Shown here piece by piece: positions 1 to 64,000 of a DNA stretch of 64,000 nt. The notes below the pieces were generated by a model. It saw only the letters and a list, made by a program, of their open reading frames with translations. It was not told the DNA's origin and did no database searches. The stretch comes from an uncultured Acetatifactor sp. (GTDB lineage Bacteria > Bacillota > Clostridia > Lachnospirales > Lachnospiraceae). Position 1 is the stretch's first letter. Each line of letters starts with the position of its first letter. A program made the position numbers and the translations under genes. Location: the NCBI GenBank assembly GCA_949840885.1, contig CATKYJ010000004.1, positions 62,001 through 126,000 on the forward strand, read 5' to 3'.

Positions 1-222
1 GACCTTGAAGCCGCCTATCTCATCCAAAGGCTGCAGTTTCTCGCCGCGCTGCGGTTTCAGATGTGTAGATTCCATTTCATCTCCTTCCAGTTGCTCCCAG
101 TCGTTCCCGGAATTCTCTGGCTTTGTCTCCCACCCGGAATTCCGTTTTCTCTTTACATCAGTCATGATTTCCTGTTCTGCGTCAGGATTTTCTCTGCCAA
201 ATAATCTCTTGACGATACCCAT
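1..222 (-). CDS. Partial CDS running off the left edge; hypothetical protein N-terminus (MGIVKRLFGRENPDAEQEIMTDVKRKRNSGWETKPENSGNDWEQLEGDEM...)
   Basis: Open minus-strand frame from ATG (complement of 220-222) to the edge, with a GGAGG/GAGG-like site just upstream; follows the Hpt gene in the same direction. Confidence 0.55.
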   Translation of the reverse strand, partial: MGIVKRLFGRENPDAEQEIMTDVKRKRNSGWETKPENSGNDWEQLEGDEMESTHLKPQRGEKLQPLDEIGGFKV

Positions 223-344
223 TCCTCATGCCTCCACTCATCTTGTCTGATATCGTATTCACTTGTTTCTCACAGCCGTTCTTATTTGGGGAGAAAAACA
301 GCGCTGCAGGAAAAATACCCTCAGCGCCGCTCTCATTTTCATCC

Positions 345-698
345 CTAATCCATATTTTTCTCGATACAGGAAATGATCTCCTGCTGGACAGGCAATACCT
401 TTGCAAGAACCGCCTTTGCCTCTGCCGGCCTCTCCGTTCTAAGGAGGTTCAGCACTTCGCTATAGGACTCGTAAATCGGGGTAAGCGACAGGTTTCCGGC
501 CGTCCCCTTGATGGAATGCGCTTTTTCTATGGCATCTTTGTAGTCGTTCTCGTCAAAATCAGGATCCACGGCCTGTGTCTGTATCATTTTCACGAATGAC
601 CCCAGCAGCCTCTTGTAAAGCTTCTCATTCCCCATAAGACGCTTCAGCCCATCGTCCACGTCCGCCCCCAGGGCTCTCAGCTCATCTAACAGATTCAT
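345..698 (-). CDS. Standalone Hpt (histidine phosphotransfer) domain protein
   Basis: 117 aa with the Hpt motif AHSIKGTAGNLSL; next to MCP/CheA genes. Confidence 0.85.
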   Translation of the reverse strand: MNLLDELRALGADVDDGLKRLMGNEKLYKRLLGSFVKMIQTQAVDPDFDENDYKDAIEKAHSIKGTAGNLSLTPIYESYSEVLNLLRTERPAEAKAVLAKVLPVQQEIISCIEKNMD

Positions 699-716
699 TT
701 GCGCACCTCTTTCTGA

Positions 717-2072
717 TCAATACTTCCCAAAACCGTCGCCCAGGGAAATAACCTGCTCGTTGGCCGGGGATGAGGGATACGAGGAAGGACTCTTAAAGGA
801 GGAGACGGAGCCGCCGCTCTCGTTACCCAGGTGATAGATGGACAGCATCTCACGCATTCTGGAAGCCTGGTTGGACAGTTCTTCGCTGGCAGCCGCACAC
901 TCCTCGCTGGTGGCGGAGTTGGTCTGCACTACCTGAGATACCTGGCTGATGGCCTGCTCGATCTGGGCCACTGCGGTAGCCTGATAATTGGAAGATTCTG
1001 CAATGCCGTTAATGATGACCTCGCTCTCCTGAACCACTTTCGTAATCTCTTCCATGGCCTTTGCGGTTTCGTCTACAATCTTGGAACCGGAGTTCACCTT
1101 TTCGATGGAATCCTCAATCAGAGCGGAAGTCTCGCTGGCAGCCTCCGCACTCTTGGCGGCAAGGCTTCTGACCTCTTCTGCAACCACTGCGAAGCCCTTG
1201 CCTGCCTCGCCTGCCCTGGCCGCCTCAACCGCCGCATTCAGGGCAAGGATATTGGTCTGGAACGCAATGTCCTCAATGGTCTTGATGATCTTGGAAATAT
1301 TCTCGGAGGCCCTGTTGATATCCTGCATGGCAGCGATCGTGTCCTGCATCTGTACATTGCCTCTCTTTACGTCCTCAATGGCATGTACCACCAGCCTGGC
1401 TGCGGAATTGGCCTGCTCTGCATTCTGCTTTGTCTTCTCTGCGATTTCATCAATGGAAGCCGTAATCTGTTCAATGGCGCTGGCCTGCTCCGTAGAGCCC
1501 TGTGCCAGGGCCTGGCTGGCGCTGGCCACCTGAGAGGAACTGATGGTTACCTGGGAACCCGCATCGCTGATATTGCTCAGGGCATTGTGGTTGTCGTCCA
1601 CCAGCTTCTTCAGGGAATTTCCCAGCAGGTCGTCTGCGGACACCGGGTTGACCGTAATGGTCAGGTTGCCGTTGGACACCTCTTCCGCAATATGGGACTG
1701 ATATTTGATGTTCTCAATTACGCGGGTGTACTCATCCACCAGTTCGCCGAACTCATCGTTATTGTACTTCTCCATGTGAATGTCCACACGGCCCTTGGCG
1801 ATCTCCTTAGCTGCATCGGAGAGCTGCTTCACGGATTTCTCGATCGTCCTGATCAGCACCAGAGCGATGAAGAAAGTCAGCGCCATGGAAAGTACCGCCA
1901 TGCCTATCGTGAATATAGTGGAACCCAGCAGATAGGATGACTGCTTCTCAGGCTCAACGATATGAATGGCAGTCTTTGTGGACATCTGGCCGAATATGAT
2001 ATTGATCAGCACCAGAATACTCGGCACAAAAAAACCGATAATCAGTTTTGTCTTCATTTTCATGTCTTTCAT
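717..2072 (-). CDS. Methyl-accepting chemotaxis protein with a minimal extracytoplasmic loop
   Basis: Two hydrophobic N-terminal segments, HAMP-like region, and the signalling hairpin [38 protein letters not shown]. Confidence 0.93.
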
Positions 2073-2088
2073 AATGAGTTATCTCCTT

Positions 2089-2601
2089 TCATTCCTCATT
2101 TTCTGTCATTGTCAACTCCATATCCACATTCTCTTCATCGTACAGCAGCTTCTCAGGGTCTAACAGAAGCTTTACCGCGTTCCCCACCTTGCCGATTCCG
2201 TAGACATACTTATGATGCCCCTTATCGCCACGCCCTATGGTGGGCGGCGGCAGAATATTCTCTTTCTGAATCTCCACCACCTCCGCGATCTGCTCCACGA
2301 TCAGGCCCACCGTGGTATCCTTGACCGTTATGACCAGAATGCAGGTCTTGTCATTATACTCGCACTCCCCCTGCTTGAACCGAACGCGGACATCCACCAC
2401 AGGGACGATCTTTCCCCGAAGGTTGATCAGGCCCTTGATGTAATCCTCTGTCTCAGGAATCTTCGTGATAGCCTGAAACTGGATAATCTGCTGTACATAC
2501 TGAATCTCCAGACCGAAATACTCAGATCCGGACTTGAATGTCATGTATTTATTTTCCTGTGTGTCCGGGCTGCCGGCACCGGTGTTCGTCATTTCATCCA
2601 T
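2089..2601 (-). CDS. cheW: Chemotaxis adaptor protein CheW
   Basis: 170 aa CheW-like sequence (EYFGLEIQYVQQIIQ...INLRGKIVPVVDVRVRF...VGLIVEQIAEVVEI). Confidence 0.88.
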   Translation of the reverse strand: MDEMTNTGAGSPDTQENKYMTFKSGSEYFGLEIQYVQQIIQFQAITKIPETEDYIKGLINLRGKIVPVVDVRVRFKQGECEYNDKTCILVITVKDTTVGLIVEQIAEVVEIQKENILPPPTIGRGDKGHHKYVYGIGKVGNAVKLLLDPEKLLYDEENVDMELTMTENEE

Positions 2602-2627
2602 ATGATTAGCCGTTCCTTTCTATGATT

Positions 2628-4796
2628 TTATTCTACCAGCCCAGGCGCATCCAGAATCAGAGCGATGCTGCCATCGCCCAGCTGCGTACAGCCGGACAGG
2701 CCCTTGACCTTCTTGATATATGAAGGAATCGGTTTTACCACGATTTCCTGTTCTCCCACCAGCTTATCCACCAGCAGGCAGATCTTCCTGTCCTCCACTT
2801 CGAGAATCAGCATCACGCCGTCCTCCACGGACTCCTGGTACTCCTCCAGTCCGTACCACTTGCCCAGTCGGATAACCGGATAGCACTCTCCGCGGATCAT
2901 GACGAACTCGTCGCCGTTGGGCTCGTGAATCATCATATCCTCTTTCACGCGGATAAACTGCTTGATGACACCTGTCTCCATGACAAAGGAGGAAGTCCCT
3001 ACCTCCATGACAATGCCATCGATGATGGCCAGAGTCAGAGGAATCTTCAGGCTCATGACACTGCCAAAACCGGGAGTGCTCTCAATCTCCAGCGCTCCGC
3101 CGATAGCCTGGATGTTCTGCACTACCACGTCCATGCCCACGCCGCGGCCCGAGTACTCGGTCACCACCTCATTGGTGGAGAAGCCGGGCAGCGTAATGAA
3201 CTGGTACACTTCCTTGTCGGTGTAGACGGAATCCGGCTTGTTGTCATCCAGGATGCCCTGCTTCCTGGCCTTGGCCAGAATCTTCTCCCGATCCAGACCC
3301 GTGCCATTGTCCTCCACGCTAATCCAGACCTTGCCTGCCTCTGTCTTTGCGGACAGGGTGACCTTGCCTTTCTCCGTCTTGCCGCTGGCCGCGCGCTCCT
3401 CATTGCTCTCAATGCCGTGGTCTACGGCATTACGCACCAAATGCATCAACGGATCGGAAATATGTTCAACGATGTTCTTATCCACCTCTGTGGAGTCTCC
3501 CACCATCACGAATTCAATGTCCTTGCCCAGCTTTCTGGACACATCAAAGACGATACGGTTCATCTTCTGGAATGTATTGGTCAGCGGCACCATCCGCATG
3601 GACATGATGACGTTCTGCAGATCCGTGGAAATGGATGCCAGCTGGGCCGCAGCCTTGTTGAAATTGTCCAGATTCAGTCCCGGCACTTTCAGGTCAGAGC
3701 TCTGCAGCACCACGGACTCGGAGATCACCAGTTCCCCGATCAGATCCATCAGCTGATCCATCTTGTTCACGTTGACGTTGATGAACGTTGCTTTCTCGCC
3801 CTTGGGCTTATCCTTGGCCAGTTTCTTCTGTCTGCCGGGCTCCTTGGACTGGATGACGAAATCGCCTGGGGTAATCTTTGGCGTCTCCGGCTTCTTCTCC
3901 ACAGACTTTTGCTCTTCCTGTGTCTGAGCAGCTTCCTGCTTCGCCTCTATGACCTCCACGCTGGATTCCAGGTCGATCTGGGGCAGGGGCTGCGTATCGC
4001 CAAAGTCAAATCCCAGCAGGAACTGATTGGCATCGCACTCAAAGACGTCCACTTTCTCAATATCGTATCCAACGCCTATCAGATCGCGCACTTCCTCTTC
4101 GCTGCACTGGGCTTGAAGCAGGACACGAAAGCCCTCCTTGATGATCTCGTCGCTGCACTTCTCGTCTGTCAGAAGATCCTCCGGGGAATACAGGATATCC
4201 TCTGCGATCTCCTTTAAGGCGTAGACCGTCTTGTATGCGTGCACATTGGCCATTTCCGTCTCCGGGAAAAAGTGGATGAAAATCTTGTAGAACCGGCTGG
4301 CAGCGGAAGCAACCGGCGCAATATAGAAATGTTTCGGCTCCTCATGCACGTTTTCCACAGCCGCGCCGCCCTCGCCCTGCCCGCCTCCGTTTTTGATCAT
4401 ATTTAGAAATTTGTCCAGATCCGCAATGATGTTCGTGGCATCGCCGTCCGCAGGATCGCCGTTACGGATCTTTTCCATCTCACTGGAAATGAAATCCTCC
4501 ACTTCCAGCACATGCTCCACCAGTTCCACATGGGGAACATTGTCCGGGTGGGATTCCCTCAGATAGAAAAAAACATCCTCCAGCTTGTGCGACACAGCCG
4601 TAATATTATCGAACATCATGATACCGGAAGATCCCTTGATGGTATGCATGGTCCGGAATATCTCGTTGATGCTGTCTTCATCAAAGCTGTCGGCATCCTT
4701 CTGCTCCAGCACGGTCTCCTGCAGCTGCTCCAGCAGCTGGGTATTCTCGAACAGATACATGTCCAACATGCTCTCGGTGTTAAAATCTCCCGCCAT
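2628..4796 (-). CDS. cheA: Chemotaxis histidine kinase CheA
   Basis: 722 aa; Hpt motif MHTIKGSSGIM, dimerisation/ATPase motifs (LMDLIGELVISES, HLVRNAVDHGIES, GRGVGMDVV), C-terminal CheW-like domain. Confidence 0.95.
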   Translation of the reverse strand: MAGDFNTESMLDMYLFENTQLLEQLQETVLEQKDADSFDEDSINEIFRTMHTIKGSSGIMMFDNITAVSHKLEDVFFYLRESHPDNVPHVELVEHVLEVEDFISSEMEKIRNGDPADGDATNIIADLDKFLNMIKNGGGQGEGGAAVENVHEEPKHFYIAPVASAASRFYKIFIHFFPETEMANVHAYKTVYALKEIAEDILYSPEDLLTDEKCSDEIIKEGFRVLLQAQCSEEEVRDLIGVGYDIEKVDVFECDANQFLLGFDFGDTQPLPQIDLESSVEVIEAKQEAAQTQEEQKSVEKKPETPKITPGDFVIQSKEPGRQKKLAKDKPKGEKATFINVNVNKMDQLMDLIGELVISESVVLQSSDLKVPGLNLDNFNKAAAQLASISTDLQNVIMSMRMVPLTNTFQKMNRIVFDVSRKLGKDIEFVMVGDSTEVDKNIVEHISDPLMHLVRNAVDHGIESNEERAASGKTEKGKVTLSAKTEAGKVWISVEDNGTGLDREKILAKARKQGILDDNKPDSVYTDKEVYQFITLPGFSTNEVVTEYSGRGVGMDVVVQNIQAIGGALEIESTPGFGSVMSLKIPLTLAIIDGIVMEVGTSSFVMETGVIKQFIRVKEDMMIHEPNGDEFVMIRGECYPVIRLGKWYGLEEYQESVEDGVMLILEVEDRKICLLVDKLVGEQEIVVKPIPSYIKKVKGLSGCTQLGDGSIALILDAPGLVE

Positions 4797-4863
4797 ATCT
4801 ATCTCCTTTCCCTGGCGCGTACCTGCCGCGCCTTACTCTCTTTTTGTCAGACAGCCAGGCTGC

Positions 4864-5256
4864 TCAGATCAGGTTCAGCTTCTTCAGTGCCTGTTCGAAG
4901 CGTTCCTGGTCAATGGGCTTTCCGGAGTATATGGTGCACCCCAGTTCAAATGCCATCTTTACATTCTTTTCCTCGTTCAGGGCCGTGGTCATGATGACCT
5001 TTACGGCCTTTTCCTCGGGAATGCCTCTTTCCTTTTCCAGATTTCGAATCCCCATCAGAGCCTGGTATCCATCCATGACCGGCATCATAATGTCAAGACA
5101 GACCAAATCGTAGGGCTCTTTGTCCTCCAAAGCCATCAGAAATGCGTCCACGGCCTCCATTCCGTCCACCGTAATGTCGCACTCACCGTACTTTGAGAGA
5201 AAGCTTGCCATAAATTTCCTTGTTGCGAAATCATCCTCCGCCAGCAGAATCTTCAT
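4864..5256 (-). CDS. CheY-like single-domain response regulator
   Basis: 130 aa receiver domain (ILLAEDD, LVCLDIMMPVMDG, GKPI). Confidence 0.85.
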   Translation of the reverse strand: MKILLAEDDFATRKFMASFLSKYGECDITVDGMEAVDAFLMALEDKEPYDLVCLDIMMPVMDGYQALMGIRNLEKERGIPEEKAVKVIMTTALNEEKNVKMAFELGCTIYSGKPIDQERFEQALKKLNLI

Positions 5257-5268
5257 GATTTTTCTCCT

Positions 5269-6303
5269 TTACATTTTATTCAATACCGCATATGTTCTTC
5301 CGGCAATGTCTCCCAGCTTTTCCTGGTACTCTACCGCCCCAAGGTCATACGCGACTTTCGGCATTCCATAGACTACGCATGTGCTCTCGTCCTGTCCGAT
5401 GGTCCTGGCTCCGGCCTGCCTCATGGCAAGCAGCCCCTTTGCGCCGTCCCCGCCCATCCCTGTCAGGATAATGCCCAGCGCATCGGCCCCGGCTGCTTTG
5501 GCTACGGAGTCGAACAGCACATCCACGGAGGGACAATGGCCGTTCACCCTGGGTCCCGGCTTGACCTCCACCTGATAGCCTCCGCCCACCTTTACCAGCT
5601 TCATATGTCTGTCGCCGCCGGGGGCTATCAGCATATGGCCCGGCAGAACCCGGTCCCCGGTCTCGGCTTCCTTGACATGAATCTGGCATTCATCGTCCAG
5701 CCTCTTTGCGTACATCTGTGTAAATCCGGGGGGCATATGCTGTACGCAGACAATTCCCGGGATGTCCGTGCCAAACTGCCGCACCACGGCGGAGGTGGCT
5801 TCCGTCCCTCCCGTGGAGGCGCCGATGGCCACCACCAGGTTCCCCCGTTTCACGGCCATGTGCTCCGAACCTCTCTGGTTCGTCATCACCGACTTCTTGA
5901 TATTGCTGATTCTGGCGCTGGAGGCGATTTTGATCTTCACCAGAAGTTCATTGCGCACAAAGTCCTCCAGCTGCTTCCTGCTGGACACCGCGGGCTTCGC
6001 CACGAAGTCCACTGCCCCGGCGTTCATGGCGTCAAACACCTTGTCGCTCAAGGAACTGATCACCACCACCGGGAGCGGATACTGCGGCATGAGTTTTCGC
6101 AGAAACTCGATCCCGTTCATCCTGGGCAGTTCGATGTCCAGTGTCATCACATCCGGCTTCAGCGCCAGAATCGCGTCCCTGGCCTCAAAAGGATCCTTGG
6201 CCGTCCCCACCACATTGATCGCCGGATCCCTGCCCAAATTTTGAACCAGCAGTTCCCTGAAAACAATGGAGTCATCTACAATCAAAACCTTAATCGGCTG
6301 CAT
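5269..6303 (-). CDS. cheB: Protein-glutamate methylesterase CheB (receiver + methylesterase)
   Basis: Receiver (VLIVDDS...MTLDIELPRMNG) and catalytic motifs (GASTGGTEA, VQHMPPGFT, GMGGDGAKG). The ORF extends to 6378, but the MQPIKVLIVDD start (6303) is favoured because it avoids overlap with CheR. Confidence 0.93.
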   Translation of the reverse strand: MQPIKVLIVDDSIVFRELLVQNLGRDPAINVVGTAKDPFEARDAILALKPDVMTLDIELPRMNGIEFLRKLMPQYPLPVVVISSLSDKVFDAMNAGAVDFVAKPAVSSRKQLEDFVRNELLVKIKIASSARISNIKKSVMTNQRGSEHMAVKRGNLVVAIGASTGGTEATSAVVRQFGTDIPGIVCVQHMPPGFTQMYAKRLDDECQIHVKEAETGDRVLPGHMLIAPGGDRHMKLVKVGGGYQVEVKPGPRVNGHCPSVDVLFDSVAKAAGADALGIILTGMGGDGAKGLLAMRQAGARTIGQDESTCVVYGMPKVAYDLGAVEYQEKLGDIAGRTYAVLNKM

Positions 6304-6322
6304 TCTCAACTGTCCCCCTCTG

Positions 6323-7129
6323 TCATTTCCTGAATATGGATGGCTGAATGATCTGAAACGGTGTGCTGTTGCGGTCAATGGTCTCCGTGGTTCCTATGAA
6401 CAGGTACCCTCCCGGCTCCAGCGCGTCATACACTTTCTGTACCACCTGCCGTTTCGTATTGTCGTCAAAGTATATCATCACATTCCGCAGGAATATGGTA
6501 TGCATCTTCCGCTTGAACGGAAACGGATCCATGAGATTGAACTGGCGGAAAATCACTTCGTCTTTCAGTTCCTGTGTAGCCTGATACTGCGTTCCGCCCG
6601 CCAGCTTATGGAAAAAGCGCTTCTTCCAGTGCTCCGGCACGTTCTTGAGCTGTTCGTCCGTATAAATCCCAACCATGGCTTTTTGCAGCACCTTGGTGGA
6701 AATGTCCGTGGCCAGCACCTTGGTATCCCACTTGTCCCGCTCCATCCCGAAGAAATCCGCCAGCACCATGGCTATCATATAGGGCTCTTCCCCCGAGGAG
6801 GCCGCGCCGCACCAGATCCGCAAATCCTTTCTGGCCGCCTCTTTCTGGCGAAGCCATGGGAGCACCTCGTTCTTAAAGAAATCAAAGTGCTCGAATTCCC
6901 TCATGAAATATGTATGGTTTGTAGTCAGGAAGTTCACCAGCATCTTTTCCTGATTGCCCGTCTGGTCATGCTCTACAGCATTCATGAATTCGTCAAAGGT
7001 CTTCCAGCCACCTCTTTTAATATAATTCTCCAGCCGCCCGTTGACAATGACCTTTTTTTGGTAAAGGTCGATTCCGTAGCGCTGCTTCATATGAGAAGCA
7101 ATCCGTATAAATTCCTCTTCCTTAATCAA
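6323..7129 (-). CDS. cheR: Chemotaxis protein methyltransferase CheR
   Basis: 268 aa; WCGAASSGEEPYMIAMVL and RNVMIYFD motifs. Confidence 0.93.
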   Translation of the reverse strand: MIKEEEFIRIASHMKQRYGIDLYQKKVIVNGRLENYIKRGGWKTFDEFMNAVEHDQTGNQEKMLVNFLTTNHTYFMREFEHFDFFKNEVLPWLRQKEAARKDLRIWCGAASSGEEPYMIAMVLADFFGMERDKWDTKVLATDISTKVLQKAMVGIYTDEQLKNVPEHWKKRFFHKLAGGTQYQATQELKDEVIFRQFNLMDPFPFKRKMHTIFLRNVMIYFDDNTKRQVVQKVYDALEPGGYLFIGTTETIDRNSTPFQIIQPSIFRK

Positions 7130-7207
7130 AGTTCATCCCACCTCCTGGTCAGACGGTCATGGCAAAAACCTCCGTCCCTGCGTTTTCTTGTGATTTCCGC
7201 CGTATGT

Positions 7208-8272
7208 TCAGCGTAACTGACGCGCTATCTTGCGGCATATTTTGAAAATATCGGGATTGAACTTTACTTTCACTTCCCCTTCCATGATTTTGAAAGCCTC
7301 TTCCCTACTGTAATTCTTCTTGTCTGTAAGAGCCAGGAAAGCCTGGACAATGGACACGATCTGCGCCGCCAGCGGGATCTCCTCCCCCTTAAGCCCTTTC
7401 GGATAGCCGCTGCCATCCCAGTTCTCGTGATGATAGTAAGCGATTTCCTGGGCCATGCGGACAAAGTCATTGTAGTCGCTGCCCACATGCAGGTCTCCCA
7501 AAAGCTTGGCGCCAATGGTGGTATGGGTCTGCACGATTGCCATCTCCCCGGCGTCAAAGGCCTCCCGCTTGCGCAGAAGTTCCAGAGGGATTCCGATATT
7601 GCCGATGTCGCACAAAGGCGCCGCCAGCTCAATGGTGTCAATAAAGGCATCGGAAATCTTATCTTCATATAAAGGGGAAAGCTGCATCCCCTGTGCCAGG
7701 GTCCTGCAGTTGCCTTTCAGACGCTCAATATGCTCCCCGCCGTAGCAGGAGTTTTGGGCTGCAATCCCTGCCAGCGCATACAGCACCTCTTTCTTCTCCT
7801 GTTCCATCTGCCTGAGCTGTTCGCTTAAGGATGCGTGGAGCCTGCGGTTCATATCCTCCAGCTCCCTGTTCGCCTCGTACAGTCGCAGATGGACTCCCAC
7901 CCTGGCCTGCACCACCTCGGGGAAAAAGGGCTTCGTAATATAGTCCGCCCCGCCTAAAGTCAGTCCCTCCATGATATCTTTCGGATTGTCATATGCGGAA
8001 ATAAAGATAATCGGGATTTTTTTTGTCTTTTTATCGCTTTTTAAGATCCGGCACAACTCATAGCCGTCCATTCCCGGCATAGAAATGTCGGACAGGATCA
8101 GCCTGGGGCGAACCTCACCAACCAGCTTCAGCGCCTCTTCCCCGCTACCCGCCGATACGGGTTCATATCCCATGTCGCGGATGATTTCCTCCAGAATGCT
8201 TCTGTTCACTTCCAGGTCATCCACAACGAGAATCCTCGCCGCGCTTTTGTCCGCCTGATCCATCCCCTGCAC
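7208..8272 (-). CDS. Response regulator with a degenerate HD-GYP domain
   Basis: Receiver (ILVVDDLEVNR, LILSDISMPGMDG) and HD-GYP-like domain with HHENWDGSGYP; the HD motif reads LCDIGNIGIP. Confidence 0.85.
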   Translation of the reverse strand: MQGMDQADKSAARILVVDDLEVNRSILEEIIRDMGYEPVSAGSGEEALKLVGEVRPRLILSDISMPGMDGYELCRILKSDKKTKKIPIIFISAYDNPKDIMEGLTLGGADYITKPFFPEVVQARVGVHLRLYEANRELEDMNRRLHASLSEQLRQMEQEKKEVLYALAGIAAQNSCYGGEHIERLKGNCRTLAQGMQLSPLYEDKISDAFIDTIELAAPLCDIGNIGIPLELLRKREAFDAGEMAIVQTHTTIGAKLLGDLHVGSDYNDFVRMAQEIAYYHHENWDGSGYPKGLKGEEIPLAAQIVSIVQAFLALTDKKNYSREEAFKIMEGEVKVKFNPDIFKICRKIARQLR

Positions 8273-8293
8273 CTCCCCGCCTGCGAAATTCGT

Positions 8294-9838
8294 CTAAGGG
8301 CCGGCTTTGTCCGTCTCCTCCCCCGGAAAGACGCTTCCTGCAAACCCGTCATACTCAGCTGTCACTTTCCCATAATCCCCTTTCTGAATCGCCATCTTCA
8401 GCCTCAGGGCCATGCGCCTGACCTCCGGCGGCGCCTCTCCGGTCAGCTGCCGCAGCGTCTCCATGAACATCTCCGCCTTTTCCCAGTTCTCCATCTCAAC
8501 GCTTAAGATCAGCTTCGACATGTTCTTCTTCAGCGCCTCCCTGTTGGCAGGCGTTCCGTAATGCCATGCGTCCCCCCCGTCCTCCGGAGCTTCCCCGCGG
8601 GCCGAACTGTCAAATGCCGCTTTTATATCGTCTATTGGCTTATGGGCATCTGCATCCTCCCCGCAGTCCCCCACCCATATAGAAAAGGAAAAGCTGCTGC
8701 CCCGCCCCTCTTCGCTGTCCACATCGATTGCGCCGCCCATGAGCTCCACCAGCTGTTTACAGATATTCAGCCCCAGCCCCGTGCCGCCGTATCTCCTGGA
8801 AATGGAGGCGTCCACCTGGGAGAAGCTTTTGAACAGCTTATCCCGATCCTCCTCGGCGATGCCGATCCCTGTGTCAGACACCAGGAAAAAGAGTTCCGCC
8901 TTTCCCTCCACCCGGGCAGTGAGCAGAGCCTGGAGGGTAATCTTGCCAACTGCCGTGAATTTCATGGCATTTGACAGAAGATTGTTCAAAATCTGGACAA
9001 TGCGCAGTTCGTCCCCCACCACATACTCCGGTATCTGGGGGGACACGGTCAGGAAAAAGTCCAGCCCTTTCTCCGTGATCCTGCCAAGGTGTTGCGCCTT
9101 TACATAGTCCAGCATATTTCGAAAATGGAATTTTCGAGGCTCCAGGATGAATTTTCCCGCGTCCAGCTTCGAAAAATCCAGAATATTGTCGATGATCTTG
9201 TTCATATCCCCGCAGCAGCGCTCTATCAGTTCCAGGGCCCTGGCGGTGCGGTCTGCATCGCGTTCCACATTATTCGGGGCCATACGTCCCGTGTTATGCG
9301 GGGCAATCCCCTCCGCCCTATGCGAGACGCACTGCTCCTGCCGGAGTTCACCCAAAAGTTCCCGTACATTTCCCAGAATGCCGTTCACGGGCGTGCGCAG
9401 CTCGTGGGTCACATTGGCCACGAATTCCGACTTGACTTTGGCTGCCTGCCTTGCCTCCTGCCGCACCTGCTCGATCTCCCTGGCCAGATGTTCCCTTTCC
9501 AGGGTGTCATTGGCCATGCAGATGTAATTGCCGTCTTCTGCCTGGACGAACCTGGCCTCCACGGGGAAACAAGTCCTGTTTCTGCGATACAGTGCCAGAT
9601 GCTCTGTCCCGGCCTTTGCCGTAAGCTTCCGGATGCTCTCTAGGATTCTGAAGCCTGCGGGAAGCACATCATCTATCTGCCTCCCCTCAAGACATCCGTC
9701 CTCTGCAGGATGCTGCTCGTATCCCAGCTTGCCTCTGGCTGCGGCATTGGCGTAGGCAATCCTGCCCGTCCCGTCAAATACGAGAATCATCTCCAGCGCG
9801 TCCTCTATGGGAAACGCGCCTCTTCCCACCTCTCCCAT
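8294..9838 (-). CDS. PAS-domain sensor histidine kinase with an insertion in the DHp hairpin
   Basis: FVANVTHELRTPVNGILGN H-box, GGTGLGLNICKQLVELMGG ATPase motif. The ORF opens at 9940 with GTG inside a repeat; an internal ATG (MGEVGRGAF) with GGAGG upstream is at 9838. Confidence 0.85.
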   Translation of the reverse strand: MGEVGRGAFPIEDALEMILVFDGTGRIAYANAAARGKLGYEQHPAEDGCLEGRQIDDVLPAGFRILESIRKLTAKAGTEHLALYRRNRTCFPVEARFVQAEDGNYICMANDTLEREHLAREIEQVRQEARQAAKVKSEFVANVTHELRTPVNGILGNVRELLGELRQEQCVSHRAEGIAPHNTGRMAPNNVERDADRTARALELIERCCGDMNKIIDNILDFSKLDAGKFILEPRKFHFRNMLDYVKAQHLGRITEKGLDFFLTVSPQIPEYVVGDELRIVQILNNLLSNAMKFTAVGKITLQALLTARVEGKAELFFLVSDTGIGIAEEDRDKLFKSFSQVDASISRRYGGTGLGLNICKQLVELMGGAIDVDSEEGRGSSFSFSIWVGDCGEDADAHKPIDDIKAAFDSSARGEAPEDGGDAWHYGTPANREALKKNMSKLILSVEMENWEKAEMFMETLRQLTGEAPPEVRRMALRLKMAIQKGDYGKVTAEYDGFAGSVFPGEETDKAGP

Positions 9839-9912
9839 AAGTCCCTCCGCCGGCATTTGGCCTGTGCCACAAGAAAACAGCAGCAGAAGCGTCATCCCAC
9901 TTTGCTGCCGTT

Positions 9913-10004
9913 TATACTCATGAGCGGTGAAATTTGCCACCGATTCATAATGCTTACCGCTCGTGAGTCGGGCGACTTGGCAAACTTTAGTGACCGTCAG
10001 TATA
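9913..10004 (+). repeat. Dispersed structured repeat, copy A
   Basis: TATACT...AGTATA ends; inner arms ACTCATGAGCGGT (9916-9928)/ACCGCTCGTGAGT (9956-9968); TTTGCCA (9933-9939) complementary to TGGCAAA (9978-9984). Near-identical to 38262-38352. Confidence 0.85.
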
Positions 10005-10060
10005 TATTACCGAAAGCAAATGCACTTTCCTATAGTCAATCAGCAAAAGAATACTGCAAG

Positions 10061-10112
10061 TTCTGATAAGCTATACTATAGGAAGCAAATGCATGCTTCT
10101 GATAAGCTGTAT
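10061..10112. repeat. Short direct repeat, ~36-bp period (TTCTGATAAGCT...)
   Basis: TTCTGATAAGCTATACTATAGGAAGCAAATGCATGC at 10061 followed by TTCTGATAAGCTGTATTACGAAAAG at 10097; GAAAGCAAATGCA also just upstream. Confidence 0.6.
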
Positions 10113-11203
10113 TACGAAAAGTCAACAGTGCCCATCTTTTCCATTATATGAAAGAAATCCTCTCTGGCAAGCCTGAAACACTCCAAGATATCCGGCGAAA
10201 ACTGTCCGCATTCGCCATTCATGATCATTTCAATAGCCTTTTCCTTTGAAAAGGAACTCTTGTAGACCCTGGGGCTCACCAGCGCATCGTAAACATCTGC
10301 CACGGCAACAATCTGGGCACTGATCGGAATATCCTCTCCTACCAGATGATCCGGATAACCTCTTCCGTCCCACCGCTCATGGTGATGGCGGCAGATCTCG
10401 TAACAGTAGCGGTAAAATTCGCTGGTCCTGTCTTTATAGAATTTCTCCAGGATATCGCATCCAATGGTGGTATGCGTCTTCATGATCTCAAATTCCTCAT
10501 TGGTCAGGCGTCCGGGCTTTAACAGGATGGTATCGGATATGCCGATCTTGCCAATGTCGTGCAGCACGGAAGCCCTGGAGATCGCGTCCACCAGCACAGG
10601 CGTCAGGCCGTACTGGGGGAAATGCTCCATCAGATGCCTGGCCATGATCCTGGTATAGAACTTGATACGCTTGGTATGATCGCCTGTCTCGGCGCTTCTG
10701 GACTCTACCACGGTGCTCAGGGCATCGATCATGAACTCATTGGTCTCCCTGATCTCCTGCTCCTGGGCCCTGATGGCGATCTCCTGCTCTTTTAAGCGCC
10801 TTTCCATGTTGCGCTTATTCTGGTACAGTTCTATGATATTCTTGCTGCGGCGCTTTACGATATGGGGATAGAACGGCTTATGTATCACATCTGCCACGCC
10901 GAAATCATAGGCTCTGCCTTCGCTGTCCTGAATCGTCTCCCCCGTAATCAGTATCACGGGAACAGCCTCCAGCATCTGGTGCTCCTGCATGTACTCCAGC
11001 ACCTTAAAACCATCCATTATGGGCATCACCACGTCCAGCAATACCAATACGATATTATGATTCTGCTCGATCTGCCTGACGGCTTCTTTGCCGTTCCCTG
11101 CCTCCAGCAGTTCATACTCGTCCAGATTGTCCTGGAACATCTCCATAAGTATAATACGGTTTATTTCTTCGTCATCAACGACCAGTATCTGTTGCTTCTC
11201 CAT
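10112..11203 (-). CDS. Response regulator with an intact HD-GYP domain (likely c-di-GMP phosphodiesterase)
   Basis: Receiver (ILVVDDEEINR, LVLLDVVMPIMDG) plus VLHDIGKIGI, HHHERWDGRGYP, ADVYDAL. Confidence 0.92.
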   Translation of the reverse strand: MEKQQILVVDDEEINRIILMEMFQDNLDEYELLEAGNGKEAVRQIEQNHNIVLVLLDVVMPIMDGFKVLEYMQEHQMLEAVPVILITGETIQDSEGRAYDFGVADVIHKPFYPHIVKRRSKNIIELYQNKRNMERRLKEQEIAIRAQEQEIRETNEFMIDALSTVVESRSAETGDHTKRIKFYTRIMARHLMEHFPQYGLTPVLVDAISRASVLHDIGKIGISDTILLKPGRLTNEEFEIMKTHTTIGCDILEKFYKDRTSEFYRYCYEICRHHHERWDGRGYPDHLVGEDIPISAQIVAVADVYDALVSPRVYKSSFSKEKAIEMIMNGECGQFSPDILECFRLAREDFFHIMEKMGTVDFS

Positions 11204-11301
11204 CTCATCACCATTATTTTGAGTATATTCGCTACCAAATCATGATACCACTTTTCTAAAAAAATGTCAATTCATTAAAAAAAGCCTGCGCAAAACTTCT
11301 A

Positions 11302-11331
11302 TAGACAAATACACTGAAAATGTGGTAAATT
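11302..11331 (+). promoter_or_regulatory. Candidate sigma-A-like promoter for the diguanylate cyclase gene
   Basis: TAGACA (11302-11307), 18-nt spacer, TAAATT (11326-11331); AGGGAGG RBS before ATG 11360. Confidence 0.45.
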
Positions 11332-11359
11332 AGAGATAACAATTAGGGAGGGCTGCGCC

Positions 11360-12979
11360 ATGGATACATATACTTTCCAGGACATATTTGACATAGATTT
11401 CATGCAGAAGCTGATCGATTCCCTGTCCGTTACCCTGCAGGTAGGCATCAGCATCCGGGGGCCCCACGGAGAGCGCATTACGAGGGACAGCGATTACTGC
11501 CATTTCTGCCGGGATATCGTCAAAAAATCACCTGTGGGAAACGCGCGCTGCGAGATGTCCGACAAAGCTCTCAGCGCCCATAACGATACAAAGCCCTGCA
11601 TCTGCCACTGCCTGTCTGCAGGGCTTACCGATGCCAGCATCGCGATTCTGGTGGAGGGCAGGCACCTGGCCAGCATTCTGGTAGGGCAGGTGCGCCTGGC
11701 CGAGGACGTGCCGGACGATGAGGAATACCGTACCAATGCCCGCATTCTCCAGCTGGACGAGGAGGAATTTCTGGAGCATGTGCACGCGCTTCCCGTGATC
11801 TCCAGGGGACATTTTGAGCATATATTGGATCTGCTCACCCTCTTAGCCAATCAGTTCTCCCAGATCGGCTGCGGGTACCTGCGGCTGCGGGACGCCGTCA
11901 GTTCTCTGGAGAGCCAGAAGCTTGTACACCAACAGGAGAAAACCGTGCTGGAGACCCTGGCAGAAAAAGACTCCATGACGGGTCTGTACAACCGCCGGAA
12001 ATTCGAGGAGGTGGCGGACATGTACGCCGGACAAAAGGGCCGTCAGATCTGTATGATATCGGCGGACGCCAATTTCCTGAAGCTGACCAACGATATCTTC
12101 GGCCACAAGGCCGGGGACCAGCTGCTGGCCAACGCGGCCAGGATCATGAACAGCCTGGCCAAGAACGACTGGCTGGTGGCCCGCTGCGGCGGGGACGAGT
12201 TCCGCGTCATCCTGCCCGACACCACGCTGGAGACGGCTTTGGACTACTGCCGCCGGGTGGCCAGGGACTGCAGCAAGGACACCACTCTCTCCCTGCCCCT
12301 CTCGGTGGCCTTGGGCGCTGCGGACTGGGACAGTGAGCACGAGACTTTGCAGGACTGCTTCTCCAGGGCGGATGCCAAAATGTACCAGAACAAGGCGGTG
12401 CTCAAGCATGAACTTCATGTGCCGGATTATATTATGGAGCGGTTGTACGACAAGCAGATTCTGAGCCGAAAAGTCGTGGACTACGCCGCCGACATGTCTC
12501 TTAGGTTCTCTCTGCATCTGGGGCTTACCAGGGAGCGCGCGTCGGAAGTAAGTCTGGCGGCCAGATACCAGGATATCGGTATGGCGAAGCTGCCGGAATC
12601 TTTCTATATCCGGGGGCAGTCCCGGACAGAGGAGGAAACCCTGCGTTTTAAGACCCATGTCACCCATGGATACACCATGGCAAGGCAGTTCGAGGAACTT
12701 TACAAGGTGGCGGATATCATCCTCCATTCCCATGAGAGCTGGGACGGCAACGGCTATCCCAACCAACTGACCGGGGAAACCATTCCCCTGGAATCCCGCA
12801 TCATACATATCATCGGAGATTATACCTATTGGACCATGCCCACCATCTCCGGCGGGAATTATTCCAGGGAGGCAGTGACGCAGAAAATGAAAGAGTTCGC
12901 AGGCCGCATCTATGACCCTGAGCTGACGGAAGCATTTTTTGACTTTCTTGCCGGCTGCGAAAAAAATGGCCAGGAATGA
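11360..12979 (+). CDS. PocR-like sensor, GGDEF diguanylate cyclase, degenerate HD-GYP-like C-terminus
   Basis: Cys-rich N-terminus (CHFCRDIV...CEMSD...CICHCLSAGL) resembling PocR; EKDSMTGLYNRR and RCGGDEF; C-terminal HSHESWDGNGYP with QDIG in place of HDIG. Confidence 0.88.
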   Translation: MDTYTFQDIFDIDFMQKLIDSLSVTLQVGISIRGPHGERITRDSDYCHFCRDIVKKSPVGNARCEMSDKALSAHNDTKPCICHCLSAGLTDASIAILVEGRHLASILVGQVRLAEDVPDDEEYRTNARILQLDEEEFLEHVHALPVISRGHFEHILDLLTLLANQFSQIGCGYLRLRDAVSSLESQKLVHQQEKTVLETLAEKDSMTGLYNRRKFEEVADMYAGQKGRQICMISADANFLKLTNDIFGHKAGDQLLANAARIMNSLAKNDWLVARCGGDEFRVILPDTTLETALDYCRRVARDCSKDTTLSLPLSVALGAADWDSEHETLQDCFSRADAKMYQNKAVLKHELHVPDYIMERLYDKQILSRKVVDYAADMSLRFSLHLGLTRERASEVSLAARYQDIGMAKLPESFYIRGQSRTEEETLRFKTHVTHGYTMARQFEELYKVADIILHSHESWDGNGYPNQLTGETIPLESRIIHIIGDYTYWTMPTISGGNYSREAVTQKMKEFAGRIYDPELTEAFFDFLAGCEKNGQE

Positions 12980-13061
12980 CTCTCTGGCAGACCGCCGTCT
13001 GCTTACCCGGGTTTTTCCAGTCTTTCCAGAACCTTTCCGGAAAGGAAAGGGCATAAACCAA

Positions 13062-13091
13062 AAAGGGGCTGCCGCAACAGCCCCTTTCGTT
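13062..13091. terminator. Bidirectional intrinsic terminator between convergent genes
   Basis: AAAGGGGCTG-ccgcaa-CAGCCCCTTT perfect 10-bp stem with T tract on the plus strand and A tract upstream. Confidence 0.85.
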
Positions 13092-13132
13092 TTACATTCA
13101 GCCGCGGACGGCATAGCTGCTACCGCACGATT

Positions 13133-14389
13133 TTAATCGCTCTTTCGCAGATCTTTCAGCGCCGTGCCGATTTTGATGGGATTGCCGTATCGCAATGTTC
13201 CCATGCGGTATAACTTTGCCCCCAGGATTCCGGTGCCTGCGATGGATGCCGCCAATATCAGGAACGAAACCACGATCTCCCATGCCGCCACGCTGCCCAT
13301 GGCCACCCGGGCGAACATGGTGCTGTAAGAGCTGATGGGCAGGAAAGACAGCACCTTGATGATGGGGCCGTCTATATTCATCAGCTGCATCAGCGAGAAG
13401 AAGTATACGATCATCACCACCACCATCAGGCCGGACACGCTCTTGCTGATGTCCTCGGTCTTGCTGACCAAAGCTCCCATGGCGCCGAAGAGGAACGCGT
13501 AGAAGAGGTAGCCTCCCAGCCCGAAGAAAGCAAAAGCTATCAGCACCTCCCCGGGGATGTGCAGGAACATGTCCAGCATGCCGCCCCATTGCTCCCTGTT
13601 GACCCGATAGGACAAAAGGATGGCTCCCAGGATAACCCCCATCTGAAACACGCCGCCTATGGCTCCGGCGATGACTTTGCCGAACAGCAGGCTGTTGGGG
13701 GAAGTGCTGGTGACCAGCACCTCGATGGCCCGGTTGCTCTTTTCGCTGGTTACGGACACTGCTATCATCTGGCCGTAGTACACAATCAGCATGAACACGA
13801 TGATCACCAGCACATAACAGTACCAGTAATTGCTGCCGGAGTCCTTGTTCAGTATCTGCTCCGTCACCGTGACGGGCACGTCATACATAGCCGTGATCTC
13901 CCCCAGATCCCAGCCTTTCTGCTGGCTGTACTGCATGCGGTAGAACAGCTTCATGGCCTGGTCGAAGACAGCCGTATTGTGGTCTGTCATACCTTTGTTG
14001 TAGACATAGTATTCATACTGGGTGGCTCCTGTGACCAGGAACCCGGCCTGGGCCTCCTGGTTCTCCACTAAACTGCGCAAAGCGTCCGCACTGTCGGCCT
14101 CCTGCCAGTCCACATCCGGGAACATCTCCCCCAGGACCTGGGGCTGTACCACCCCTGCCTCATCCGCGTACAGGAACAAGGGCCTCTCCCCTTGCTGACT
14201 GTCCTGGGTACTGTCGTCCTCTTTGTCCCCTACCACCTGTACACCGGTAAAGCCTGACATATCCACAAACCGGGGCAAAAACAGCGCCGCTGCCCCCAGG
14301 ACTACCAGCACCACGGTAAGTCCCATAAATACCTTATTGGTAAAGTATTCCTTTAATTCATATTTCAGCACAATCCAAAATCTTTTCAT
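13133..14389 (-). CDS. ABC-2 type transporter permease (NatB-like)
   Basis: 418 aa, N-terminal TM, large extracytoplasmic region, then several TMs; overlaps the upstream ATPase gene by 4 nt. Confidence 0.85.
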   Translation of the reverse strand: MKRFWIVLKYELKEYFTNKVFMGLTVVLVVLGAAALFLPRFVDMSGFTGVQVVGDKEDDSTQDSQQGERPLFLYADEAGVVQPQVLGEMFPDVDWQEADSADALRSLVENQEAQAGFLVTGATQYEYYVYNKGMTDHNTAVFDQAMKLFYRMQYSQQKGWDLGEITAMYDVPVTVTEQILNKDSGSNYWYCYVLVIIVFMLIVYYGQMIAVSVTSEKSNRAIEVLVTSTSPNSLLFGKVIAGAIGGVFQMGVILGAILLSYRVNREQWGGMLDMFLHIPGEVLIAFAFFGLGGYLFYAFLFGAMGALVSKTEDISKSVSGLMVVVMIVYFFSLMQLMNIDGPIIKVLSFLPISSYSTMFARVAMGSVAAWEIVVSFLILAASIAGTGILGAKLYRMGTLRYGNPIKIGTALKDLRKSD

Positions 14390-15306
14390 TCTTCCTCTTC
14401 ACCTACTTTCATCACAAAAATATCGTTCAGGGACGGCTCATAGCAGCCGAACCGCTCCACTTCCACACTGGATGCCGCCAGAGCCGCCATGACCTTACGC
14501 CTGTCCGCCCCCTCTTTCAGCTCCAGAATCAGAATATCCCGCTTCCTGCCGGACACGCTTACCAAATCCGGCCATTCCCGCTCCACTTTCTGCGCCAGCT
14601 CCTCGACGGAAAGATTCTCCGCCGCCAGCATCAGGCGGTTTTTGCCGTATTCTTTCTTGATATCACGCAGTCTCCCGGCCAGCACCACCTCTCCCTGATT
14701 GATGATGGCGATTTCATCGCAGAATTCCTCCACATAGCTCATCTGGTGGCTGGAGAAGATGACGATCCTATCTTCCGCTATCAATTCATTTACCACATCT
14801 TTCAGGATCTGGGAATTCACCGGATCCAGTCCGCTGAAAGGCTCATCCAGAATAATGATCTCCGGATTGCTCACCAAAGTAGCGGCCAGCTGGACTTTCT
14901 GCTGGTTGCCCTTGGACAATGTCTCCAGCTTCCTGGTCTCGTACTCCGACACCTCCAGCCTGGCCAGCCACCTTTTTGCGCTCTCTTTTGCCTCCTTGGG
15001 ATTCAGTCCCCGCAGGCAGGCCAGATAAATCATCTGATCTATCACGGTCCGCTTGGGGTAGAGTCCCCGTTCCTCGGGCAGGTAGCCTATCCGGTGCCTG
15101 GACGGCACGAACTTTTTGCCGTCTAACAGGATCTCCCCGCTGTTCGCATGGAACACATCCATCAGAATACGGATAGTGGTGGTCTTGCCCGCGCCGTTTC
15201 TGCCCAATAACCCCAATGCCTTGCCGCTCTCCACATGAAAGTCAATGCCATGGAGCACTTCCTTGTCCCCAAAGCTCTTGTGGATGCCTTTTACTTCTAG
15301 CCTCAT
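14386..15306 (-). CDS. ABC transporter ATP-binding protein (NatA-like)
   Basis: Walker A GRNGAGKTT, signature LSKGNQQKVQLA, Walker B IIILDEPFSGLD. Confidence 0.93.
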   Translation of the reverse strand: MRLEVKGIHKSFGDKEVLHGIDFHVESGKALGLLGRNGAGKTTTIRILMDVFHANSGEILLDGKKFVPSRHRIGYLPEERGLYPKRTVIDQMIYLACLRGLNPKEAKESAKRWLARLEVSEYETRKLETLSKGNQQKVQLAATLVSNPEIIILDEPFSGLDPVNSQILKDVVNELIAEDRIVIFSSHQMSYVEEFCDEIAIINQGEVVLAGRLRDIKKEYGKNRLMLAAENLSVEELAQKVEREWPDLVSVSGRKRDILILELKEGADRRKVMAALAASSVEVERFGCYEPSLNDIFVMKVGEEEE

Positions 15307-15520
15307 CCTTATACCCCCTTGCGCGCTTCGGCGCGCATGCCATTCAAACCTTTCAACCCTTTCAAACCTATGCCAATCTGCGCATTGCGATGCGCACCTG
15401 TTCCTTTGCCGTCCGGATACGCCTTTTTATCCAGCCAGCCCTCTTTCCGGCCCCCACGCCTTTCAAGCATATTTCGCTTTCCAGGCAGATGCTGCAAGAA
15501 AGCCTCCCATAACAATCCTT

Positions 15521-15856
15521 TCAATCCACCGTCGATACCCCCCCTGACAGGGTTTTCAGCCCGTCCGCCAGCTGCTGCCCCAGGCGCTTCGTCTCCTCCG
15601 CAAGCAGCTCCATGCCCACTTTCGTCAGGAGGTAAGCTTTCTTCCCGTCCTCCGGCACCACCTCAATGACACCGTCCGTCGTAAGCCTCCCCACCATGGT
15701 ATAGAGCGTCCCGGTTCCCAAAAGAAGCCTGTCCTGAGTCAATTCCGCCACATACTGCATAATAGCATAGCCATGCCTGGGCTTCGTGACCGCCAGCAGG
15801 GTATAGTAGGTAGTCTCAGTCATGGGTATGTACTTTTTCCGTAAAGCCTCATTCAA
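15521..15856 (-). CDS. PadR family transcriptional regulator
   Basis: PadR-like wHTH (TYYTLLAVTKPRHGYAIMQYVAELT...LGTGTLYTMVGRL). TTG start at 15856 preceded by AGGAGG; the listed ORF start is too far upstream. Confidence 0.88.
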   Translation of the reverse strand: MNEALRKKYIPMTETTYYTLLAVTKPRHGYAIMQYVAELTQDRLLLGTGTLYTMVGRLTTDGVIEVVPEDGKKAYLLTKVGMELLAEETKRLGQQLADGLKTLSGGVSTVD

Positions 15857-15902
15857 TGACACTCCTCCTATCAAAAAATTCCAGGGAAAACCCCTCAAAA
15901 AA

Positions 15903-15951
15903 TATATCTATCATCAACATGTCGACAATCGACATATCGCTGATAGATATA
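15903..15951. promoter_or_regulatory. Concentric double palindrome, candidate PadR operator
   Basis: Outer arms TATATCTATCA/TGATAGATATA and inner arms ATGTCGA/TCGACAT share one centre (15927), 47 nt upstream of padR. Confidence 0.7.
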
Positions 15952-16081
15952 AAATACCACACTCCCAGTCCGGTGTCAAATAGTTTTTTCGGATATCCAG
16001 GTATCCGGCAAGAAAAAACTGGTCTTTTGCCCCAGAGGCAGCAGCTCACACAAAGCGCAAACTGCTGCCGAGAATTTTCCC

Positions 16082-16813
16082 TCAGTCCTGCCGCTCCCCA
16101 TCGTCATAGGTCTCACTGAACCTGGCGGCAAAGGAGGGTTCCTCCCCGCCTGCATAGAGATGGGAGATGTCGCCGAAGGCGCTGACCCGGAAAATGGCTT
16201 TCCCCTGGCGGCGCTCCTCGGTATAGATAGTGGACACGGAGGACGGGGCGGCGCAGAGATGATGCCAGAGTATCATGGGGGAAACATTCATCAGGTGGCT
16301 CAGCAGGACGCATTCCATGCCGAAATGGCAGAAAAACGCCAAAGTGTCCCGGTTGGGGCGCTCTGCCCTGTACAGGCTGCCGTCCCGGACATAGCCGTGC
16401 TCTGCCAAAAGGGCGTCAAAATTCCGGATGGCCTCGGCGTAGGCTTCGCCCACTCCGCCCTCCCGCATGATGTCCGTCTCTGTCCATTGATCTGGCCGGG
16501 AATAGGCCTCCTGCGCCATCCAGTCCTGGGGCAGCCAGTCCCAGACAATGGAATTTCTCTCCTCGTCCAGATTAGGTCGCCTGATTCTGGGCCAGAATTC
16601 CCGCAGCCATTGGCATTCCGTGGCTGTCATGCCTTTCTTCTGCAGGGTCAGGGAGGCGGTGTCCTTGGCTCTGCCCATGGAAGACACATAAACGTGGGTC
16701 ACCTCTGTCTGCAAGAGCCTGCGGGACAGCAGTTCGGCTTCCCGCCAGCCTTTTTCCGTCAGGGAGTCCTTTGCATAATCCGGGTCTCCGTGGCGTATGA
16801 TCAGTAGTCTCAT
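16082..16813 (-). CDS. Histidine phosphatase (phosphoglycerate mutase-like) family protein
   Basis: MRLLIIRHGDPDY RHG motif at the N-terminus; later conserved His (FFCHFGME). Confidence 0.88.
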   Translation of the reverse strand: MRLLIIRHGDPDYAKDSLTEKGWREAELLSRRLLQTEVTHVYVSSMGRAKDTASLTLQKKGMTATECQWLREFWPRIRRPNLDEERNSIVWDWLPQDWMAQEAYSRPDQWTETDIMREGGVGEAYAEAIRNFDALLAEHGYVRDGSLYRAERPNRDTLAFFCHFGMECVLLSHLMNVSPMILWHHLCAAPSSVSTIYTEERRQGKAIFRVSAFGDISHLYAGGEEPSFAARFSETYDDGERQD

Positions 16814-16935
16814 GATTTCTCCTCCGTTTCTTTTATGGTTTTCTCCGGGCGGTTCCATTTTTCTTCGTACTCCTCGCGGCTCACCCGCAGGAAGAAACGC
16901 GCGTCCTGATAGGTATCGATTCTTTCTATTTCCAT
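16810..16935 (-). CDS. Short ORF (41 aa) with strong RBS, 4-nt overlap with the phosphatase gene; possible truncated gene
   Basis: AGGAGG site before ATG of MEIERIDTYQDARFF...; contained in the 73-aa ORF 16810-17031. Confidence 0.4.
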   Translation of the reverse strand: MEIERIDTYQDARFFLRVSREEYEEKWNRPEKTIKETEEKS

Positions 16936-17144
16936 AGACACCTCCTGCTCCAGAGCCCGTTCCATAATCTCCAGGCCATTATAGCATTCCTGTGAGGACA
17001 TTTCCAGCATTTTCTGAAAGTAGCAGGGCATAAGATAATGGCTGGCTTACCATCCCCAGTCAATTCGCCGGCCCTGCGTTTTCCGGCACAAGGCGCTTTT
17101 GGGCCAAAGCATTCCGAGTGAGAGTTTCTTTTTACGGCGCCCTT

Positions 17145-19127
17145 TCAGTCCGTCTTGACCTTTAAACAGCGCACGGCATTCAGCACCGCCAGCACCATGA
17201 CGCCCACATCCGCAAAGATGGCAAGCCACATATTGGCCAGGCCTATGGCTCCCAAAAGCAGGCAGGCGGCCTTAACGGCCAGGGCGAATACGATGTTTTC
17301 GTAGACGATGCGCAGGCATTTCCGGGAGATCTGTATGGCCAGAGCCAATTTCATGGGATTGTCGTCCATGAGCACGATGTCCGCCGCCTCGATGGCCGCG
17401 TCAGACCCAAGCGCCCCCATGGCCACGCCGATATCCGCCCGGGACAACACCGGCGCATCGTTGATGCCGTCCCCCGCGAAAGCCAGATTCTCCCTGGGGC
17501 CTTTCCTGGCCAGCAGCTCCTCCACTGCCTGTACCTTGTCGGCAGGCAACAGTTCGCTCTTCACCTGGTCCAGGCCTAGCTTCTTTGCTACATGCTCCGC
17601 CGTGAGCCTGCTGTCCCCGGTGAGCATGACGGTTCTTTTCACGCCCGCTGCTTTCAGGGCAGTAATGGCATCCTTTGCCTGCTCCTTGACCACATCGGCT
17701 ATCAGGATATAGCCCGCGTAGGTTCCGTCCACTGCCACATGGACGATGGTGCCGATCTGCTGCGTCTTTTCATAGGAGAGATGCAGGCTTTCCATGAGCC
17801 TTGCGTTGCCCGCCGCCACGCCTGCGCCCTCCACCAATGCCTTTACGCCATGGCCGCTGATCTCCTCCACATCGGACACAAGGGCGGGATGGATTTCTTT
17901 GCCATAAGCTTCTTTCAGGCTCCTGCTGATGGGATGGTTGGAATAGCTCTCGGCGTAGGCCGCCAGTTCCAGCAGACGGTCCCGGGCAGCCTGCTTCTCG
18001 TTCCCGGCTGCGGAGCCGCTTTCCTCCAGCTGCTTCTCCCCATCCTCCATCTGTCTGACTTTTTGCACGAACTCCGCCGCCGGGCAGACTTCCGTCACCT
18101 GGAAAACGCCTTTCGTCAGCGTGCCGGTCTTGTCGAAGACCACATACTTGGTCCGGGCCAGGGCCTCCAGATAGTTGGACCCTTTCACCAGAATTCCGCA
18201 GGAGGAAGCCCCGCCGATGCCCCCGAAAAAGCTTAACGGAATGGAAATCACCAAAGCGCAGGGGCAGCTAATGACCAGGAAAGTCAACGCCCGTATGACC
18301 CAGGTGCTCCAGTTCGCCGGATTTCCCAGGAGCAGGTTGACCACAGACGGAATCACCGCCAGCGCCAGGGCGCTATAGCACACAGCTGGCGTGTAATACC
18401 TGGCGAACTTGGTGATGAAATTCTCTGTCCGCGCTTTCTTCATGCTGGAATTCTCCACCAGATCCAGGATTTTTGACACGGTAGATTCCCCGAATTCCTT
18501 GGTGGTGCGAATCCGCAGCAGGCCCGTAAGGTTCACGCAGCCGCTGATGATCTCCTCCCCCTCCCGTACCTCCCTGGGCACGCTCTCCCCGGTGAGGGCG
18601 CTGGTGTTCAGGGTGGAAGCCCCCTGCGTCACCACGCCGTCAATGGGCACCTTTTCCCCGGGCTGCACCAGAATCACCGTCCCCACTTCCACCTCATCCG
18701 GGTCCACCTGTTCCAGATTGCCCTCCTCGTCCTCGATGTTGGCATAGTCGGGACGGATGTCCATGAGGGCGCTGATATTCTTCCGGCTCTTTCCTACCGC
18801 TACGGCCTGGAACAGCTCGCCGATCTGGTAGAAGAGCATGACGGCCACTCCCTCGGCGAACTCGCCCTCCAGGCCCTTGCTCTCATTGTAGACGCCAAGC
18901 AGCATGGCGCCCACCGTGGCCACCGCCATCAGGAAGTTCTCATCGAAGACTTCCCCATGGCAGATGCCAAGCACCGCCTTGCGCAGGATGTCATAGCCTA
19001 TGATAAAATAGGGCACCAGGTACAGCGCAAACCGCAGATACCCCTGCACGGGCACAAAGTGCAGCGCCGCCATGAGCACTGCCGCTATGATGATGCGGTA
19101 CAAAACTTTTTTCTGTTTCTTTGTCAT
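17145..19127 (-). CDS. Heavy-metal translocating P-type ATPase (Zn/Cd/Co type)
   Basis: SCPCALVISIP, DKTGTLTKG, GDGINDAPVLSRADIGVAMG; no N-terminal HMA domain. Confidence 0.93.
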   Translation of the reverse strand: MTKKQKKVLYRIIIAAVLMAALHFVPVQGYLRFALYLVPYFIIGYDILRKAVLGICHGEVFDENFLMAVATVGAMLLGVYNESKGLEGEFAEGVAVMLFYQIGELFQAVAVGKSRKNISALMDIRPDYANIEDEEGNLEQVDPDEVEVGTVILVQPGEKVPIDGVVTQGASTLNTSALTGESVPREVREGEEIISGCVNLTGLLRIRTTKEFGESTVSKILDLVENSSMKKARTENFITKFARYYTPAVCYSALALAVIPSVVNLLLGNPANWSTWVIRALTFLVISCPCALVISIPLSFFGGIGGASSCGILVKGSNYLEALARTKYVVFDKTGTLTKGVFQVTEVCPAAEFVQKVRQMEDGEKQLEESGSAAGNEKQAARDRLLELAAYAESYSNHPISRSLKEAYGKEIHPALVSDVEEISGHGVKALVEGAGVAAGNARLMESLHLSYEKTQQIGTIVHVAVDGTYAGYILIADVVKEQAKDAITALKAAGVKRTVMLTGDSRLTAEHVAKKLGLDQVKSELLPADKVQAVEELLARKGPRENLAFAGDGINDAPVLSRADIGVAMGALGSDAAIEAADIVLMDDNPMKLALAIQISRKCLRIVYENIVFALAVKAACLLLGAIGLANMWLAIFADVGVMVLAVLNAVRCLKVKTD

Positions 19128-19362
19128 ATCGTTGTCCTACCTTTCCCATAACCGCTCCCCAGGTGAGAGCGCTCCCTTTTGCACTGTCTGCCGCATGCCC
19201 CGCTTCGCCGATTCCAACTCCACTCGCCTCAGTCGCCTGTATGGCCGAAATCCTGATACAGACTCCCATCCCCGCCAGATTCCGCGTTTTGGCCGCGCCC
19301 CAGACATGCCGCGTCCTCCCGATGAAAAAGAACCGCCGAAGCGATTCTTTTTGCAGTTCTCT

Positions 19363-19584
19363 TCAGTCCAGAAAAATCTCGCAGTCGTCCTCCACTTTCT
19401 TGCAGGCCTTGCGCACGGACTCCATGACGGCTTTTTCGTCCGCGCCCTCCGCGAATTCCACTTTCATCTTCTGAGTCATAAAGCTGACTGTTGCTCCCTG
19501 GACGCCCTCCACCTTTTTTGCCGCGTCCTCCATCTTCAGTGCACAGTTCGCGCAGTCTACCTCGATTTTGTATGTTTTCTTCAT
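19363..19584 (-). CDS. Standalone heavy-metal-associated (HMA) domain protein
   Basis: 73 aa with KIEVDCANCALKMEDAAKKVEGV (CxxC). Confidence 0.88.
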   Translation of the reverse strand: MKKTYKIEVDCANCALKMEDAAKKVEGVQGATVSFMTQKMKVEFAEGADEKAVMESVRKACKKVEDDCEIFLD

Positions 19585-19633
19585 AAGTCCTGTCTCCTCC
19601 TCACTTTGCTCTTATATCAATGGCATGTTCTTT

Positions 19634-19655
19634 CATATGAACCATTGTTCATATG
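19634..19655. promoter_or_regulatory. Inverted repeat resembling an ArsR/SmtB-family metal-sensor operator
   Basis: CATATGAAC-catt-GTTCATATG, perfect 9-bp arms, 50 nt upstream of the HMA gene. Confidence 0.6.
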
Positions 19656-19944
19656 TTTATATTACCATATCCTACAGGAATGTCAAGCGTTATTTGAAGT
19701 TTTTTAGATCCCAGTCAATGTATGCTGCCTGTCAGGACGCAAAGCGAGCAGACATTCGCAGGCCCTCTGCCCGCATGCTTTATGGCGACAGCCATTATGC
19801 AGAAGCTGCTTAAACGCCGAAAACATCCTCGTTTATCTGCGCAATCAAAAATGCAAGGTATATAAGGACTATGCCATACCACAGCACTTGCTACCGTTAA
19901 GGTATAAGCAGAAAATTTATGCGCAACTGTAGCTAAATGAAAAG

Positions 19945-19980
19945 AAGCCCTGAGGCAGATTAACCACCTGAGGGCTTTTT
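19945..19980 (+). terminator. Terminator-like hairpin with T tract
   Basis: AAGCCCTGAGG...CCTGAGGGCTTTTT (one G:G mismatch). Confidence 0.55.
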
Positions 19981-20243
19981 CATTATAACAAAAACATCAA
20001 GCACATTTTCATGAGGCGAAAGGGCGCAGTCTATCAATATAAGGAATTCTGATGAAAAAAGTTCAATGCTCCAATTGATTTGTCCTGTCAGCCATGAATG
20101 TTTCTAAACACACCTTAGTAGATTTTCTCGGTATCCTGCTATAGTACAGAGGATATCCATAATGTTTTGAAAATATAGAGGGGTACGCACGAATAACGAT
20201 AACAAATGGACTGTCGCGCCATTTCCGTTTTCGTCAGATAACC

Positions 20244-20633
20244 TTATCCTTCGGCATCTTCATATATTATCGCGATCTGCGCAGTCCCCTCGTCTCCAAA
20301 ACACTGCGAAACAGCCGCTGACAGTTCCTCTTTCTCAGAATCGCTCATTTCTTCTTCCATAACGATAAACACGCTTACGATGCTTGTCCCATTGTCCGAA
20401 CTCCCTACCAGTACAGAGGCTTCCCCTACCTTGTCAAAACTGCACAGGTAGCTTTGCACTTCTAGCCCTTTGATCCGGAACTCATCTTCCGTATCCAGTT
20501 TTCCGCGTATATTGTTGTCCGGCTCCCTTGAAGCGGCCAAAAAGACAGCGCCGCCCAGGATACACATAGTCAAAAATATGGTTAAAACAGTAGCTTTTCC
20601 TGCAAAATTCATTTGTTTCATGGATTGTCTCAC
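20244..20633 (-). CDS. Small membrane-anchored protein, unknown function
   Basis: 129 aa, one N-terminal TM; start overlaps the stop of the upstream histidine kinase. Confidence 0.7.
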   Translation of the reverse strand: MRQSMKQMNFAGKATVLTIFLTMCILGGAVFLAASREPDNNIRGKLDTEDEFRIKGLEVQSYLCSFDKVGEASVLVGSSDNGTSIVSVFIVMEEEMSDSEKEELSAAVSQCFGDEGTAQIAIIYEDAEG

Positions 20634-21970
20634 ACCTCCTTGTCTCCAAATGCCGTTAAATAGATTTCAACGCTAAATTCTCCATCCTTTTCATTTGTGC
20701 GCATATTTCCGCCATAGCCCTCCAGCACCTTTTGGATGCTGCACATGCCGAAGCCGTGAAGTTCTTTATCCGCTTTTGTAGTCCCAAAGGACAACTTCCC
20801 GGGAGCCGCCTTTCCTGCCAGGGCGGAATTGGAAAGGGATACCATCAGCATCCGCTCCCGCCTGGCGCACTGCAGACGGAGCCAGCGCTCTCCTGTGGGG
20901 CACTTCCCGGCAGCCTCTATGGCATTGTCCAAGAGATTTGAAAACAGCGCGCACACTTCCGGAAAAGACAGCGCCAGCCCGCTCATGTCGTCGCAATGGC
21001 AGTCCACCTGAACCTGAGCGCTCCCGGCCTCCTGAAACTTCGTGCTCAGAACCAGATTCATGGCCTCATGGTTGCTCCAGACAGCGCCATTGCTGTCAGC
21101 CAGCTTCCCGGCAATCCGTGCAACATACTCACTTGCGTCTTCCGATTTCCCCTGCTCCAGCATTGCGCCAATGACACGCATGTGGTTCTTCATATCGTGA
21201 ACCAGAATCATGCGCTCGTTATATGCGGCGAAAAGCTGCTCATACTGCCGTTCCAGCATGGACGATTTCAGTTCCTGTATTTTTACGGACAAATCAGCCT
21301 CCTGCTTCAGCAAAACCAACAGGCCCGCCAGAAACAGCAGGAAACAGCACAAAAGGAATCCCGCCCACCGCCCCAGCGCCTGGCCGGGAAATCCCTGAAA
21401 GCACAGGATGGAGAGCAGCATCGGAACCGTCAGAATCAGCCAAAGCTTCCGGTATTTGAGAAGTTCCCACTTTCTCCCGGCAATCCACCGTTTCAAGCCA
21501 ATGCCCGCAGGTATCATCCCCACAGTCCATACAAGAAAATAGCATGCGCCCCTTGCATCCACAGGCAATAACACGCTTTTCAGTTCTGACGGATTCCCCA
21601 GCAGCAGGAAAAAAGTCCGGACAAGATAATCGCCCAGAATCAGGCTGCACCATCCCAGCAGGTTCAGTCCAAAAGCATCGGCAAGACTGCAGAGATAGAA
21701 AACTGCAGTTCCCACTGTCATAATCAGGATTACTGCCATCCCTATGATAAAAGAGAGCAGAAACGGATCCGGCCCTCCGCCCCACAGGCTTGCCGACAGT
21801 CTGGCCGCCGCAGCCAAACCAATCAGCGCAGCCTCCCCCAGCTTTTTGCGTCTGCCCTGCCAGGCAGAAGAGAAAAGGCCGTCTGCCAGCTGCAACACGA
21901 ACCATGCCTGTACCGCAAAAAACAACAGTTCACTTCCATAGTAAAATCCTTTCATTCCTCTGTCCTCCAA
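20630..21970 (-). CDS. GHKL-type sensor histidine kinase (AgrC/NatK-like)
   Basis: Multi-TM N-terminus, HDMKNHMRVIGAML H-box, NLLDNAIEAAGK N-box, HGFGMCSIQKVLEGYGG. Confidence 0.9.
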   Translation of the reverse strand: MEDRGMKGFYYGSELLFFAVQAWFVLQLADGLFSSAWQGRRKKLGEAALIGLAAAARLSASLWGGGPDPFLLSFIIGMAVILIMTVGTAVFYLCSLADAFGLNLLGWCSLILGDYLVRTFFLLLGNPSELKSVLLPVDARGACYFLVWTVGMIPAGIGLKRWIAGRKWELLKYRKLWLILTVPMLLSILCFQGFPGQALGRWAGFLLCCFLLFLAGLLVLLKQEADLSVKIQELKSSMLERQYEQLFAAYNERMILVHDMKNHMRVIGAMLEQGKSEDASEYVARIAGKLADSNGAVWSNHEAMNLVLSTKFQEAGSAQVQVDCHCDDMSGLALSFPEVCALFSNLLDNAIEAAGKCPTGERWLRLQCARRERMLMVSLSNSALAGKAAPGKLSFGTTKADKELHGFGMCSIQKVLEGYGGNMRTNEKDGEFSVEIYLTAFGDKEV

Positions 21971-22668
21971 TATTCTGCCATTTTGTCCAGCACCCTGGTC
22001 TTCGCGTACCTGCTGACAGGGAGGACGCTCCCGTCCCGCAGGGTAACGTCCAGTCTTTCAAGGGAGATCAGGTGCTCCAAATTTATGACCATTCCTCTGT
22101 TGATCATGACAAAGCGCTCCGGGGAAAGGCGGCTGAAAACATTTTCCAGCGTGTCCCGCTCTCGATACAGCCTGCCATTTTGACAGTGAAATATGGTATA
22201 TTTCTTTTCCTTTTCCAGATACAGGATGGAATCCACAGATATTTTGCGTCCGCTCACCCCTGTAGCGATGTAATAATATTCTTCCCTGTCCGCCTCCCTC
22301 TCCCCGCAGACCCGCTCCAGAATCAATCGCAATTCCGCCCGGTAATCGTCTTTCAGGATATAATAGTATACGCCAAGCCGGATCCCCGGAAGCGCAAACC
22401 TCTCGTAGGCGGTAAGCAGCACAATCCTTGCCCCTGGCTGGAAAGCCAGCACCTTTTCCGACAGCTCCAGGCCGTTCATTCCCGGCATTTCCACGTCCAG
22501 AAAGTAGAGGTTGAAACCTGGCTGCCCGCCCAGCAAGTCCAGCAATTCGCTGCCGTAACCGCGCCAGACTCTCACGGGCTCTTCCTTAGACGCAAAGAAG
22601 CGCTCTATCTCTTTCTCCACCATCTCCGCAAAAAAGAGGTCATCGTCCACAACTGCTATGCGCATCAT
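21952..22668 (-). CDS. LytTR-family response regulator
   Basis: Receiver (IAVVDDDLFFAEM, NLYFLDVEMPGMNG) and LytTR output (RFVMINRGMVINLEHLISLE). Confidence 0.92.
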   Translation of the reverse strand: MMRIAVVDDDLFFAEMVEKEIERFFASKEEPVRVWRGYGSELLDLLGGQPGFNLYFLDVEMPGMNGLELSEKVLAFQPGARIVLLTAYERFALPGIRLGVYYYILKDDYRAELRLILERVCGEREADREEYYYIATGVSGRKISVDSILYLEKEKKYTIFHCQNGRLYRERDTLENVFSRLSPERFVMINRGMVINLEHLISLERLDVTLRDGSVLPVSRYAKTRVLDKMAEYWRTEE

Positions 22669-22779
22669 ACTGCTTTAAACTCGCTTTCCTGACAGATTTG
22701 TCTTCAATACAGGAAAAGTATAAGCTAATTTTCCCCGCCGTGCAACCCTGTGGCCCTGAACAGTCTCCTTTTGGCCTTA

Positions 22780-22880
22780 AATGGCAGGGGTAGGCTTAAC
22801 GCAACGCCATTGCCGACATTGATAGGCTGGCGCAAGAACGCTTTGAAAGGCTCATAGAGAGCATGAAACAGACACAGGGC
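22780..22880 (+). pseudogene. TnpV-like transposon protein remnant
   Basis: 22806-22880 translates as AIADIDRLAQERFERLIESMKQTQG, matching the recalled TnpV stretch (YLADIDRQAQERFERLIEGMKQAQG); a second frame upstream reads GRLN, consistent with a frameshifted fragment. Confidence 0.65.
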
Positions 22881-22945
22881 AAGGAAATGAACAATCTTGA
22901 AAAACAAGAAAATGAAAATAGCAGTTATGAAAAGTTCCAAAAAGG

Positions 22946-22987
22946 AAGCCATGACGGTAGGCATGATTTCCTCTGCCGTCATGGCTT
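22946..22987. repeat. Perfect 12-bp inverted repeat hairpin next to the TnpV remnant
   Basis: AAGCCATGACGG (22946-22957) / CCGTCATGGCTT (22976-22987). Confidence 0.7.
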
Positions 22988-23082
22988 TTCGTTCGATATT
23001 ATCGCCATCATTATCATCGCCGCCGGCGGCGTTCCCTCCCTTATCCGCCCGAAGCAGGAAGACATCTTTATGATGCTTGGTC

Positions 23083-24648
<1,566 letters not shown>

Positions 24649-24788
24649 TTCTGTACAATATCAGATTCATTTTTTATCCCATGCCTTTAGTATACTTGAA
24701 AACCTGATTCTGTACAAGTGAACTTTTTCTAAAGCGAGAGCAGTACGGGGAAAACAGGATTTCCGTAAACGGGCCTGCACCTATAAAA

Positions 24789-24822
24789 ATTCCGGGCAAG
24801 CTACCCTGCCCGGAATCCTTTT
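24789..24822 (-). terminator. Intrinsic terminator downstream of htrA
   Basis: ATTCCGGGCA-agctaccc-TGCCCGGAAT perfect 10-bp stem; TTTTTATA follows on the minus strand. Confidence 0.85.
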
Positions 24823-24862
24823 TCTCTGTTGTCTTTCCTGCTCTATCCTTTTGCGCCGCTTA

Positions 24863-26203
24863 TTACTCCGTAGGCCGATACCCCAGCGTGACCTCCAGTT
24901 CCACGTCCTCGTACTGGCCGTTCTGGACACGCTTTACGGTCACCGGGACGGTCTCTCCGGCCTTATAGTATCCCACAAGGTTCTTCAGTTCTTCCCGGGT
25001 GGAGACTTTCTGTCCGTCAAATTTCACGATGACATCGCCGTGCCGGATGCCCGCCTGCTCTGCCGCGGAGCCCTCTGCCACATCGTACACATAGACGCCT
25101 CCGGGAATGCCCAGCATCTGGGTGATCTGATCCGTCACATCCTGCATGGTGATTCCCATATAGCCTGCCTCGTCATCCGAAGCCTTGTCCGTCCTGGTCT
25201 GGCGCTCTAAGAGATCGGCAATGATAGGGCTGGCAGAGCTGATGGGAATGGCATAGTTCATGCCCTCTACCTGGGTGGCCGCTATCTTGTTGGAGTTGAT
25301 GCCGATGACCTCGCCGTTGATATTTAACAGCGCGCCGCCGGAATTGCCGGGGTTGATGGCCGCATTGGTCTGAATAAAGGTGCCGGTGGAGCCATCGTCC
25401 AGAGTCATCTCCCGGTTCAGGGCACTGATGATACCGTTGGTGACAGACTGTCCATAGCCTAACGCATTTCCGATTGCGATAACAGGCGTGCCCAGTTTCA
25501 GACTGTCGCTGTCTCCCATGGCGGCAATGGTTATGGCTTTCCTCGTCTCCTCAGACACATCCTCCAGCTTCACCGAGATGACCGCCAGATCCATGTCCGC
25601 GTCCGTGCCCTTGATATGGGCCTGGGCCACAGAACCGTCGATAAAGGTCACATCCAGGGAATCCATGCCCTGCACCACATGGTTGTTGGACACGATCAAA
25701 AGCTCGTTCTCATTCTCGGCTACGATGATGCCGGAGCCGCTGGCAGCGCCCTGCTGACTGTACTGCTGGCCCCAGAACGTAGTTCCGGTCTGGGTGTAAT
25801 TGTTCACGATGGACACCATGGCCGGCATCACATCCTCCACCACATCGGAGATGTCAGAATTCACATATGTGATGTTGTTCACATTCTTCAGCCAGGACTC
25901 TCCCGTGGTATCCGGCAGTTTGGGCTGGGCTGCATCCTCCCCTGCCTCCGCAGTGGCTTTATCGCCGTTTATCCGATCCACTCCCATCTGTACCGCGTAG
26001 AATCCTGCCCCGGCAAACAGGCCAAACAGCAGGCCCATTGTCATGCTCAGCAGAATCTTGCGGAAAGCTCCTTTCTTCTTTTTTCCGCCCTTAGCCGGAT
26101 CAGGAACCATGACGAAATCCGTTCTCTGATTCCCGCTGCCGTCTGTCTGGTAGGTGGAATAGCTGCCATTGTCGGAATTGGAATAAATATCGTTTTCGTA
26201 CAT
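24863..26203 (-). CDS. HtrA/DegP-like trypsin-type serine protease with PDZ domain
   Basis: N-terminal TM; catalytic SNNHVV, DMDLAVI, NPGNSGGALLN; C-terminal PDZ. Confidence 0.94.
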   Translation of the reverse strand: MYENDIYSNSDNGSYSTYQTDGSGNQRTDFVMVPDPAKGGKKKKGAFRKILLSMTMGLLFGLFAGAGFYAVQMGVDRINGDKATAEAGEDAAQPKLPDTTGESWLKNVNNITYVNSDISDVVEDVMPAMVSIVNNYTQTGTTFWGQQYSQQGAASGSGIIVAENENELLIVSNNHVVQGMDSLDVTFIDGSVAQAHIKGTDADMDLAVISVKLEDVSEETRKAITIAAMGDSDSLKLGTPVIAIGNALGYGQSVTNGIISALNREMTLDDGSTGTFIQTNAAINPGNSGGALLNINGEVIGINSNKIAATQVEGMNYAIPISSASPIIADLLERQTRTDKASDDEAGYMGITMQDVTDQITQMLGIPGGVYVYDVAEGSAAEQAGIRHGDVIVKFDGQKVSTREELKNLVGYYKAGETVPVTVKRVQNGQYEDVELEVTLGYRPTE

Positions 26204-26316
26204 AATGATTACCTCCTCTATTTTTTCGTTTCAACTTTTTGAAATTGTTGTTTTATCTTTATGTTCTTCAGTATATCTTCCAATTGTGATAAAATTGTGT
26301 TTTCCTCATGAAAGAA

Positions 26317-27456
26317 CTATGAAAAGTTTCTCCAGTATTCTATGTTTGTGGTCAGCTTTAGCACCAGGGATTGTGGGAGGCTTCTGTAATGTTTTCCCAG
26401 GAGGTAGCCGGTGTATTTAAAGGCGCACTGCAGGCAGAATGGCGGAAAGCGATGTAGGCGTTTTTCCGTTTTTAGCTGTTTCCAGGTTTCTTTTACCAGG
26501 CGCATTCCCTCGGACTCGGAGGCGGCCATCCCAAATACTTCGGGGTGCTCTGCCTGGGATACTCCGAGGTCAAAGTTTCGGCGCAGCTGCTGGATGTTCG
26601 TGTAATTGTGGGAGTGGATTACCCGGGCCTTTGCCTCGTAGGCTATTTTGTATCCGGCTTTGACTGCTTTTGCGGCGTAGAGCATGTCTTCGTTGAAGAT
26701 GCTGCGGCGGGTAAAGCCATCAAGTTTGTCGTAGATGTCTCTTCTGTAAGCCGCACATACATTGGAGCAGAAAAAGGTCTTTATGCCTAATTCCTGCAGG
26801 TCTTCCAGGCCTTTTTGGCAGGAGGTTTCAGGATAGTTGAACTTTCTGGAAATTTTCTCCAGTTCTGAGGAGTCAGCGCCCGGAAGCTGTCTGGCATAAG
26901 CCACGGCCACGTTTTGAGCCAGGGGGGCTGCCGGGCTTTCCATCGGGGATTCTGCAGAGTTCTCTGCCGATTTTTTCATCAAACTTTCCGCAAGGCTTTC
27001 CACAAGGTATCTGTCCGCCGGCATGGCGTCCTGGGTCATCATCAGGAAAATCCGGGCATCCGAATAGGCAGTGGCTTTATGTCTGGTCCCGCCATGGTCG
27101 AAATCGGCCTTGTCCAGATGGTGCACCTCCGCATTGGGGTACCTCCCGGCAAATTCCTCCTGCTTTATGAGGCAGTCGAAATGTTCCCTGCCTGTATTCA
27201 TGAGGATGATCTTATGGATGGGCACAGTCTGCTCTTTTAGTTTGTCCAGCAGGGCAAAAAGTTCCCTGCCTGGTTTATACAGGGGAATGATGACATCTAT
27301 TTTATCGTTCGACTTCATGCCCGGCTTCGATTTTGATTTCATGCCTGCTTCCGATTCTGACTTCATGCCAGACCTTAATTCTGCTTTCATGTCTTCCTTT
27401 ACATCTTTCGCGTCTGCTTTTACGTCTTTCATGTCTTCTTTTACGTCTTTCTTCAA
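26317..27456 (-). CDS. Family 2 glycosyltransferase with repetitive N-terminal extension
   Basis: DVIIPLYKPGRELFALLDKLKEQT; N-terminus MKKDVKEDMKDVKADAKDVKEDMK... is repetitive. Confidence 0.85.
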   Translation of the reverse strand: MKKDVKEDMKDVKADAKDVKEDMKAELRSGMKSESEAGMKSKSKPGMKSNDKIDVIIPLYKPGRELFALLDKLKEQTVPIHKIILMNTGREHFDCLIKQEEFAGRYPNAEVHHLDKADFDHGGTRHKATAYSDARIFLMMTQDAMPADRYLVESLAESLMKKSAENSAESPMESPAAPLAQNVAVAYARQLPGADSSELEKISRKFNYPETSCQKGLEDLQELGIKTFFCSNVCAAYRRDIYDKLDGFTRRSIFNEDMLYAAKAVKAGYKIAYEAKARVIHSHNYTNIQQLRRNFDLGVSQAEHPEVFGMAASESEGMRLVKETWKQLKTEKRLHRFPPFCLQCAFKYTGYLLGKHYRSLPQSLVLKLTTNIEYWRNFS

Positions 27457-27590
27457 AGATCCCGCTCCTTATCCTGGCCGATCTGCATATGCCCTATTTG
27501 TACTTCACACCAATGAAATATAAAGAAAACCCGCCGTGCGGCCCGCATGCCGCCGAAGCGGCAAATATCCGCATGCGGACCTGGGTATAA

Positions 27591-27617
27591 AAAAGGAGAG
27601 CACACAACTCTCCTTTT
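27591..27617 (-). terminator. Intrinsic terminator downstream of the LCP gene
   Basis: AAAAGGAGAG-cacacaa-CTCTCCTTTT, with T tract on the minus strand. Confidence 0.8.
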
Positions 27618-27688
27618 CTGCTCGCAAGTCCTGCCCGCCAGCGGCCAGATCCGCCAGCGGTTCATGCCGCTGCCCGCCCGGCCTTTTC

Positions 27689-28777
27689 TCACTCCATACG
27701 TCCCGCAGTGTCGGCCTGGATCTGTTGGCTGTATTCTTTCACGCTGTCCGAAACCGTGTAGTCCCTGTCCTCAAACAGGAACTGGTGCAGCCATACCACA
27801 TTGGACTGCAGATCCGTGGGGATAACGCAGGAACCCTTGGCTCCCATGCGGGCGCTTCCGCGCATGTCAGGCTGGGGGAATCCCTCCTCCTCCACAATCC
27901 GGTAATTCGTGATATTCCCCAGCAAGTCCAGAATGTCCTTGGAGTCAAGGCTGGTGTAGATATCATCGATGCAGTCATTGAATACCTTTGTCAATGTGGC
28001 AATATCCGTCTCCTTTGCCCGCTTCTCAATGGCCTTTATGACTTCCCGCTGGCGCGCCGTGCGCTGGAAGTCATCGCCCCTGGTCTGGCGGATACGGCAG
28101 TAGGAGGCAGCCTGCACGCCGTTGAGCAGCTGATATCCCGTCTCCGTCACAGGCGTGTACTGGCACTGCAGCACTTTGGACACGTCTATCTGATAATTGT
28201 TGATATGCTTCAGTTCCTCGCTGTCCACGTCCACATACACGCCGCCCAGTCCGTCGATAACTTCGCTTAAGCCCTTATAGCCCACGGCCACGAAATTGGT
28301 GATGTCCATATCCAGATTCATGTTCAGCATCTTCACCGCCTGCTCCGCCCCACCGTAGGAGTAGGCTGCATTGCACTTGTTATACTCGTCCGTGCCGATA
28401 TTCAGATAAGTGTCACGATATACGCTGACCAGTTTGATGTCCCCTGTGTCCATATTGATGCTGGCGATCATGGTGCTGTCGCTGCGGCTGTCCTTGAACA
28501 GCTGGGCGTCCGTCTGGGCGTCCACGCCAAACAGGGCAATGTTCATATAGCCATGCATGACACCACCCTCTTCTTTCATCTCCTGCACCTGGGAGGGGAT
28601 CGCCAGTTCCTCCTCATTTAAGCTTGCCATCTTTGGCCCCTCTGTGGTCTTATTCATCACCAGGTACAGCACTGCCACCATCACCAGGATAATGATGATC
28701 TCAAACAGGAACAGGATCATCTTCCTCCTCTGTCTTGCCGCCCTCGCTTTTGCGCTCTTTCTTCCTCCCGTAGCCAT
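27689..28777 (-). CDS. LytR-CpsA-Psr (LCP) family protein
   Basis: N-terminal TM, IALFGVDAQTD, DSRSDSTMIASIN, LVSVYRDTYL, NAAYSYGGAEQAV, ADFQRTARQREV-like motif (DDFQRTARQREV). Confidence 0.92.
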   Translation of the reverse strand: MATGGRKSAKARAARQRRKMILFLFEIIIILVMVAVLYLVMNKTTEGPKMASLNEEELAIPSQVQEMKEEGGVMHGYMNIALFGVDAQTDAQLFKDSRSDSTMIASINMDTGDIKLVSVYRDTYLNIGTDEYNKCNAAYSYGGAEQAVKMLNMNLDMDITNFVAVGYKGLSEVIDGLGGVYVDVDSEELKHINNYQIDVSKVLQCQYTPVTETGYQLLNGVQAASYCRIRQTRGDDFQRTARQREVIKAIEKRAKETDIATLTKVFNDCIDDIYTSLDSKDILDLLGNITNYRIVEEEGFPQPDMRGSARMGAKGSCVIPTDLQSNVVWLHQFLFEDRDYTVSDSVKEYSQQIQADTAGRME

Positions 28778-28792
28778 AAAACCGTCTCCTTA

Positions 28793-30208
28793 TCAGTAAG
28801 CATTTTTATTAATGAAGCCTGTAAAAAAGGTCATAACGATGATTTTCAGGTCAAACCATATGGTCCAGTTTTCAATGTAATAGATATCGTACTCAATCCG
28901 CTTGCGGATAGAGGTGTCCCCCCGCAGGCCGTTCACCTGGGCCCAGCCGGTGAGCCCGGGCCTTACCTGGTGCTTTACCATATATCTGGGAATCTCCTCC
29001 TTGAACTTCTCCACAAACAGCGGCCTCTCCGGCCTTGGCCCCACCAGGCTCATGTCCCCCCGCAGAATGTTGAATAGCTGGGGAAGCTCGTCTAAGCTGG
29101 TGCGCCGCAGAAATTTCCCAAGGGGCGTGACCCTGGGGTCGCCCCGCACCGTCCATGCCTTTTTTTCCTCCCCCGGAGGCTGTACTTCCATGCTGCGGAA
29201 CTTGTACATGGAAAAGGGCTTATTGTGGAGCCCCACCCGCTCCTGCCTGAAGATCACGGGCCCCGGGCTGGTAAGCTTGATCAGAAGCACCGTCACCAGC
29301 ATAATGGGGGACGTGACCACAATGCCAAACAGCGCCCCTGCCACATCCATGAGCCGCTTTATGAAGATGTTTCCCGTATTGGTCAGGGGCACATACCGGA
29401 TATTGATCACCGGCAGCCCGGACAGATCCTCCGTATAGGGTTTGCTTGGTATTAAGCTGTTGTAGTCCGGGATGAATTTCGTGTGCACTCCATATTTCTC
29501 GCAGATGGCCACGATGCTCTCCAGATGCTCGTAATCTTTCAGGGGCAGGGAAATGGCGATCTCATCCAGCTTGTTCTCCGGCAGGATAACCTCCAGGTTC
29601 CCAAGCCTCCCCAGCACCTTGACCCCTTTGTAAAGCGTCCCCGCCGGTATATGATTGTCCAGAATCCCGCAGACCACATAGCCCCACTGGGGATTGTCGA
29701 AAAGCCTGTCGATATACTCCTCCGCCGCCCGGGAATACCCCACCAGCAGAATATGCTTCAGGTTGTACCCTTTCCTGCGGATGGTCTGCAGCCCCCGGCG
29801 CAGGACCAGGCGAAAAGAGGAAGTGAGCCCCACATTGAAAAAATAAAAAAAGCCTATCACGGAGCGGGAGTAATTGATCTCACGGATAACCATGTACAGA
29901 CCGATGATAAATGTAATGATCCCAATGGTATTCGCCTTGATGATCCCATAGATCTCAAAGCGCCTCCGCACTGTCCGCTTAGGCGCGTATACGCCGCAAA
30001 TGTAATAAATGACTGCATACAAAGGTAATATAAAGAGCAGAAGCCTCATATATTCACTCAGAGGAAGCACACCGATACCCGGCCCGTCATTCAAAACATA
30101 AAATTTGAAAAGATAGGCCAACACAAAAGATGCCGCAGTAATGCCGACATCTATCACTACCATCAATCGGTTGAATACTTTCTGATTATCCTTTATCATA
30201 AGCACCAC
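28793..30208 (-). CDS. Initiating sugar transferase (polyprenyl glycosylphosphotransferase)
   Basis: Multi-TM N-terminus and C-terminal domain with KRLMDVAGALFGIVVTSPIM, MYKFRSM, LRRTSLDELPQLFNILRGDMSLVGPRPERP. Confidence 0.94.
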   Translation of the reverse strand: MVLMIKDNQKVFNRLMVVIDVGITAASFVLAYLFKFYVLNDGPGIGVLPLSEYMRLLLFILPLYAVIYYICGVYAPKRTVRRRFEIYGIIKANTIGIITFIIGLYMVIREINYSRSVIGFFYFFNVGLTSSFRLVLRRGLQTIRRKGYNLKHILLVGYSRAAEEYIDRLFDNPQWGYVVCGILDNHIPAGTLYKGVKVLGRLGNLEVILPENKLDEIAISLPLKDYEHLESIVAICEKYGVHTKFIPDYNSLIPSKPYTEDLSGLPVINIRYVPLTNTGNIFIKRLMDVAGALFGIVVTSPIMLVTVLLIKLTSPGPVIFRQERVGLHNKPFSMYKFRSMEVQPPGEEKKAWTVRGDPRVTPLGKFLRRTSLDELPQLFNILRGDMSLVGPRPERPLFVEKFKEEIPRYMVKHQVRPGLTGWAQVNGLRGDTSIRKRIEYDIYYIENWTIWFDLKIIVMTFFTGFINKNAY

Positions 30209-30281
30209 CTGATGAATAATACCTTAATACCATACACTTTCATTATAAAAAAAACAACTTATGATTTTATGAAGCTGTTTC

Positions 30282-31259
30282 TTAAGTTTTCTTAAGAAGC
30301 CTTGGCAGGTTCCCATAGAGCTGAATTTGTATCGCCAGATAATTCCTAAGAAGTTTTCGGCGAAAAGGCACTTTCCTGGCCCTGCCCTCTCTGGAGCATG
30401 ATTTTTTTATTCCCTCCCACAGTCCTTTCAGATATAGTATTCCCATTCTCTTCTTGCAGAAAAATAAAAATTTTACCAAAAAACCAAGGAGCAGGAACGG
30501 CAGATTCCAAAGCCACTGGAGCAGGGGCATGTTTTTTGCAATGACATAGACGCTGTTGGAAGCGGCCAGCTTCGTCTTCCATTCATTATAGCGGGAGCCG
30601 CTGGATGCGCTGCCAAAGTGAACCACCTCCGCGCCAGGCTCGTAGTAGCTGCGGTAGCCATGGATGCGGGCACGCCAGCCTATGTCCAGATCTTCCAGAT
30701 AGGCGAAATGGCTCTCGTCAAAAAGGCCGATTTCCTCCAGGACGCTCTTCCTGTAGATGGCCGCGCCGCCGCAGGCGGAGAAGATTTCCGCCGGGACCTG
30801 GTAGCGGGCAGCCTGCCGCCCCTTTCCCCTGGCGTAGGCCCAGCCCAGGGCGCAGTACCTGTCGCCTGCATCGTCCAGAAGATCAGGCCTGTCCCACATG
30901 CGCATGCTGGCGCTGACGGAAAAAGCCTCTTTCCTGACGTCCAGCGCATCGCACAGCGCCCCTACAAAATGGGGATGGACTTTCGTGTCATTGTTGAGCA
31001 GGATCACATAAGGGGTCTTCGCCGCCCGGATTCCCACATTGACGGCATGGCAGAAGCCGGTGTTGGCGGGCAGGGCAATCAGGGATACCCCGGGAAAGGT
31101 GTCTTCTATCAGCTGTCTGCTCCCATCCGTGGAGCCGTTATCTACTACAATTACACAATACTCAGAGGGAGGGATGTCCTGCGCAAGAAGCGATTCCAGG
31201 CATTCTTTTATGAATTTCATGCCATTGTAATTCGGGATGACCACTGTAGCTTTCCCCAT
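30282..31259 (-). CDS. Family 2 glycosyltransferase (rhamnosyltransferase-like)
   Basis: TVVIPNYNGMKFIKECLESL, VVDNGSTDGS, LLNNDTKV. Confidence 0.92.
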   Translation of the reverse strand: MGKATVVIPNYNGMKFIKECLESLLAQDIPPSEYCVIVVDNGSTDGSRQLIEDTFPGVSLIALPANTGFCHAVNVGIRAAKTPYVILLNNDTKVHPHFVGALCDALDVRKEAFSVSASMRMWDRPDLLDDAGDRYCALGWAYARGKGRQAARYQVPAEIFSACGGAAIYRKSVLEEIGLFDESHFAYLEDLDIGWRARIHGYRSYYEPGAEVVHFGSASSGSRYNEWKTKLAASNSVYVIAKNMPLLQWLWNLPFLLLGFLVKFLFFCKKRMGILYLKGLWEGIKKSCSREGRARKVPFRRKLLRNYLAIQIQLYGNLPRLLKKT

Positions 31260-31306
31260 GATTTCTCCTTTCGCTCCTGCCCCTTATTCTATTCGGCCGG
31301 TACTTT

Positions 31307-31494
31307 TCAGATGCAAAATGCGGCGTAGAGAGGGACATTCTTTTCCCATCCCGGAAGCCAAAGTTTTTTGCAGAGAGCTTGATGGCATAATCAGGCTTGT
31401 AGGTTTCCATATAGACCTTTAAATCTTGGCTCTGGTGTTTAATAGCGTAGCACATATTCATGTAAGTATCAACGAAATTTCTTTTGAATTTCAC
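31307..31494 (-). pseudogene. C-terminal remnant of a DUF4143-type AAA ATPase, frameshifted
   Basis: Minus frame reads CYAIKHQSQDLKVYMETYKPDYAIKLSAKNFGFRDG; another frame continues EKNVPLYAAFCI*, typical of that family's C-terminus. Confidence 0.6.
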
Positions 31495-31525
31495 ATTATT
31501 TTGCGTGAATGTTTTATGTGATTTT

Positions 31526-31706
31526 TCATTCTAGCTTTAACCTGTTGTGACCGGGCCGGCGGTCTGCAGTCGGAGTGTACTGAAAATATAACTGGCATGC
31601 AGTATAAGTGTTTGGATGATTGATTATGCTGTCCGTATCACTCTCGCAAATAACTTTAACCTTGGCATCAACAGCAATATCAGCTCCGTCAAAAAATTCC
31701 TTTTAG
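31526..31706 (-). pseudogene. Unidentified coding remnant with no start codon
   Basis: Open frame EFFDGADIAVDAKVKVICESDTDSIINHPNTYTACQLYFQ...* preceded by an in-frame stop. Confidence 0.4.
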
Positions 31707-31908
31707 ATTTTATTATACGAAAAGACGCCTGTCTTCAAAATTCACACTAAATTTTTTCCTCCCTCATGCGGTTCATGACATTTTCATAAAGAATTGCCCC
31801 GTGATGCCGATACTCTTGATATATGGACAGGGAAAAGAAAAGCATCCCGCGCAAGCTTTCCTGACAGTAAAACCGCAAATGTCAGCAGACAGCGAAATGG
31901 AGGTTACT

Positions 31909-32562
31909 ATGAACATCAGCTTACAGAACGGAAAACACGCGTTCGCAGGATTAAGCCAGGGCTTCGGCGGCGGCCTGATGAAAAGCACGGCCCAGAAGCT
32001 GGAGAGGCAGGCCAAGCGCGACAGCCAGGTGGCATTTTTCGAAAATCAGAAGAAGAACCTGAAAAACATCCAATGCTCCAGCCCGGAGGAGGTTGCCAGG
32101 GTATTGGAGCTGCTGCATTCCTATGAAGACCAGATTGCCGCTGCCAAGGCGGAATACAACAATGCTCAGATGATGCATTTGATGGACGAGGCAAAGGAGC
32201 GGGGCGAGGAAATCGCCAAGGCCATAGAGAAGAGCGAACCCAAGACCGCGGAGGAACGCAAGAAAGAGGCCGTGGAGGAAGCCCTGGGCATTGATGAAGG
32301 GAAAGGGCTGCTTAGCGATATCCTGGATCAGGTTACTGAGGAAGCTGCAAAGGCACTGGAGGACATGTCCGAAGCGCAGGCTCCTCTGGAGCAGACAGAG
32401 ACACAGGCAGCGCAGGCAACGGAAGTCTCTCTGGATCAGGAACCCGCGCAGGCAGCGGAAATGTTGGATGCGGCGGTTCTATTGGAGCCGCAGGATATTC
32501 GTGGACAGGAGATGCTGCCAGAGTATCCTGCCGCATACAAGAGGTTCGATGCTTTCGCGTGA
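31909..32562 (+). CDS. Hypothetical coiled-coil-like protein, Ala/Glu/Gln-rich C-terminus
   Basis: ATG at 31909 with GGAGG upstream; MNISLQNGKHAFAGLSQGFGGGLMKSTAQKLERQ... Confidence 0.75.
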   Translation: MNISLQNGKHAFAGLSQGFGGGLMKSTAQKLERQAKRDSQVAFFENQKKNLKNIQCSSPEEVARVLELLHSYEDQIAAAKAEYNNAQMMHLMDEAKERGEEIAKAIEKSEPKTAEERKKEAVEEALGIDEGKGLLSDILDQVTEEAAKALEDMSEAQAPLEQTETQAAQATEVSLDQEPAQAAEMLDAAVLLEPQDIRGQEMLPEYPAAYKRFDAFA

Positions 32563-32668
32563 CCCAAAACACAGAGTTTCACCAAACCACAGCCTGTCTG
32601 CCCACCGGCACGGCTGTGGTTTCCTGTCTCATCTTCCGAACATCTTTCCGTTCGTAAAAGCGCCCTCC

Positions 32669-34180
32669 TTACCTACTGTCCGCCGTGTCCGGTAAGTACA
32701 GTATCCGGTATCCTGCCGCCCGCAACGCTTGGCATAATCTCAGGCTTAGCCTGATTACATCTTCATTTTCAGGAAGCAGTGAAGCATCGAACATATCCGT
32801 GCCCTCAATCACCTTGTAGGGGACTCCCGTTATCCGCCGGAAAATCTCCCGGCATTCTGGCCGGAGCCTGATATTGCGCAGATCCACCGCTTCCGCATCC
32901 TGCGCAAGGATTGCCCGGTGGAGATACCCGCTGTAATTCGCCGGCAGTCCCTCATACAGCACCTGTCCGTCCCGGGTCATCCTGCCGCCGACAGTCATTC
33001 CTCTGCGCAAGGGCTGTCCGGCTGCAACCCTGCCCCGACCAACCACTCTCCCGCCGATGGCTCCGATATCCGCCCTGCTGTCAAAGGGATCCCCCTGGTA
33101 CCGCAGGGCGTAGAAGCCTACATGGGCCGTATCCACCGCTTTCGCCGCCCAGCCTTTCCTGTCCGCGAAATCCTGCACTGCCCTGCGCCCTGCCTCATAG
33201 GCATAGCGCTTGCTCTCCGGATTCTCCGCGGTAGACCCGGCATGGCATCTCCAGTGGTAAAGCACCTTGGGAATATGGAGCACAGCCTCCTCCCTCTTCT
33301 CTAATCTGTCCGCCGCCCGCAGCACCAGGTCGAAATCCTGGGCGCCGTCATATGCTGTACGGAATCCCAGTTCCTGCATCAGTTGCCGCTTCATCACAAG
33401 GAAATGGCAGATATAATTATTGCTCAAAAGTAAGTCCAGATTAAAGTCTTCTTTCCAATTCGGCTCAAAGTATTCCGTCCGGTCCCCATTGCACTTGTCC
33501 TCATCCGAATAGAGCATCTGCGGCTCTGTCCCCCGGCGCTGCGCCTCCCGGATAGCGGCCGCCATCTGGTAGAGCGCATCCGGCGTCAGCACATCGTCAT
33601 GATCCAGCAGCCCAATGTAGCCGCCCATGGCATAGGGAAGCGCCTGATTGGTATTTTCGGCAATCCCAGCGTTGCGTTTCAGGTGCATATAGCGGATTTT
33701 CCCTGGGGAGAATCCCGGAGCCGTCTTTAAATCCTGCACTCCATGTTCTCCCAGGGCAGATTCTCCCTGCCCGGCTTCCTCTGTTCCCGGGCTTTCCTGC
33801 CCAAAGCCGTCAAAGTCCGCCTCGCCAGGCTCCAGCATCCTCCGCAAGGCCTGTTCCACACTGTCGTCCTCAGTGGCATCTGCCAGAATCACCTCCCACT
33901 TAGGATACGTCTGGCTGCGCAGGGACTCAGCCAGATCTTCCAAGTACTCCGGTTTCGTCCGATACGCGGGGACGATTATGCTGAACGTGGCGTTAAGGCC
34001 CTGCCGCTCCCATCCCCTGCGCTGAGCCTCCAGCTCCTCCTTGGCAGGCGGCACCCAGACATAAGGAGTCTTCTTTCTCTCCTGAAGCCTCTCCCGGACA
34101 GCGTACCATGTCCTGCGGATGCCGTTTCGCTTGCAATAATATATGGTTTTTTTGAGATTTGCCCTGTTAATTCTGCCCAA
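32669..34180 (-). CDS. Family 2 glycosyltransferase with low-complexity insert
   Basis: FSIIVPAYRTKPEYLEDLAESLRSQTYPKWEVILADA, GLLDHDDVLTPDAL. Confidence 0.9.
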   Translation of the reverse strand: MGRINRANLKKTIYYCKRNGIRRTWYAVRERLQERKKTPYVWVPPAKEELEAQRRGWERQGLNATFSIIVPAYRTKPEYLEDLAESLRSQTYPKWEVILADATEDDSVEQALRRMLEPGEADFDGFGQESPGTEEAGQGESALGEHGVQDLKTAPGFSPGKIRYMHLKRNAGIAENTNQALPYAMGGYIGLLDHDDVLTPDALYQMAAAIREAQRRGTEPQMLYSDEDKCNGDRTEYFEPNWKEDFNLDLLLSNNYICHFLVMKRQLMQELGFRTAYDGAQDFDLVLRAADRLEKREEAVLHIPKVLYHWRCHAGSTAENPESKRYAYEAGRRAVQDFADRKGWAAKAVDTAHVGFYALRYQGDPFDSRADIGAIGGRVVGRGRVAAGQPLRRGMTVGGRMTRDGQVLYEGLPANYSGYLHRAILAQDAEAVDLRNIRLRPECREIFRRITGVPYKVIEGTDMFDASLLPENEDVIRLSLRLCQALRAAGYRILYLPDTADSR

Positions 34181-34529
34181 GTCCGCCTCCTAGATGCCAT
34201 CCCATCTCCTCCAGGGAATCCAGCACGGACTGGGGCACATTTGACACGTCCCCCTTTTTCAGGCGTATGCTGAAATACACATTCATCTGGCCCGGATAGC
34301 TGAGCATCATGGTTCCATCGTGCAGGATGAGTATCCTGTCTCCAGTCCGGAAGTTCCCAATCCTGCCCCGAATGACCACAGGCTCCCCCGAGCCTCTGTT
34401 AAAGACAATGATATCATCATTCGCATTGATATAAATACCGGTACTAAATGTAAAGGGACTCAGCGCAAAAAGGCCGGCCGCTGCCAGGCATATAAGCGCA
34501 ATTAGGCTAATAATAAATTTCTTTTTCAT
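34167..34529 (-). CDS. Small membrane-anchored protein, unknown function
   Basis: MKKKFIISLIALICLAAAGLFALSPF TM; Met at 34529 avoids overlap with the upstream gene. Confidence 0.65.
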   Translation of the reverse strand: MKKKFIISLIALICLAAAGLFALSPFTFSTGIYINANDDIIVFNRGSGEPVVIRGRIGNFRTGDRILILHDGTMMLSYPGQMNVYFSIRLKKGDVSNVPQSVLDSLEEMGWHLGGGLGQN

Positions 34530-34569
34530 CCGTTCTCCTTTTCCTCCCGTTGGGAACAGCCGCCTCCGC

Positions 34570-36144
34570 TCAGACAGATTCAATGCGGCACTGGTACTCC
34601 TTTGATTTTTTATTATAATTGATCCCTACCAGCAGTATTTTCCCCTCGTAGTCTTCCAGTGCCTGCACATATTTCCTGTCCTTTACCTGTTCAATCGCAC
34701 CCCGGGATGAACGATTCCATTTCAGTTCCACAATCATGGCTGGTTTGTCAGAGTGCTTCCTGGGCAGAAATACGATATCCGCATACCCCTTTCCGGTAGG
34801 CATTTCACGGATTAGCATATACTCTTTCACAGCGTTGAAATAAGCAAGGGCAATGACGCAGCTCAGGGAATTTTCATCGTTATAGTGCAGCACCGAAGCA
34901 TTCGCCACATGCACTGCGCCTATCCTCTCCGCCACTGCCTCCGCATCCATGCGCCATGTGGCCTCAAGCAGCCTGTCCGATGCATTGATAGCGTCCATCA
35001 CAGGCTTCCAACCTGCGTCTTCTATTGCATTGACAAACTCTCCCCTGACCTCCTCGTTAGGAATCCGCACGCTTGTGTTTTCTCTGTCATAGGTCAGGTA
35101 TCCCAGATGAATCAGCAATGTCAAAATATCGTCTCGGCTCTTGAAAGACGTCATGTCATTCTGGAATTTTGCCGGATTTATCCTGCAGGAATCCCCGGCC
35201 AGCATTCTGGCTACAGCGTCCCGCAAGCCGTCAAAATTCATGCTGATATAGCTTTTCAGGGATTCGTATGTCTCCGTATTTGTCCAGTAATTGCCGATTC
35301 TCTTCCTGCGAATGGAATCCACCACCGATTTCGGATTATAGACATGCAGGCCCTTTTCAAGCACATATCCGTCATACCACTGTGCAGTCTGCGCAAAATC
35401 CATTCCGTGTCTTTCGCACAGCTTTCGAACCTCAGCCTCCGTAAAACCCACATACTCGGCCAGCACATCCGCCTCCAGCATGGTAAATTCATCAAAATTA
35501 TTCAATGCAGACTCTGTACCGTATTTTTTAATCGGGAGAATTCCCGTCAAATATGCCAGCTTAATGAATCTCTTGGCGGGGACATCTTTGAAAAGACCCC
35601 GCAGGAAGTCGATATATTCTGTCTGGGCTCCGTCATCATCCTTATCCTCCCTGAAAACAGCATCCCATTCATCGATGATGACGATGAATCTCGTCCCTTT
35701 GGCCTTATTGATGCCTGCAAGCGCCTCCCGCAACGTGACCGCAGCTTCCGGAATACATCCGGGAAAGGTTTCCCTGAGTTCTCCGATTACAGCACCCTGT
35801 ATTCCTGACACAATACTTTCTCCGGCTTTTCCTGTATTCCGAAAGGAATTGATATCTATATGGATGACATCATATTGATTGAGATGCTCGGCAAAATGCC
35901 TGTTGGATGCAATTTTGCAGTTTTCAAACAGTCCTGCAGAATCGCACCCTTTGCCGTAATAAGCCACCAGCATTTCAGCCGCAATGGACTTTCCAAAACG
36001 TCTTGGCCTGCTTACGCAGAGACATCTTTGTTCAGTATCCAGCACAGAATTCGTATACGCCAGCATCTGTGTCTTGTCCACATATATCTGTGATCTTATG
36101 GCGCTCTCAAATCCTTGGTTTCCCGGATTTAAAAAAATCCCCAT
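34570..36144 (-). CDS. AAA-ATPase-like protein with C-terminal PD-(D/E)XK nuclease-like domain (PF09820/DUF1703 type)
   Basis: N-terminal IYVDKTQMLAY, SRPRRFGKS Walker A-like, IVIIDEWDA Walker B; C-terminal YADIVFLPR...AMIVELKWNRS. Confidence 0.88.
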   Translation of the reverse strand: MGIFLNPGNQGFESAIRSQIYVDKTQMLAYTNSVLDTEQRCLCVSRPRRFGKSIAAEMLVAYYGKGCDSAGLFENCKIASNRHFAEHLNQYDVIHIDINSFRNTGKAGESIVSGIQGAVIGELRETFPGCIPEAAVTLREALAGINKAKGTRFIVIIDEWDAVFREDKDDDGAQTEYIDFLRGLFKDVPAKRFIKLAYLTGILPIKKYGTESALNNFDEFTMLEADVLAEYVGFTEAEVRKLCERHGMDFAQTAQWYDGYVLEKGLHVYNPKSVVDSIRRKRIGNYWTNTETYESLKSYISMNFDGLRDAVARMLAGDSCRINPAKFQNDMTSFKSRDDILTLLIHLGYLTYDRENTSVRIPNEEVRGEFVNAIEDAGWKPVMDAINASDRLLEATWRMDAEAVAERIGAVHVANASVLHYNDENSLSCVIALAYFNAVKEYMLIREMPTGKGYADIVFLPRKHSDKPAMIVELKWNRSSRGAIEQVKDRKYVQALEDYEGKILLVGINYNKKSKEYQCRIESV

Positions 36145-36367
36145 TCCCGGCCCTCCCAACTTTATCTGACTATCACCAAACGAAAAGCATTTCCTGTCTT
36201 CCATTTTAGGAAAACAGGCAGGAAAACATCTGCTCCCTGCCTGTTCCTGCATTATTTATCCTGATGGTCACTAAAATATGCCCTGGAATGCTCTTCTTCC
36301 ATTATCCCCCGGCTCACCGGCGGCAGGCATCACGAATTGGCTGCAAATTTCACTGCTGGTGTGTAGC

Positions 36368-38089
36368 TTACAGCACGGCTTTCAGATCCTCGGTCAGCTG
36401 CGCGAGCTTCGCGGCGGCGTCCTCTAAGCTGCTCCCCTTGACGCCCATGTAGAACTTGATCTTGGGCTCCGTGCCCGAGGGACGGGCGCAGCACCATGCA
36501 TCGTCGGGGAGTTCGAAATACAGTACATTGGATTTCGGCAGGCCGGTCTTTCCCTCTTCGCCGGTGGCCATATCCACGATGCGGTCTGTCTGGTAATCCC
36601 TGAATTTCAGCACCTGATGGCCGCCGAATGCCTTGGGCGGGTTCTGGCGCAGCTTTTCCATGATCTCCGCGATCTGTCTGGAACCGTCTATGCCTTTCAG
36701 AGTGATGGTGTACTGGGACTCCTTGTAATAGCCGTACTTCTCGTAGGTCTCCAGCATCATGTCCCACAGGGTCTTGCCGTGCTTCTTGCAGTAGGCCGCC
36801 ACCTCGCACAGACACATCACTGCCACGATGGCGTCCTTGTCCCTGGCGTGTGTCCCGGCCAGGCACCCGTAACTCTCCTCCAGACCGAACACATAATGGT
36901 TGCTGCCTGTCTGCTCGAAAAGCTTGATCTGCTCGCCGATGAACTTAAATCCCGTGAGTACCTCGATGCGCTTCACGCCGTAGGCGCCGGTGATAGGGCC
37001 TGTCATGTTGGTGGTGACGATGGTGGTCACCAGAGCGGGATTCTCCGGCATGGTCTTAGTAGCAGTGCGCTCCCGCAGGATGTATTCCGCAATCAGCATG
37101 CCGGACATATTTCCCGTAAAGGAGACATACTCCCCTGTTTTGGAATCCTTGGCGTAGATGCCCAGGCGGTCCGCATCCGGGTCTGTAGCCAGGACCACAT
37201 CCGCATCTTTCTCTTTCGCCAGCCGCAGGGCGTATGTAAATGCCTTGGGATCCTCGGGATTGGGATACTCCAGCGTGGTGAAGTTGGGGTCGGGATTCTC
37301 CTGCTCCGGCACCACATACACATGCTTGAAGCCCAGTTCCGACAAAATGCGCCTGGCGGGCACATTTCCCGTGCCGCACAGGGGCGTGTATACAATCTTG
37401 ATATCGTCTGCCACCTCAGCGATGACCTCCGGATGGATGATCTGCTTCTTCAGTTCCGCCATGTAGGCATCGTCAATCTCCTTGCCGATGACCTGATACA
37501 GGCCCTTTCCTATAGCCTCCTGCTTATCCATGGTCTTCACGGTATGGTAGTCCTTGATGGCCTGGACTTCCTCGATGATCTGCTTGTCGAAAGGAGCCGT
37601 CACCTGGGCGCCGTCCTCCCAGTACACCTTGTAGCCATTGTACTCCGGCGGGTTATGGCTGGCGGTCACCACGATGCCTGCCGTGCAGCCTAATGTGCGC
37701 AGGGCAAAGGAAAGCTCCGGCGTAGGGCGGAGAGCGTCGAACACATAGGCCTTGACGCCGTTGGCTGCCAGGCACAGAGCCGCCACATCGGCGAACTCAG
37801 GAGACATGCGCCTGGAGTCGTAGGCGATGGCCACACCCTTTTCCTGCGTCCCTTTTTTCAGGATAAAATTGGCCAGGCCCTGGGTGGCCTTGCGGACCGT
37901 ATAGATATTCATGCGGTTGGTGCCGGCCCCGATAATGCCCCTGAGGCCTCCGGTGCCGAACTCCAGCTCCTTGTAGAACCTTTCCTCGATCTCTTTCTCA
38001 TCGTTGCGGATGGCCAGCAGTTCATCCTTTGTACCCTGGTCGAAATAATCGTCCTCCAGCCAGAAGTTAAACTCGTCCATATAGCTCAT
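36368..38089 (-). CDS. Phosphoglucomutase/phosphomannomutase family protein
   Basis: IVVTASHNPPEYNGYKVYW, DPDADRLGI, ARPSGTEPKIKFY. Confidence 0.94.
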   Translation of the reverse strand: MSYMDEFNFWLEDDYFDQGTKDELLAIRNDEKEIEERFYKELEFGTGGLRGIIGAGTNRMNIYTVRKATQGLANFILKKGTQEKGVAIAYDSRRMSPEFADVAALCLAANGVKAYVFDALRPTPELSFALRTLGCTAGIVVTASHNPPEYNGYKVYWEDGAQVTAPFDKQIIEEVQAIKDYHTVKTMDKQEAIGKGLYQVIGKEIDDAYMAELKKQIIHPEVIAEVADDIKIVYTPLCGTGNVPARRILSELGFKHVYVVPEQENPDPNFTTLEYPNPEDPKAFTYALRLAKEKDADVVLATDPDADRLGIYAKDSKTGEYVSFTGNMSGMLIAEYILRERTATKTMPENPALVTTIVTTNMTGPITGAYGVKRIEVLTGFKFIGEQIKLFEQTGSNHYVFGLEESYGCLAGTHARDKDAIVAVMCLCEVAAYCKKHGKTLWDMMLETYEKYGYYKESQYTITLKGIDGSRQIAEIMEKLRQNPPKAFGGHQVLKFRDYQTDRIVDMATGEEGKTGLPKSNVLYFELPDDAWCCARPSGTEPKIKFYMGVKGSSLEDAAAKLAQLTEDLKAVL

Positions 38090-38261
38090 TTGCCTCTCCT
38101 CTTTTCTGCGCGGCGCTTTCCGAAAAATTCCCGATGTCCGTATCTGTACCCCGCGCCTGTACAGATGCTTTCATGTGTTTTTCCTTTCCTTATTTTAACA
38201 TATCCTGCCGGATTATGCCACTAAAATCTCTTCCACCCGGATAAACTTTCCTTGTAGTACC

Positions 38262-38352
38262 TATACTCACGAGCGATGAAATTGCCACCGATTCATGATG
38301 CTTGCCGCTCGTGAGTCGGGTTACTTGGCAAATTATTGTAACCGTCAGTATA
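38262..38352 (+). repeat. Dispersed structured repeat, copy B
   Basis: TATACT...AGTATA; perfect 11-bp arms ACTCACGAGCG (38265-38275)/CGCTCGTGAGT (38306-38316); TTGCCA/TGGCAA pair. Overlaps the 3' end of the adjacent CDS. Confidence 0.88.
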
Positions 38353-40248
38353 TTTTGTATATGGATGCAGCAAACCGTGCAATATGAGAGGTACACATAC
38401 CACCAGGCAATAAATGTAGCGCAAAGCGGCCATGGGGCCAAGGAAGCAGGTGCCCAGATACATCAGGGGCAGCATGCCCCATAGCAGCAGGCTGTATCGT
38501 TTTTGATAGATGCTCCATAGCAATGTCAATACCACAAGCCATACATAAGGGGCATTGCGGAAAAGATAACCCATAATAGGCACACTGCGGTAATTCAAAT
38601 GATAAAACAAATAATTGTAATACCTTGTGGCCAATGGAAAATAGTCTTCTTTTTCGATTTCGTGCTCTGTTCCGATCAGGGTATGATATAAGGCGATATC
38701 TGCCGAAACATACATGCCCTGGTTCAGCGGATACCAATAGCCCATGGTATTCGTAATGATGCTCTCCAGATATTCCCCGGGAAATTGCAGTCCGATTTTG
38801 GCCCAAAGCTTAAAAAAATTCAGTTTATTATTTTTCAGCAAAAGCTCATTGGCATTATTCTTTACTGCATCGGCTAAATACGGATTGTAATTTGGGATAT
38901 CCTCCTCTTGCATATACATACAGACTTCCCCATACAGAGCAGGATCCAGTTCTGCGCCCCGATAGCAGGCGACTCTTGCCATACATTGCAGCGGCACGCT
39001 CATCATCTCCCGCTGGGTGTCGCGGCTGTCCGCATGGGTATATGCAATCAGAATCCTGTTACAGCCGGAATGAAGCAGCAGGATTGCCGCCAGCGCAATC
39101 AGAAAATACATCTTTGATTTCAGCGGTTTTAAATACAGGAGCACAATGACGCCTGAAACGGCCACGGCATACTTTGCATTATTGCGCAGCAGGCTAAGCA
39201 AAATCCCGGCCAGAACCATGCCGGCATAGCTGTACCAGCTAAATTTTTCTCCGTCTAACAGCAGCCGGAACAGGAAAACCGCATAATAGAGAAAGAAAGC
39301 CGCGCACAGCACATCCTTGGTGGCGGAAATTGCAAAAACAGAGTGCATGGGGAAGACCGCAAACCAGAGAAGCGCGCCTATACGGATGCAGCGCGGAACA
39401 CCTTTTTTGAAAAGATACTGAAGAAAATAGGCAAAAGAACCAGTGAGTATCAGCATCTGGATCAGTGTATAGAACTGATAGCCCACGGACACGTTGCCTA
39501 TCTGCTCTCCAAACTGATAGGCTTTCCCCATCAATAGGGTGTGCAGCAGGGGATGATGTGTATGGTAGCTGTTATTCACTACTTCACTTAATTGATACTT
39601 TGCGTCAAACACAAAATTACCCGGCCATTGACTGAGAAAAACCGGCATATACGAGAGCATAAGAATACCCCATACAAACAGAAAGTAGAGCCGCTTATGG
39701 CCATTCATAAAGACATAAAAGCGGCCTGTGGGCTGAGCAATCTGTTTATCGGCATACCATTTCTGTACGCGGCCAGGCAATTGCAGCAATTCCGCGCATA
39801 TGGGGGTAGTGCATGCACCGATTCCCATTATCAGAAAGAACTGCAGGATTGTCTCCGGGACAGAGCGAAATATATCGTTGACATAATGGGCGTATCCCCC
39901 ATAGACAATTGCCGTTCCCAGCAGAATTCCCCCTATCGTGGACACCGTTTTTAAACGTCTGTCCCTCAGCCGGAAATAACGGCAGAGCAGCCAGGCTGTA
40001 AAGGAAAACAGCAGGACAGAGGAAAGGTTGTACCCAAAATAAATGCCCCCGTAATAGACGTTTCCATCCCCGTTTAACGAGATCACCCTGGCAAAAGAAA
40101 GGACACTCAGGTAGGAGAGGATCACAATAACCACTCGTTCCAGCCAAGGGGATTTTACTGTTTTAAGTCGCATATTAATCCGCCGCACAAACAGCCCGGC
40201 GCTCCTTTCATAGCTTTGTACCGGAAAGTGTCTGCCGCCCCCGGCCAA
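38293..40248 (-). CDS. Large multi-TM membrane protein (DUF6020/GT-C-like)
   Basis: 651 aa, many TMs; GNFVFDAKYQLSEVVNNSYHTHHPLLHTLLMG. Last ~19 residues are encoded by repeat copy B. Confidence 0.78.
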   Translation of the reverse strand: MAGGGRHFPVQSYERSAGLFVRRINMRLKTVKSPWLERVVIVILSYLSVLSFARVISLNGDGNVYYGGIYFGYNLSSVLLFSFTAWLLCRYFRLRDRRLKTVSTIGGILLGTAIVYGGYAHYVNDIFRSVPETILQFFLIMGIGACTTPICAELLQLPGRVQKWYADKQIAQPTGRFYVFMNGHKRLYFLFVWGILMLSYMPVFLSQWPGNFVFDAKYQLSEVVNNSYHTHHPLLHTLLMGKAYQFGEQIGNVSVGYQFYTLIQMLILTGSFAYFLQYLFKKGVPRCIRIGALLWFAVFPMHSVFAISATKDVLCAAFFLYYAVFLFRLLLDGEKFSWYSYAGMVLAGILLSLLRNNAKYAVAVSGVIVLLYLKPLKSKMYFLIALAAILLLHSGCNRILIAYTHADSRDTQREMMSVPLQCMARVACYRGAELDPALYGEVCMYMQEEDIPNYNPYLADAVKNNANELLLKNNKLNFFKLWAKIGLQFPGEYLESIITNTMGYWYPLNQGMYVSADIALYHTLIGTEHEIEKEDYFPLATRYYNYLFYHLNYRSVPIMGYLFRNAPYVWLVVLTLLWSIYQKRYSLLLWGMLPLMYLGTCFLGPMAALRYIYCLVVCVPLILHGLLHPYTKYTDGYNNLPSNPTHERQAS

Positions 40249-40260
40249 ACCGCATAACGC

Positions 40261-43200
40261 CTAATCTTTCGGCTTCATCCACCGGTCCATCACAGCCGTC
40301 AGTTCGGAAAGCTCCATGGGCTTGGCCATGTGCTCGTTCATCCCGGCCTCCCTGCTGGCGGCAATGTCTTCTGCAAAGGCATTGGCGGACAGCGCCACAA
40401 TGGGAACCGACAACGCATCCCCCCGAGGGAGCTTGCGGATGGCCCTGGTGGCTTCATAGCCGTTCATGACAGGCATCTGGATATCCATCAGCACCATGTC
40501 AAAATACCCCTCCGGCCTGGTCTCGAAGCGGCCAAGCCCGCTCTTGCCGTCTGAGGCGCATTCCACTGCTGCCCCGGTGACGCCGATGATCTCCATGGCG
40601 ATTTCCTGATTGATGATATTGTCCTCCACCAGCAGAATCCTCCTGCCCCTGAACCGGGCGTCGCCCACAGCCTCTTCGGCTTTCTGCAGCCTCTCCGGAT
40701 CCTGCCCTGCAAATTTCTGAAGCTTTAACAGCAGTGTCACCGTGACTCTGGTTCCCTTGCCCAGGGTGCTGGCCACCTTGATGCTTCCGCCCATCATATG
40801 CACGATGTTCTGCGCGATGGTCATCCCCAGCCCGGTTCCCTCGATCCTGCTGATCCGGGAATCCTCCGCACGGCTGAAAGGCTCGTAGATATGGGGCAGG
40901 AACTCTTCCGTCATGCCAATGCCGTCATCCTCAAAGATAAAGTCATAAAAGCAGCAGCCGTACTTTTTGGTCTCCCGCTCTATGACAGTCAGCCCTAAGT
41001 GCCCTCCCTTGGGCGTGAATTTGATGGCATTGCCTAAAATATTGGAAAATGCCTGGCTGATGCGTGCCTTGTCCCCAATGACCTGCCCGTGCTCCACGCC
41101 CACAGGGGAAATCTCCAGAGTCATTCCCTTTTCCGCTATCTGAGGCGCAAGGGACGAGGCCACATCCTCTATCAGCTGGGAAATCCCAAACTCGTCCGCC
41201 ACCAGATCTACATTGCCGGATTCCAGTTCGCTCATGTCCAGAATTTCGTTTACCAAAGCAAGGAGGCTGTTGCCCGATGCGCCGATTTTTCCCAGGCAGT
41301 CCCGCACCTTATCCTTATCCTCCAAATTTTCGCAGGCAATTTTCGTCATTCCCATAATGCCGTTCATGGGTGTGCGGATATCATGGCTCATGCGGGAGAG
41401 GAATTCACTCTTGGAGGCATTGGCGTGGTTGGCCGCCTCGCAGGCTGCCTGAATCGCCCTCTGCTCCCGCATTTCCTTGCGCTTGCTCTCCGTCACGTCC
41501 TGGGCCGCATAGACGATTCCGCTGGCCTTTCCCTCCTCGTCCGTCCTGGCCATCACGGCCGTGGCCCGTATCCAGCCGTAATCATCCGCCGCCATATCTG
41601 CGCTCTCGGGCATTTTGCGGTACGCAAAGGTCACGAAAGGCTGGTCCTTTTTCAGAACCTGGCGCAGATTCCTGCTGCTCATGGTACACAGGTAATTGGT
41701 TCTGTCCTCGGGATGGACAAAATTCTCCGCGTAAATCCTAAGGGCCGCGTCATAGTTGTTCCGCTCCCCCAAAAGCTTTTTCACATCCTCCAGCTGGCTC
41801 ATGGCCCTCAGCTCGTTTTGCTCCAGATCCCCATAGTAGGTGGCGAAGAACATGCTGCTTAAGCTTTCGATAATGCCCGCCTGTTCCTGCTCCAGCTTCA
41901 GGCGTTTTGCTTCCTCCTGCTTCTCTTTGGTGATGTCCCGCCCCAGCGCATTGACCAGGACCTTGCCGTCCCTGCGAATATAAGTCACATGCTGCTCCAG
42001 CCACTGCTCTTTCTCCCCTTTTAAGCGGTAGCTGCAGATCTCTTCCGAATAGCTCTGCGTCTTTTCCGCCTGGCTGCGCATATGCTCCGGACTCATGAAC
42101 TTGGCGAATTTGTCCGCATCCTCAGGGCTGACGGAATTTTCCAGGGCCCGCTGATAGTAATGGGTATATTTTCCGATCCCCCCGTTTTGGGGCTGGGCGC
42201 TCTCATTGAGCCAGAACCGCTCGCAGCGGTCGCTGTCCAGATGGATCGTGGTCATCACATGGAAGCGGGATTTCAGGATGGCCGCCATCTGTATATCCCT
42301 CTGGGAGAGGATCTGCTCCTGGCGCACCCTTTTGTCCACGTCCTGCAAAGCCAGTACCACATAGTTCCTGGTGCCCTGGTTGCGGCCGAAATACGCAATG
42401 ACCGCCACATACCGGTAGGCTCCCCCTACGCGCAGCTGGCACAGCATATCCTGCTTCTGCATTCCCTTGTCCCTGGCCTGATTCAGGCTCTCCAGGGAGA
42501 ACTTCTGTCCGAACTTTTCCCTGTTCTCCTGATGGATCTCAGGGAGCAGACGGGACTGCAGAACCACATCCCACATCAGAGTCTGGGAAGTCCATCCCTC
42601 CCGGCTGTATCCGCCCTCCCGGACCAGATTCACGTTCCCGTCCTTTAGGTCAATGGTATATATCCCTAAGTTCTGCTCACCCAGAGTCCTCGTGACCTCC
42701 TGGAGGCGCACGCTGGTCTCGTCCAGCTCCAGGCTCTCCTTAAGCATATCCTGCACGTCCTTTATATAGATCAGGACTGTCTGGCCTGCGTCCGTGTATC
42801 CGGAGTCCGGCGTCACCTCCAGCATGTTCCAGCGATAGCCTCCCGGCGATATGCGCCTGTAGCTGCAGGTCAGATGCCTGCGCCCGGTGCGCAGAACGCT
42901 TTTCAGATATTCCAGATGGGTAAAGCTTAAGAATCTGTCCATATCGTCCGGATGGATGACGCCGTTTTCCTTAAACTGCTCCAGCCAGTCCGTGAAAGTC
43001 TCTTTCCTGCTGTCAACGGCCCATTCCTCCGCGCCCGACTTCACCACCTCATAGCTGTTCCGGCTCAGGTTCACCCGCAGGATCTTGCGATACACATAGC
43101 TGAACTCGTCCAAATGGGGCGTCAGCGTGACGATGACAGCAGGGATGTGGTCCTCCCACAGCGTCCGCCTGGCCTCCATGTCCACCGTGCCCAGAACATT

Positions 43201-43428
43201 GTCGCTGATGATAGATTTGCCCTCCTGTCTCTCATCCATGTGAGACAGCGGGCAGTTGGCACAGGAATTTGCCCACATTCTGTCGCAGGTCATACCCTTT
43301 CCGGCGTGGGGAGCCAATTCCATGATACGTTTATTCAAATACAGGATTTCGTGATTATCCTCTCTGACCACATAGATTCCTGTGTTTGGTATGGCGTCCA
43401 ATATCTTCTTGTAGTCTTTACTGTCCAT
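40261..43428 (-). CDS. Hybrid sensor histidine kinase with PAS-like regions and C-terminal receiver
   Basis: SEFLSRMSHDIRTPMNGIMGMTK, EGTGLGMTIAQNIVHMMGG, ILLVEDNIINQEIA, DMVLMDIQMPVMNGYEATRAIR. Confidence 0.92.
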   Translation of the reverse strand: MDSKDYKKILDAIPNTGIYVVREDNHEILYLNKRIMELAPHAGKGMTCDRMWANSCANCPLSHMDERQEGKSIISDNVLGTVDMEARRTLWEDHIPAVIVTLTPHLDEFSYVYRKILRVNLSRNSYEVVKSGAEEWAVDSRKETFTDWLEQFKENGVIHPDDMDRFLSFTHLEYLKSVLRTGRRHLTCSYRRISPGGYRWNMLEVTPDSGYTDAGQTVLIYIKDVQDMLKESLELDETSVRLQEVTRTLGEQNLGIYTIDLKDGNVNLVREGGYSREGWTSQTLMWDVVLQSRLLPEIHQENREKFGQKFSLESLNQARDKGMQKQDMLCQLRVGGAYRYVAVIAYFGRNQGTRNYVVLALQDVDKRVRQEQILSQRDIQMAAILKSRFHVMTTIHLDSDRCERFWLNESAQPQNGGIGKYTHYYQRALENSVSPEDADKFAKFMSPEHMRSQAEKTQSYSEEICSYRLKGEKEQWLEQHVTYIRRDGKVLVNALGRDITKEKQEEAKRLKLEQEQAGIIESLSSMFFATYYGDLEQNELRAMSQLEDVKKLLGERNNYDAALRIYAENFVHPEDRTNYLCTMSSRNLRQVLKKDQPFVTFAYRKMPESADMAADDYGWIRATAVMARTDEEGKASGIVYAAQDVTESKRKEMREQRAIQAACEAANHANASKSEFLSRMSHDIRTPMNGIMGMTKIACENLEDKDKVRDCLGKIGASGNSLLALVNEILDMSELESGNVDLVADEFGISQLIEDVASSLAPQIAEKGMTLEISPVGVEHGQVIGDKARISQAFSNILGNAIKFTPKGGHLGLTVIERETKKYGCCFYDFIFEDDGIGMTEEFLPHIYEPFSRAEDSRISRIEGTGLGMTIAQNIVHMMGGSIKVASTLGKGTRVTVTLLLKLQKFAGQDPERLQKAEEAVGDARFRGRRILLVEDNIINQEIAMEIIGVTGAAVECASDGKSGLGRFETRPEGYFDMVLMDIQMPVMNGYEATRAIRKLPRGDALSVPIVALSANAFAEDIAASREAGMNEHMAKPMELSELTAVMDRWMKPKD

Positions 43429-43520
43429 GCACATATCCCCTATCCCGACTCTGTGTATTTCCTGAACCTTATTTTAGCACGGAATCAAAGAAGCGTCAAC
43501 AATCCCGTTGCCCGCGGGAA

Positions 43521-44618
43521 TCAAGGTTCGTCAAAAGTTTCTTCCGTCCCGTAATAGACAAAGATGCCCTCTGCGGAAATCCAGGCCGTCAGTTTTTGCA
43601 GACCTGCCACGGCCTCTTTCCAGTTCCCGGCCTCCACCCTGTTTCTTCCCGCCGCCATGGCGTCCAGCATGTACTGACTGATGTCGGGGCTATAGTGTAC
43701 CATGTCCATGTAATAGTCCAGATTGCACACAATGGATTCCTCGTTCTGGAAATAGTAGACCTCCACATTTTCCAGGCAAAGCAGGGCCGATACCGCCTGA
43801 TCCAGCGCGTAAATCCGCTGCTCCAGCTCTCCGTTCACATAGGCGCAGTCCCACCACAGCAGCGAAAGCGGCGGAATCAGAAAACGGTATTTTGTCTCGG
43901 GATGGGCTTCCACTTGTCTCGTAAGGAGCGCAATGTTTTCTGCAATCAAAACGGTTTCAACCGTGTAATCTCTGTCCCCTGACAGGGCACTTGGCCCAAT
44001 ATTTCCCCGGTCGTAAGCCCGCATGGCCCAAGCTTCCCCGAATTCCTTTCCCCTGGCCCAGTTATATGCCTTTCCCCCGGTATTGAGCCCCGCGTGGGCG
44101 TAGGCCAGCATGGAGGGAATCTTTTCCATCAGGATTTCCTTATTGAACAGATAGGGTAGATCGTCCAGAACCGTTTTGGTGTGGAGATACCTGGGCGTGT
44201 CCTGTCCATAGAGCGTCACCTCTGTAGAAGCCTCCACGGAAGAGATGTCCAGGCACCAAAAGACATTTTTAAGCGCTCTCTCCTCCTGCGCCATTTCCAG
44301 ATAATAAAGCAAATCCGCCACGGAGCCGGAAGCTCTGATGATTTTCAGCGTACTGCAGTTATAAGTCTGATCCAAAAAAGAGCTGTCGAAATTTTCCGCC
44401 AGGGAGGATCCTACCAAAACACTGTCATACTCAAAATTCCGTATTGTTCCGGGCATCTGGTTGTCCCTGTCATTCAGCACCGCATCCATGCCGAAGAAAG
44501 GGGCATGGTACTGGTAAAAGGGATCCGTCAGCCAGACGAAAAAGCCAACAAACGCCATCTGGACTGCTATGAAAATGATCAGTCTTTTCAAAGCCTTTTT
44601 CTGAAAGCCCTCTTCCAT
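43521..44618 (-). CDS. SGNH/DltD-like membrane-anchored partner of the MBOAT acyltransferase
   Basis: N-terminal TM, YDSVLVGSSLAENFDSSFLDQ; immediately downstream of the MBOAT gene. Confidence 0.65.
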   Translation of the reverse strand: MEEGFQKKALKRLIIFIAVQMAFVGFFVWLTDPFYQYHAPFFGMDAVLNDRDNQMPGTIRNFEYDSVLVGSSLAENFDSSFLDQTYNCSTLKIIRASGSVADLLYYLEMAQEERALKNVFWCLDISSVEASTEVTLYGQDTPRYLHTKTVLDDLPYLFNKEILMEKIPSMLAYAHAGLNTGGKAYNWARGKEFGEAWAMRAYDRGNIGPSALSGDRDYTVETVLIAENIALLTRQVEAHPETKYRFLIPPLSLLWWDCAYVNGELEQRIYALDQAVSALLCLENVEVYYFQNEESIVCNLDYYMDMVHYSPDISQYMLDAMAAGRNRVEAGNWKEAVAGLQKLTAWISAEGIFVYYGTEETFDEP

Positions 44619-44638
44619 GCCGCCTCTCTCCTCTTTTG

Positions 44639-46096
44639 TCAGAAATTAAAATACAAAAACACGCTTACCTGTGACAGGGAGACAAAAGCCCAGGTAAACA
44701 GAGTCGCCAGGCAAAAGCCCCCTGCCCTTGTATGCCCTTTTGCCCGGATCCATTCTTCCGCTTTCGGTCCGCAAATCAGTCCAATGCCCAACACAGAAAG
44801 CAAAAGGAAGCAGCACAGGAAGAATGCATTCAGCAAGCCAGGAGCCGCCATGCCCAAAAGCCTGACCACCGCATAATTCTCCGGAAAGATCAGAGTATTG
44901 CACACCCCAAGGAGCATCCCCCTGTTTCCCGCCGCAAAGAGCCTGTTCCACAAAAGCCCTGCCGTTTCAAGTGAATCGCTGCGGAAGACGGAAAAGCTCA
45001 GAGTGACAAAGACGGCCGTGGCAAGGCGGTTCATCCAATCCCGGCGAAACCGCGCTTTCGGAAAGGCCGTCTCAAACACCACCGCCAGGCCATGCATGCC
45101 CCCCCACAGCACAAATGTCCAATTGGCTCCGTGCCAGAGCCCGCTGGCCAGAAACACTACAAACAGATTCACGCACTGTCTGGCTTTCCCTTTCCGGTTC
45201 CCTCCCAGGGGAATGTAGACATACTGCGACAGAAAGCGTGACAGCGTCATATGCCATCTGCGCCAGAATTCCCGCACGGAAGCGGCTTTAAAAGGCGAAT
45301 CAAAATTCTCCGGAAGCCGGAAACCGAACATCCCGGCAATGCCCCTTGCCATGTCGCAGTAGCCGCTGAAGTCGAAATACAGTTCCATCATATACCACGT
45401 AATTGTAATCCAAGCAGTGGGCGTATCCAACGCAGCTATGTTCTCATACTCCGCGTTCACCAGGACGGCCAGGGAATCCGCAAGCAGCACCTTTTTGGCC
45501 AGCCCCAAAATGAACAGGGTAAACCCGTCATAAAACCCCTCCGGAGAAAACCGTCTGTTCTCTCTGCGCTGTAGCTGAGGCAGCAGCTCGCTGTGGAGCA
45601 CAATGGGCCCCGCCACCAGCTGCGGAAAGAAGCTGACGAAAAAAGCATAGTCCAAAAGAGAATAATGGGGCGCGTTTCCCCGATACCTTTCTATGACGAA
45701 AGACAGTTGCTGAAAGGTAAAGAAACTGATGCCCAGGGGAAGAGCGATTTTTTCCATCCTGATATCCGTATGTAAAAAGAAGTTGCAGTTATCAAGAAAG
45801 AAATTGAAATACTTGAAGTAAAACAAAAGTCCCAGATTTCCCAGGATACCGCAGGCTGCCAGTGCCCTCCTGCCGGTACAGCGCTTTTCAAGCAGCAGGC
45901 TCACCAGATAATTCCCGGCCAGGCTTGCCAGGAGGATCCAAAGATACTGCAGATTATAATAGCCATAGAACCAAAAGGACATTCCCACCAGAAACAGCTT
46001 CGCAAAAAACGGATTTTCCAGCCTCTGGAGCAGAAACCAGCCCAAAAGCCCCAGAGGCAGAAATACGGCAATAAAGATCACGGAATTAAACAGCAT
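44639..46096 (-). CDS. MBOAT family O-acyltransferase (AlgI/DltB-like)
   Basis: PLGISFFTFQQLSFVIERYRG, REFWRRWHMTLSRFLSQYVYIPLGGNRKG, LWHGANWTFVLWGGMHG. Confidence 0.94.
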   Translation of the reverse strand: MLFNSVIFIAVFLPLGLLGWFLLQRLENPFFAKLFLVGMSFWFYGYYNLQYLWILLASLAGNYLVSLLLEKRCTGRRALAACGILGNLGLLFYFKYFNFFLDNCNFFLHTDIRMEKIALPLGISFFTFQQLSFVIERYRGNAPHYSLLDYAFFVSFFPQLVAGPIVLHSELLPQLQRRENRRFSPEGFYDGFTLFILGLAKKVLLADSLAVLVNAEYENIAALDTPTAWITITWYMMELYFDFSGYCDMARGIAGMFGFRLPENFDSPFKAASVREFWRRWHMTLSRFLSQYVYIPLGGNRKGKARQCVNLFVVFLASGLWHGANWTFVLWGGMHGLAVVFETAFPKARFRRDWMNRLATAVFVTLSFSVFRSDSLETAGLLWNRLFAAGNRGMLLGVCNTLIFPENYAVVRLLGMAAPGLLNAFFLCCFLLLSVLGIGLICGPKAEEWIRAKGHTRAGGFCLATLFTWAFVSLSQVSVFLYFNF

Positions 46097-46120
46097 AGGT
46101 TTTTCCTTTCCCGGCCCAGA

Positions 46121-48265
46121 TCACGACCCGACTTTTAACGAAAAGTCGCTTCTGTCCAGAGAAAAATTCGGATTGTAATAAGGGTCTCCTGCCTCCAGTT
46201 CCTTTTTCCACTTTTCCCGGAACCGCTCCGATTCCCGGTTGTACCTCCGGGCCCGTTCCCCGGTGTCGTCCAGGCCCCTGGAGGCGGATTCATAGTGGAA
46301 CAACTCCGCGAAAGGGGTAAATATGTTCAAAAGGCCCATCCTGCGCAGCTTCAGGCAGAAGTCCACATCGTTTAAGGATACCGCAAATCCCTGATCCAGG
46401 CCTCCCGCAGAGAGGTAGAGTTCCCTCTTTACCATAAGGCAGGCCCCTGTCACCGCAGTCACGTCCTGGGCATAACAGAGCCGTCCCATGTATCCCAGAT
46501 TCTGGCGGTGCTGCTTGTAATGGGTGTGCCCTGCCGTCCTGTGGGCTCCCAGGCCGATCACCACGCCGGCATGCTGGATGGTTCTGTCGCCGTAATAGAG
46601 TTTGGCGCCCACTGCGCCTACATCCGCGCGCTGGGCGTACATCAGAAGCTCCTCCATCCAGTTGACGGTGATGACCTCGGTGTCGTTGTTGAGGAGCAGG
46701 ATGTACTCGCCGGTGGCGCAGCTTACGCCCAGGTTGTTGATGGCGGAGTAGTTGAACGCGCCTTTGTAAACGACGATAGCGATTCTGCCGTCCGTGCTGC
46801 GCAGAACCTGCCCTCTGTGCCCCGGCTGTCCTCCCTCCTGCCGCTCCTCTTTCATGCCCTGGCTGTCCTCCCGCTCCCGGCATGCTGCTTTCTGCGCCCC
46901 CTCTGAGTCCCAGGCCTCCTGCCCGCCTTGGCCTCCCTGCGCCTCTCCGTTTACATCATGTCCGTAGTCATATCCCAGCAGCCGGCTGTAATATTCCCTG
47001 ATTTCCTCCGTGGTGCTGTTGTTCTCTACGATTACGATTTCGTAGTTGTCATAGGTGGACTTCTCCCGTATGGAAGAAATACAGCGGCGCAGATCCTCTG
47101 TATGATCCTTGTTGGCGATGACGATGGATATCTTCGGTGTGCCTACGATATTGTAGCGGATGCGGAAGATGGTCTCGAAAGCCCTGGTGCTCTCGATCTT
47201 GAAATGCTCAACCCCGTGCTTCCTCAGATGCTCCGCCACCGCCCCCTTGGCTGCCTGGATGGCATAGGGCTTGGCATCGATGCCTGCTGCCACGCTGCCC
47301 GAATGGCTCCTCCAGTAGTACATGAGCTTGGGCACATGGACGATTCTCTTCGCATTGTCCGTCAGGCGCAGAATCATGTCATGATCCTGGCTGCCGTCGA
47401 ACTTTGTGCGGAACAGTTCCTCCCCATCCAGGAGGTCTCTGGAAAAGACGCTGAAATGGCAGATGTAGTTGTTGGCCCGCAGATTGTCCGGCGCATAGTC
47501 CGGCTTGAAATGCATGGTCAGCATGTGGTTGATGTCATCGCCTTTAAAGGTGGTCTCATCACAGTACAGGTAATCCGCGCTCTGCTCATTGATGGCCTTT
47601 ACATATTCGTAGAGCACGCTGGGATGCAGCACATCGTCCTGGTCAAGGAGGCCGATGTACTGGCCTGTAGCCATCTGCAGGCAGGCATTGGTATTGCCTG
47701 CGATACCGCCGTTCTTTTCCAGACGCCTGTACACGATTCTGCCCCCGGATTTTGCCGCATATTCCCTGGAGATTTCCCCTATATAGGCATGGGCCTCGTC
47801 AGAGCCGTCCGCCAGGCACAGTTCCCAGTTTAGGTAGGTCTGGTTCATAACGGAGTCCAGCATCTGCACCTGGAACCGCCTCTCATTGTTCCACAGGGGA
47901 ACCAGGAGGCTGATCTTCACCATCCGCGGGAATACGGTCTCCCGTTCTGCCGCTGCCTGCTGCGGCGAGGGGAAACTTTCCGTGCCGAAGTGCTTCTTTG
48001 CCTCCTGCTCCCGCTTTTTGTAGCTCAGCTTTTGCAGCACGCCTTTCGGGCCGCCGCAGTTTTTCAGCCTGTCTCTCTGGCGGACGGCCCAGTGCAGCAT
48101 GTTTCGGACAGGCTTGCAAAGCTTCCAGAGCGGATTTTTCTTGATGCGGTTCAGCTTCCACTCCAGTTCCTCATTCTTCGCCTCCAAATCCGCGATCCTG
48201 CCCGCCAGGTCAGCGCATTTGAGATGCTCCCTTTCATAGGCTTCCCTGTAATCTGTCTCTTTCAT
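46121..48265 (-). CDS. Two-domain family 2 glycosyltransferase
   Basis: ISLLVPLWNNERRFQVQMLDSVMNQTYLNWELCLADGSDE, GLLDQDDVLHPS, and second domain ISIVIANKDHTEDLRRCISSI, LLNNDTEV. Confidence 0.92.
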   Translation of the reverse strand: MKETDYREAYEREHLKCADLAGRIADLEAKNEELEWKLNRIKKNPLWKLCKPVRNMLHWAVRQRDRLKNCGGPKGVLQKLSYKKREQEAKKHFGTESFPSPQQAAAERETVFPRMVKISLLVPLWNNERRFQVQMLDSVMNQTYLNWELCLADGSDEAHAYIGEISREYAAKSGGRIVYRRLEKNGGIAGNTNACLQMATGQYIGLLDQDDVLHPSVLYEYVKAINEQSADYLYCDETTFKGDDINHMLTMHFKPDYAPDNLRANNYICHFSVFSRDLLDGEELFRTKFDGSQDHDMILRLTDNAKRIVHVPKLMYYWRSHSGSVAAGIDAKPYAIQAAKGAVAEHLRKHGVEHFKIESTRAFETIFRIRYNIVGTPKISIVIANKDHTEDLRRCISSIREKSTYDNYEIVIVENNSTTEEIREYYSRLLGYDYGHDVNGEAQGGQGGQEAWDSEGAQKAACREREDSQGMKEERQEGGQPGHRGQVLRSTDGRIAIVVYKGAFNYSAINNLGVSCATGEYILLLNNDTEVITVNWMEELLMYAQRADVGAVGAKLYYGDRTIQHAGVVIGLGAHRTAGHTHYKQHRQNLGYMGRLCYAQDVTAVTGACLMVKRELYLSAGGLDQGFAVSLNDVDFCLKLRRMGLLNIFTPFAELFHYESASRGLDDTGERARRYNRESERFREKWKKELEAGDPYYNPNFSLDRSDFSLKVGS

Positions 48266-48322
48266 CCGTTACCCCCGTATCCGCCTCCTGCAGGCGCCTG
48301 ACTGACTTTGTATCTCCCGGTT

Positions 48323-48385
48323 TATACTTACAAGCAGTAAAGTTTGCCGCAAATATGCAGCGTCTGCCGCCCGTAAGGAATTGAT
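48323..48385 (+). repeat. Decayed, truncated relative of the structured repeat, copy D
   Basis: TATACTTACAAGCAGTAAAGTTTGCC aligns with copy A TATACTCATGAGCGGTGAAATTTGCC; 3' part missing. Confidence 0.5.
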
Positions 48386-48398
48386 TGAAGAATAGCTT

Positions 48399-50414
48399 TC
48401 AGCATATATTCATGGTCAAAAAACGATTGCTCCAGTTAAGCAGCTTAAGACCCGTGACCCGGTTGCGGACAGCCATGCCCAGCCGGTATCTTCCATGCAG
48501 GGCCGCTGCCTCTGTCTCCACGTCAAACCCACAGAGAGCCACGTTCCTCTGGTCCGGCATGTTTTCCTCCAGGTCGGGCCGGTACATCCCCTCTAAATTA
48601 ATCGCATATATCCCGGCTTCCGAGCAGGCCGCGTCCTGCTCTTTGGCGCTGGGTTCCTCCCGCAAAAGCAGCATCCTGTCATAGCAGGCATTGTCGTCTC
48701 CCAGCACTACGCCATAGCCAATGGCCCTATGGCCGCGGCAGTCCTCTATGCGCACCATCAGGCAGGCATCCTGGCGGTATTCCTCTATTGCCGCAAAAGC
48801 CGAAACCGCACCTGCCCTCTGCACCGCGTTTCCCGCTGTCACATACGCCGGGCGGATTCCCGTATCCAGCCCCTCCCTGTTCAGAAAAGGGGAATAAAAG
48901 GGATCCACGCCCTCCAGGCCCGGGTGCATCCTATAGAGCCGCTCCCTTTCCTCCAGCAGCCGCTGCAGCTTCTCCTGAGACTCATCGTCTCCCCTGCTCA
49001 GGGATTCATGATGGCAGGCATGCAGATCATTCACGCACACATTATGATATCCGGCTTCATGCAGGCAAAAGCAGAGCCCCACGTCATTAAAGGCCACTTT
49101 AAGCTCCTCCGGGAAGCCTCCCGCCTCCTGAAACTTTTCCCGCGCCACCATCAGACAGGCCGCCGTCACGGCCAGCACATTGCGGTTACCCCGATTTGCC
49201 CCGTAATAAAAGCATCTGTCATCCTGCCGAAACTGCAGCTTGTGCACCGGCCCCATTGGCAGATTCGTGATGCCCGCATGCTGAATGCGGACGGAATCCG
49301 GATAATAAAGCTTCAGGCCTACTGCCCCCGCGGCCTCTCTGACTGCCAGCGCTGCCATCTCGGCCAAGGCGCCCCTCTGGCAAAAAGTCACGTCATCGTT
49401 CAAAAACAGCAAAAGCCGCCCTTTTGCCTGGGCAGCGCCCAGATTGCACATTTGGGAGAAATTGAATTCCATGGGCCTGTAAAGATACCGGATCCGGCAG
49501 TTGTCCTTTTCCGGGTCCCACAGTCTGCTTGCCATGTCCTCCACACGTTTCCTGTTCTCTTCCCTGCTGCCATTGTCCACCACAAGGATCTCAAATGCAA
49601 GGGAAGAACGAAAATCCTGTCTGGCCACATCCAGAAAGCTCTCCACGCAGGCCTCCAGTACATCCGGATGGTCTTTGGAGGGTATGACTACAGACAGATA
49701 GGGGACATCTTTTTCCCCTGCCGCCAGAATCCCTGCAAGGGCCTGCAGCCTCTCCTCATGCAGGCTCTCATGAAAGGGGGATGGCCGGAAGAATTTCTCC
49801 TGCTCCTTTGCACTTCCCGCATGGAACAGGATTCTCTGTACATGTCCCACGCAGGCCACCCCTTTTTTGTATCCTCCTGCCAGGTCTATACAGGCACGGA
49901 CTGCCTTTTCATAGGCTTCGAAGTCCGTCACCTCATAGAATGCGGGGGATTGTGAAATGCCAAATTTCTCCGGTCTTAACTCCGCCTCTTCCAGCAGCCC
50001 CCTCTCTATGGCCACCACACTGCCGAAATAGAAAAAGCTGTCCAGAAAATCCGGGGACCAGTCCGGCTTGTACCAGGGAAGCTTCCTGTCCGCCAGGCTT
50101 TCGTCCCCCTCCCCGCCGCTCTCCCACACGTCTTCATCCCCATACAGGATGCGTACCCCCGGGTTTCTGGCAAAATAAGCCGCCATCGCCTCCCGGGCTC
50201 CCGCTGCCATTCTCCCTTTTCCTATCCGAAACACTGCAAAATCAGGGCAGGTTCCTTTTTCCCCTGTTTCCTGCCCGGTCTCCTGCGCGGCCGCCCATTC
50301 CCCATAGGCAGTCTGCCTGCCTTGCAGCCGTTTCTCATAGCGCATATCCTCTCTTTTTACCAGCGTCCGCTTTACCAGCTCTTTGATGCCCAATCCGCCA
50401 CCGCTTCCTTTCAC
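48399..50414 (-). CDS. Family 2 glycosyltransferase
   Basis: LSVVIPSKDHPDVLEACVESFL, VVDNGSREENRKRVEDM, LLFLNDDVTFCQ. Confidence 0.9.
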   Translation of the reverse strand: MKGSGGGLGIKELVKRTLVKREDMRYEKRLQGRQTAYGEWAAAQETGQETGEKGTCPDFAVFRIGKGRMAAGAREAMAAYFARNPGVRILYGDEDVWESGGEGDESLADRKLPWYKPDWSPDFLDSFFYFGSVVAIERGLLEEAELRPEKFGISQSPAFYEVTDFEAYEKAVRACIDLAGGYKKGVACVGHVQRILFHAGSAKEQEKFFRPSPFHESLHEERLQALAGILAAGEKDVPYLSVVIPSKDHPDVLEACVESFLDVARQDFRSSLAFEILVVDNGSREENRKRVEDMASRLWDPEKDNCRIRYLYRPMEFNFSQMCNLGAAQAKGRLLLFLNDDVTFCQRGALAEMAALAVREAAGAVGLKLYYPDSVRIQHAGITNLPMGPVHKLQFRQDDRCFYYGANRGNRNVLAVTAACLMVAREKFQEAGGFPEELKVAFNDVGLCFCLHEAGYHNVCVNDLHACHHESLSRGDDESQEKLQRLLEERERLYRMHPGLEGVDPFYSPFLNREGLDTGIRPAYVTAGNAVQRAGAVSAFAAIEEYRQDACLMVRIEDCRGHRAIGYGVVLGDDNACYDRMLLLREEPSAKEQDAACSEAGIYAINLEGMYRPDLEENMPDQRNVALCGFDVETEAAALHGRYRLGMAVRNRVTGLKLLNWSNRFLTMNIC

Positions 50415-52561
50415 CGGCCCCCGGCCACATCCTCCGCCATGGAAAGCGGCAGGCCCACGATCTCCATCCGTATCCGCAGTATGTTTTCCTCCTGGCGGGG
50501 AAGCCTTTCCAGGCGGATATGCATGCCCGGATCCTCTGTGGGAAACACGATGCTGGGGCAGTTTCCCGCTGCTCTGCGCGCCGGGAACCGGACAAGGCCA
50601 TTTGCGCCAAAGACGCTCCTTTTGCCCAGGGGAACCGCCTTTCCGTTCAGGGTCACCTCCTGCAGCTTTACGATGCAGGAGCCAAAAGCCGGATCCACCC
50701 GCACCTGCTTCACCTCAGCGTCCACCTTCAGGTTTACCTCTATCAGATTTTCGCCCTGATAGGCGTCCTTTACAAAATAAGATCCCTCCTCGCTAAATCC
50801 GCTGCCCCTGTCCTCGTAAATCTGGACACGGTTCCTTAATGAAGAATCCTCATATCTGTCGATCCAGTCCCGGGGCGATGTGATTTTTCCCCCGATTCTG
50901 TCCCGAAGTTCCTGCATGGCAAGCCGGTCTCCGGTGACAAAACGCTGGAACTGCACCTCCGCGCTGCGGTACCCCTCCGCCTCCTGTTCCGTGACGGAAA
51001 GTTCCCTCTGGATCCGTTTCAAATCCAGGCTCTCCCGTTTCCCGTCCTCCAGCAGATAGCAGTAGACAGCCCGAAACGCAAGTTCTTTGGTTTCAATGGG
51101 CTTTCCAAAGGTCCATTCGTAGTCGATCAGCGTCCATCTGTCCCCGTCCACCAGAATATTGGAAAAGACCGGATCGAAGTCAGCAGCCGGGTAGTCGCAG
51201 TTGTATCCGATGCGCTCCACATATTCCCGAAAATATCCGTAAAACGCCTCAATATCGCCTTTCTCCAGGCACCCGTCCATGAGTTCGGAAAGGGGCACGC
51301 CCTCCTCAAAGGCAAATCGCACGCTCTTACCCTCTTCCTCCGGATAACAGTCGTTGATCTCCAGGCGGCCTCCCTGATACCTGTCCTTGAGCCTCTCGCA
51401 GGATACCTCCATACCCCGGACATGCGCCCTGGCCGCTTCGTTCAGAGCGCATTTCCTCACAAAGGCCTGCCCCCGGTCGTCTGTGGCGATCTCTGTCCGG
51501 ATTGCGTATTCCGGCGCCCGGTCGTTGGAATATCTTACATATTTGACGTCAAAGCCCTCTCCGAGCACCGCCAGATAGGAATTGGAAAACAGGGGGAAGA
51601 GCCCCTCCTCCGACAAGCCGTCAAAAGCGCTCTTCTCATCGAACAGCAGCATTCTGTCCCTGTCGAAATTCCGTATATTGTCAGTCAGTTCTCCCTTTCC
51701 CGGCAGATACTCGTCGCTGTAGAGCATCTTCATGAATTTATAGTCCGGATAGGGGTAATAGAAATGATACTCGCCCACACCGCAGTTTTGGAAAATACGC
51801 TCCAGCCCGTTTCTGCCAAAGGTGCGCGCCCCCTCGTCCTGCCTGTAGTTCTCTATGCCGGAGAAGTAGGTTCCCAGGTGGTCTTCCTTGCAGCCCGCGA
51901 AATATTTCAGGCCGTATTTGTTCTCTATGGCGATGAGGATCCGCCCTCCCTTTGCCAGATGGGGCAGCAGAAGCTTCAGGAAGTCCTCATAGGGCGTATC
52001 TCCCCCCATATAATCCCTTGCGTATTCAAAGACCCCTGTGAGACAGATGAAATCGAAGTCGTTTTCCAGGTCAGGCTCAATGTCCTTAAAATTCCCAACG
52101 CGGATCAGGATATTGCCGCACTCCCTGTGGCGGTAGGCATTGATCAGGCTCCGCTTTTTGGAAAGGTCCACACAGGTCACTGCGGCGGCTTTTGCCGACA
52201 GCACTCCCGTGATTGCACCGCAACCGCTGCCCACCTCCAGCACTTTGGCAGTCTTTCCCGCCGGAAAGGGAACCCATTCCAGGATATTCTCCCGCAGGGG
52301 GGAGAGGTGGTAGAGAATGGGGAAGCTGGCCTTTTGCGCAATGATGTCAGGATACTCCGAGGATATCCTGTGCTTTACGATTTCCAAAAGTTCATCCTCC
52401 ACATCCCCGTCGCTGTAGAGATCCCGGCCGGAATACCGGCTGTAGTCAAGCCTGACTTTTCCGATTTTCTCTGTTTTTATTTCGTTTTGCGCTGATTTTA
52501 TTTCGTTTTCCTCTGTCTTTATTTCGTTTTCCTCTGTCCTGCCGCCTCTTTCCTCTGTCAT
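50411..52561 (-). CDS. Methyltransferase plus kinase-like protein with C-terminal beta-rich domain (WbdD-like architecture)
   Basis: SAM motif AKVLEVGSGCGAITG; kinase/phosphotransferase-like DFDPVFSNILVDGDRWTLIDYEW; adjacent to the Wzt-type gene. Confidence 0.78.
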   Translation of the reverse strand: MTEERGGRTEENEIKTEENEIKSAQNEIKTEKIGKVRLDYSRYSGRDLYSDGDVEDELLEIVKHRISSEYPDIIAQKASFPILYHLSPLRENILEWVPFPAGKTAKVLEVGSGCGAITGVLSAKAAAVTCVDLSKKRSLINAYRHRECGNILIRVGNFKDIEPDLENDFDFICLTGVFEYARDYMGGDTPYEDFLKLLLPHLAKGGRILIAIENKYGLKYFAGCKEDHLGTYFSGIENYRQDEGARTFGRNGLERIFQNCGVGEYHFYYPYPDYKFMKMLYSDEYLPGKGELTDNIRNFDRDRMLLFDEKSAFDGLSEEGLFPLFSNSYLAVLGEGFDVKYVRYSNDRAPEYAIRTEIATDDRGQAFVRKCALNEAARAHVRGMEVSCERLKDRYQGGRLEINDCYPEEEGKSVRFAFEEGVPLSELMDGCLEKGDIEAFYGYFREYVERIGYNCDYPAADFDPVFSNILVDGDRWTLIDYEWTFGKPIETKELAFRAVYCYLLEDGKRESLDLKRIQRELSVTEQEAEGYRSAEVQFQRFVTGDRLAMQELRDRIGGKITSPRDWIDRYEDSSLRNRVQIYEDRGSGFSEEGSYFVKDAYQGENLIEVNLKVDAEVKQVRVDPAFGSCIVKLQEVTLNGKAVPLGKRSVFGANGLVRFPARRAAGNCPSIVFPTEDPGMHIRLERLPRQEENILRIRMEIVGLPLSMAEDVAGGR

Positions 52562-52576
52562 ACCGCTAACCGCTCC

Positions 52577-53935
52577 TCACTGTACGTCCGCTTTAAAGCC
52601 GCTGTTCCTCTCCTCCCCGGAGGCTTCCGTCACCCGAACCACCGAGTCCATATCATAGTATCCCACCGTATTCTTATCTGAAACCACCGTCACGTTTAGG
52701 GCATCGTAGAGCCTGTGATATACCTCAAAGGTATCGCCGCTGTATCCCGTGACTCCCATGGACAACAGGTATTCCCCGCCCTGGAGGCTCATCTTCTGGG
52801 TAAAGGTCACGTCCTTTACCTGCCCCGGCTCTGCGCTTTCCAAGAACGCTTTCTCCACCATGGAATTTGTCCCTGTAATCTCCGTGCCCATGACATTTTT
52901 AAAGGTAAAAGCAAAAATAGGGGCAGGCACATGTTCCTCAAAGGCCACCCGCATATGCAGGGTGAAAAGGCTTCCCTTGATCACGGCAGTGGTGCGGATG
53001 CCCGCATCGTCCGTCAGATAATACTCCACGATCCTTGCCTGGCCGCTGCCATATTCCAGCGCGTCCGGATTGACCCCGCCATTTGGTCCCTGTCCGTCCT
53101 GCTTGACCGCCTCCTGCCGCTTTACCTCCTCCAGGAAATCCACATGCTCCTGATTGCTGTGGATTTCATACTGCCCCACCAGCACCCGCTTGTAAATGTC
53201 TATCATTTCCTTAGGGGTCCCCTCTCCCAAAAGCTCCCCTTTGTTGAGCAGAAACACCCTGTCGCAGTATTTGCTGACGGCGCTTAAGTCATGGCTGACA
53301 AATACGATGGTCTTTCCCATCTTCTTGAATTCTTCGAATTTATGATAGCACTTTGCCTGAAAGAACACGTCCCCCACGGAAAGGGCCTCGTCCACGATGA
53401 GGATCTCCGGCTCGATGTTGATGGCCACCGCAAAGGCAAGGCGCACAAACATACCGCTGGAGTAGGTTTTTACCGGCTGATTCACATACTCTCCGATGTC
53501 CGCGAATTCCAGGATTTCCGGCAGCTTCTCATCGATCTCCCTGTCGGAGAAACCCATCATGGTGCCGTTTAGGTATATATTCTCTATGCCGTTGTACTCC
53601 TGGTTGAATCCGGCTCCCAGCTCCAGCAGGGCGGAAATGCGCCCATTCACCAGTACCTCTCCCGAGGTAGGGTTCAGCACGCCTGTGATTATTTTGAGTA
53701 TGGTGGATTTTCCCGAGCCGTTGGTGCCGATGATGCCCACGGTCTCCCCCCTGCGGATGGAGAGGCTTACGCCGTTTAGGGCATAGTGCAGCTTATAGGA
53801 CTGCTTTTTGCCCAGGCCAAAGGCATCCTTTACCCGGTCCCTGGCCCTGTCGTAGAGCTTATATGCCTTTACTACATCCTTGATTTCTATGGCAGGCAAA
53901 GCTACCTCCTGCACCTTTATCCCCTTGTTTTCCAT
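52577..53935 (-). CDS. Polysaccharide ABC exporter ATPase (Wzt-like) with C-terminal Wzt_C-type domain
   Basis: GTNGSGKSTILKIITG, YSSGMFVRLAFAVA, LIVDEALSVGD; ~200-aa C-terminal extension. Confidence 0.92.
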   Translation of the reverse strand: MENKGIKVQEVALPAIEIKDVVKAYKLYDRARDRVKDAFGLGKKQSYKLHYALNGVSLSIRRGETVGIIGTNGSGKSTILKIITGVLNPTSGEVLVNGRISALLELGAGFNQEYNGIENIYLNGTMMGFSDREIDEKLPEILEFADIGEYVNQPVKTYSSGMFVRLAFAVAINIEPEILIVDEALSVGDVFFQAKCYHKFEEFKKMGKTIVFVSHDLSAVSKYCDRVFLLNKGELLGEGTPKEMIDIYKRVLVGQYEIHSNQEHVDFLEEVKRQEAVKQDGQGPNGGVNPDALEYGSGQARIVEYYLTDDAGIRTTAVIKGSLFTLHMRVAFEEHVPAPIFAFTFKNVMGTEITGTNSMVEKAFLESAEPGQVKDVTFTQKMSLQGGEYLLSMGVTGYSGDTFEVYHRLYDALNVTVVSDKNTVGYYDMDSVVRVTEASGEERNSGFKADVQ

Positions 53936-54074
53936 AGTCGTTTTTCAAAGCTCCCGTAATCATGCCGCCAAAACACTCCCGGCTCCCGAATCCTCTCATT
54001 CTTCCCCAAAAGCACAGATAATACTCTGCTTTCCATACCATGCGGCTTTCCGTCATGTGCCCTTCGCAACCCCC

Positions 54075-55058
54075 TTAAAGCACATCCGCAAAATGGTTCT
54101 TCAGCCGCTTGAACACCGCCACCCCGATGCCGAACAGCACCACAGTCACGATCCAGAAATACATGGTGGAAAAGAAGTCCTCAAAGAACCATTCCTTTCC
54201 ATAGATGGCGCTGCGGTAGCCGTTCACGATGTACACCAGCGGATTCAGCTTCAGCAACATCACCCATCTCTTCGGCGCGTTGTCCAGGTTCCACAGGATG
54301 GGCGTGGCCCATATGCCGATCTGCAGCAGAATATTGATGATCTGGGTCAGATCCTTGAAGAAGACCACGATGGAACAGGTGGTATAGCACAGCGCCAGCA
54401 CAAAGATGAACAGGCAGATGCTGTAGTAGAGAATCTGCGTGGTATAGATCGTAGGGTAATAACCATAAAGGGCCGCCACAATAAACAGCACCGCCACAAA
54501 GAACACATGGATGAACGTGGCGGCGATGATCTTGATGATGGGCAGGATGCTGATCTTGAACACCACTTTTTTCACCAGATAATCGTATTCCCGCAGGGCA
54601 TTGGTGCCATTGTTCAGTGCTTCGTTGAAATAGAACCAGGGCACCAGGCCAGCCGTCAAAAACAACACAAAGGGCACATCCTCCACCCCGCGCCCTGCCC
54701 CGCCCATGAGTTTGTCGAATACGATGTAGTACATGGCCACGGTCACCACGGGCTGGGCCAAAGCCCAAAGCGCCCCCATGTAGGAGCCGGCATAGCGCTT
54801 CTTAAAGTCATTCTTTGCCAGCTTCCAGATCAGGTGCCTGCTCTGATACAGTTCCACCGGAATGGTGGTGAATTTCTCGTACCATCTGGCAAAGACCAGG
54901 CAGGCGATGAGGATCACTGCACAGGAGATGACCTTTTTGAGCAGCTCCTCCTTTGGATCCGCGGCAGGTCCTAAATTCTGATGGGTGATGATGATCAGAG
55001 CCATCAAAAACCCTGCCAGGGAAAACAGTAAAATCCCGCCTTTTTTACTTATTTTCAT
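54075..55058 (-). CDS. Polysaccharide ABC exporter permease (Wzm-like) with N-terminal extension
   Basis: ABC-2 permease pattern KNDFKKRYAGSYMGALWALAQPVVTVAMYYIVF, preceded by extra hydrophobic segments. Confidence 0.9.
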   Translation of the reverse strand: MKISKKGGILLFSLAGFLMALIIITHQNLGPAADPKEELLKKVISCAVILIACLVFARWYEKFTTIPVELYQSRHLIWKLAKNDFKKRYAGSYMGALWALAQPVVTVAMYYIVFDKLMGGAGRGVEDVPFVLFLTAGLVPWFYFNEALNNGTNALREYDYLVKKVVFKISILPIIKIIAATFIHVFFVAVLFIVAALYGYYPTIYTTQILYYSICLFIFVLALCYTTCSIVVFFKDLTQIINILLQIGIWATPILWNLDNAPKRWVMLLKLNPLVYIVNGYRSAIYGKEWFFEDFFSTMYFWIVTVVLFGIGVAVFKRLKNHFADVL

Positions 55059-55614
55059 GCATCTGCCTCTTATAGTCCTCCAGGCCGCCCCAGCTGCGGT
55101 CCCTGTCGATCATCACAAGCTCCATCCCCTCCGGAATGGGCCATTCTATGCCGATGGCCGGGTCATTGTAGGCAATGCCGCCCTCGTCCCCGGGATGATA
55201 AAAATCGGTACATTTATAACAGAATTCCGCATAGTCCGAGAGCACCAGATACCCGTGGGCGAAATGCTTTGGCACAAAGAACTGTTTCTTGTTCTCCTCG
55301 GACAGCAGGACGCCGTACCACTTGCCAAAGGTAGGGGATCCCTCCCTGAGATCCACCGCCACATCGAACACCTCCCCGCGGATGGCCCGCACCAGCTTGT
55401 CCTGAGCGAACTGCTTCTGGAAGTGCAGGCCTCTTAATACCCCCCGCCTGCCGGAGGACTGGTTGTCCTGCACGAACTCCTGGGGGATCCCCGCCTCCTT
55501 GTACGCCTGGTAATGATAGGATTCGTAAAAATAGCCCCTCTCATCCCCGAACACTGTGGGCGTGATGACTTTCAGCCCCTCTATCCCGCATGTCTCTACC
55601 TGAATCTTTCCCAT
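55045..55614 (-). CDS. rmlC: dTDP-4-dehydrorhamnose 3,5-epimerase
   Basis: GYFYESYHYQAYKEAGI, FVQDNQSSGRRGVLRGLHFQ. Confidence 0.94.
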   Translation of the reverse strand: MGKIQVETCGIEGLKVITPTVFGDERGYFYESYHYQAYKEAGIPQEFVQDNQSSGRRGVLRGLHFQKQFAQDKLVRAIRGEVFDVAVDLREGSPTFGKWYGVLLSEENKKQFFVPKHFAHGYLVLSDYAEFCYKCTDFYHPGDEGGIAYNDPAIGIEWPIPEGMELVMIDRDRSWGGLEDYKRQMHENK

Positions 55615-55642
55615 TTTTCGTCCCTCTCCTTCTCATGTCTTT

Positions 55643-55728
55643 CTATACTCACGACCGTTCAAATCTGCCGCCGGTTCATGATGCTTTCCGATGGTAAGCC
55701 TGGTGCCTTGGCATACTTTCACACCTGC
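55643..55728 (+). repeat. Decayed relative of the structured repeat, copy C
   Basis: TATACTCACGACCGTTCAAATCTGCCGCCGGTTCATGATGCTT aligns with copies A/B; downstream CCTTGGCATACTTT. Confidence 0.6.
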
Positions 55729-55736
55729 CATTGTCC

Positions 55737-57026
55737 TCACTGCGCCAGGTAGCTGACGTTCATGTCCACGTTCCCCTCAATGCCGTCCACTGCCCCTTTG
55801 GAGGTATACTGCCACATATGGTAATACCCCTGGTACAGCGGGGCGCTACGGTACTCTGCCAGCCAGATACAGTAATTCTCAAGCTTGCTTGTGTGCAGGT
55901 TGTTATTGTACCAGTTGCGGCTGGCGTAGACTCCTGCAGTGTAGCCCGCGTTGGCAATGGTGCGGCAGAAAGCCTCGCACACCAATGTCCTAGTCTCCAC
56001 GTCCAGATTGTCTGCCCGGCCGTTCCCCCCTGCGCCCTCGGTATCGATGAACACCGGATATTTCAGGTCATACTCTTTGATCAGCTGCAGCACTGCGGAG
56101 GCCTCCTCCACGGCTTCCACCTCGTTCACCGCCTGGGTAAAGAAATAGACCCCCACCGGCATTCCGCTGGCGGCAGCGCCCCGCATGTTGGCTGCAAAGC
56201 AGGCATCCTCCACCAGGCTCCCTGTAGTGGAACCCCGGTATCCCGCACGGATGATGGCGAACTCCACGCCTGCGTTCTTTACCCTGTCCCAGTCAATGCT
56301 GCCGTTCCATTTGGACACGTCAATGCCCACCCGGGAATTGGCGGTGGTCTTCTGAAGTTTCTGGATTTCCGTCCTATCCGCGTCCGCCACAGCGTCCGCC
56401 ACAGCAGTGTCCTCCTCTGCTACATTGATGTCGTCCTCAGTCAAAAGCAGCAGGGAGATGTCCTCGATGGCCACATACTCAACCTTGTCCTTGACCCGCA
56501 CTCTGGTCTCGTTTGCCGGCACCCGGTATCCCTCCATGGGCATCAGCTCCACATAATACTCCCCGGCCGCCAGGTCTCCGATATAGATGATGCCGTCCTT
56601 GTCCAGATCCTTATATTCTCCCAGCCCCTCCAGCTTTACGAAAAAACTCTCCCCGGTGACCAGCTCTCCCTGATTGTCCATAATCTGGATCCGCAGATCC
56701 TTTTCCACGGAAGTCACTACCATGGACAGCCTGGATGCATTGTCCTTTGCCGCCTCCAATATGGGATTTACCTCGGGGTCAAAAAAGGCCTCGTCCTTTA
56801 AGAACGCGGATAAATCATTTCCGATCTGTCCGTTTACCACGCCATTGTCTCCCGGATTCTCCCTGCTGCCCTGGGGCTCTTGCGTGCTTTCCGGGTAAGG
56901 CCCCGGCGTCCCCGCGGGCGGCTCGCCCCCTCCCAGTCCCTGGTTGGAGTACAGCACCAGCAGCGACACCAGCAGGATTATTCCCAAGGAGGCCAGAATG
57001 GCCTTTCTGCGCAGTTTAGAGTCCAT
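55737..57026 (-). CDS. Membrane-anchored GH25 lysozyme with SpaA/prealbumin-like domain
   Basis: N-terminal [43 protein letters not shown] catalytic region. Confidence 0.92.
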
Positions 57027-57885
57027 TTGCTACCTCTACCAGATATTTTCCATAGTTTGTCTTCATCAGGGGCTCGGCCAGGGAAAGGAGCTGCTCCTTG
57101 TGGATGAAGCCTCTCTTGTAGGCAATCTCCTCGATACAGGAGATGTAAAGTCCCTGCCTCTTCTGGAAAGCCGCCACGAAATCCGCCGCATCTAAGAGCG
57201 AATCGTGATTCCCGGTATCCAGCCACGCGAAGCCCCTCCCCAGAGGCTCCACCATAAGCGTCCCCCGGCGCAGGTATTCATTGTTGACGCTGGTGATCTC
57301 CAGTTCCCCCCTGGCGGAAGGCTTTACCGCCCGGGCTATCTCCACTACATCATTGTCGTAAAAGTACAGGCCGGGCACCGCATAGTTGCTTTTGGGATTC
57401 TCCGGCTTCTCCTCAATGGAGAGCACTTTTCCGCTTTCATCGAACTCCACCACCCCGTATTCCCTGGGGTCCCGGACATAGTACCCAAAGATGGTGGCTC
57501 CCTTTTCCCTGGACGCCGCTTCTTTCAGCACCCTGGAAAAGCTCTGTCCGTAGAAGATATTGTCCCCCAGCACCAGGGCCACTCTGTCGCCGCCTATGAA
57601 ATCCGCCCCGATGAGAAAGCTTTCCGCCAGGCCGTTAGGATGTTCCTGCACCGCGTAGGACAGCTCCATGCCAAGCTGATGGCCGTCCCCCAAAAGCTCC
57701 TCGAACACAGGCAGGTCTCTGGGGGTGGAGATGATCAGGATCTCCCGGATGCCTGCCAGCATCAGCGTGGACATGGGATAATAGATCATGGGCTTGTCGT
57801 ACACCGGCATGATTTGTTTGGAAACTGCTTTTGTCAGGGGATACAGTCTGGTGCCGGATCCCCCCGCCAATATGATTCCTTTCAT
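57016..57885 (-). CDS. rmlA: Glucose-1-phosphate thymidylyltransferase
   Basis: [46 protein letters not shown]. Confidence 0.96.
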
Positions 57886-57995
57886 AAATTCCTCCGTTCT
57901 TCTCCCGCGGCTGCCAGCGCCGCAGCCCGCGCATAATAACGCGCCAAATGGGAACGATTGGATTCGTCCCCATTTTTTCTTCCTTTTTGTCTGTC

Positions 57996-59078
57996 CTACT
58001 TTTCGTACATATCAGTATAATATTTCTGATAGTCGCCGCTTGTCACATTTTTCATCCAGTCCTCATTCTGGAAGAACCACTCTATGGTCTTTCTGATGCC
58101 CTCTTTGAACATGGTCTCCGGATACCACCCGATCTGAGCCTTGATCTTGTCCGGCGCAATGGCGTATCTGCGGTCATGGCCTTTTCGATCCTCCACATAG
58201 GTGATCAGATCCGTGGTCACATGCGCCTTTCTGGGGTCATCGTCCGCAAGCATCTCCTGCAGGGTCTCTATGATGATATGGATGATCTCTATGTTGCGCT
58301 TCTCGTTGTGGCCGCCTATGTTGTAAGTCTGAAACAGCTCTCCCTGTTCCTGAACCATGTCTATGGCCTTGGCGTGGTCTTCCACATAGAGCCAGTCCCT
58401 GACATTCTTTCCGTCTCCGTACACGGGAAGCTTCTTTCCCTGGAGACAGTTGTTGATGATCAAAGGAATCAGCTTTTCCGGGAACTGGTAGGGGCCGTAG
58501 TTGTTGGAGCAGTTGGTGATGTTGGCCGGGAAGCGGTATGTGTCCATGTAGGACTTCACCAGCATGTCCGCCCCGGCCTTGCTGGCGGAATAAGGGCTGT
58601 GGGGAGCGTAGGGCGTGGTCTCATAGAAGAACGCCTCGTCATCATCCGGCAGAGAACCGTACACCTCGTCCGTGGACACATGCAGGAACTTCTTGCCCTG
58701 CCTGAACGTGCCGTCCGGCAGCTCCCAGGCCGCCTTGGCACAGTTGAGCATGACCGCAGTGCCCAGCACATTGGTCCGCACGAACACCTCCGGATTGCGG
58801 ATGCTCCTGTCCACATGGCTCTCCGCCGCAAAGTGAACCACACGGTCTATGTCGTTCTCGGCGAATATCCGGGAGATGGCCTCCTTGTCGCAGATATCCG
58901 CTTTCACGAAAGTGTAGTTCGGATTGCCCTCCAGGCTTTTGAGATTCTCCAGATTGCCTGCGTAGGTCAAGGCGTCCACATTGATGATGCGGATGTCGCT
59001 GCCGTATTTCCGGAACATGTAATGGATATAATTGGAGCCGATGAATCCGGCGCCTCCTGTCACAAGATAAGTGCGCAT
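57996..59078 (-). CDS. rmlB: dTDP-glucose 4,6-dehydratase
   Basis: [43 protein letters not shown]; start at 59078. Confidence 0.96.
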
Positions 59079-59130
59079 TTTTCTCTCCTTCCTGTAAGTG
59101 AATCTGGTATTAGTATGGCCTGTTTCCCGC

Positions 59131-62100
59131 TTAATAGCCAAGGTAGCTGATATTCATGTCCACATTGCCGACTATGCCGTTTACGCTGCCGGTGGATCTG
59201 TACTGCCACAGGTCGTATCTGCTGGCATAAGTGGGAGCCGCGGCGTACTGGGCCATCCATATTTTGTAGGCGCTAAGGGCGCTTACGTCCATCTTGGTCT
59301 CCAGCCAGTTTTTGTTGGAGTAGACGCCTGCGGTATAGCCCGCATTCTGGATGGTCTGGCAGAATGCCTTGCAGACCGCCGTCCTGGTCTGGTTGTCGAT
59401 CTTATCTCCACGGCCGCCGCTGGACTCCACGTCCAGGAACACGGGATATGAGATCTTGTAGTTCCGGATCTGATCCAGCACCATGGAGGCTTCCTCCACG
59501 GCCTCGATCTCGTCAACGGCCTGGGAGTAGAAGTACACGCCCACTTTCAGCCCGGCGGCATTGGCGCCCTGGATGTTCTCCGCGAATCTGGGATCCACGA
59601 TCAGCTTCCCCTCTGTGGAACCTCTGTAGCCGCAGCGTATAATCACATAGGAGATGCCGGAATTCTTCACGCCGTTCCAGTCGATCTTGCCGTTCCATTT
59701 AGACACATCTATGCCTACGGTGCCGCTGCCCACCACCATGGAGCCGTCGCTGGCAAAATTGTACTTTGCCCCCTGGATGACCTGCTCCCCGGTGACTTTC
59801 TTACCCTCTGCCGTATAGTAGTATACCTTTCCGTCAATGGTCTGCCAGCCGGTGTATGTAGCGTCCGATTTCACATAGAAAGCAGATGCCGTGTAATAGT
59901 CGGCGTTTGTGGCCTCCCTGTATTCATTGTTCTCCAGCACATAGATCTGCTGTCCCTTTACATCCTTTAAGAGCGTTCCTGTATCCTCTTTGGGATTCTT
60001 TCTTACCGTCACGGCGCAGGTGGCGGTAACGGTCTCCATCCCCTCGGTATAGCTTATGGTAATCACGGCGCTGCCCTCTGCCACGCCGGTGACAGTGACC
60101 ACATTGCCATTTGCGCTGACCGCAGCCTTTCCCGCGTCCGAGGTGGTCGCCACCACCTGCACCGGCTGCAGCGCATTGATCACTGTAGCGGTAATGTTTA
60201 CCGGATTCTGGGCGTATATGGTTATGGCGTTTTTGTCCAGGCGGATGTCCATGCTGTCCTTTATGGTCACCACTATCACGGCTGAACCTGCGGTCTCGGG
60301 CTTCCCGTCCTTATAGTTGGCCGTCACGATGAGATTGGCCGTACCTACAGCCTTGCCCTGTATCGTGATGTCGCCTGTGGTCTGATTTATGGTCGCCGTT
60401 GCCACTGCCGCATTGTCCGAACTGATGATGAACTCCACTGTGCTGCCCTGAGGGAAGCCTGTGACGGCAGCGATAGCCGCCATTGTCCCTCCCACGCTTC
60501 CTGTCATGGCGTTCTGGTTCACTGTCACGCTTAAGGGGCCCGGGGTGGGAGTCGGGGTCGGGGTCTCTGTCGGAGGCGGCGTTGGTGTCTCCGTCGGAGG
60601 CGGCGTTGGCGTCTCCGTTGGAGGCGGTGTTGGCGTCTCCGTCGGAGGCGGTGTTGGCGTCTCTGTCGGAGGCGGCGTTGGCGTCTCTGTCGGAGGTGGC
60701 GTTGGCTGTTCCGTTGCCGGCGGCGTAGTGGCAGGCGTATCCGTAGGCGGTGCCTCGGTTGTCGGCTGCGTGGCATCTGGTGTATCTGTTGACGGCCCGG
60801 TTGATGGCTGGACGGCATCCGTTGGAGCCGACGTGCCCGCTTCCCTTTCAGCTCCTGTGCTTTCAGTTCTCGCCTGGTTCTCCACCGGCAATACGGCCCC
60901 AGCCGCATTCTCCGCCTCCGATGACGAAGCCGTCATGCCGGCTTCCGGCGTTCCGCTCACATTCCCGGTCACCTGCAAAAAGCGCCTCCCCAGCGCCAGC
61001 GTCAGGGGATCCTGGATAGTGCTCTTCTCCACCTGCTCGTACGCCGTGGCAATGACCTTGCTTTCCACCCAGGCCACCGTGTCCTGCAGGCTGGACTCCA
61101 CCACCACCTCATTCTTCTTGGTGTCCTCTTTCTTGGTGTTGACCTCGCTCTCCTGCTTGACTTCATTGGCCACGTCCACTTTCTTGTAGACGATTTCTTT
61201 CTTCACCTCCACGGACTGGCTGTCCAGTGAGAGGGTATAGCCCGCATACTTGGCATCCGTCAGGGACTCCATGGCCACCTTATAGGTGCCGGGCGCAATG
61301 TCCTTTTTGTAGATGATTCCATCCATGTCGTCATCCGACCAGATGACGGTCTTGCCGTCCGGATCCGTCACGGTGACGGAAAAAGGCACGTTCGGCACCA
61401 GTTTGTCCGTCTTCTTGTTGACGAACTTGATCTTCAGGTCTTTTTGAATAGAAGTAAAGCTGGGCAGCACGGACACCTGCCTCTCATAGCCGCTCTCCTC
61501 GTAGCCCGGCTTCTGCGTGGGCTCGGGCTCCTGCTGCTCCTGATCTATGACAGTGGACGCTGCCTGTTTTTCCCTCTGGGCATCCGCCACGGCCATAAGC
61601 CCTTTCTCGCCGATCATGGTGATGCCGTCCAGCTGCTTCCCCACATTTTTGAAGTCGTCCACCTGCTTTTCCATGGTTCTTGATCCGATGAATACGCAGG
61701 CCGTCAACACCGCCAGCACCAGGACTCCCGCGCCGGTAAACGCCATGATCTTATCCATGGTGTCCATTTTGCCAAAGGCCTTTCCGATTTTGGCAAGAAG
61801 CCCCTGTTTGGGCTGCTTTTTTCCTCTGCTCCCGCTTCCCCTTAAAGGACGTTCCATGTAAGGAGACGCTTTTCCCTCTTCCTCGCAGTAAGGCTCCTCC
61901 ATGTCATATTCATCGGAGAATTCCTCCTCATACAACGCCTCCCCCGCTTCGTATGCCTCTTCCGGCCCGTCAGGCCCATAGCCGTCCCCAGGGTCATAGT
62001 ATTCCTCTCCGTATGGTGCTCTTGCTTTCCCGGCAGCACCATAATCCTCTTCTTCGTAATAATACGCGTCTTCTTCCGCGGCATCCTCTGTATAATACGC

Positions 62101-62469
62101 GTCCTCTTCCGCGGCGTCCTCTGTGTAATACGCGTCCTCTTCCGCGCCATCCTCTGTGTAATACGCGTCCTCTTCCGCGGCGCCCTTTGTAAAATACGCG
62201 TCCTCTTCCGCGGCGTCCTCTGTATAATACGCGTTCTCTTCTGCGGCATCCTTTGTAAAATACGCATCCTCTGTCCAGCCGCCGTCTTCCTCTATCTCAT
62301 CCGCTTCCCCGCAGAATTCCTCTTCCTCTTCCAAATACCTGTCCCCGTCTCCCTCTTCCAGATACTCGTCCCCGGAATCCTCCTCCGCGCTGTCCCAGTC
62401 GTAATCATTCTCATCATATTCCGCCCATCTGCGGGCCTCTTTCTCAGAACGACCGTTTAACTTCTTCAT
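59131..62469 (-). CDS. Large membrane protein: acidic Tyr-rich N-terminal repeats, TM, SpaA-like, Pro/Thr repeat, Ig-like domains, cell-wall-binding-like repeat, GH25 lysozyme
   Basis: C-terminal [32 protein letters not shown] and YPVFLDVESS; TM MDKIMAFTGAGVLVLAVLTACVFIG; MKKLNGRSEKE start with GGAGAGG upstream. Confidence 0.9.
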   Translation of the reverse strand: MKKLNGRSEKEARRWAEYDENDYDWDSAEEDSGDEYLEEGDGDRYLEEEEEFCGEADEIEEDGGWTEDAYFTKDAAEENAYYTEDAAEEDAYFTKGAAEEDAYYTEDGAEEDAYYTEDAAEEDAYYTEDAAEEDAYYYEEEDYGAAGKARAPYGEEYYDPGDGYGPDGPEEAYEAGEALYEEEFSDEYDMEEPYCEEEGKASPYMERPLRGSGSRGKKQPKQGLLAKIGKAFGKMDTMDKIMAFTGAGVLVLAVLTACVFIGSRTMEKQVDDFKNVGKQLDGITMIGEKGLMAVADAQREKQAASTVIDQEQQEPEPTQKPGYEESGYERQVSVLPSFTSIQKDLKIKFVNKKTDKLVPNVPFSVTVTDPDGKTVIWSDDDMDGIIYKKDIAPGTYKVAMESLTDAKYAGYTLSLDSQSVEVKKEIVYKKVDVANEVKQESEVNTKKEDTKKNEVVVESSLQDTVAWVESKVIATAYEQVEKSTIQDPLTLALGRRFLQVTGNVSGTPEAGMTASSSEAENAAGAVLPVENQARTESTGAEREAGTSAPTDAVQPSTGPSTDTPDATQPTTEAPPTDTPATTPPATEQPTPPPTETPTPPPTETPTPPPTETPTPPPTETPTPPPTETPTPPPTETPTPTPTPGPLSVTVNQNAMTGSVGGTMAAIAAVTGFPQGSTVEFIISSDNAAVATATINQTTGDITIQGKAVGTANLIVTANYKDGKPETAGSAVIVVTIKDSMDIRLDKNAITIYAQNPVNITATVINALQPVQVVATTSDAGKAAVSANGNVVTVTGVAEGSAVITISYTEGMETVTATCAVTVRKNPKEDTGTLLKDVKGQQIYVLENNEYREATNADYYTASAFYVKSDATYTGWQTIDGKVYYYTAEGKKVTGEQVIQGAKYNFASDGSMVVGSGTVGIDVSKWNGKIDWNGVKNSGISYVIIRCGYRGSTEGKLIVDPRFAENIQGANAAGLKVGVYFYSQAVDEIEAVEEASMVLDQIRNYKISYPVFLDVESSGGRGDKIDNQTRTAVCKAFCQTIQNAGYTAGVYSNKNWLETKMDVSALSAYKIWMAQYAAAPTYASRYDLWQYRSTGSVNGIVGNVDMNISYLGY
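60545..60712 (-). repeat. 24-bp tandem repeat encoding PTPPPTET
   Basis: About six in-frame GGAGGCGGCGTTGGCGTCTCCGTC-type units. Confidence 0.9.
62058..62275 (-). repeat. 33-bp tandem repeat encoding EEDAYYTEDAA
   Basis: Six to seven near-identical TCTGTATAATACGCGTCCTCTTCCGCGGCGTCC-type units. Confidence 0.9.
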
Positions 62470-62669
62470 CAATAACATCCTCTCCAAACCCAGAAAACGT
62501 AATAAGTCTGTAACAGTATAGCATCCTTTCCATGCTTCTTCAAGTAACAATCCCATTTCTTCATAATTTCTTAAAATCTGTTAAAAAGTTTTAAAGTAAA
62601 GTAAATAATATAGACTTTCCACTCCCATAATAGTACAATAAAAGGCAAATCAGGAAATGGAGCATCTCT

Positions 62670-63830
62670 ATGAAAAATATAAAAAATGTTTCGAATGGCC
62701 CAAAGCAGCCCACAAAAATACCGGAACTGGATGTCATAGACCTTGAAAAAGACATGGACGTTCCCTCGGATGCCGCCGAATCCCAAGAGGCTGACCCAAA
62801 AGAGGAGCCCCCGAAGCGCAGTTTTTTATCCCGCCTCAATATCCATATCGTGCTCCTGGTAGTGGTGGTGCTCTTCGTGGCCGGGATTATATATAAAGTC
62901 GTGAACTTCGGAGTACGCGTAGATCTGGACGAAATCTTTGCAGACGGTCCCGGCGAATACAGCGACAGCTACGACATGATCCTGCCCCTTTTGGACGAAT
63001 CCCAGAATCCCATCTACAAGGACTACAGCCAGGGTTCCACCATTCTGGCCTTTGGGAATGCCCCTTTTGCGGACGATAGGGGTTCCAAAGATAATCTGGT
63101 AAGCCTCATGGAAAAAGAGACAGGCGCCACCATCTATAATTGCTCCATCGCAGGAAGCTTTCTTGCCACGGACGTACAGCAGCTTGATGTGGAAAACCAC
63201 CCCTGGGACTTCTTCAATGCATACTGGCTCTGCCACGTTGCCTTAGGCAATCAGGAGGTTCGCGACGGTTATCTGCAGGCGCTGGAAATATTGGGAGGAG
63301 AGGCCCCCTCGGAGGCTAAGGAAGTATACGACATCCTTACCTCCATTGACATAACGGCCGTAGACGCTATCGTAGTCATGTATGACGGCAGCGACTACCT
63401 GGCTGCCCGCGACATGTACGATCCCAATAATCCCGCAAATATTGCCACCTTTGCCGGCAATACGGAGGCTATTATCGAATTGGTCAATTATTATGCCCCC
63501 AATGTGCGCATCATCGTCATGTCCCCCACCTATGCCTTTGGCGTCAATGAGAAAGGGGAGTATGTCAGCAGCGACATTTATAAGCCCGAAAATCAGGATG
63601 TCCTCAGCATCTATGCCATCCTGCAGTATACCTCCTGCGTTTCCAGAAGCACCACCTTTGTGGACAATATCTATACCACTTTCAACGAGGATACTGCAAA
63701 GAAATATCTGAAAGACAATGTACATCTGAATCAGAAAGGCAGAGAAAGGGTGGCTGAACGCTTTGCCTACGCGCTCAACTATTACAGCGACCGCGCGCAG
63801 GAGTCCTCAGATTCCTCCCAGCCGGACTAA
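62670..63830 (+). CDS. SGNH/GDSL-hydrolase-like membrane-anchored protein
   Basis: N-terminal TM; STILAFGNAPFADDRGSKDNLVSLMEKETGATIYNCSIAGS; DNVHLNQKGRERVAERFAYAL. Confidence 0.72.
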   Translation: MKNIKNVSNGPKQPTKIPELDVIDLEKDMDVPSDAAESQEADPKEEPPKRSFLSRLNIHIVLLVVVVLFVAGIIYKVVNFGVRVDLDEIFADGPGEYSDSYDMILPLLDESQNPIYKDYSQGSTILAFGNAPFADDRGSKDNLVSLMEKETGATIYNCSIAGSFLATDVQQLDVENHPWDFFNAYWLCHVALGNQEVRDGYLQALEILGGEAPSEAKEVYDILTSIDITAVDAIVVMYDGSDYLAARDMYDPNNPANIATFAGNTEAIIELVNYYAPNVRIIVMSPTYAFGVNEKGEYVSSDIYKPENQDVLSIYAILQYTSCVSRSTTFVDNIYTTFNEDTAKKYLKDNVHLNQKGRERVAERFAYALNYYSDRAQESSDSSQPD

Positions 63831-63929
63831 GGAGGAGGCATCTGAACCGGAGTGCCCACGCGGCAGTCGCATATTCTATGACTTTAATGTGCATACAAGC
63901 ATGCCCGCTTGGCTCGTCGCTTGCAGGAA

Positions 63930-64000
63930 TCAGTCCATAACCGGGATGACCAGTTCCTCATGGGGATCCCGGTAAACCGTGTAGCCCTGAATCTCTCCGA
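63930..64000 (-). CDS. Partial CDS at right edge (C-terminal ...GEIQGYTVYRDPHEELVIPVMD*)
   Basis: Open minus-strand frame ending at TGA (complement 63930-63932), running off the edge. Confidence 0.45.
   Translation of the reverse strand, partial: GEIQGYTVYRDPHEELVIPVMD

Follow-up and report, generated by a model that had tools for sequence, protein, structure and literature searches.

A gene of this locus encodes a methyltransferase and a kinase-like domain on one chain beside a Wzt-type exporter, which raises the question of whether a Gram-positive bacterium terminates an ABC-exported glycan by capping, and which of the known chain terminators the enzyme resembles. The features that bear on this question are collected in Table 1 for the window, i.e. 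the whole 64,000-nucleotide stretch of DNA that was analysed. The gene product is referred to as MTK.

Table 1. Features of the window relevant to glycan assembly, capping and export
Feature	Coordinates	Strand	Basis
LytR-CpsA-Psr transferase, possible glycan attachment to peptidoglycan	27689..28777	(-)	Pfam LytR_cpsA_psr, 110 bits
WbaP-type initiating sugar-phosphate transferase, possible first pathway step	28793..30208	(-)	Pfam Bac_transf, 245 bits
GT2b, dual-GT2 protein, proposed polymerase	46121..48265	(-)	Homology to the C-terminal half of L144, an O7-like protein from Pseudomonas
Coiled coil at the N terminus of GT2b (residues 7-44), a possible short ruler, with a WKLCKPVR motif (47-54), a possible membrane anchor	48104..48247	(-)	Heuristic
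GT2a, family 2 glycosyltransferase	48399..50414	(-)	GTG start overlaps MTK stop (GTGA)
MTK, methyltransferase-kinase-CBM protein, proposed chain terminator	50411..52561	(-)	716 aa
C-terminal beta-sandwich of MTK, about residues 575-705	50447..50839	(-)	Models, module HMM, alignment to Pseudomonas homologue
Kinase-fold domain of MTK, about residues 335-560	50882..51559	(-)	Invariance, model, Foldseek
SAM methyltransferase domain of MTK, about residues 30-331	51569..52474	(-)	Pfam, alignment, residue map, model
Wzt, ABC exporter ATPase with C-terminal Wzt_C	52577..53935	(-)	Pfam ABC_tran 82.7 bits, Wzt_C 135.8 bits
Wzt_C domain, predicted cap-reading carbohydrate-binding domain	52652..53062	(-)	Pfam, co-occurrence
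Wzm, ABC-2 type permease	54075..55058	(-)	Pfam ABC2_membrane, 60.5 bits
RmlC-like dTDP-4-dehydrorhamnose epimerase	55045..55614	(-)	Sequence resemblance; same position in most loci
RmlA-like nucleotidyltransferase	57016..57885	(-)	Pfam NTP_transferase, 258.5 bits
RmlB-like dTDP-glucose 4,6-dehydratase	57996..59141	(-)	Position, sequence resemblance

Domain organisation of MTK

The limits of the ORF given by the initial annotation hold, and so does its description as a SAM methyltransferase followed by a kinase-like domain. The full-length AlphaFold model has a pLDDT of 89.0, and the domain order from the N to the C terminus is methyltransferase, kinase and beta-sandwich. Several Pfam methyltransferase models match MTK, three of them above the cut-offs. 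The SAM motif VLEVGSGCGAITG occupies residues 107-119, and the methyltransferase active site is conserved across the alignment of the family. A viral fold search with MTK returned generic methyltransferases as matches.

None of the Pfam kinase models matches MTK. The kinase-CTD fragment was modelled with a pLDDT of 91.6, and Foldseek placed RIO2, PRPK and RIO1 at the top of the matches to the kinase fragment, with APH(2'')-IIa lower. The D-x4-N and IDYEW motifs pointed out earlier are real and conserved: K370, N468, D480, E482 and W483 occur in all 58 MTK homologues and D463 in 57 of the 58. The second domain is of kinase fold, with nucleotide- and metal-binding positions that are all invariant or nearly so, which argues against a dead kinase-like domain acting as a scaffold that recruits GT2a and GT2b to the exporter. 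The kinase of the equivalent protein of Klebsiella pneumoniae O7, ORF6, is moreover active, and its Asp-to-Ala mutant is dead (PMC11231755). The divergent sequence, the lack of Pfam kinase matches and single homologues that depart at the catalytic Asp (e.g. L109) would fit a scaffold, but we regard this reading as very unlikely. JAK-family kinases also matched the A1 profile with E of about 1e-4; these matches were taken as a generic kinase-fold signal only.

C-terminal to the kinase lies a beta-sandwich that was absent from the initial annotation. It is modelled confidently and aligns with the Pseudomonas homologue (L144), with R621/D623 kept, and its likely counterpart in the O7 terminator is the CBM-like domain. 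After residue 560 of MTK, no coiled coil was found by a heuristic that does recover the one of WbdD. Several more distant members carry a coiled coil on the terminator chain (e.g. L147, L149, L151, L153 and L155).

Comparison with WbdD

The protein had been described as WbdD-like. WbdD of E. coli O9a and K. pneumoniae O3 (PMC3482155) shares with MTK the methyltransferase-then-kinase order and the position beside a wzt with a C-terminal carbohydrate-binding domain, and its system likewise has a separate dual-domain polymerase (WbdA; PMC3482155). E. coli WbdD is also the top Foldseek match of the full-chain model (E 3.8e-10). To this extent the description stands, and these points would favour true homology to WbdD, complete with a kinase of its type and a coiled-coil ruler. 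The same full-chain match, however, has low TM-scores and an rmsd of 14.7 A, and no kinase alignment between MTK and WbdD was found by phmmer, hmmsearch or hhalign. The phosphate-binding residues His132/His133 of WbdD align with Glu179/Tyr180 of MTK, and Arg203 of WbdD had no assignable counterpart. Where WbdD has its C-terminal coiled coil and membrane helix, MTK has an extra, probably CBM-like domain instead. A true WbdD homologue is therefore extremely improbable, and WbdD family membership was ruled out, the kinase similarity being undetectable by sequence.

Relationship to the K. pneumoniae O7 terminator

The closest characterised protein to MTK is ORF6-N of K. pneumoniae O7, a methyltransferase-kinase-CBM protein that makes a methylphosphate cap in vitro (PMC11231755). 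This link draws on the residue numbers published for O7 and on proteobacterial proteins that stood in for the O7 sequence. The SAM-site residues of O7 ORF6 (Y28, Y66, G91, G93, E112 and Y158; PMC11231755) recur as the same letters at identical numbers in L144, where they align with Y49, Y84, G111, G113, D132 (D for E) and Y180, the MTK residues that map onto the O7 SAM site. In BLASTP, MTK matches the N-terminal half of L144 (27.7% over 613 aa, E 1e-43) and GT2b its C-terminal half (31% over 601 aa, E 8e-93). For the catalytic Asp of O7, D441, MAFFT puts position 441 at D461 of MTK, and the D-x4-N register gives D463. Nothing related to the Citrobacter homologue at the DNA level turned up in E. 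coli genomes.

Both O7 ORF6 and MTK consist of a methyltransferase, an APH/atypical-type kinase of ~220 aa and then an Ig-like CBM in O7 or a beta-sandwich in MTK, and both loci combine wzm-wzt linkage, rhamnose genes and a polymerase of two GT2 modules. Unlike in O7 ORF6, one gene of the window encodes the terminator and another the dual-GT2 polymerase, MTK is free of a coiled coil while a short one sits on the polymerase GT2b, and the host is Gram-positive, hence without lipopolysaccharide. From these alignments, an O7-like chain appears to be split here, with MTK as its N-half and GT2b as its C-half with a short coiled coil. Fused forms are found in Lachnospiraceae as kinase-CBM-GT (L097/L145) and methyltransferase-kinase-GT (L146) proteins.

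In part of the MTK family, methyltransferase and kinase are encoded by separate genes, as might be expected if MTK were a terminator with another cap, made by methylation of a sugar hydroxyl together with a separate phosphate, or set by one domain alone. The Glu179/Tyr180 pair at the place of the WbdD histidines points the same way, as does the existence of simple methyl caps with WsaE (PMC2943079) and in Aquifex (PMC9445017). We nevertheless consider such a cap rather unlikely, since both active sites are conserved family-wide and the O7-type enzyme with matching SAM-site residues makes methylphosphate (PMC11231755). A WbdD-type His pair may be dispensable in O7-type enzymes.

Pairing of MTK with Wzt

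As had been proposed, the gene directly upstream of MTK encodes a Wzt with a C-terminal carbohydrate-binding-type extension (Wzt_C, PF14524; residues 292-428), and the MTK ORF follows after a gap of 15 nt. Its alignment with E. coli O9 Wzt, which takes in the C-domain, shows 36.6% identity across 435 aa of Wzt. The wzm-wzt-methyltransferase-kinase order is strongly conserved, wzt lying upstream of the methyltransferase ORF in 121 of the 135 cases with enough upstream DNA, a count that takes in overlapping fetches of some loci. Among 150 sampled genomes, 78 carry MTK together with Wzt_C, 2 carry MTK without Wzt_C, 15 carry Wzt_C without MTK and 55 lack both. All 77 Wzt_C matches above 130 bits fall in MTK-positive genomes; 74 of these are located within 6 kb of MTK, compared with 1 of the 32 lower-scoring matches. 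By these scores, MTK is partnered with one high-scoring Wzt_C subfamily, a pairing that lends support to an export coupled to capping, for a glycan that would be wall-linked and probably contains rhamnose. Much of the co-occurrence could stem from vertical inheritance of one operon. Distances of Wzt_C correlate with those of the kinase (r 0.72), but the correlation of Wzm with the kinase is equally high (0.70), so that the C-domain is not singled out and the support is weak.

The proximity to wzt and the matching Wzt_C subfamily also argue against a role other than termination, in which MTK would decorate the repeat units or else the primer/adaptor region and Wzt_C would read something else. 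The function of the O7 homologue and several loci in which kinase or methyltransferase is fused with the dual-GT2 polymerase speak against decoration as well. It would be consistent with an MTK without a ruler and with the weak correlation between GT2b (catalytic domains) and MTK distances (r 0.15-0.18), in which the best GT2b matches may be paralogues. On balance, decoration seems improbable.

Proposed mechanism

We think it probable that MTK, as an enzyme of the O7 ORF6-N type, terminates the chains of a glycan exported by an ABC system, with a methylphosphate cap read by the C-domain of Wzt. In the scheme that we infer, GT2b, with GT2a, would elongate a lipid-linked, probably rhamnose-containing chain at the inner membrane face. 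The MTK kinase would phosphorylate the terminal sugar and the methyltransferase would then methylate the terminal phosphate, giving a chain end that could not be extended further. The C-terminal domain of Wzt would recognise the cap, leading to export of the finished chain by Wzm/Wzt, and the LytR-CpsA-Psr enzyme may link the exported chain to peptidoglycan.

The initial annotation had suggested a capping-controlled chain length. A terminator cap read by Wzt_C is the best-supported reading, whereas length control itself we only infer, and the setting of length is harder to explain because MTK is without a coiled-coil ruler. Among the GT2b homologues, 50 of 62 have the N-terminal coil and 48 of 62 the WKLCKPVR motif. 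It is conceivable, though doubtful, that a large Gram-positive gut family uses a version of methylphosphate capping in which the polymerase rather than the terminator bears the ruler, MTK being free and GT2b carrying a near-constant coil of ~38 residues with an amphipathic anchor. If true, a ruler on GT2b would set chain length by a geometry unlike that of WbdD or O7. The natural split and fused forms of methyltransferase, kinase, CBM, coiled coil and GT2 allow the molecular-ruler model to be tested by comparison.

Precedents and distribution

Capping-controlled chain length of an ABC-exported wall polysaccharide had been called uncommon to describe in Gram-positives, but the idea of capping before ABC export has a precedent there in WsaE of Geobacillus stearothermophilus, in which an N-terminal methyltransferase is linked to GT modules and is thought to cap a Wzm/Wzt-exported rhamnan (PMC2943079). 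Compared by description, WsaE comes from a Gram-positive, as MTK does, but has a methyl cap only, no kinase and an S-layer glycan as its product. In Aquifex aeolicus, Wzm/Wzt handles a methyl-capped O antigen, and the Wzt C-domain reads the modified terminal rhamnose or mannose (PMC9445017); this reader is similar to that proposed here, whereas the cap is methyl rather than methylphosphate and the organism Gram-negative. A paper on S. mutans polyrhamnose mentions ABC export and not a methyl cap, and no description of a methyltransferase-kinase terminator in Firmicutes was found in the open-access literature. As far as we found, the methyltransferase-kinase form of capping is undescribed in Gram-positives, and with it a termination strategy characterised for the O antigens of Gram-negatives would reach the cell walls of Gram-positives.

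Among the commensals of the gut, Lachnospiraceae are abundant, and their surface glycans interact with the host. A conserved methyltransferase-kinase with a matched Wzt_C specifically predicts which end group the glycan should have, and gives genetic work a target. One cultured relative, Acetatifactor muris DSM 23669 (L004), has an MTK with 70% identity. The MTK family is present in about 80 of the 150 sampled Lachnospiraceae-family genomes, i.e. roughly half. In a phylum-wide profile search, 228 of 399 genomes gave matches, mostly short ones to the generic SAM-binding core, and we do not claim a phylum-wide spread from them. Outside close relatives, only about 12 places look like the MTK family (e.g. 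L116 and L118-L126).

Locus organization

MTK, a protein with methyltransferase, kinase and C-terminal beta-sandwich domains, is most likely a methylphosphate-type chain terminator of an ABC-exported, wall-linked glycan. The genes run in the order rmlB-like, rmlA, GH25 lysozyme, rmlC-like, wzm, wzt, MTK, GT2a, GT2b, the last two encoding glycosyltransferases. MTK begins 15 nt downstream of the wzt stop codon, and the GTG start of GT2a overlaps the MTK stop (GTGA). In Pfam, Wzm matches ABC2_membrane and Wzt matches ABC_tran and Wzt_C (residues 292-428, 135.8 bits), confirming the initial annotation of MTK directly downstream of a true Wzt_C exporter. Genes for an initiating transferase and a LytR-CpsA-Psr protein lie further along. 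Since an RmlD-like protein is encoded elsewhere in the genome (C23, E 2.7e-44), dTDP-L-rhamnose synthesis is plausible rather than proven.

Features of the locus and their positions in the window
Feature	Position	Strand	Remark
MTK	50411-52561	minus	ORF, 716 aa
Heptad repeats, MTK start	52459-52557		four copies of a 21-nt repeat
LytR-CpsA-Psr protein	27689-28777
Initiating sugar-phosphate transferase	28793-30208
MBOAT acyltransferase and adjoining protein	43521-46096		adjoining protein without Pfam match
GT2b insertion	about 46780-46970		~60 aa, low complexity
Second GH25 gene	55737-57026		within rml-wzm operon
GH25 lysozyme	59131-62556		1141 aa

The larger GH25 lysozyme carries acidic EEDAYYTEDAA-like repeats, a PTETPTPP repeat tract and a choline-binding-type repeat; both GH25 genes are kept in most related loci. 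The MBOAT gene and its neighbour, found in only part of these loci, suggest acylation of the wall polymer.

Domains and relatives of MTK

Pfam detects the methyltransferase domain but finds no match for the kinase. The AlphaFold model is confident (pLDDT 89.0; input alignment of 74 homologues), and its top three Foldseek matches are entries of WbdD, the E. coli O9a methyltransferase-kinase terminator (4AZS, E 3.8e-10), the first aligned over 512 columns, which exceeds what the methyltransferase domain could account for by itself. The superposition gives low TM-scores (0.19-0.32) and an rmsd of 14.7 Å, implying a different domain arrangement. Modelled without the methyltransferase (pLDDT 91.6), the kinase and the beta-sandwich (about residues 576-705) best match RIO2, PRPK and RIO1 kinases, APH(2'')-IIa ranking lower. 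K370, N468, D480, E482 and W483 are invariant in 58 diverse homologues and D463 differs in one, which argues for an active phosphotransferase; the union of both domains in one protein, initially proposed, is borne out.

The proposed likeness to WbdD holds for the full-chain structural match but is limited in sequence: in a direct comparison with WbdD of E. coli HS, just the methyltransferase matches, and weakly, while the kinase does not align. WbdD requires His132/His133 for phosphate methylation (PMC3482155), whereas the aligned residues of MTK are Glu179/Tyr180.

The literature offers a closer relative, the Klebsiella pneumoniae O7 terminator ORF6-N. There, a methyltransferase precedes a cryptic kinase domain of 223 aa, after which come an Ig-like CBM, a coiled coil and finally two GT2 modules. 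The enzyme was shown in vitro to phosphorylate a repeat-unit mimic, with partial methylation following, and its kinase-domain mutant D441A is inactive (PMC11231755). The link is drawn from published residue positions and a proxy, the Pseudomonas plasmid protein L144, which has identical letters at all six published O7 SAM-site positions, aligned with MTK Y49, Y84, G111, G113, D132 and Y180. L144 matches MTK in its N-half (613 aa, E 1e-43) and GT2b in its C-half (601 aa, E 8e-93). The simplest reading is that the window would encode as two genes, MTK and GT2b, what O7 ORF6 carries in one chain. The Citrobacter plasmid homologue L143, which has a C-terminal coiled coil, lies immediately downstream of paired permease and ATPase genes of an ABC exporter.

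L143 (Citrobacter braakii pF217-3) and L144 (Pseudomonas asturiensis pCC1524) belong to plasmid-borne O7-like ABC-dependent glycan clusters, one with rmlABCD adjoining IS elements. The repeats at the MTK start encode TEENEIK-like heptads; in the closest relatives the N-terminal tail is different at this point.

Pairing with Wzt_C

The trio envisaged initially is conserved: wzm-wzt-MTK-GT2 order is nearly universal where flanking DNA suffices, and wzt lies upstream of 121 of the 135 methyltransferase ORFs tested, some places being counted twice. Within the family to which the window belongs, 78 of 150 genomes have both MTK and Wzt_C, 2 MTK only, 15 Wzt_C only and 55 neither (Fisher p 2e-24, which overstates independence as the genomes are related). 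The Wzt_C matches form two groups. All 77 above 130 bits occur in MTK-positive genomes, 74 within 6 kb of MTK, and 1 of the 32 lower-scoring ones is near an MTK. MTK and the Wzt C-domain thus occur as matched partners, the pattern expected if MTK makes a cap that the Wzt C-domain reads; common descent of the operon would account for some of it as well. Sequence and models establish the domains, the conserved active sites, the gene order, the partner Wzt_C subfamily and the homology to the O7 type. As a terminator, MTK would cap a target sugar of the chain with a methylphosphate-type group and so presumably control chain length, and the glycan recognized by Wzt would be exported and wall-linked.

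The initial remark that such capping is seldom described in Gram-positives needs qualifying. Capping in Gram-positives has one precedent, the Geobacillus methyltransferase WsaE (PMC2943079), but we found no report of a Gram-positive methyltransferase-kinase terminator in the open-access literature.

Two family members outside the window's own family (L155 in G394, L132 in G171) occur in genomes of 6-7 Mb from a single other family of Bacillota.

Module shuffling and chain length

A coiled-coil heuristic, calibrated on WbdD only, finds no coil after the MTK kinase. GT2b, the dual-GT2 proposed polymerase, has instead an N-terminal coiled coil spanning residues 7-44 together with a WKLCKPVR motif, the coil recurring in 50 and the motif in 48 of 62 homologues. 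In more distant members, methyltransferase and kinase are encoded separately (L147-L150, L152), or the kinase carries a long coiled coil that ends in WKITKPLR (L147, L149, L153). In L145, L146 and L164 the kinase or methyltransferase-kinase is fused to GT2 modules, an arrangement that supports a role for the kinase in chain growth or its termination. That the short GT2b coil might act as a ruler is a guess. The insertion in GT2b lies within its second GT2 module, and its length is highly variable among homologues.
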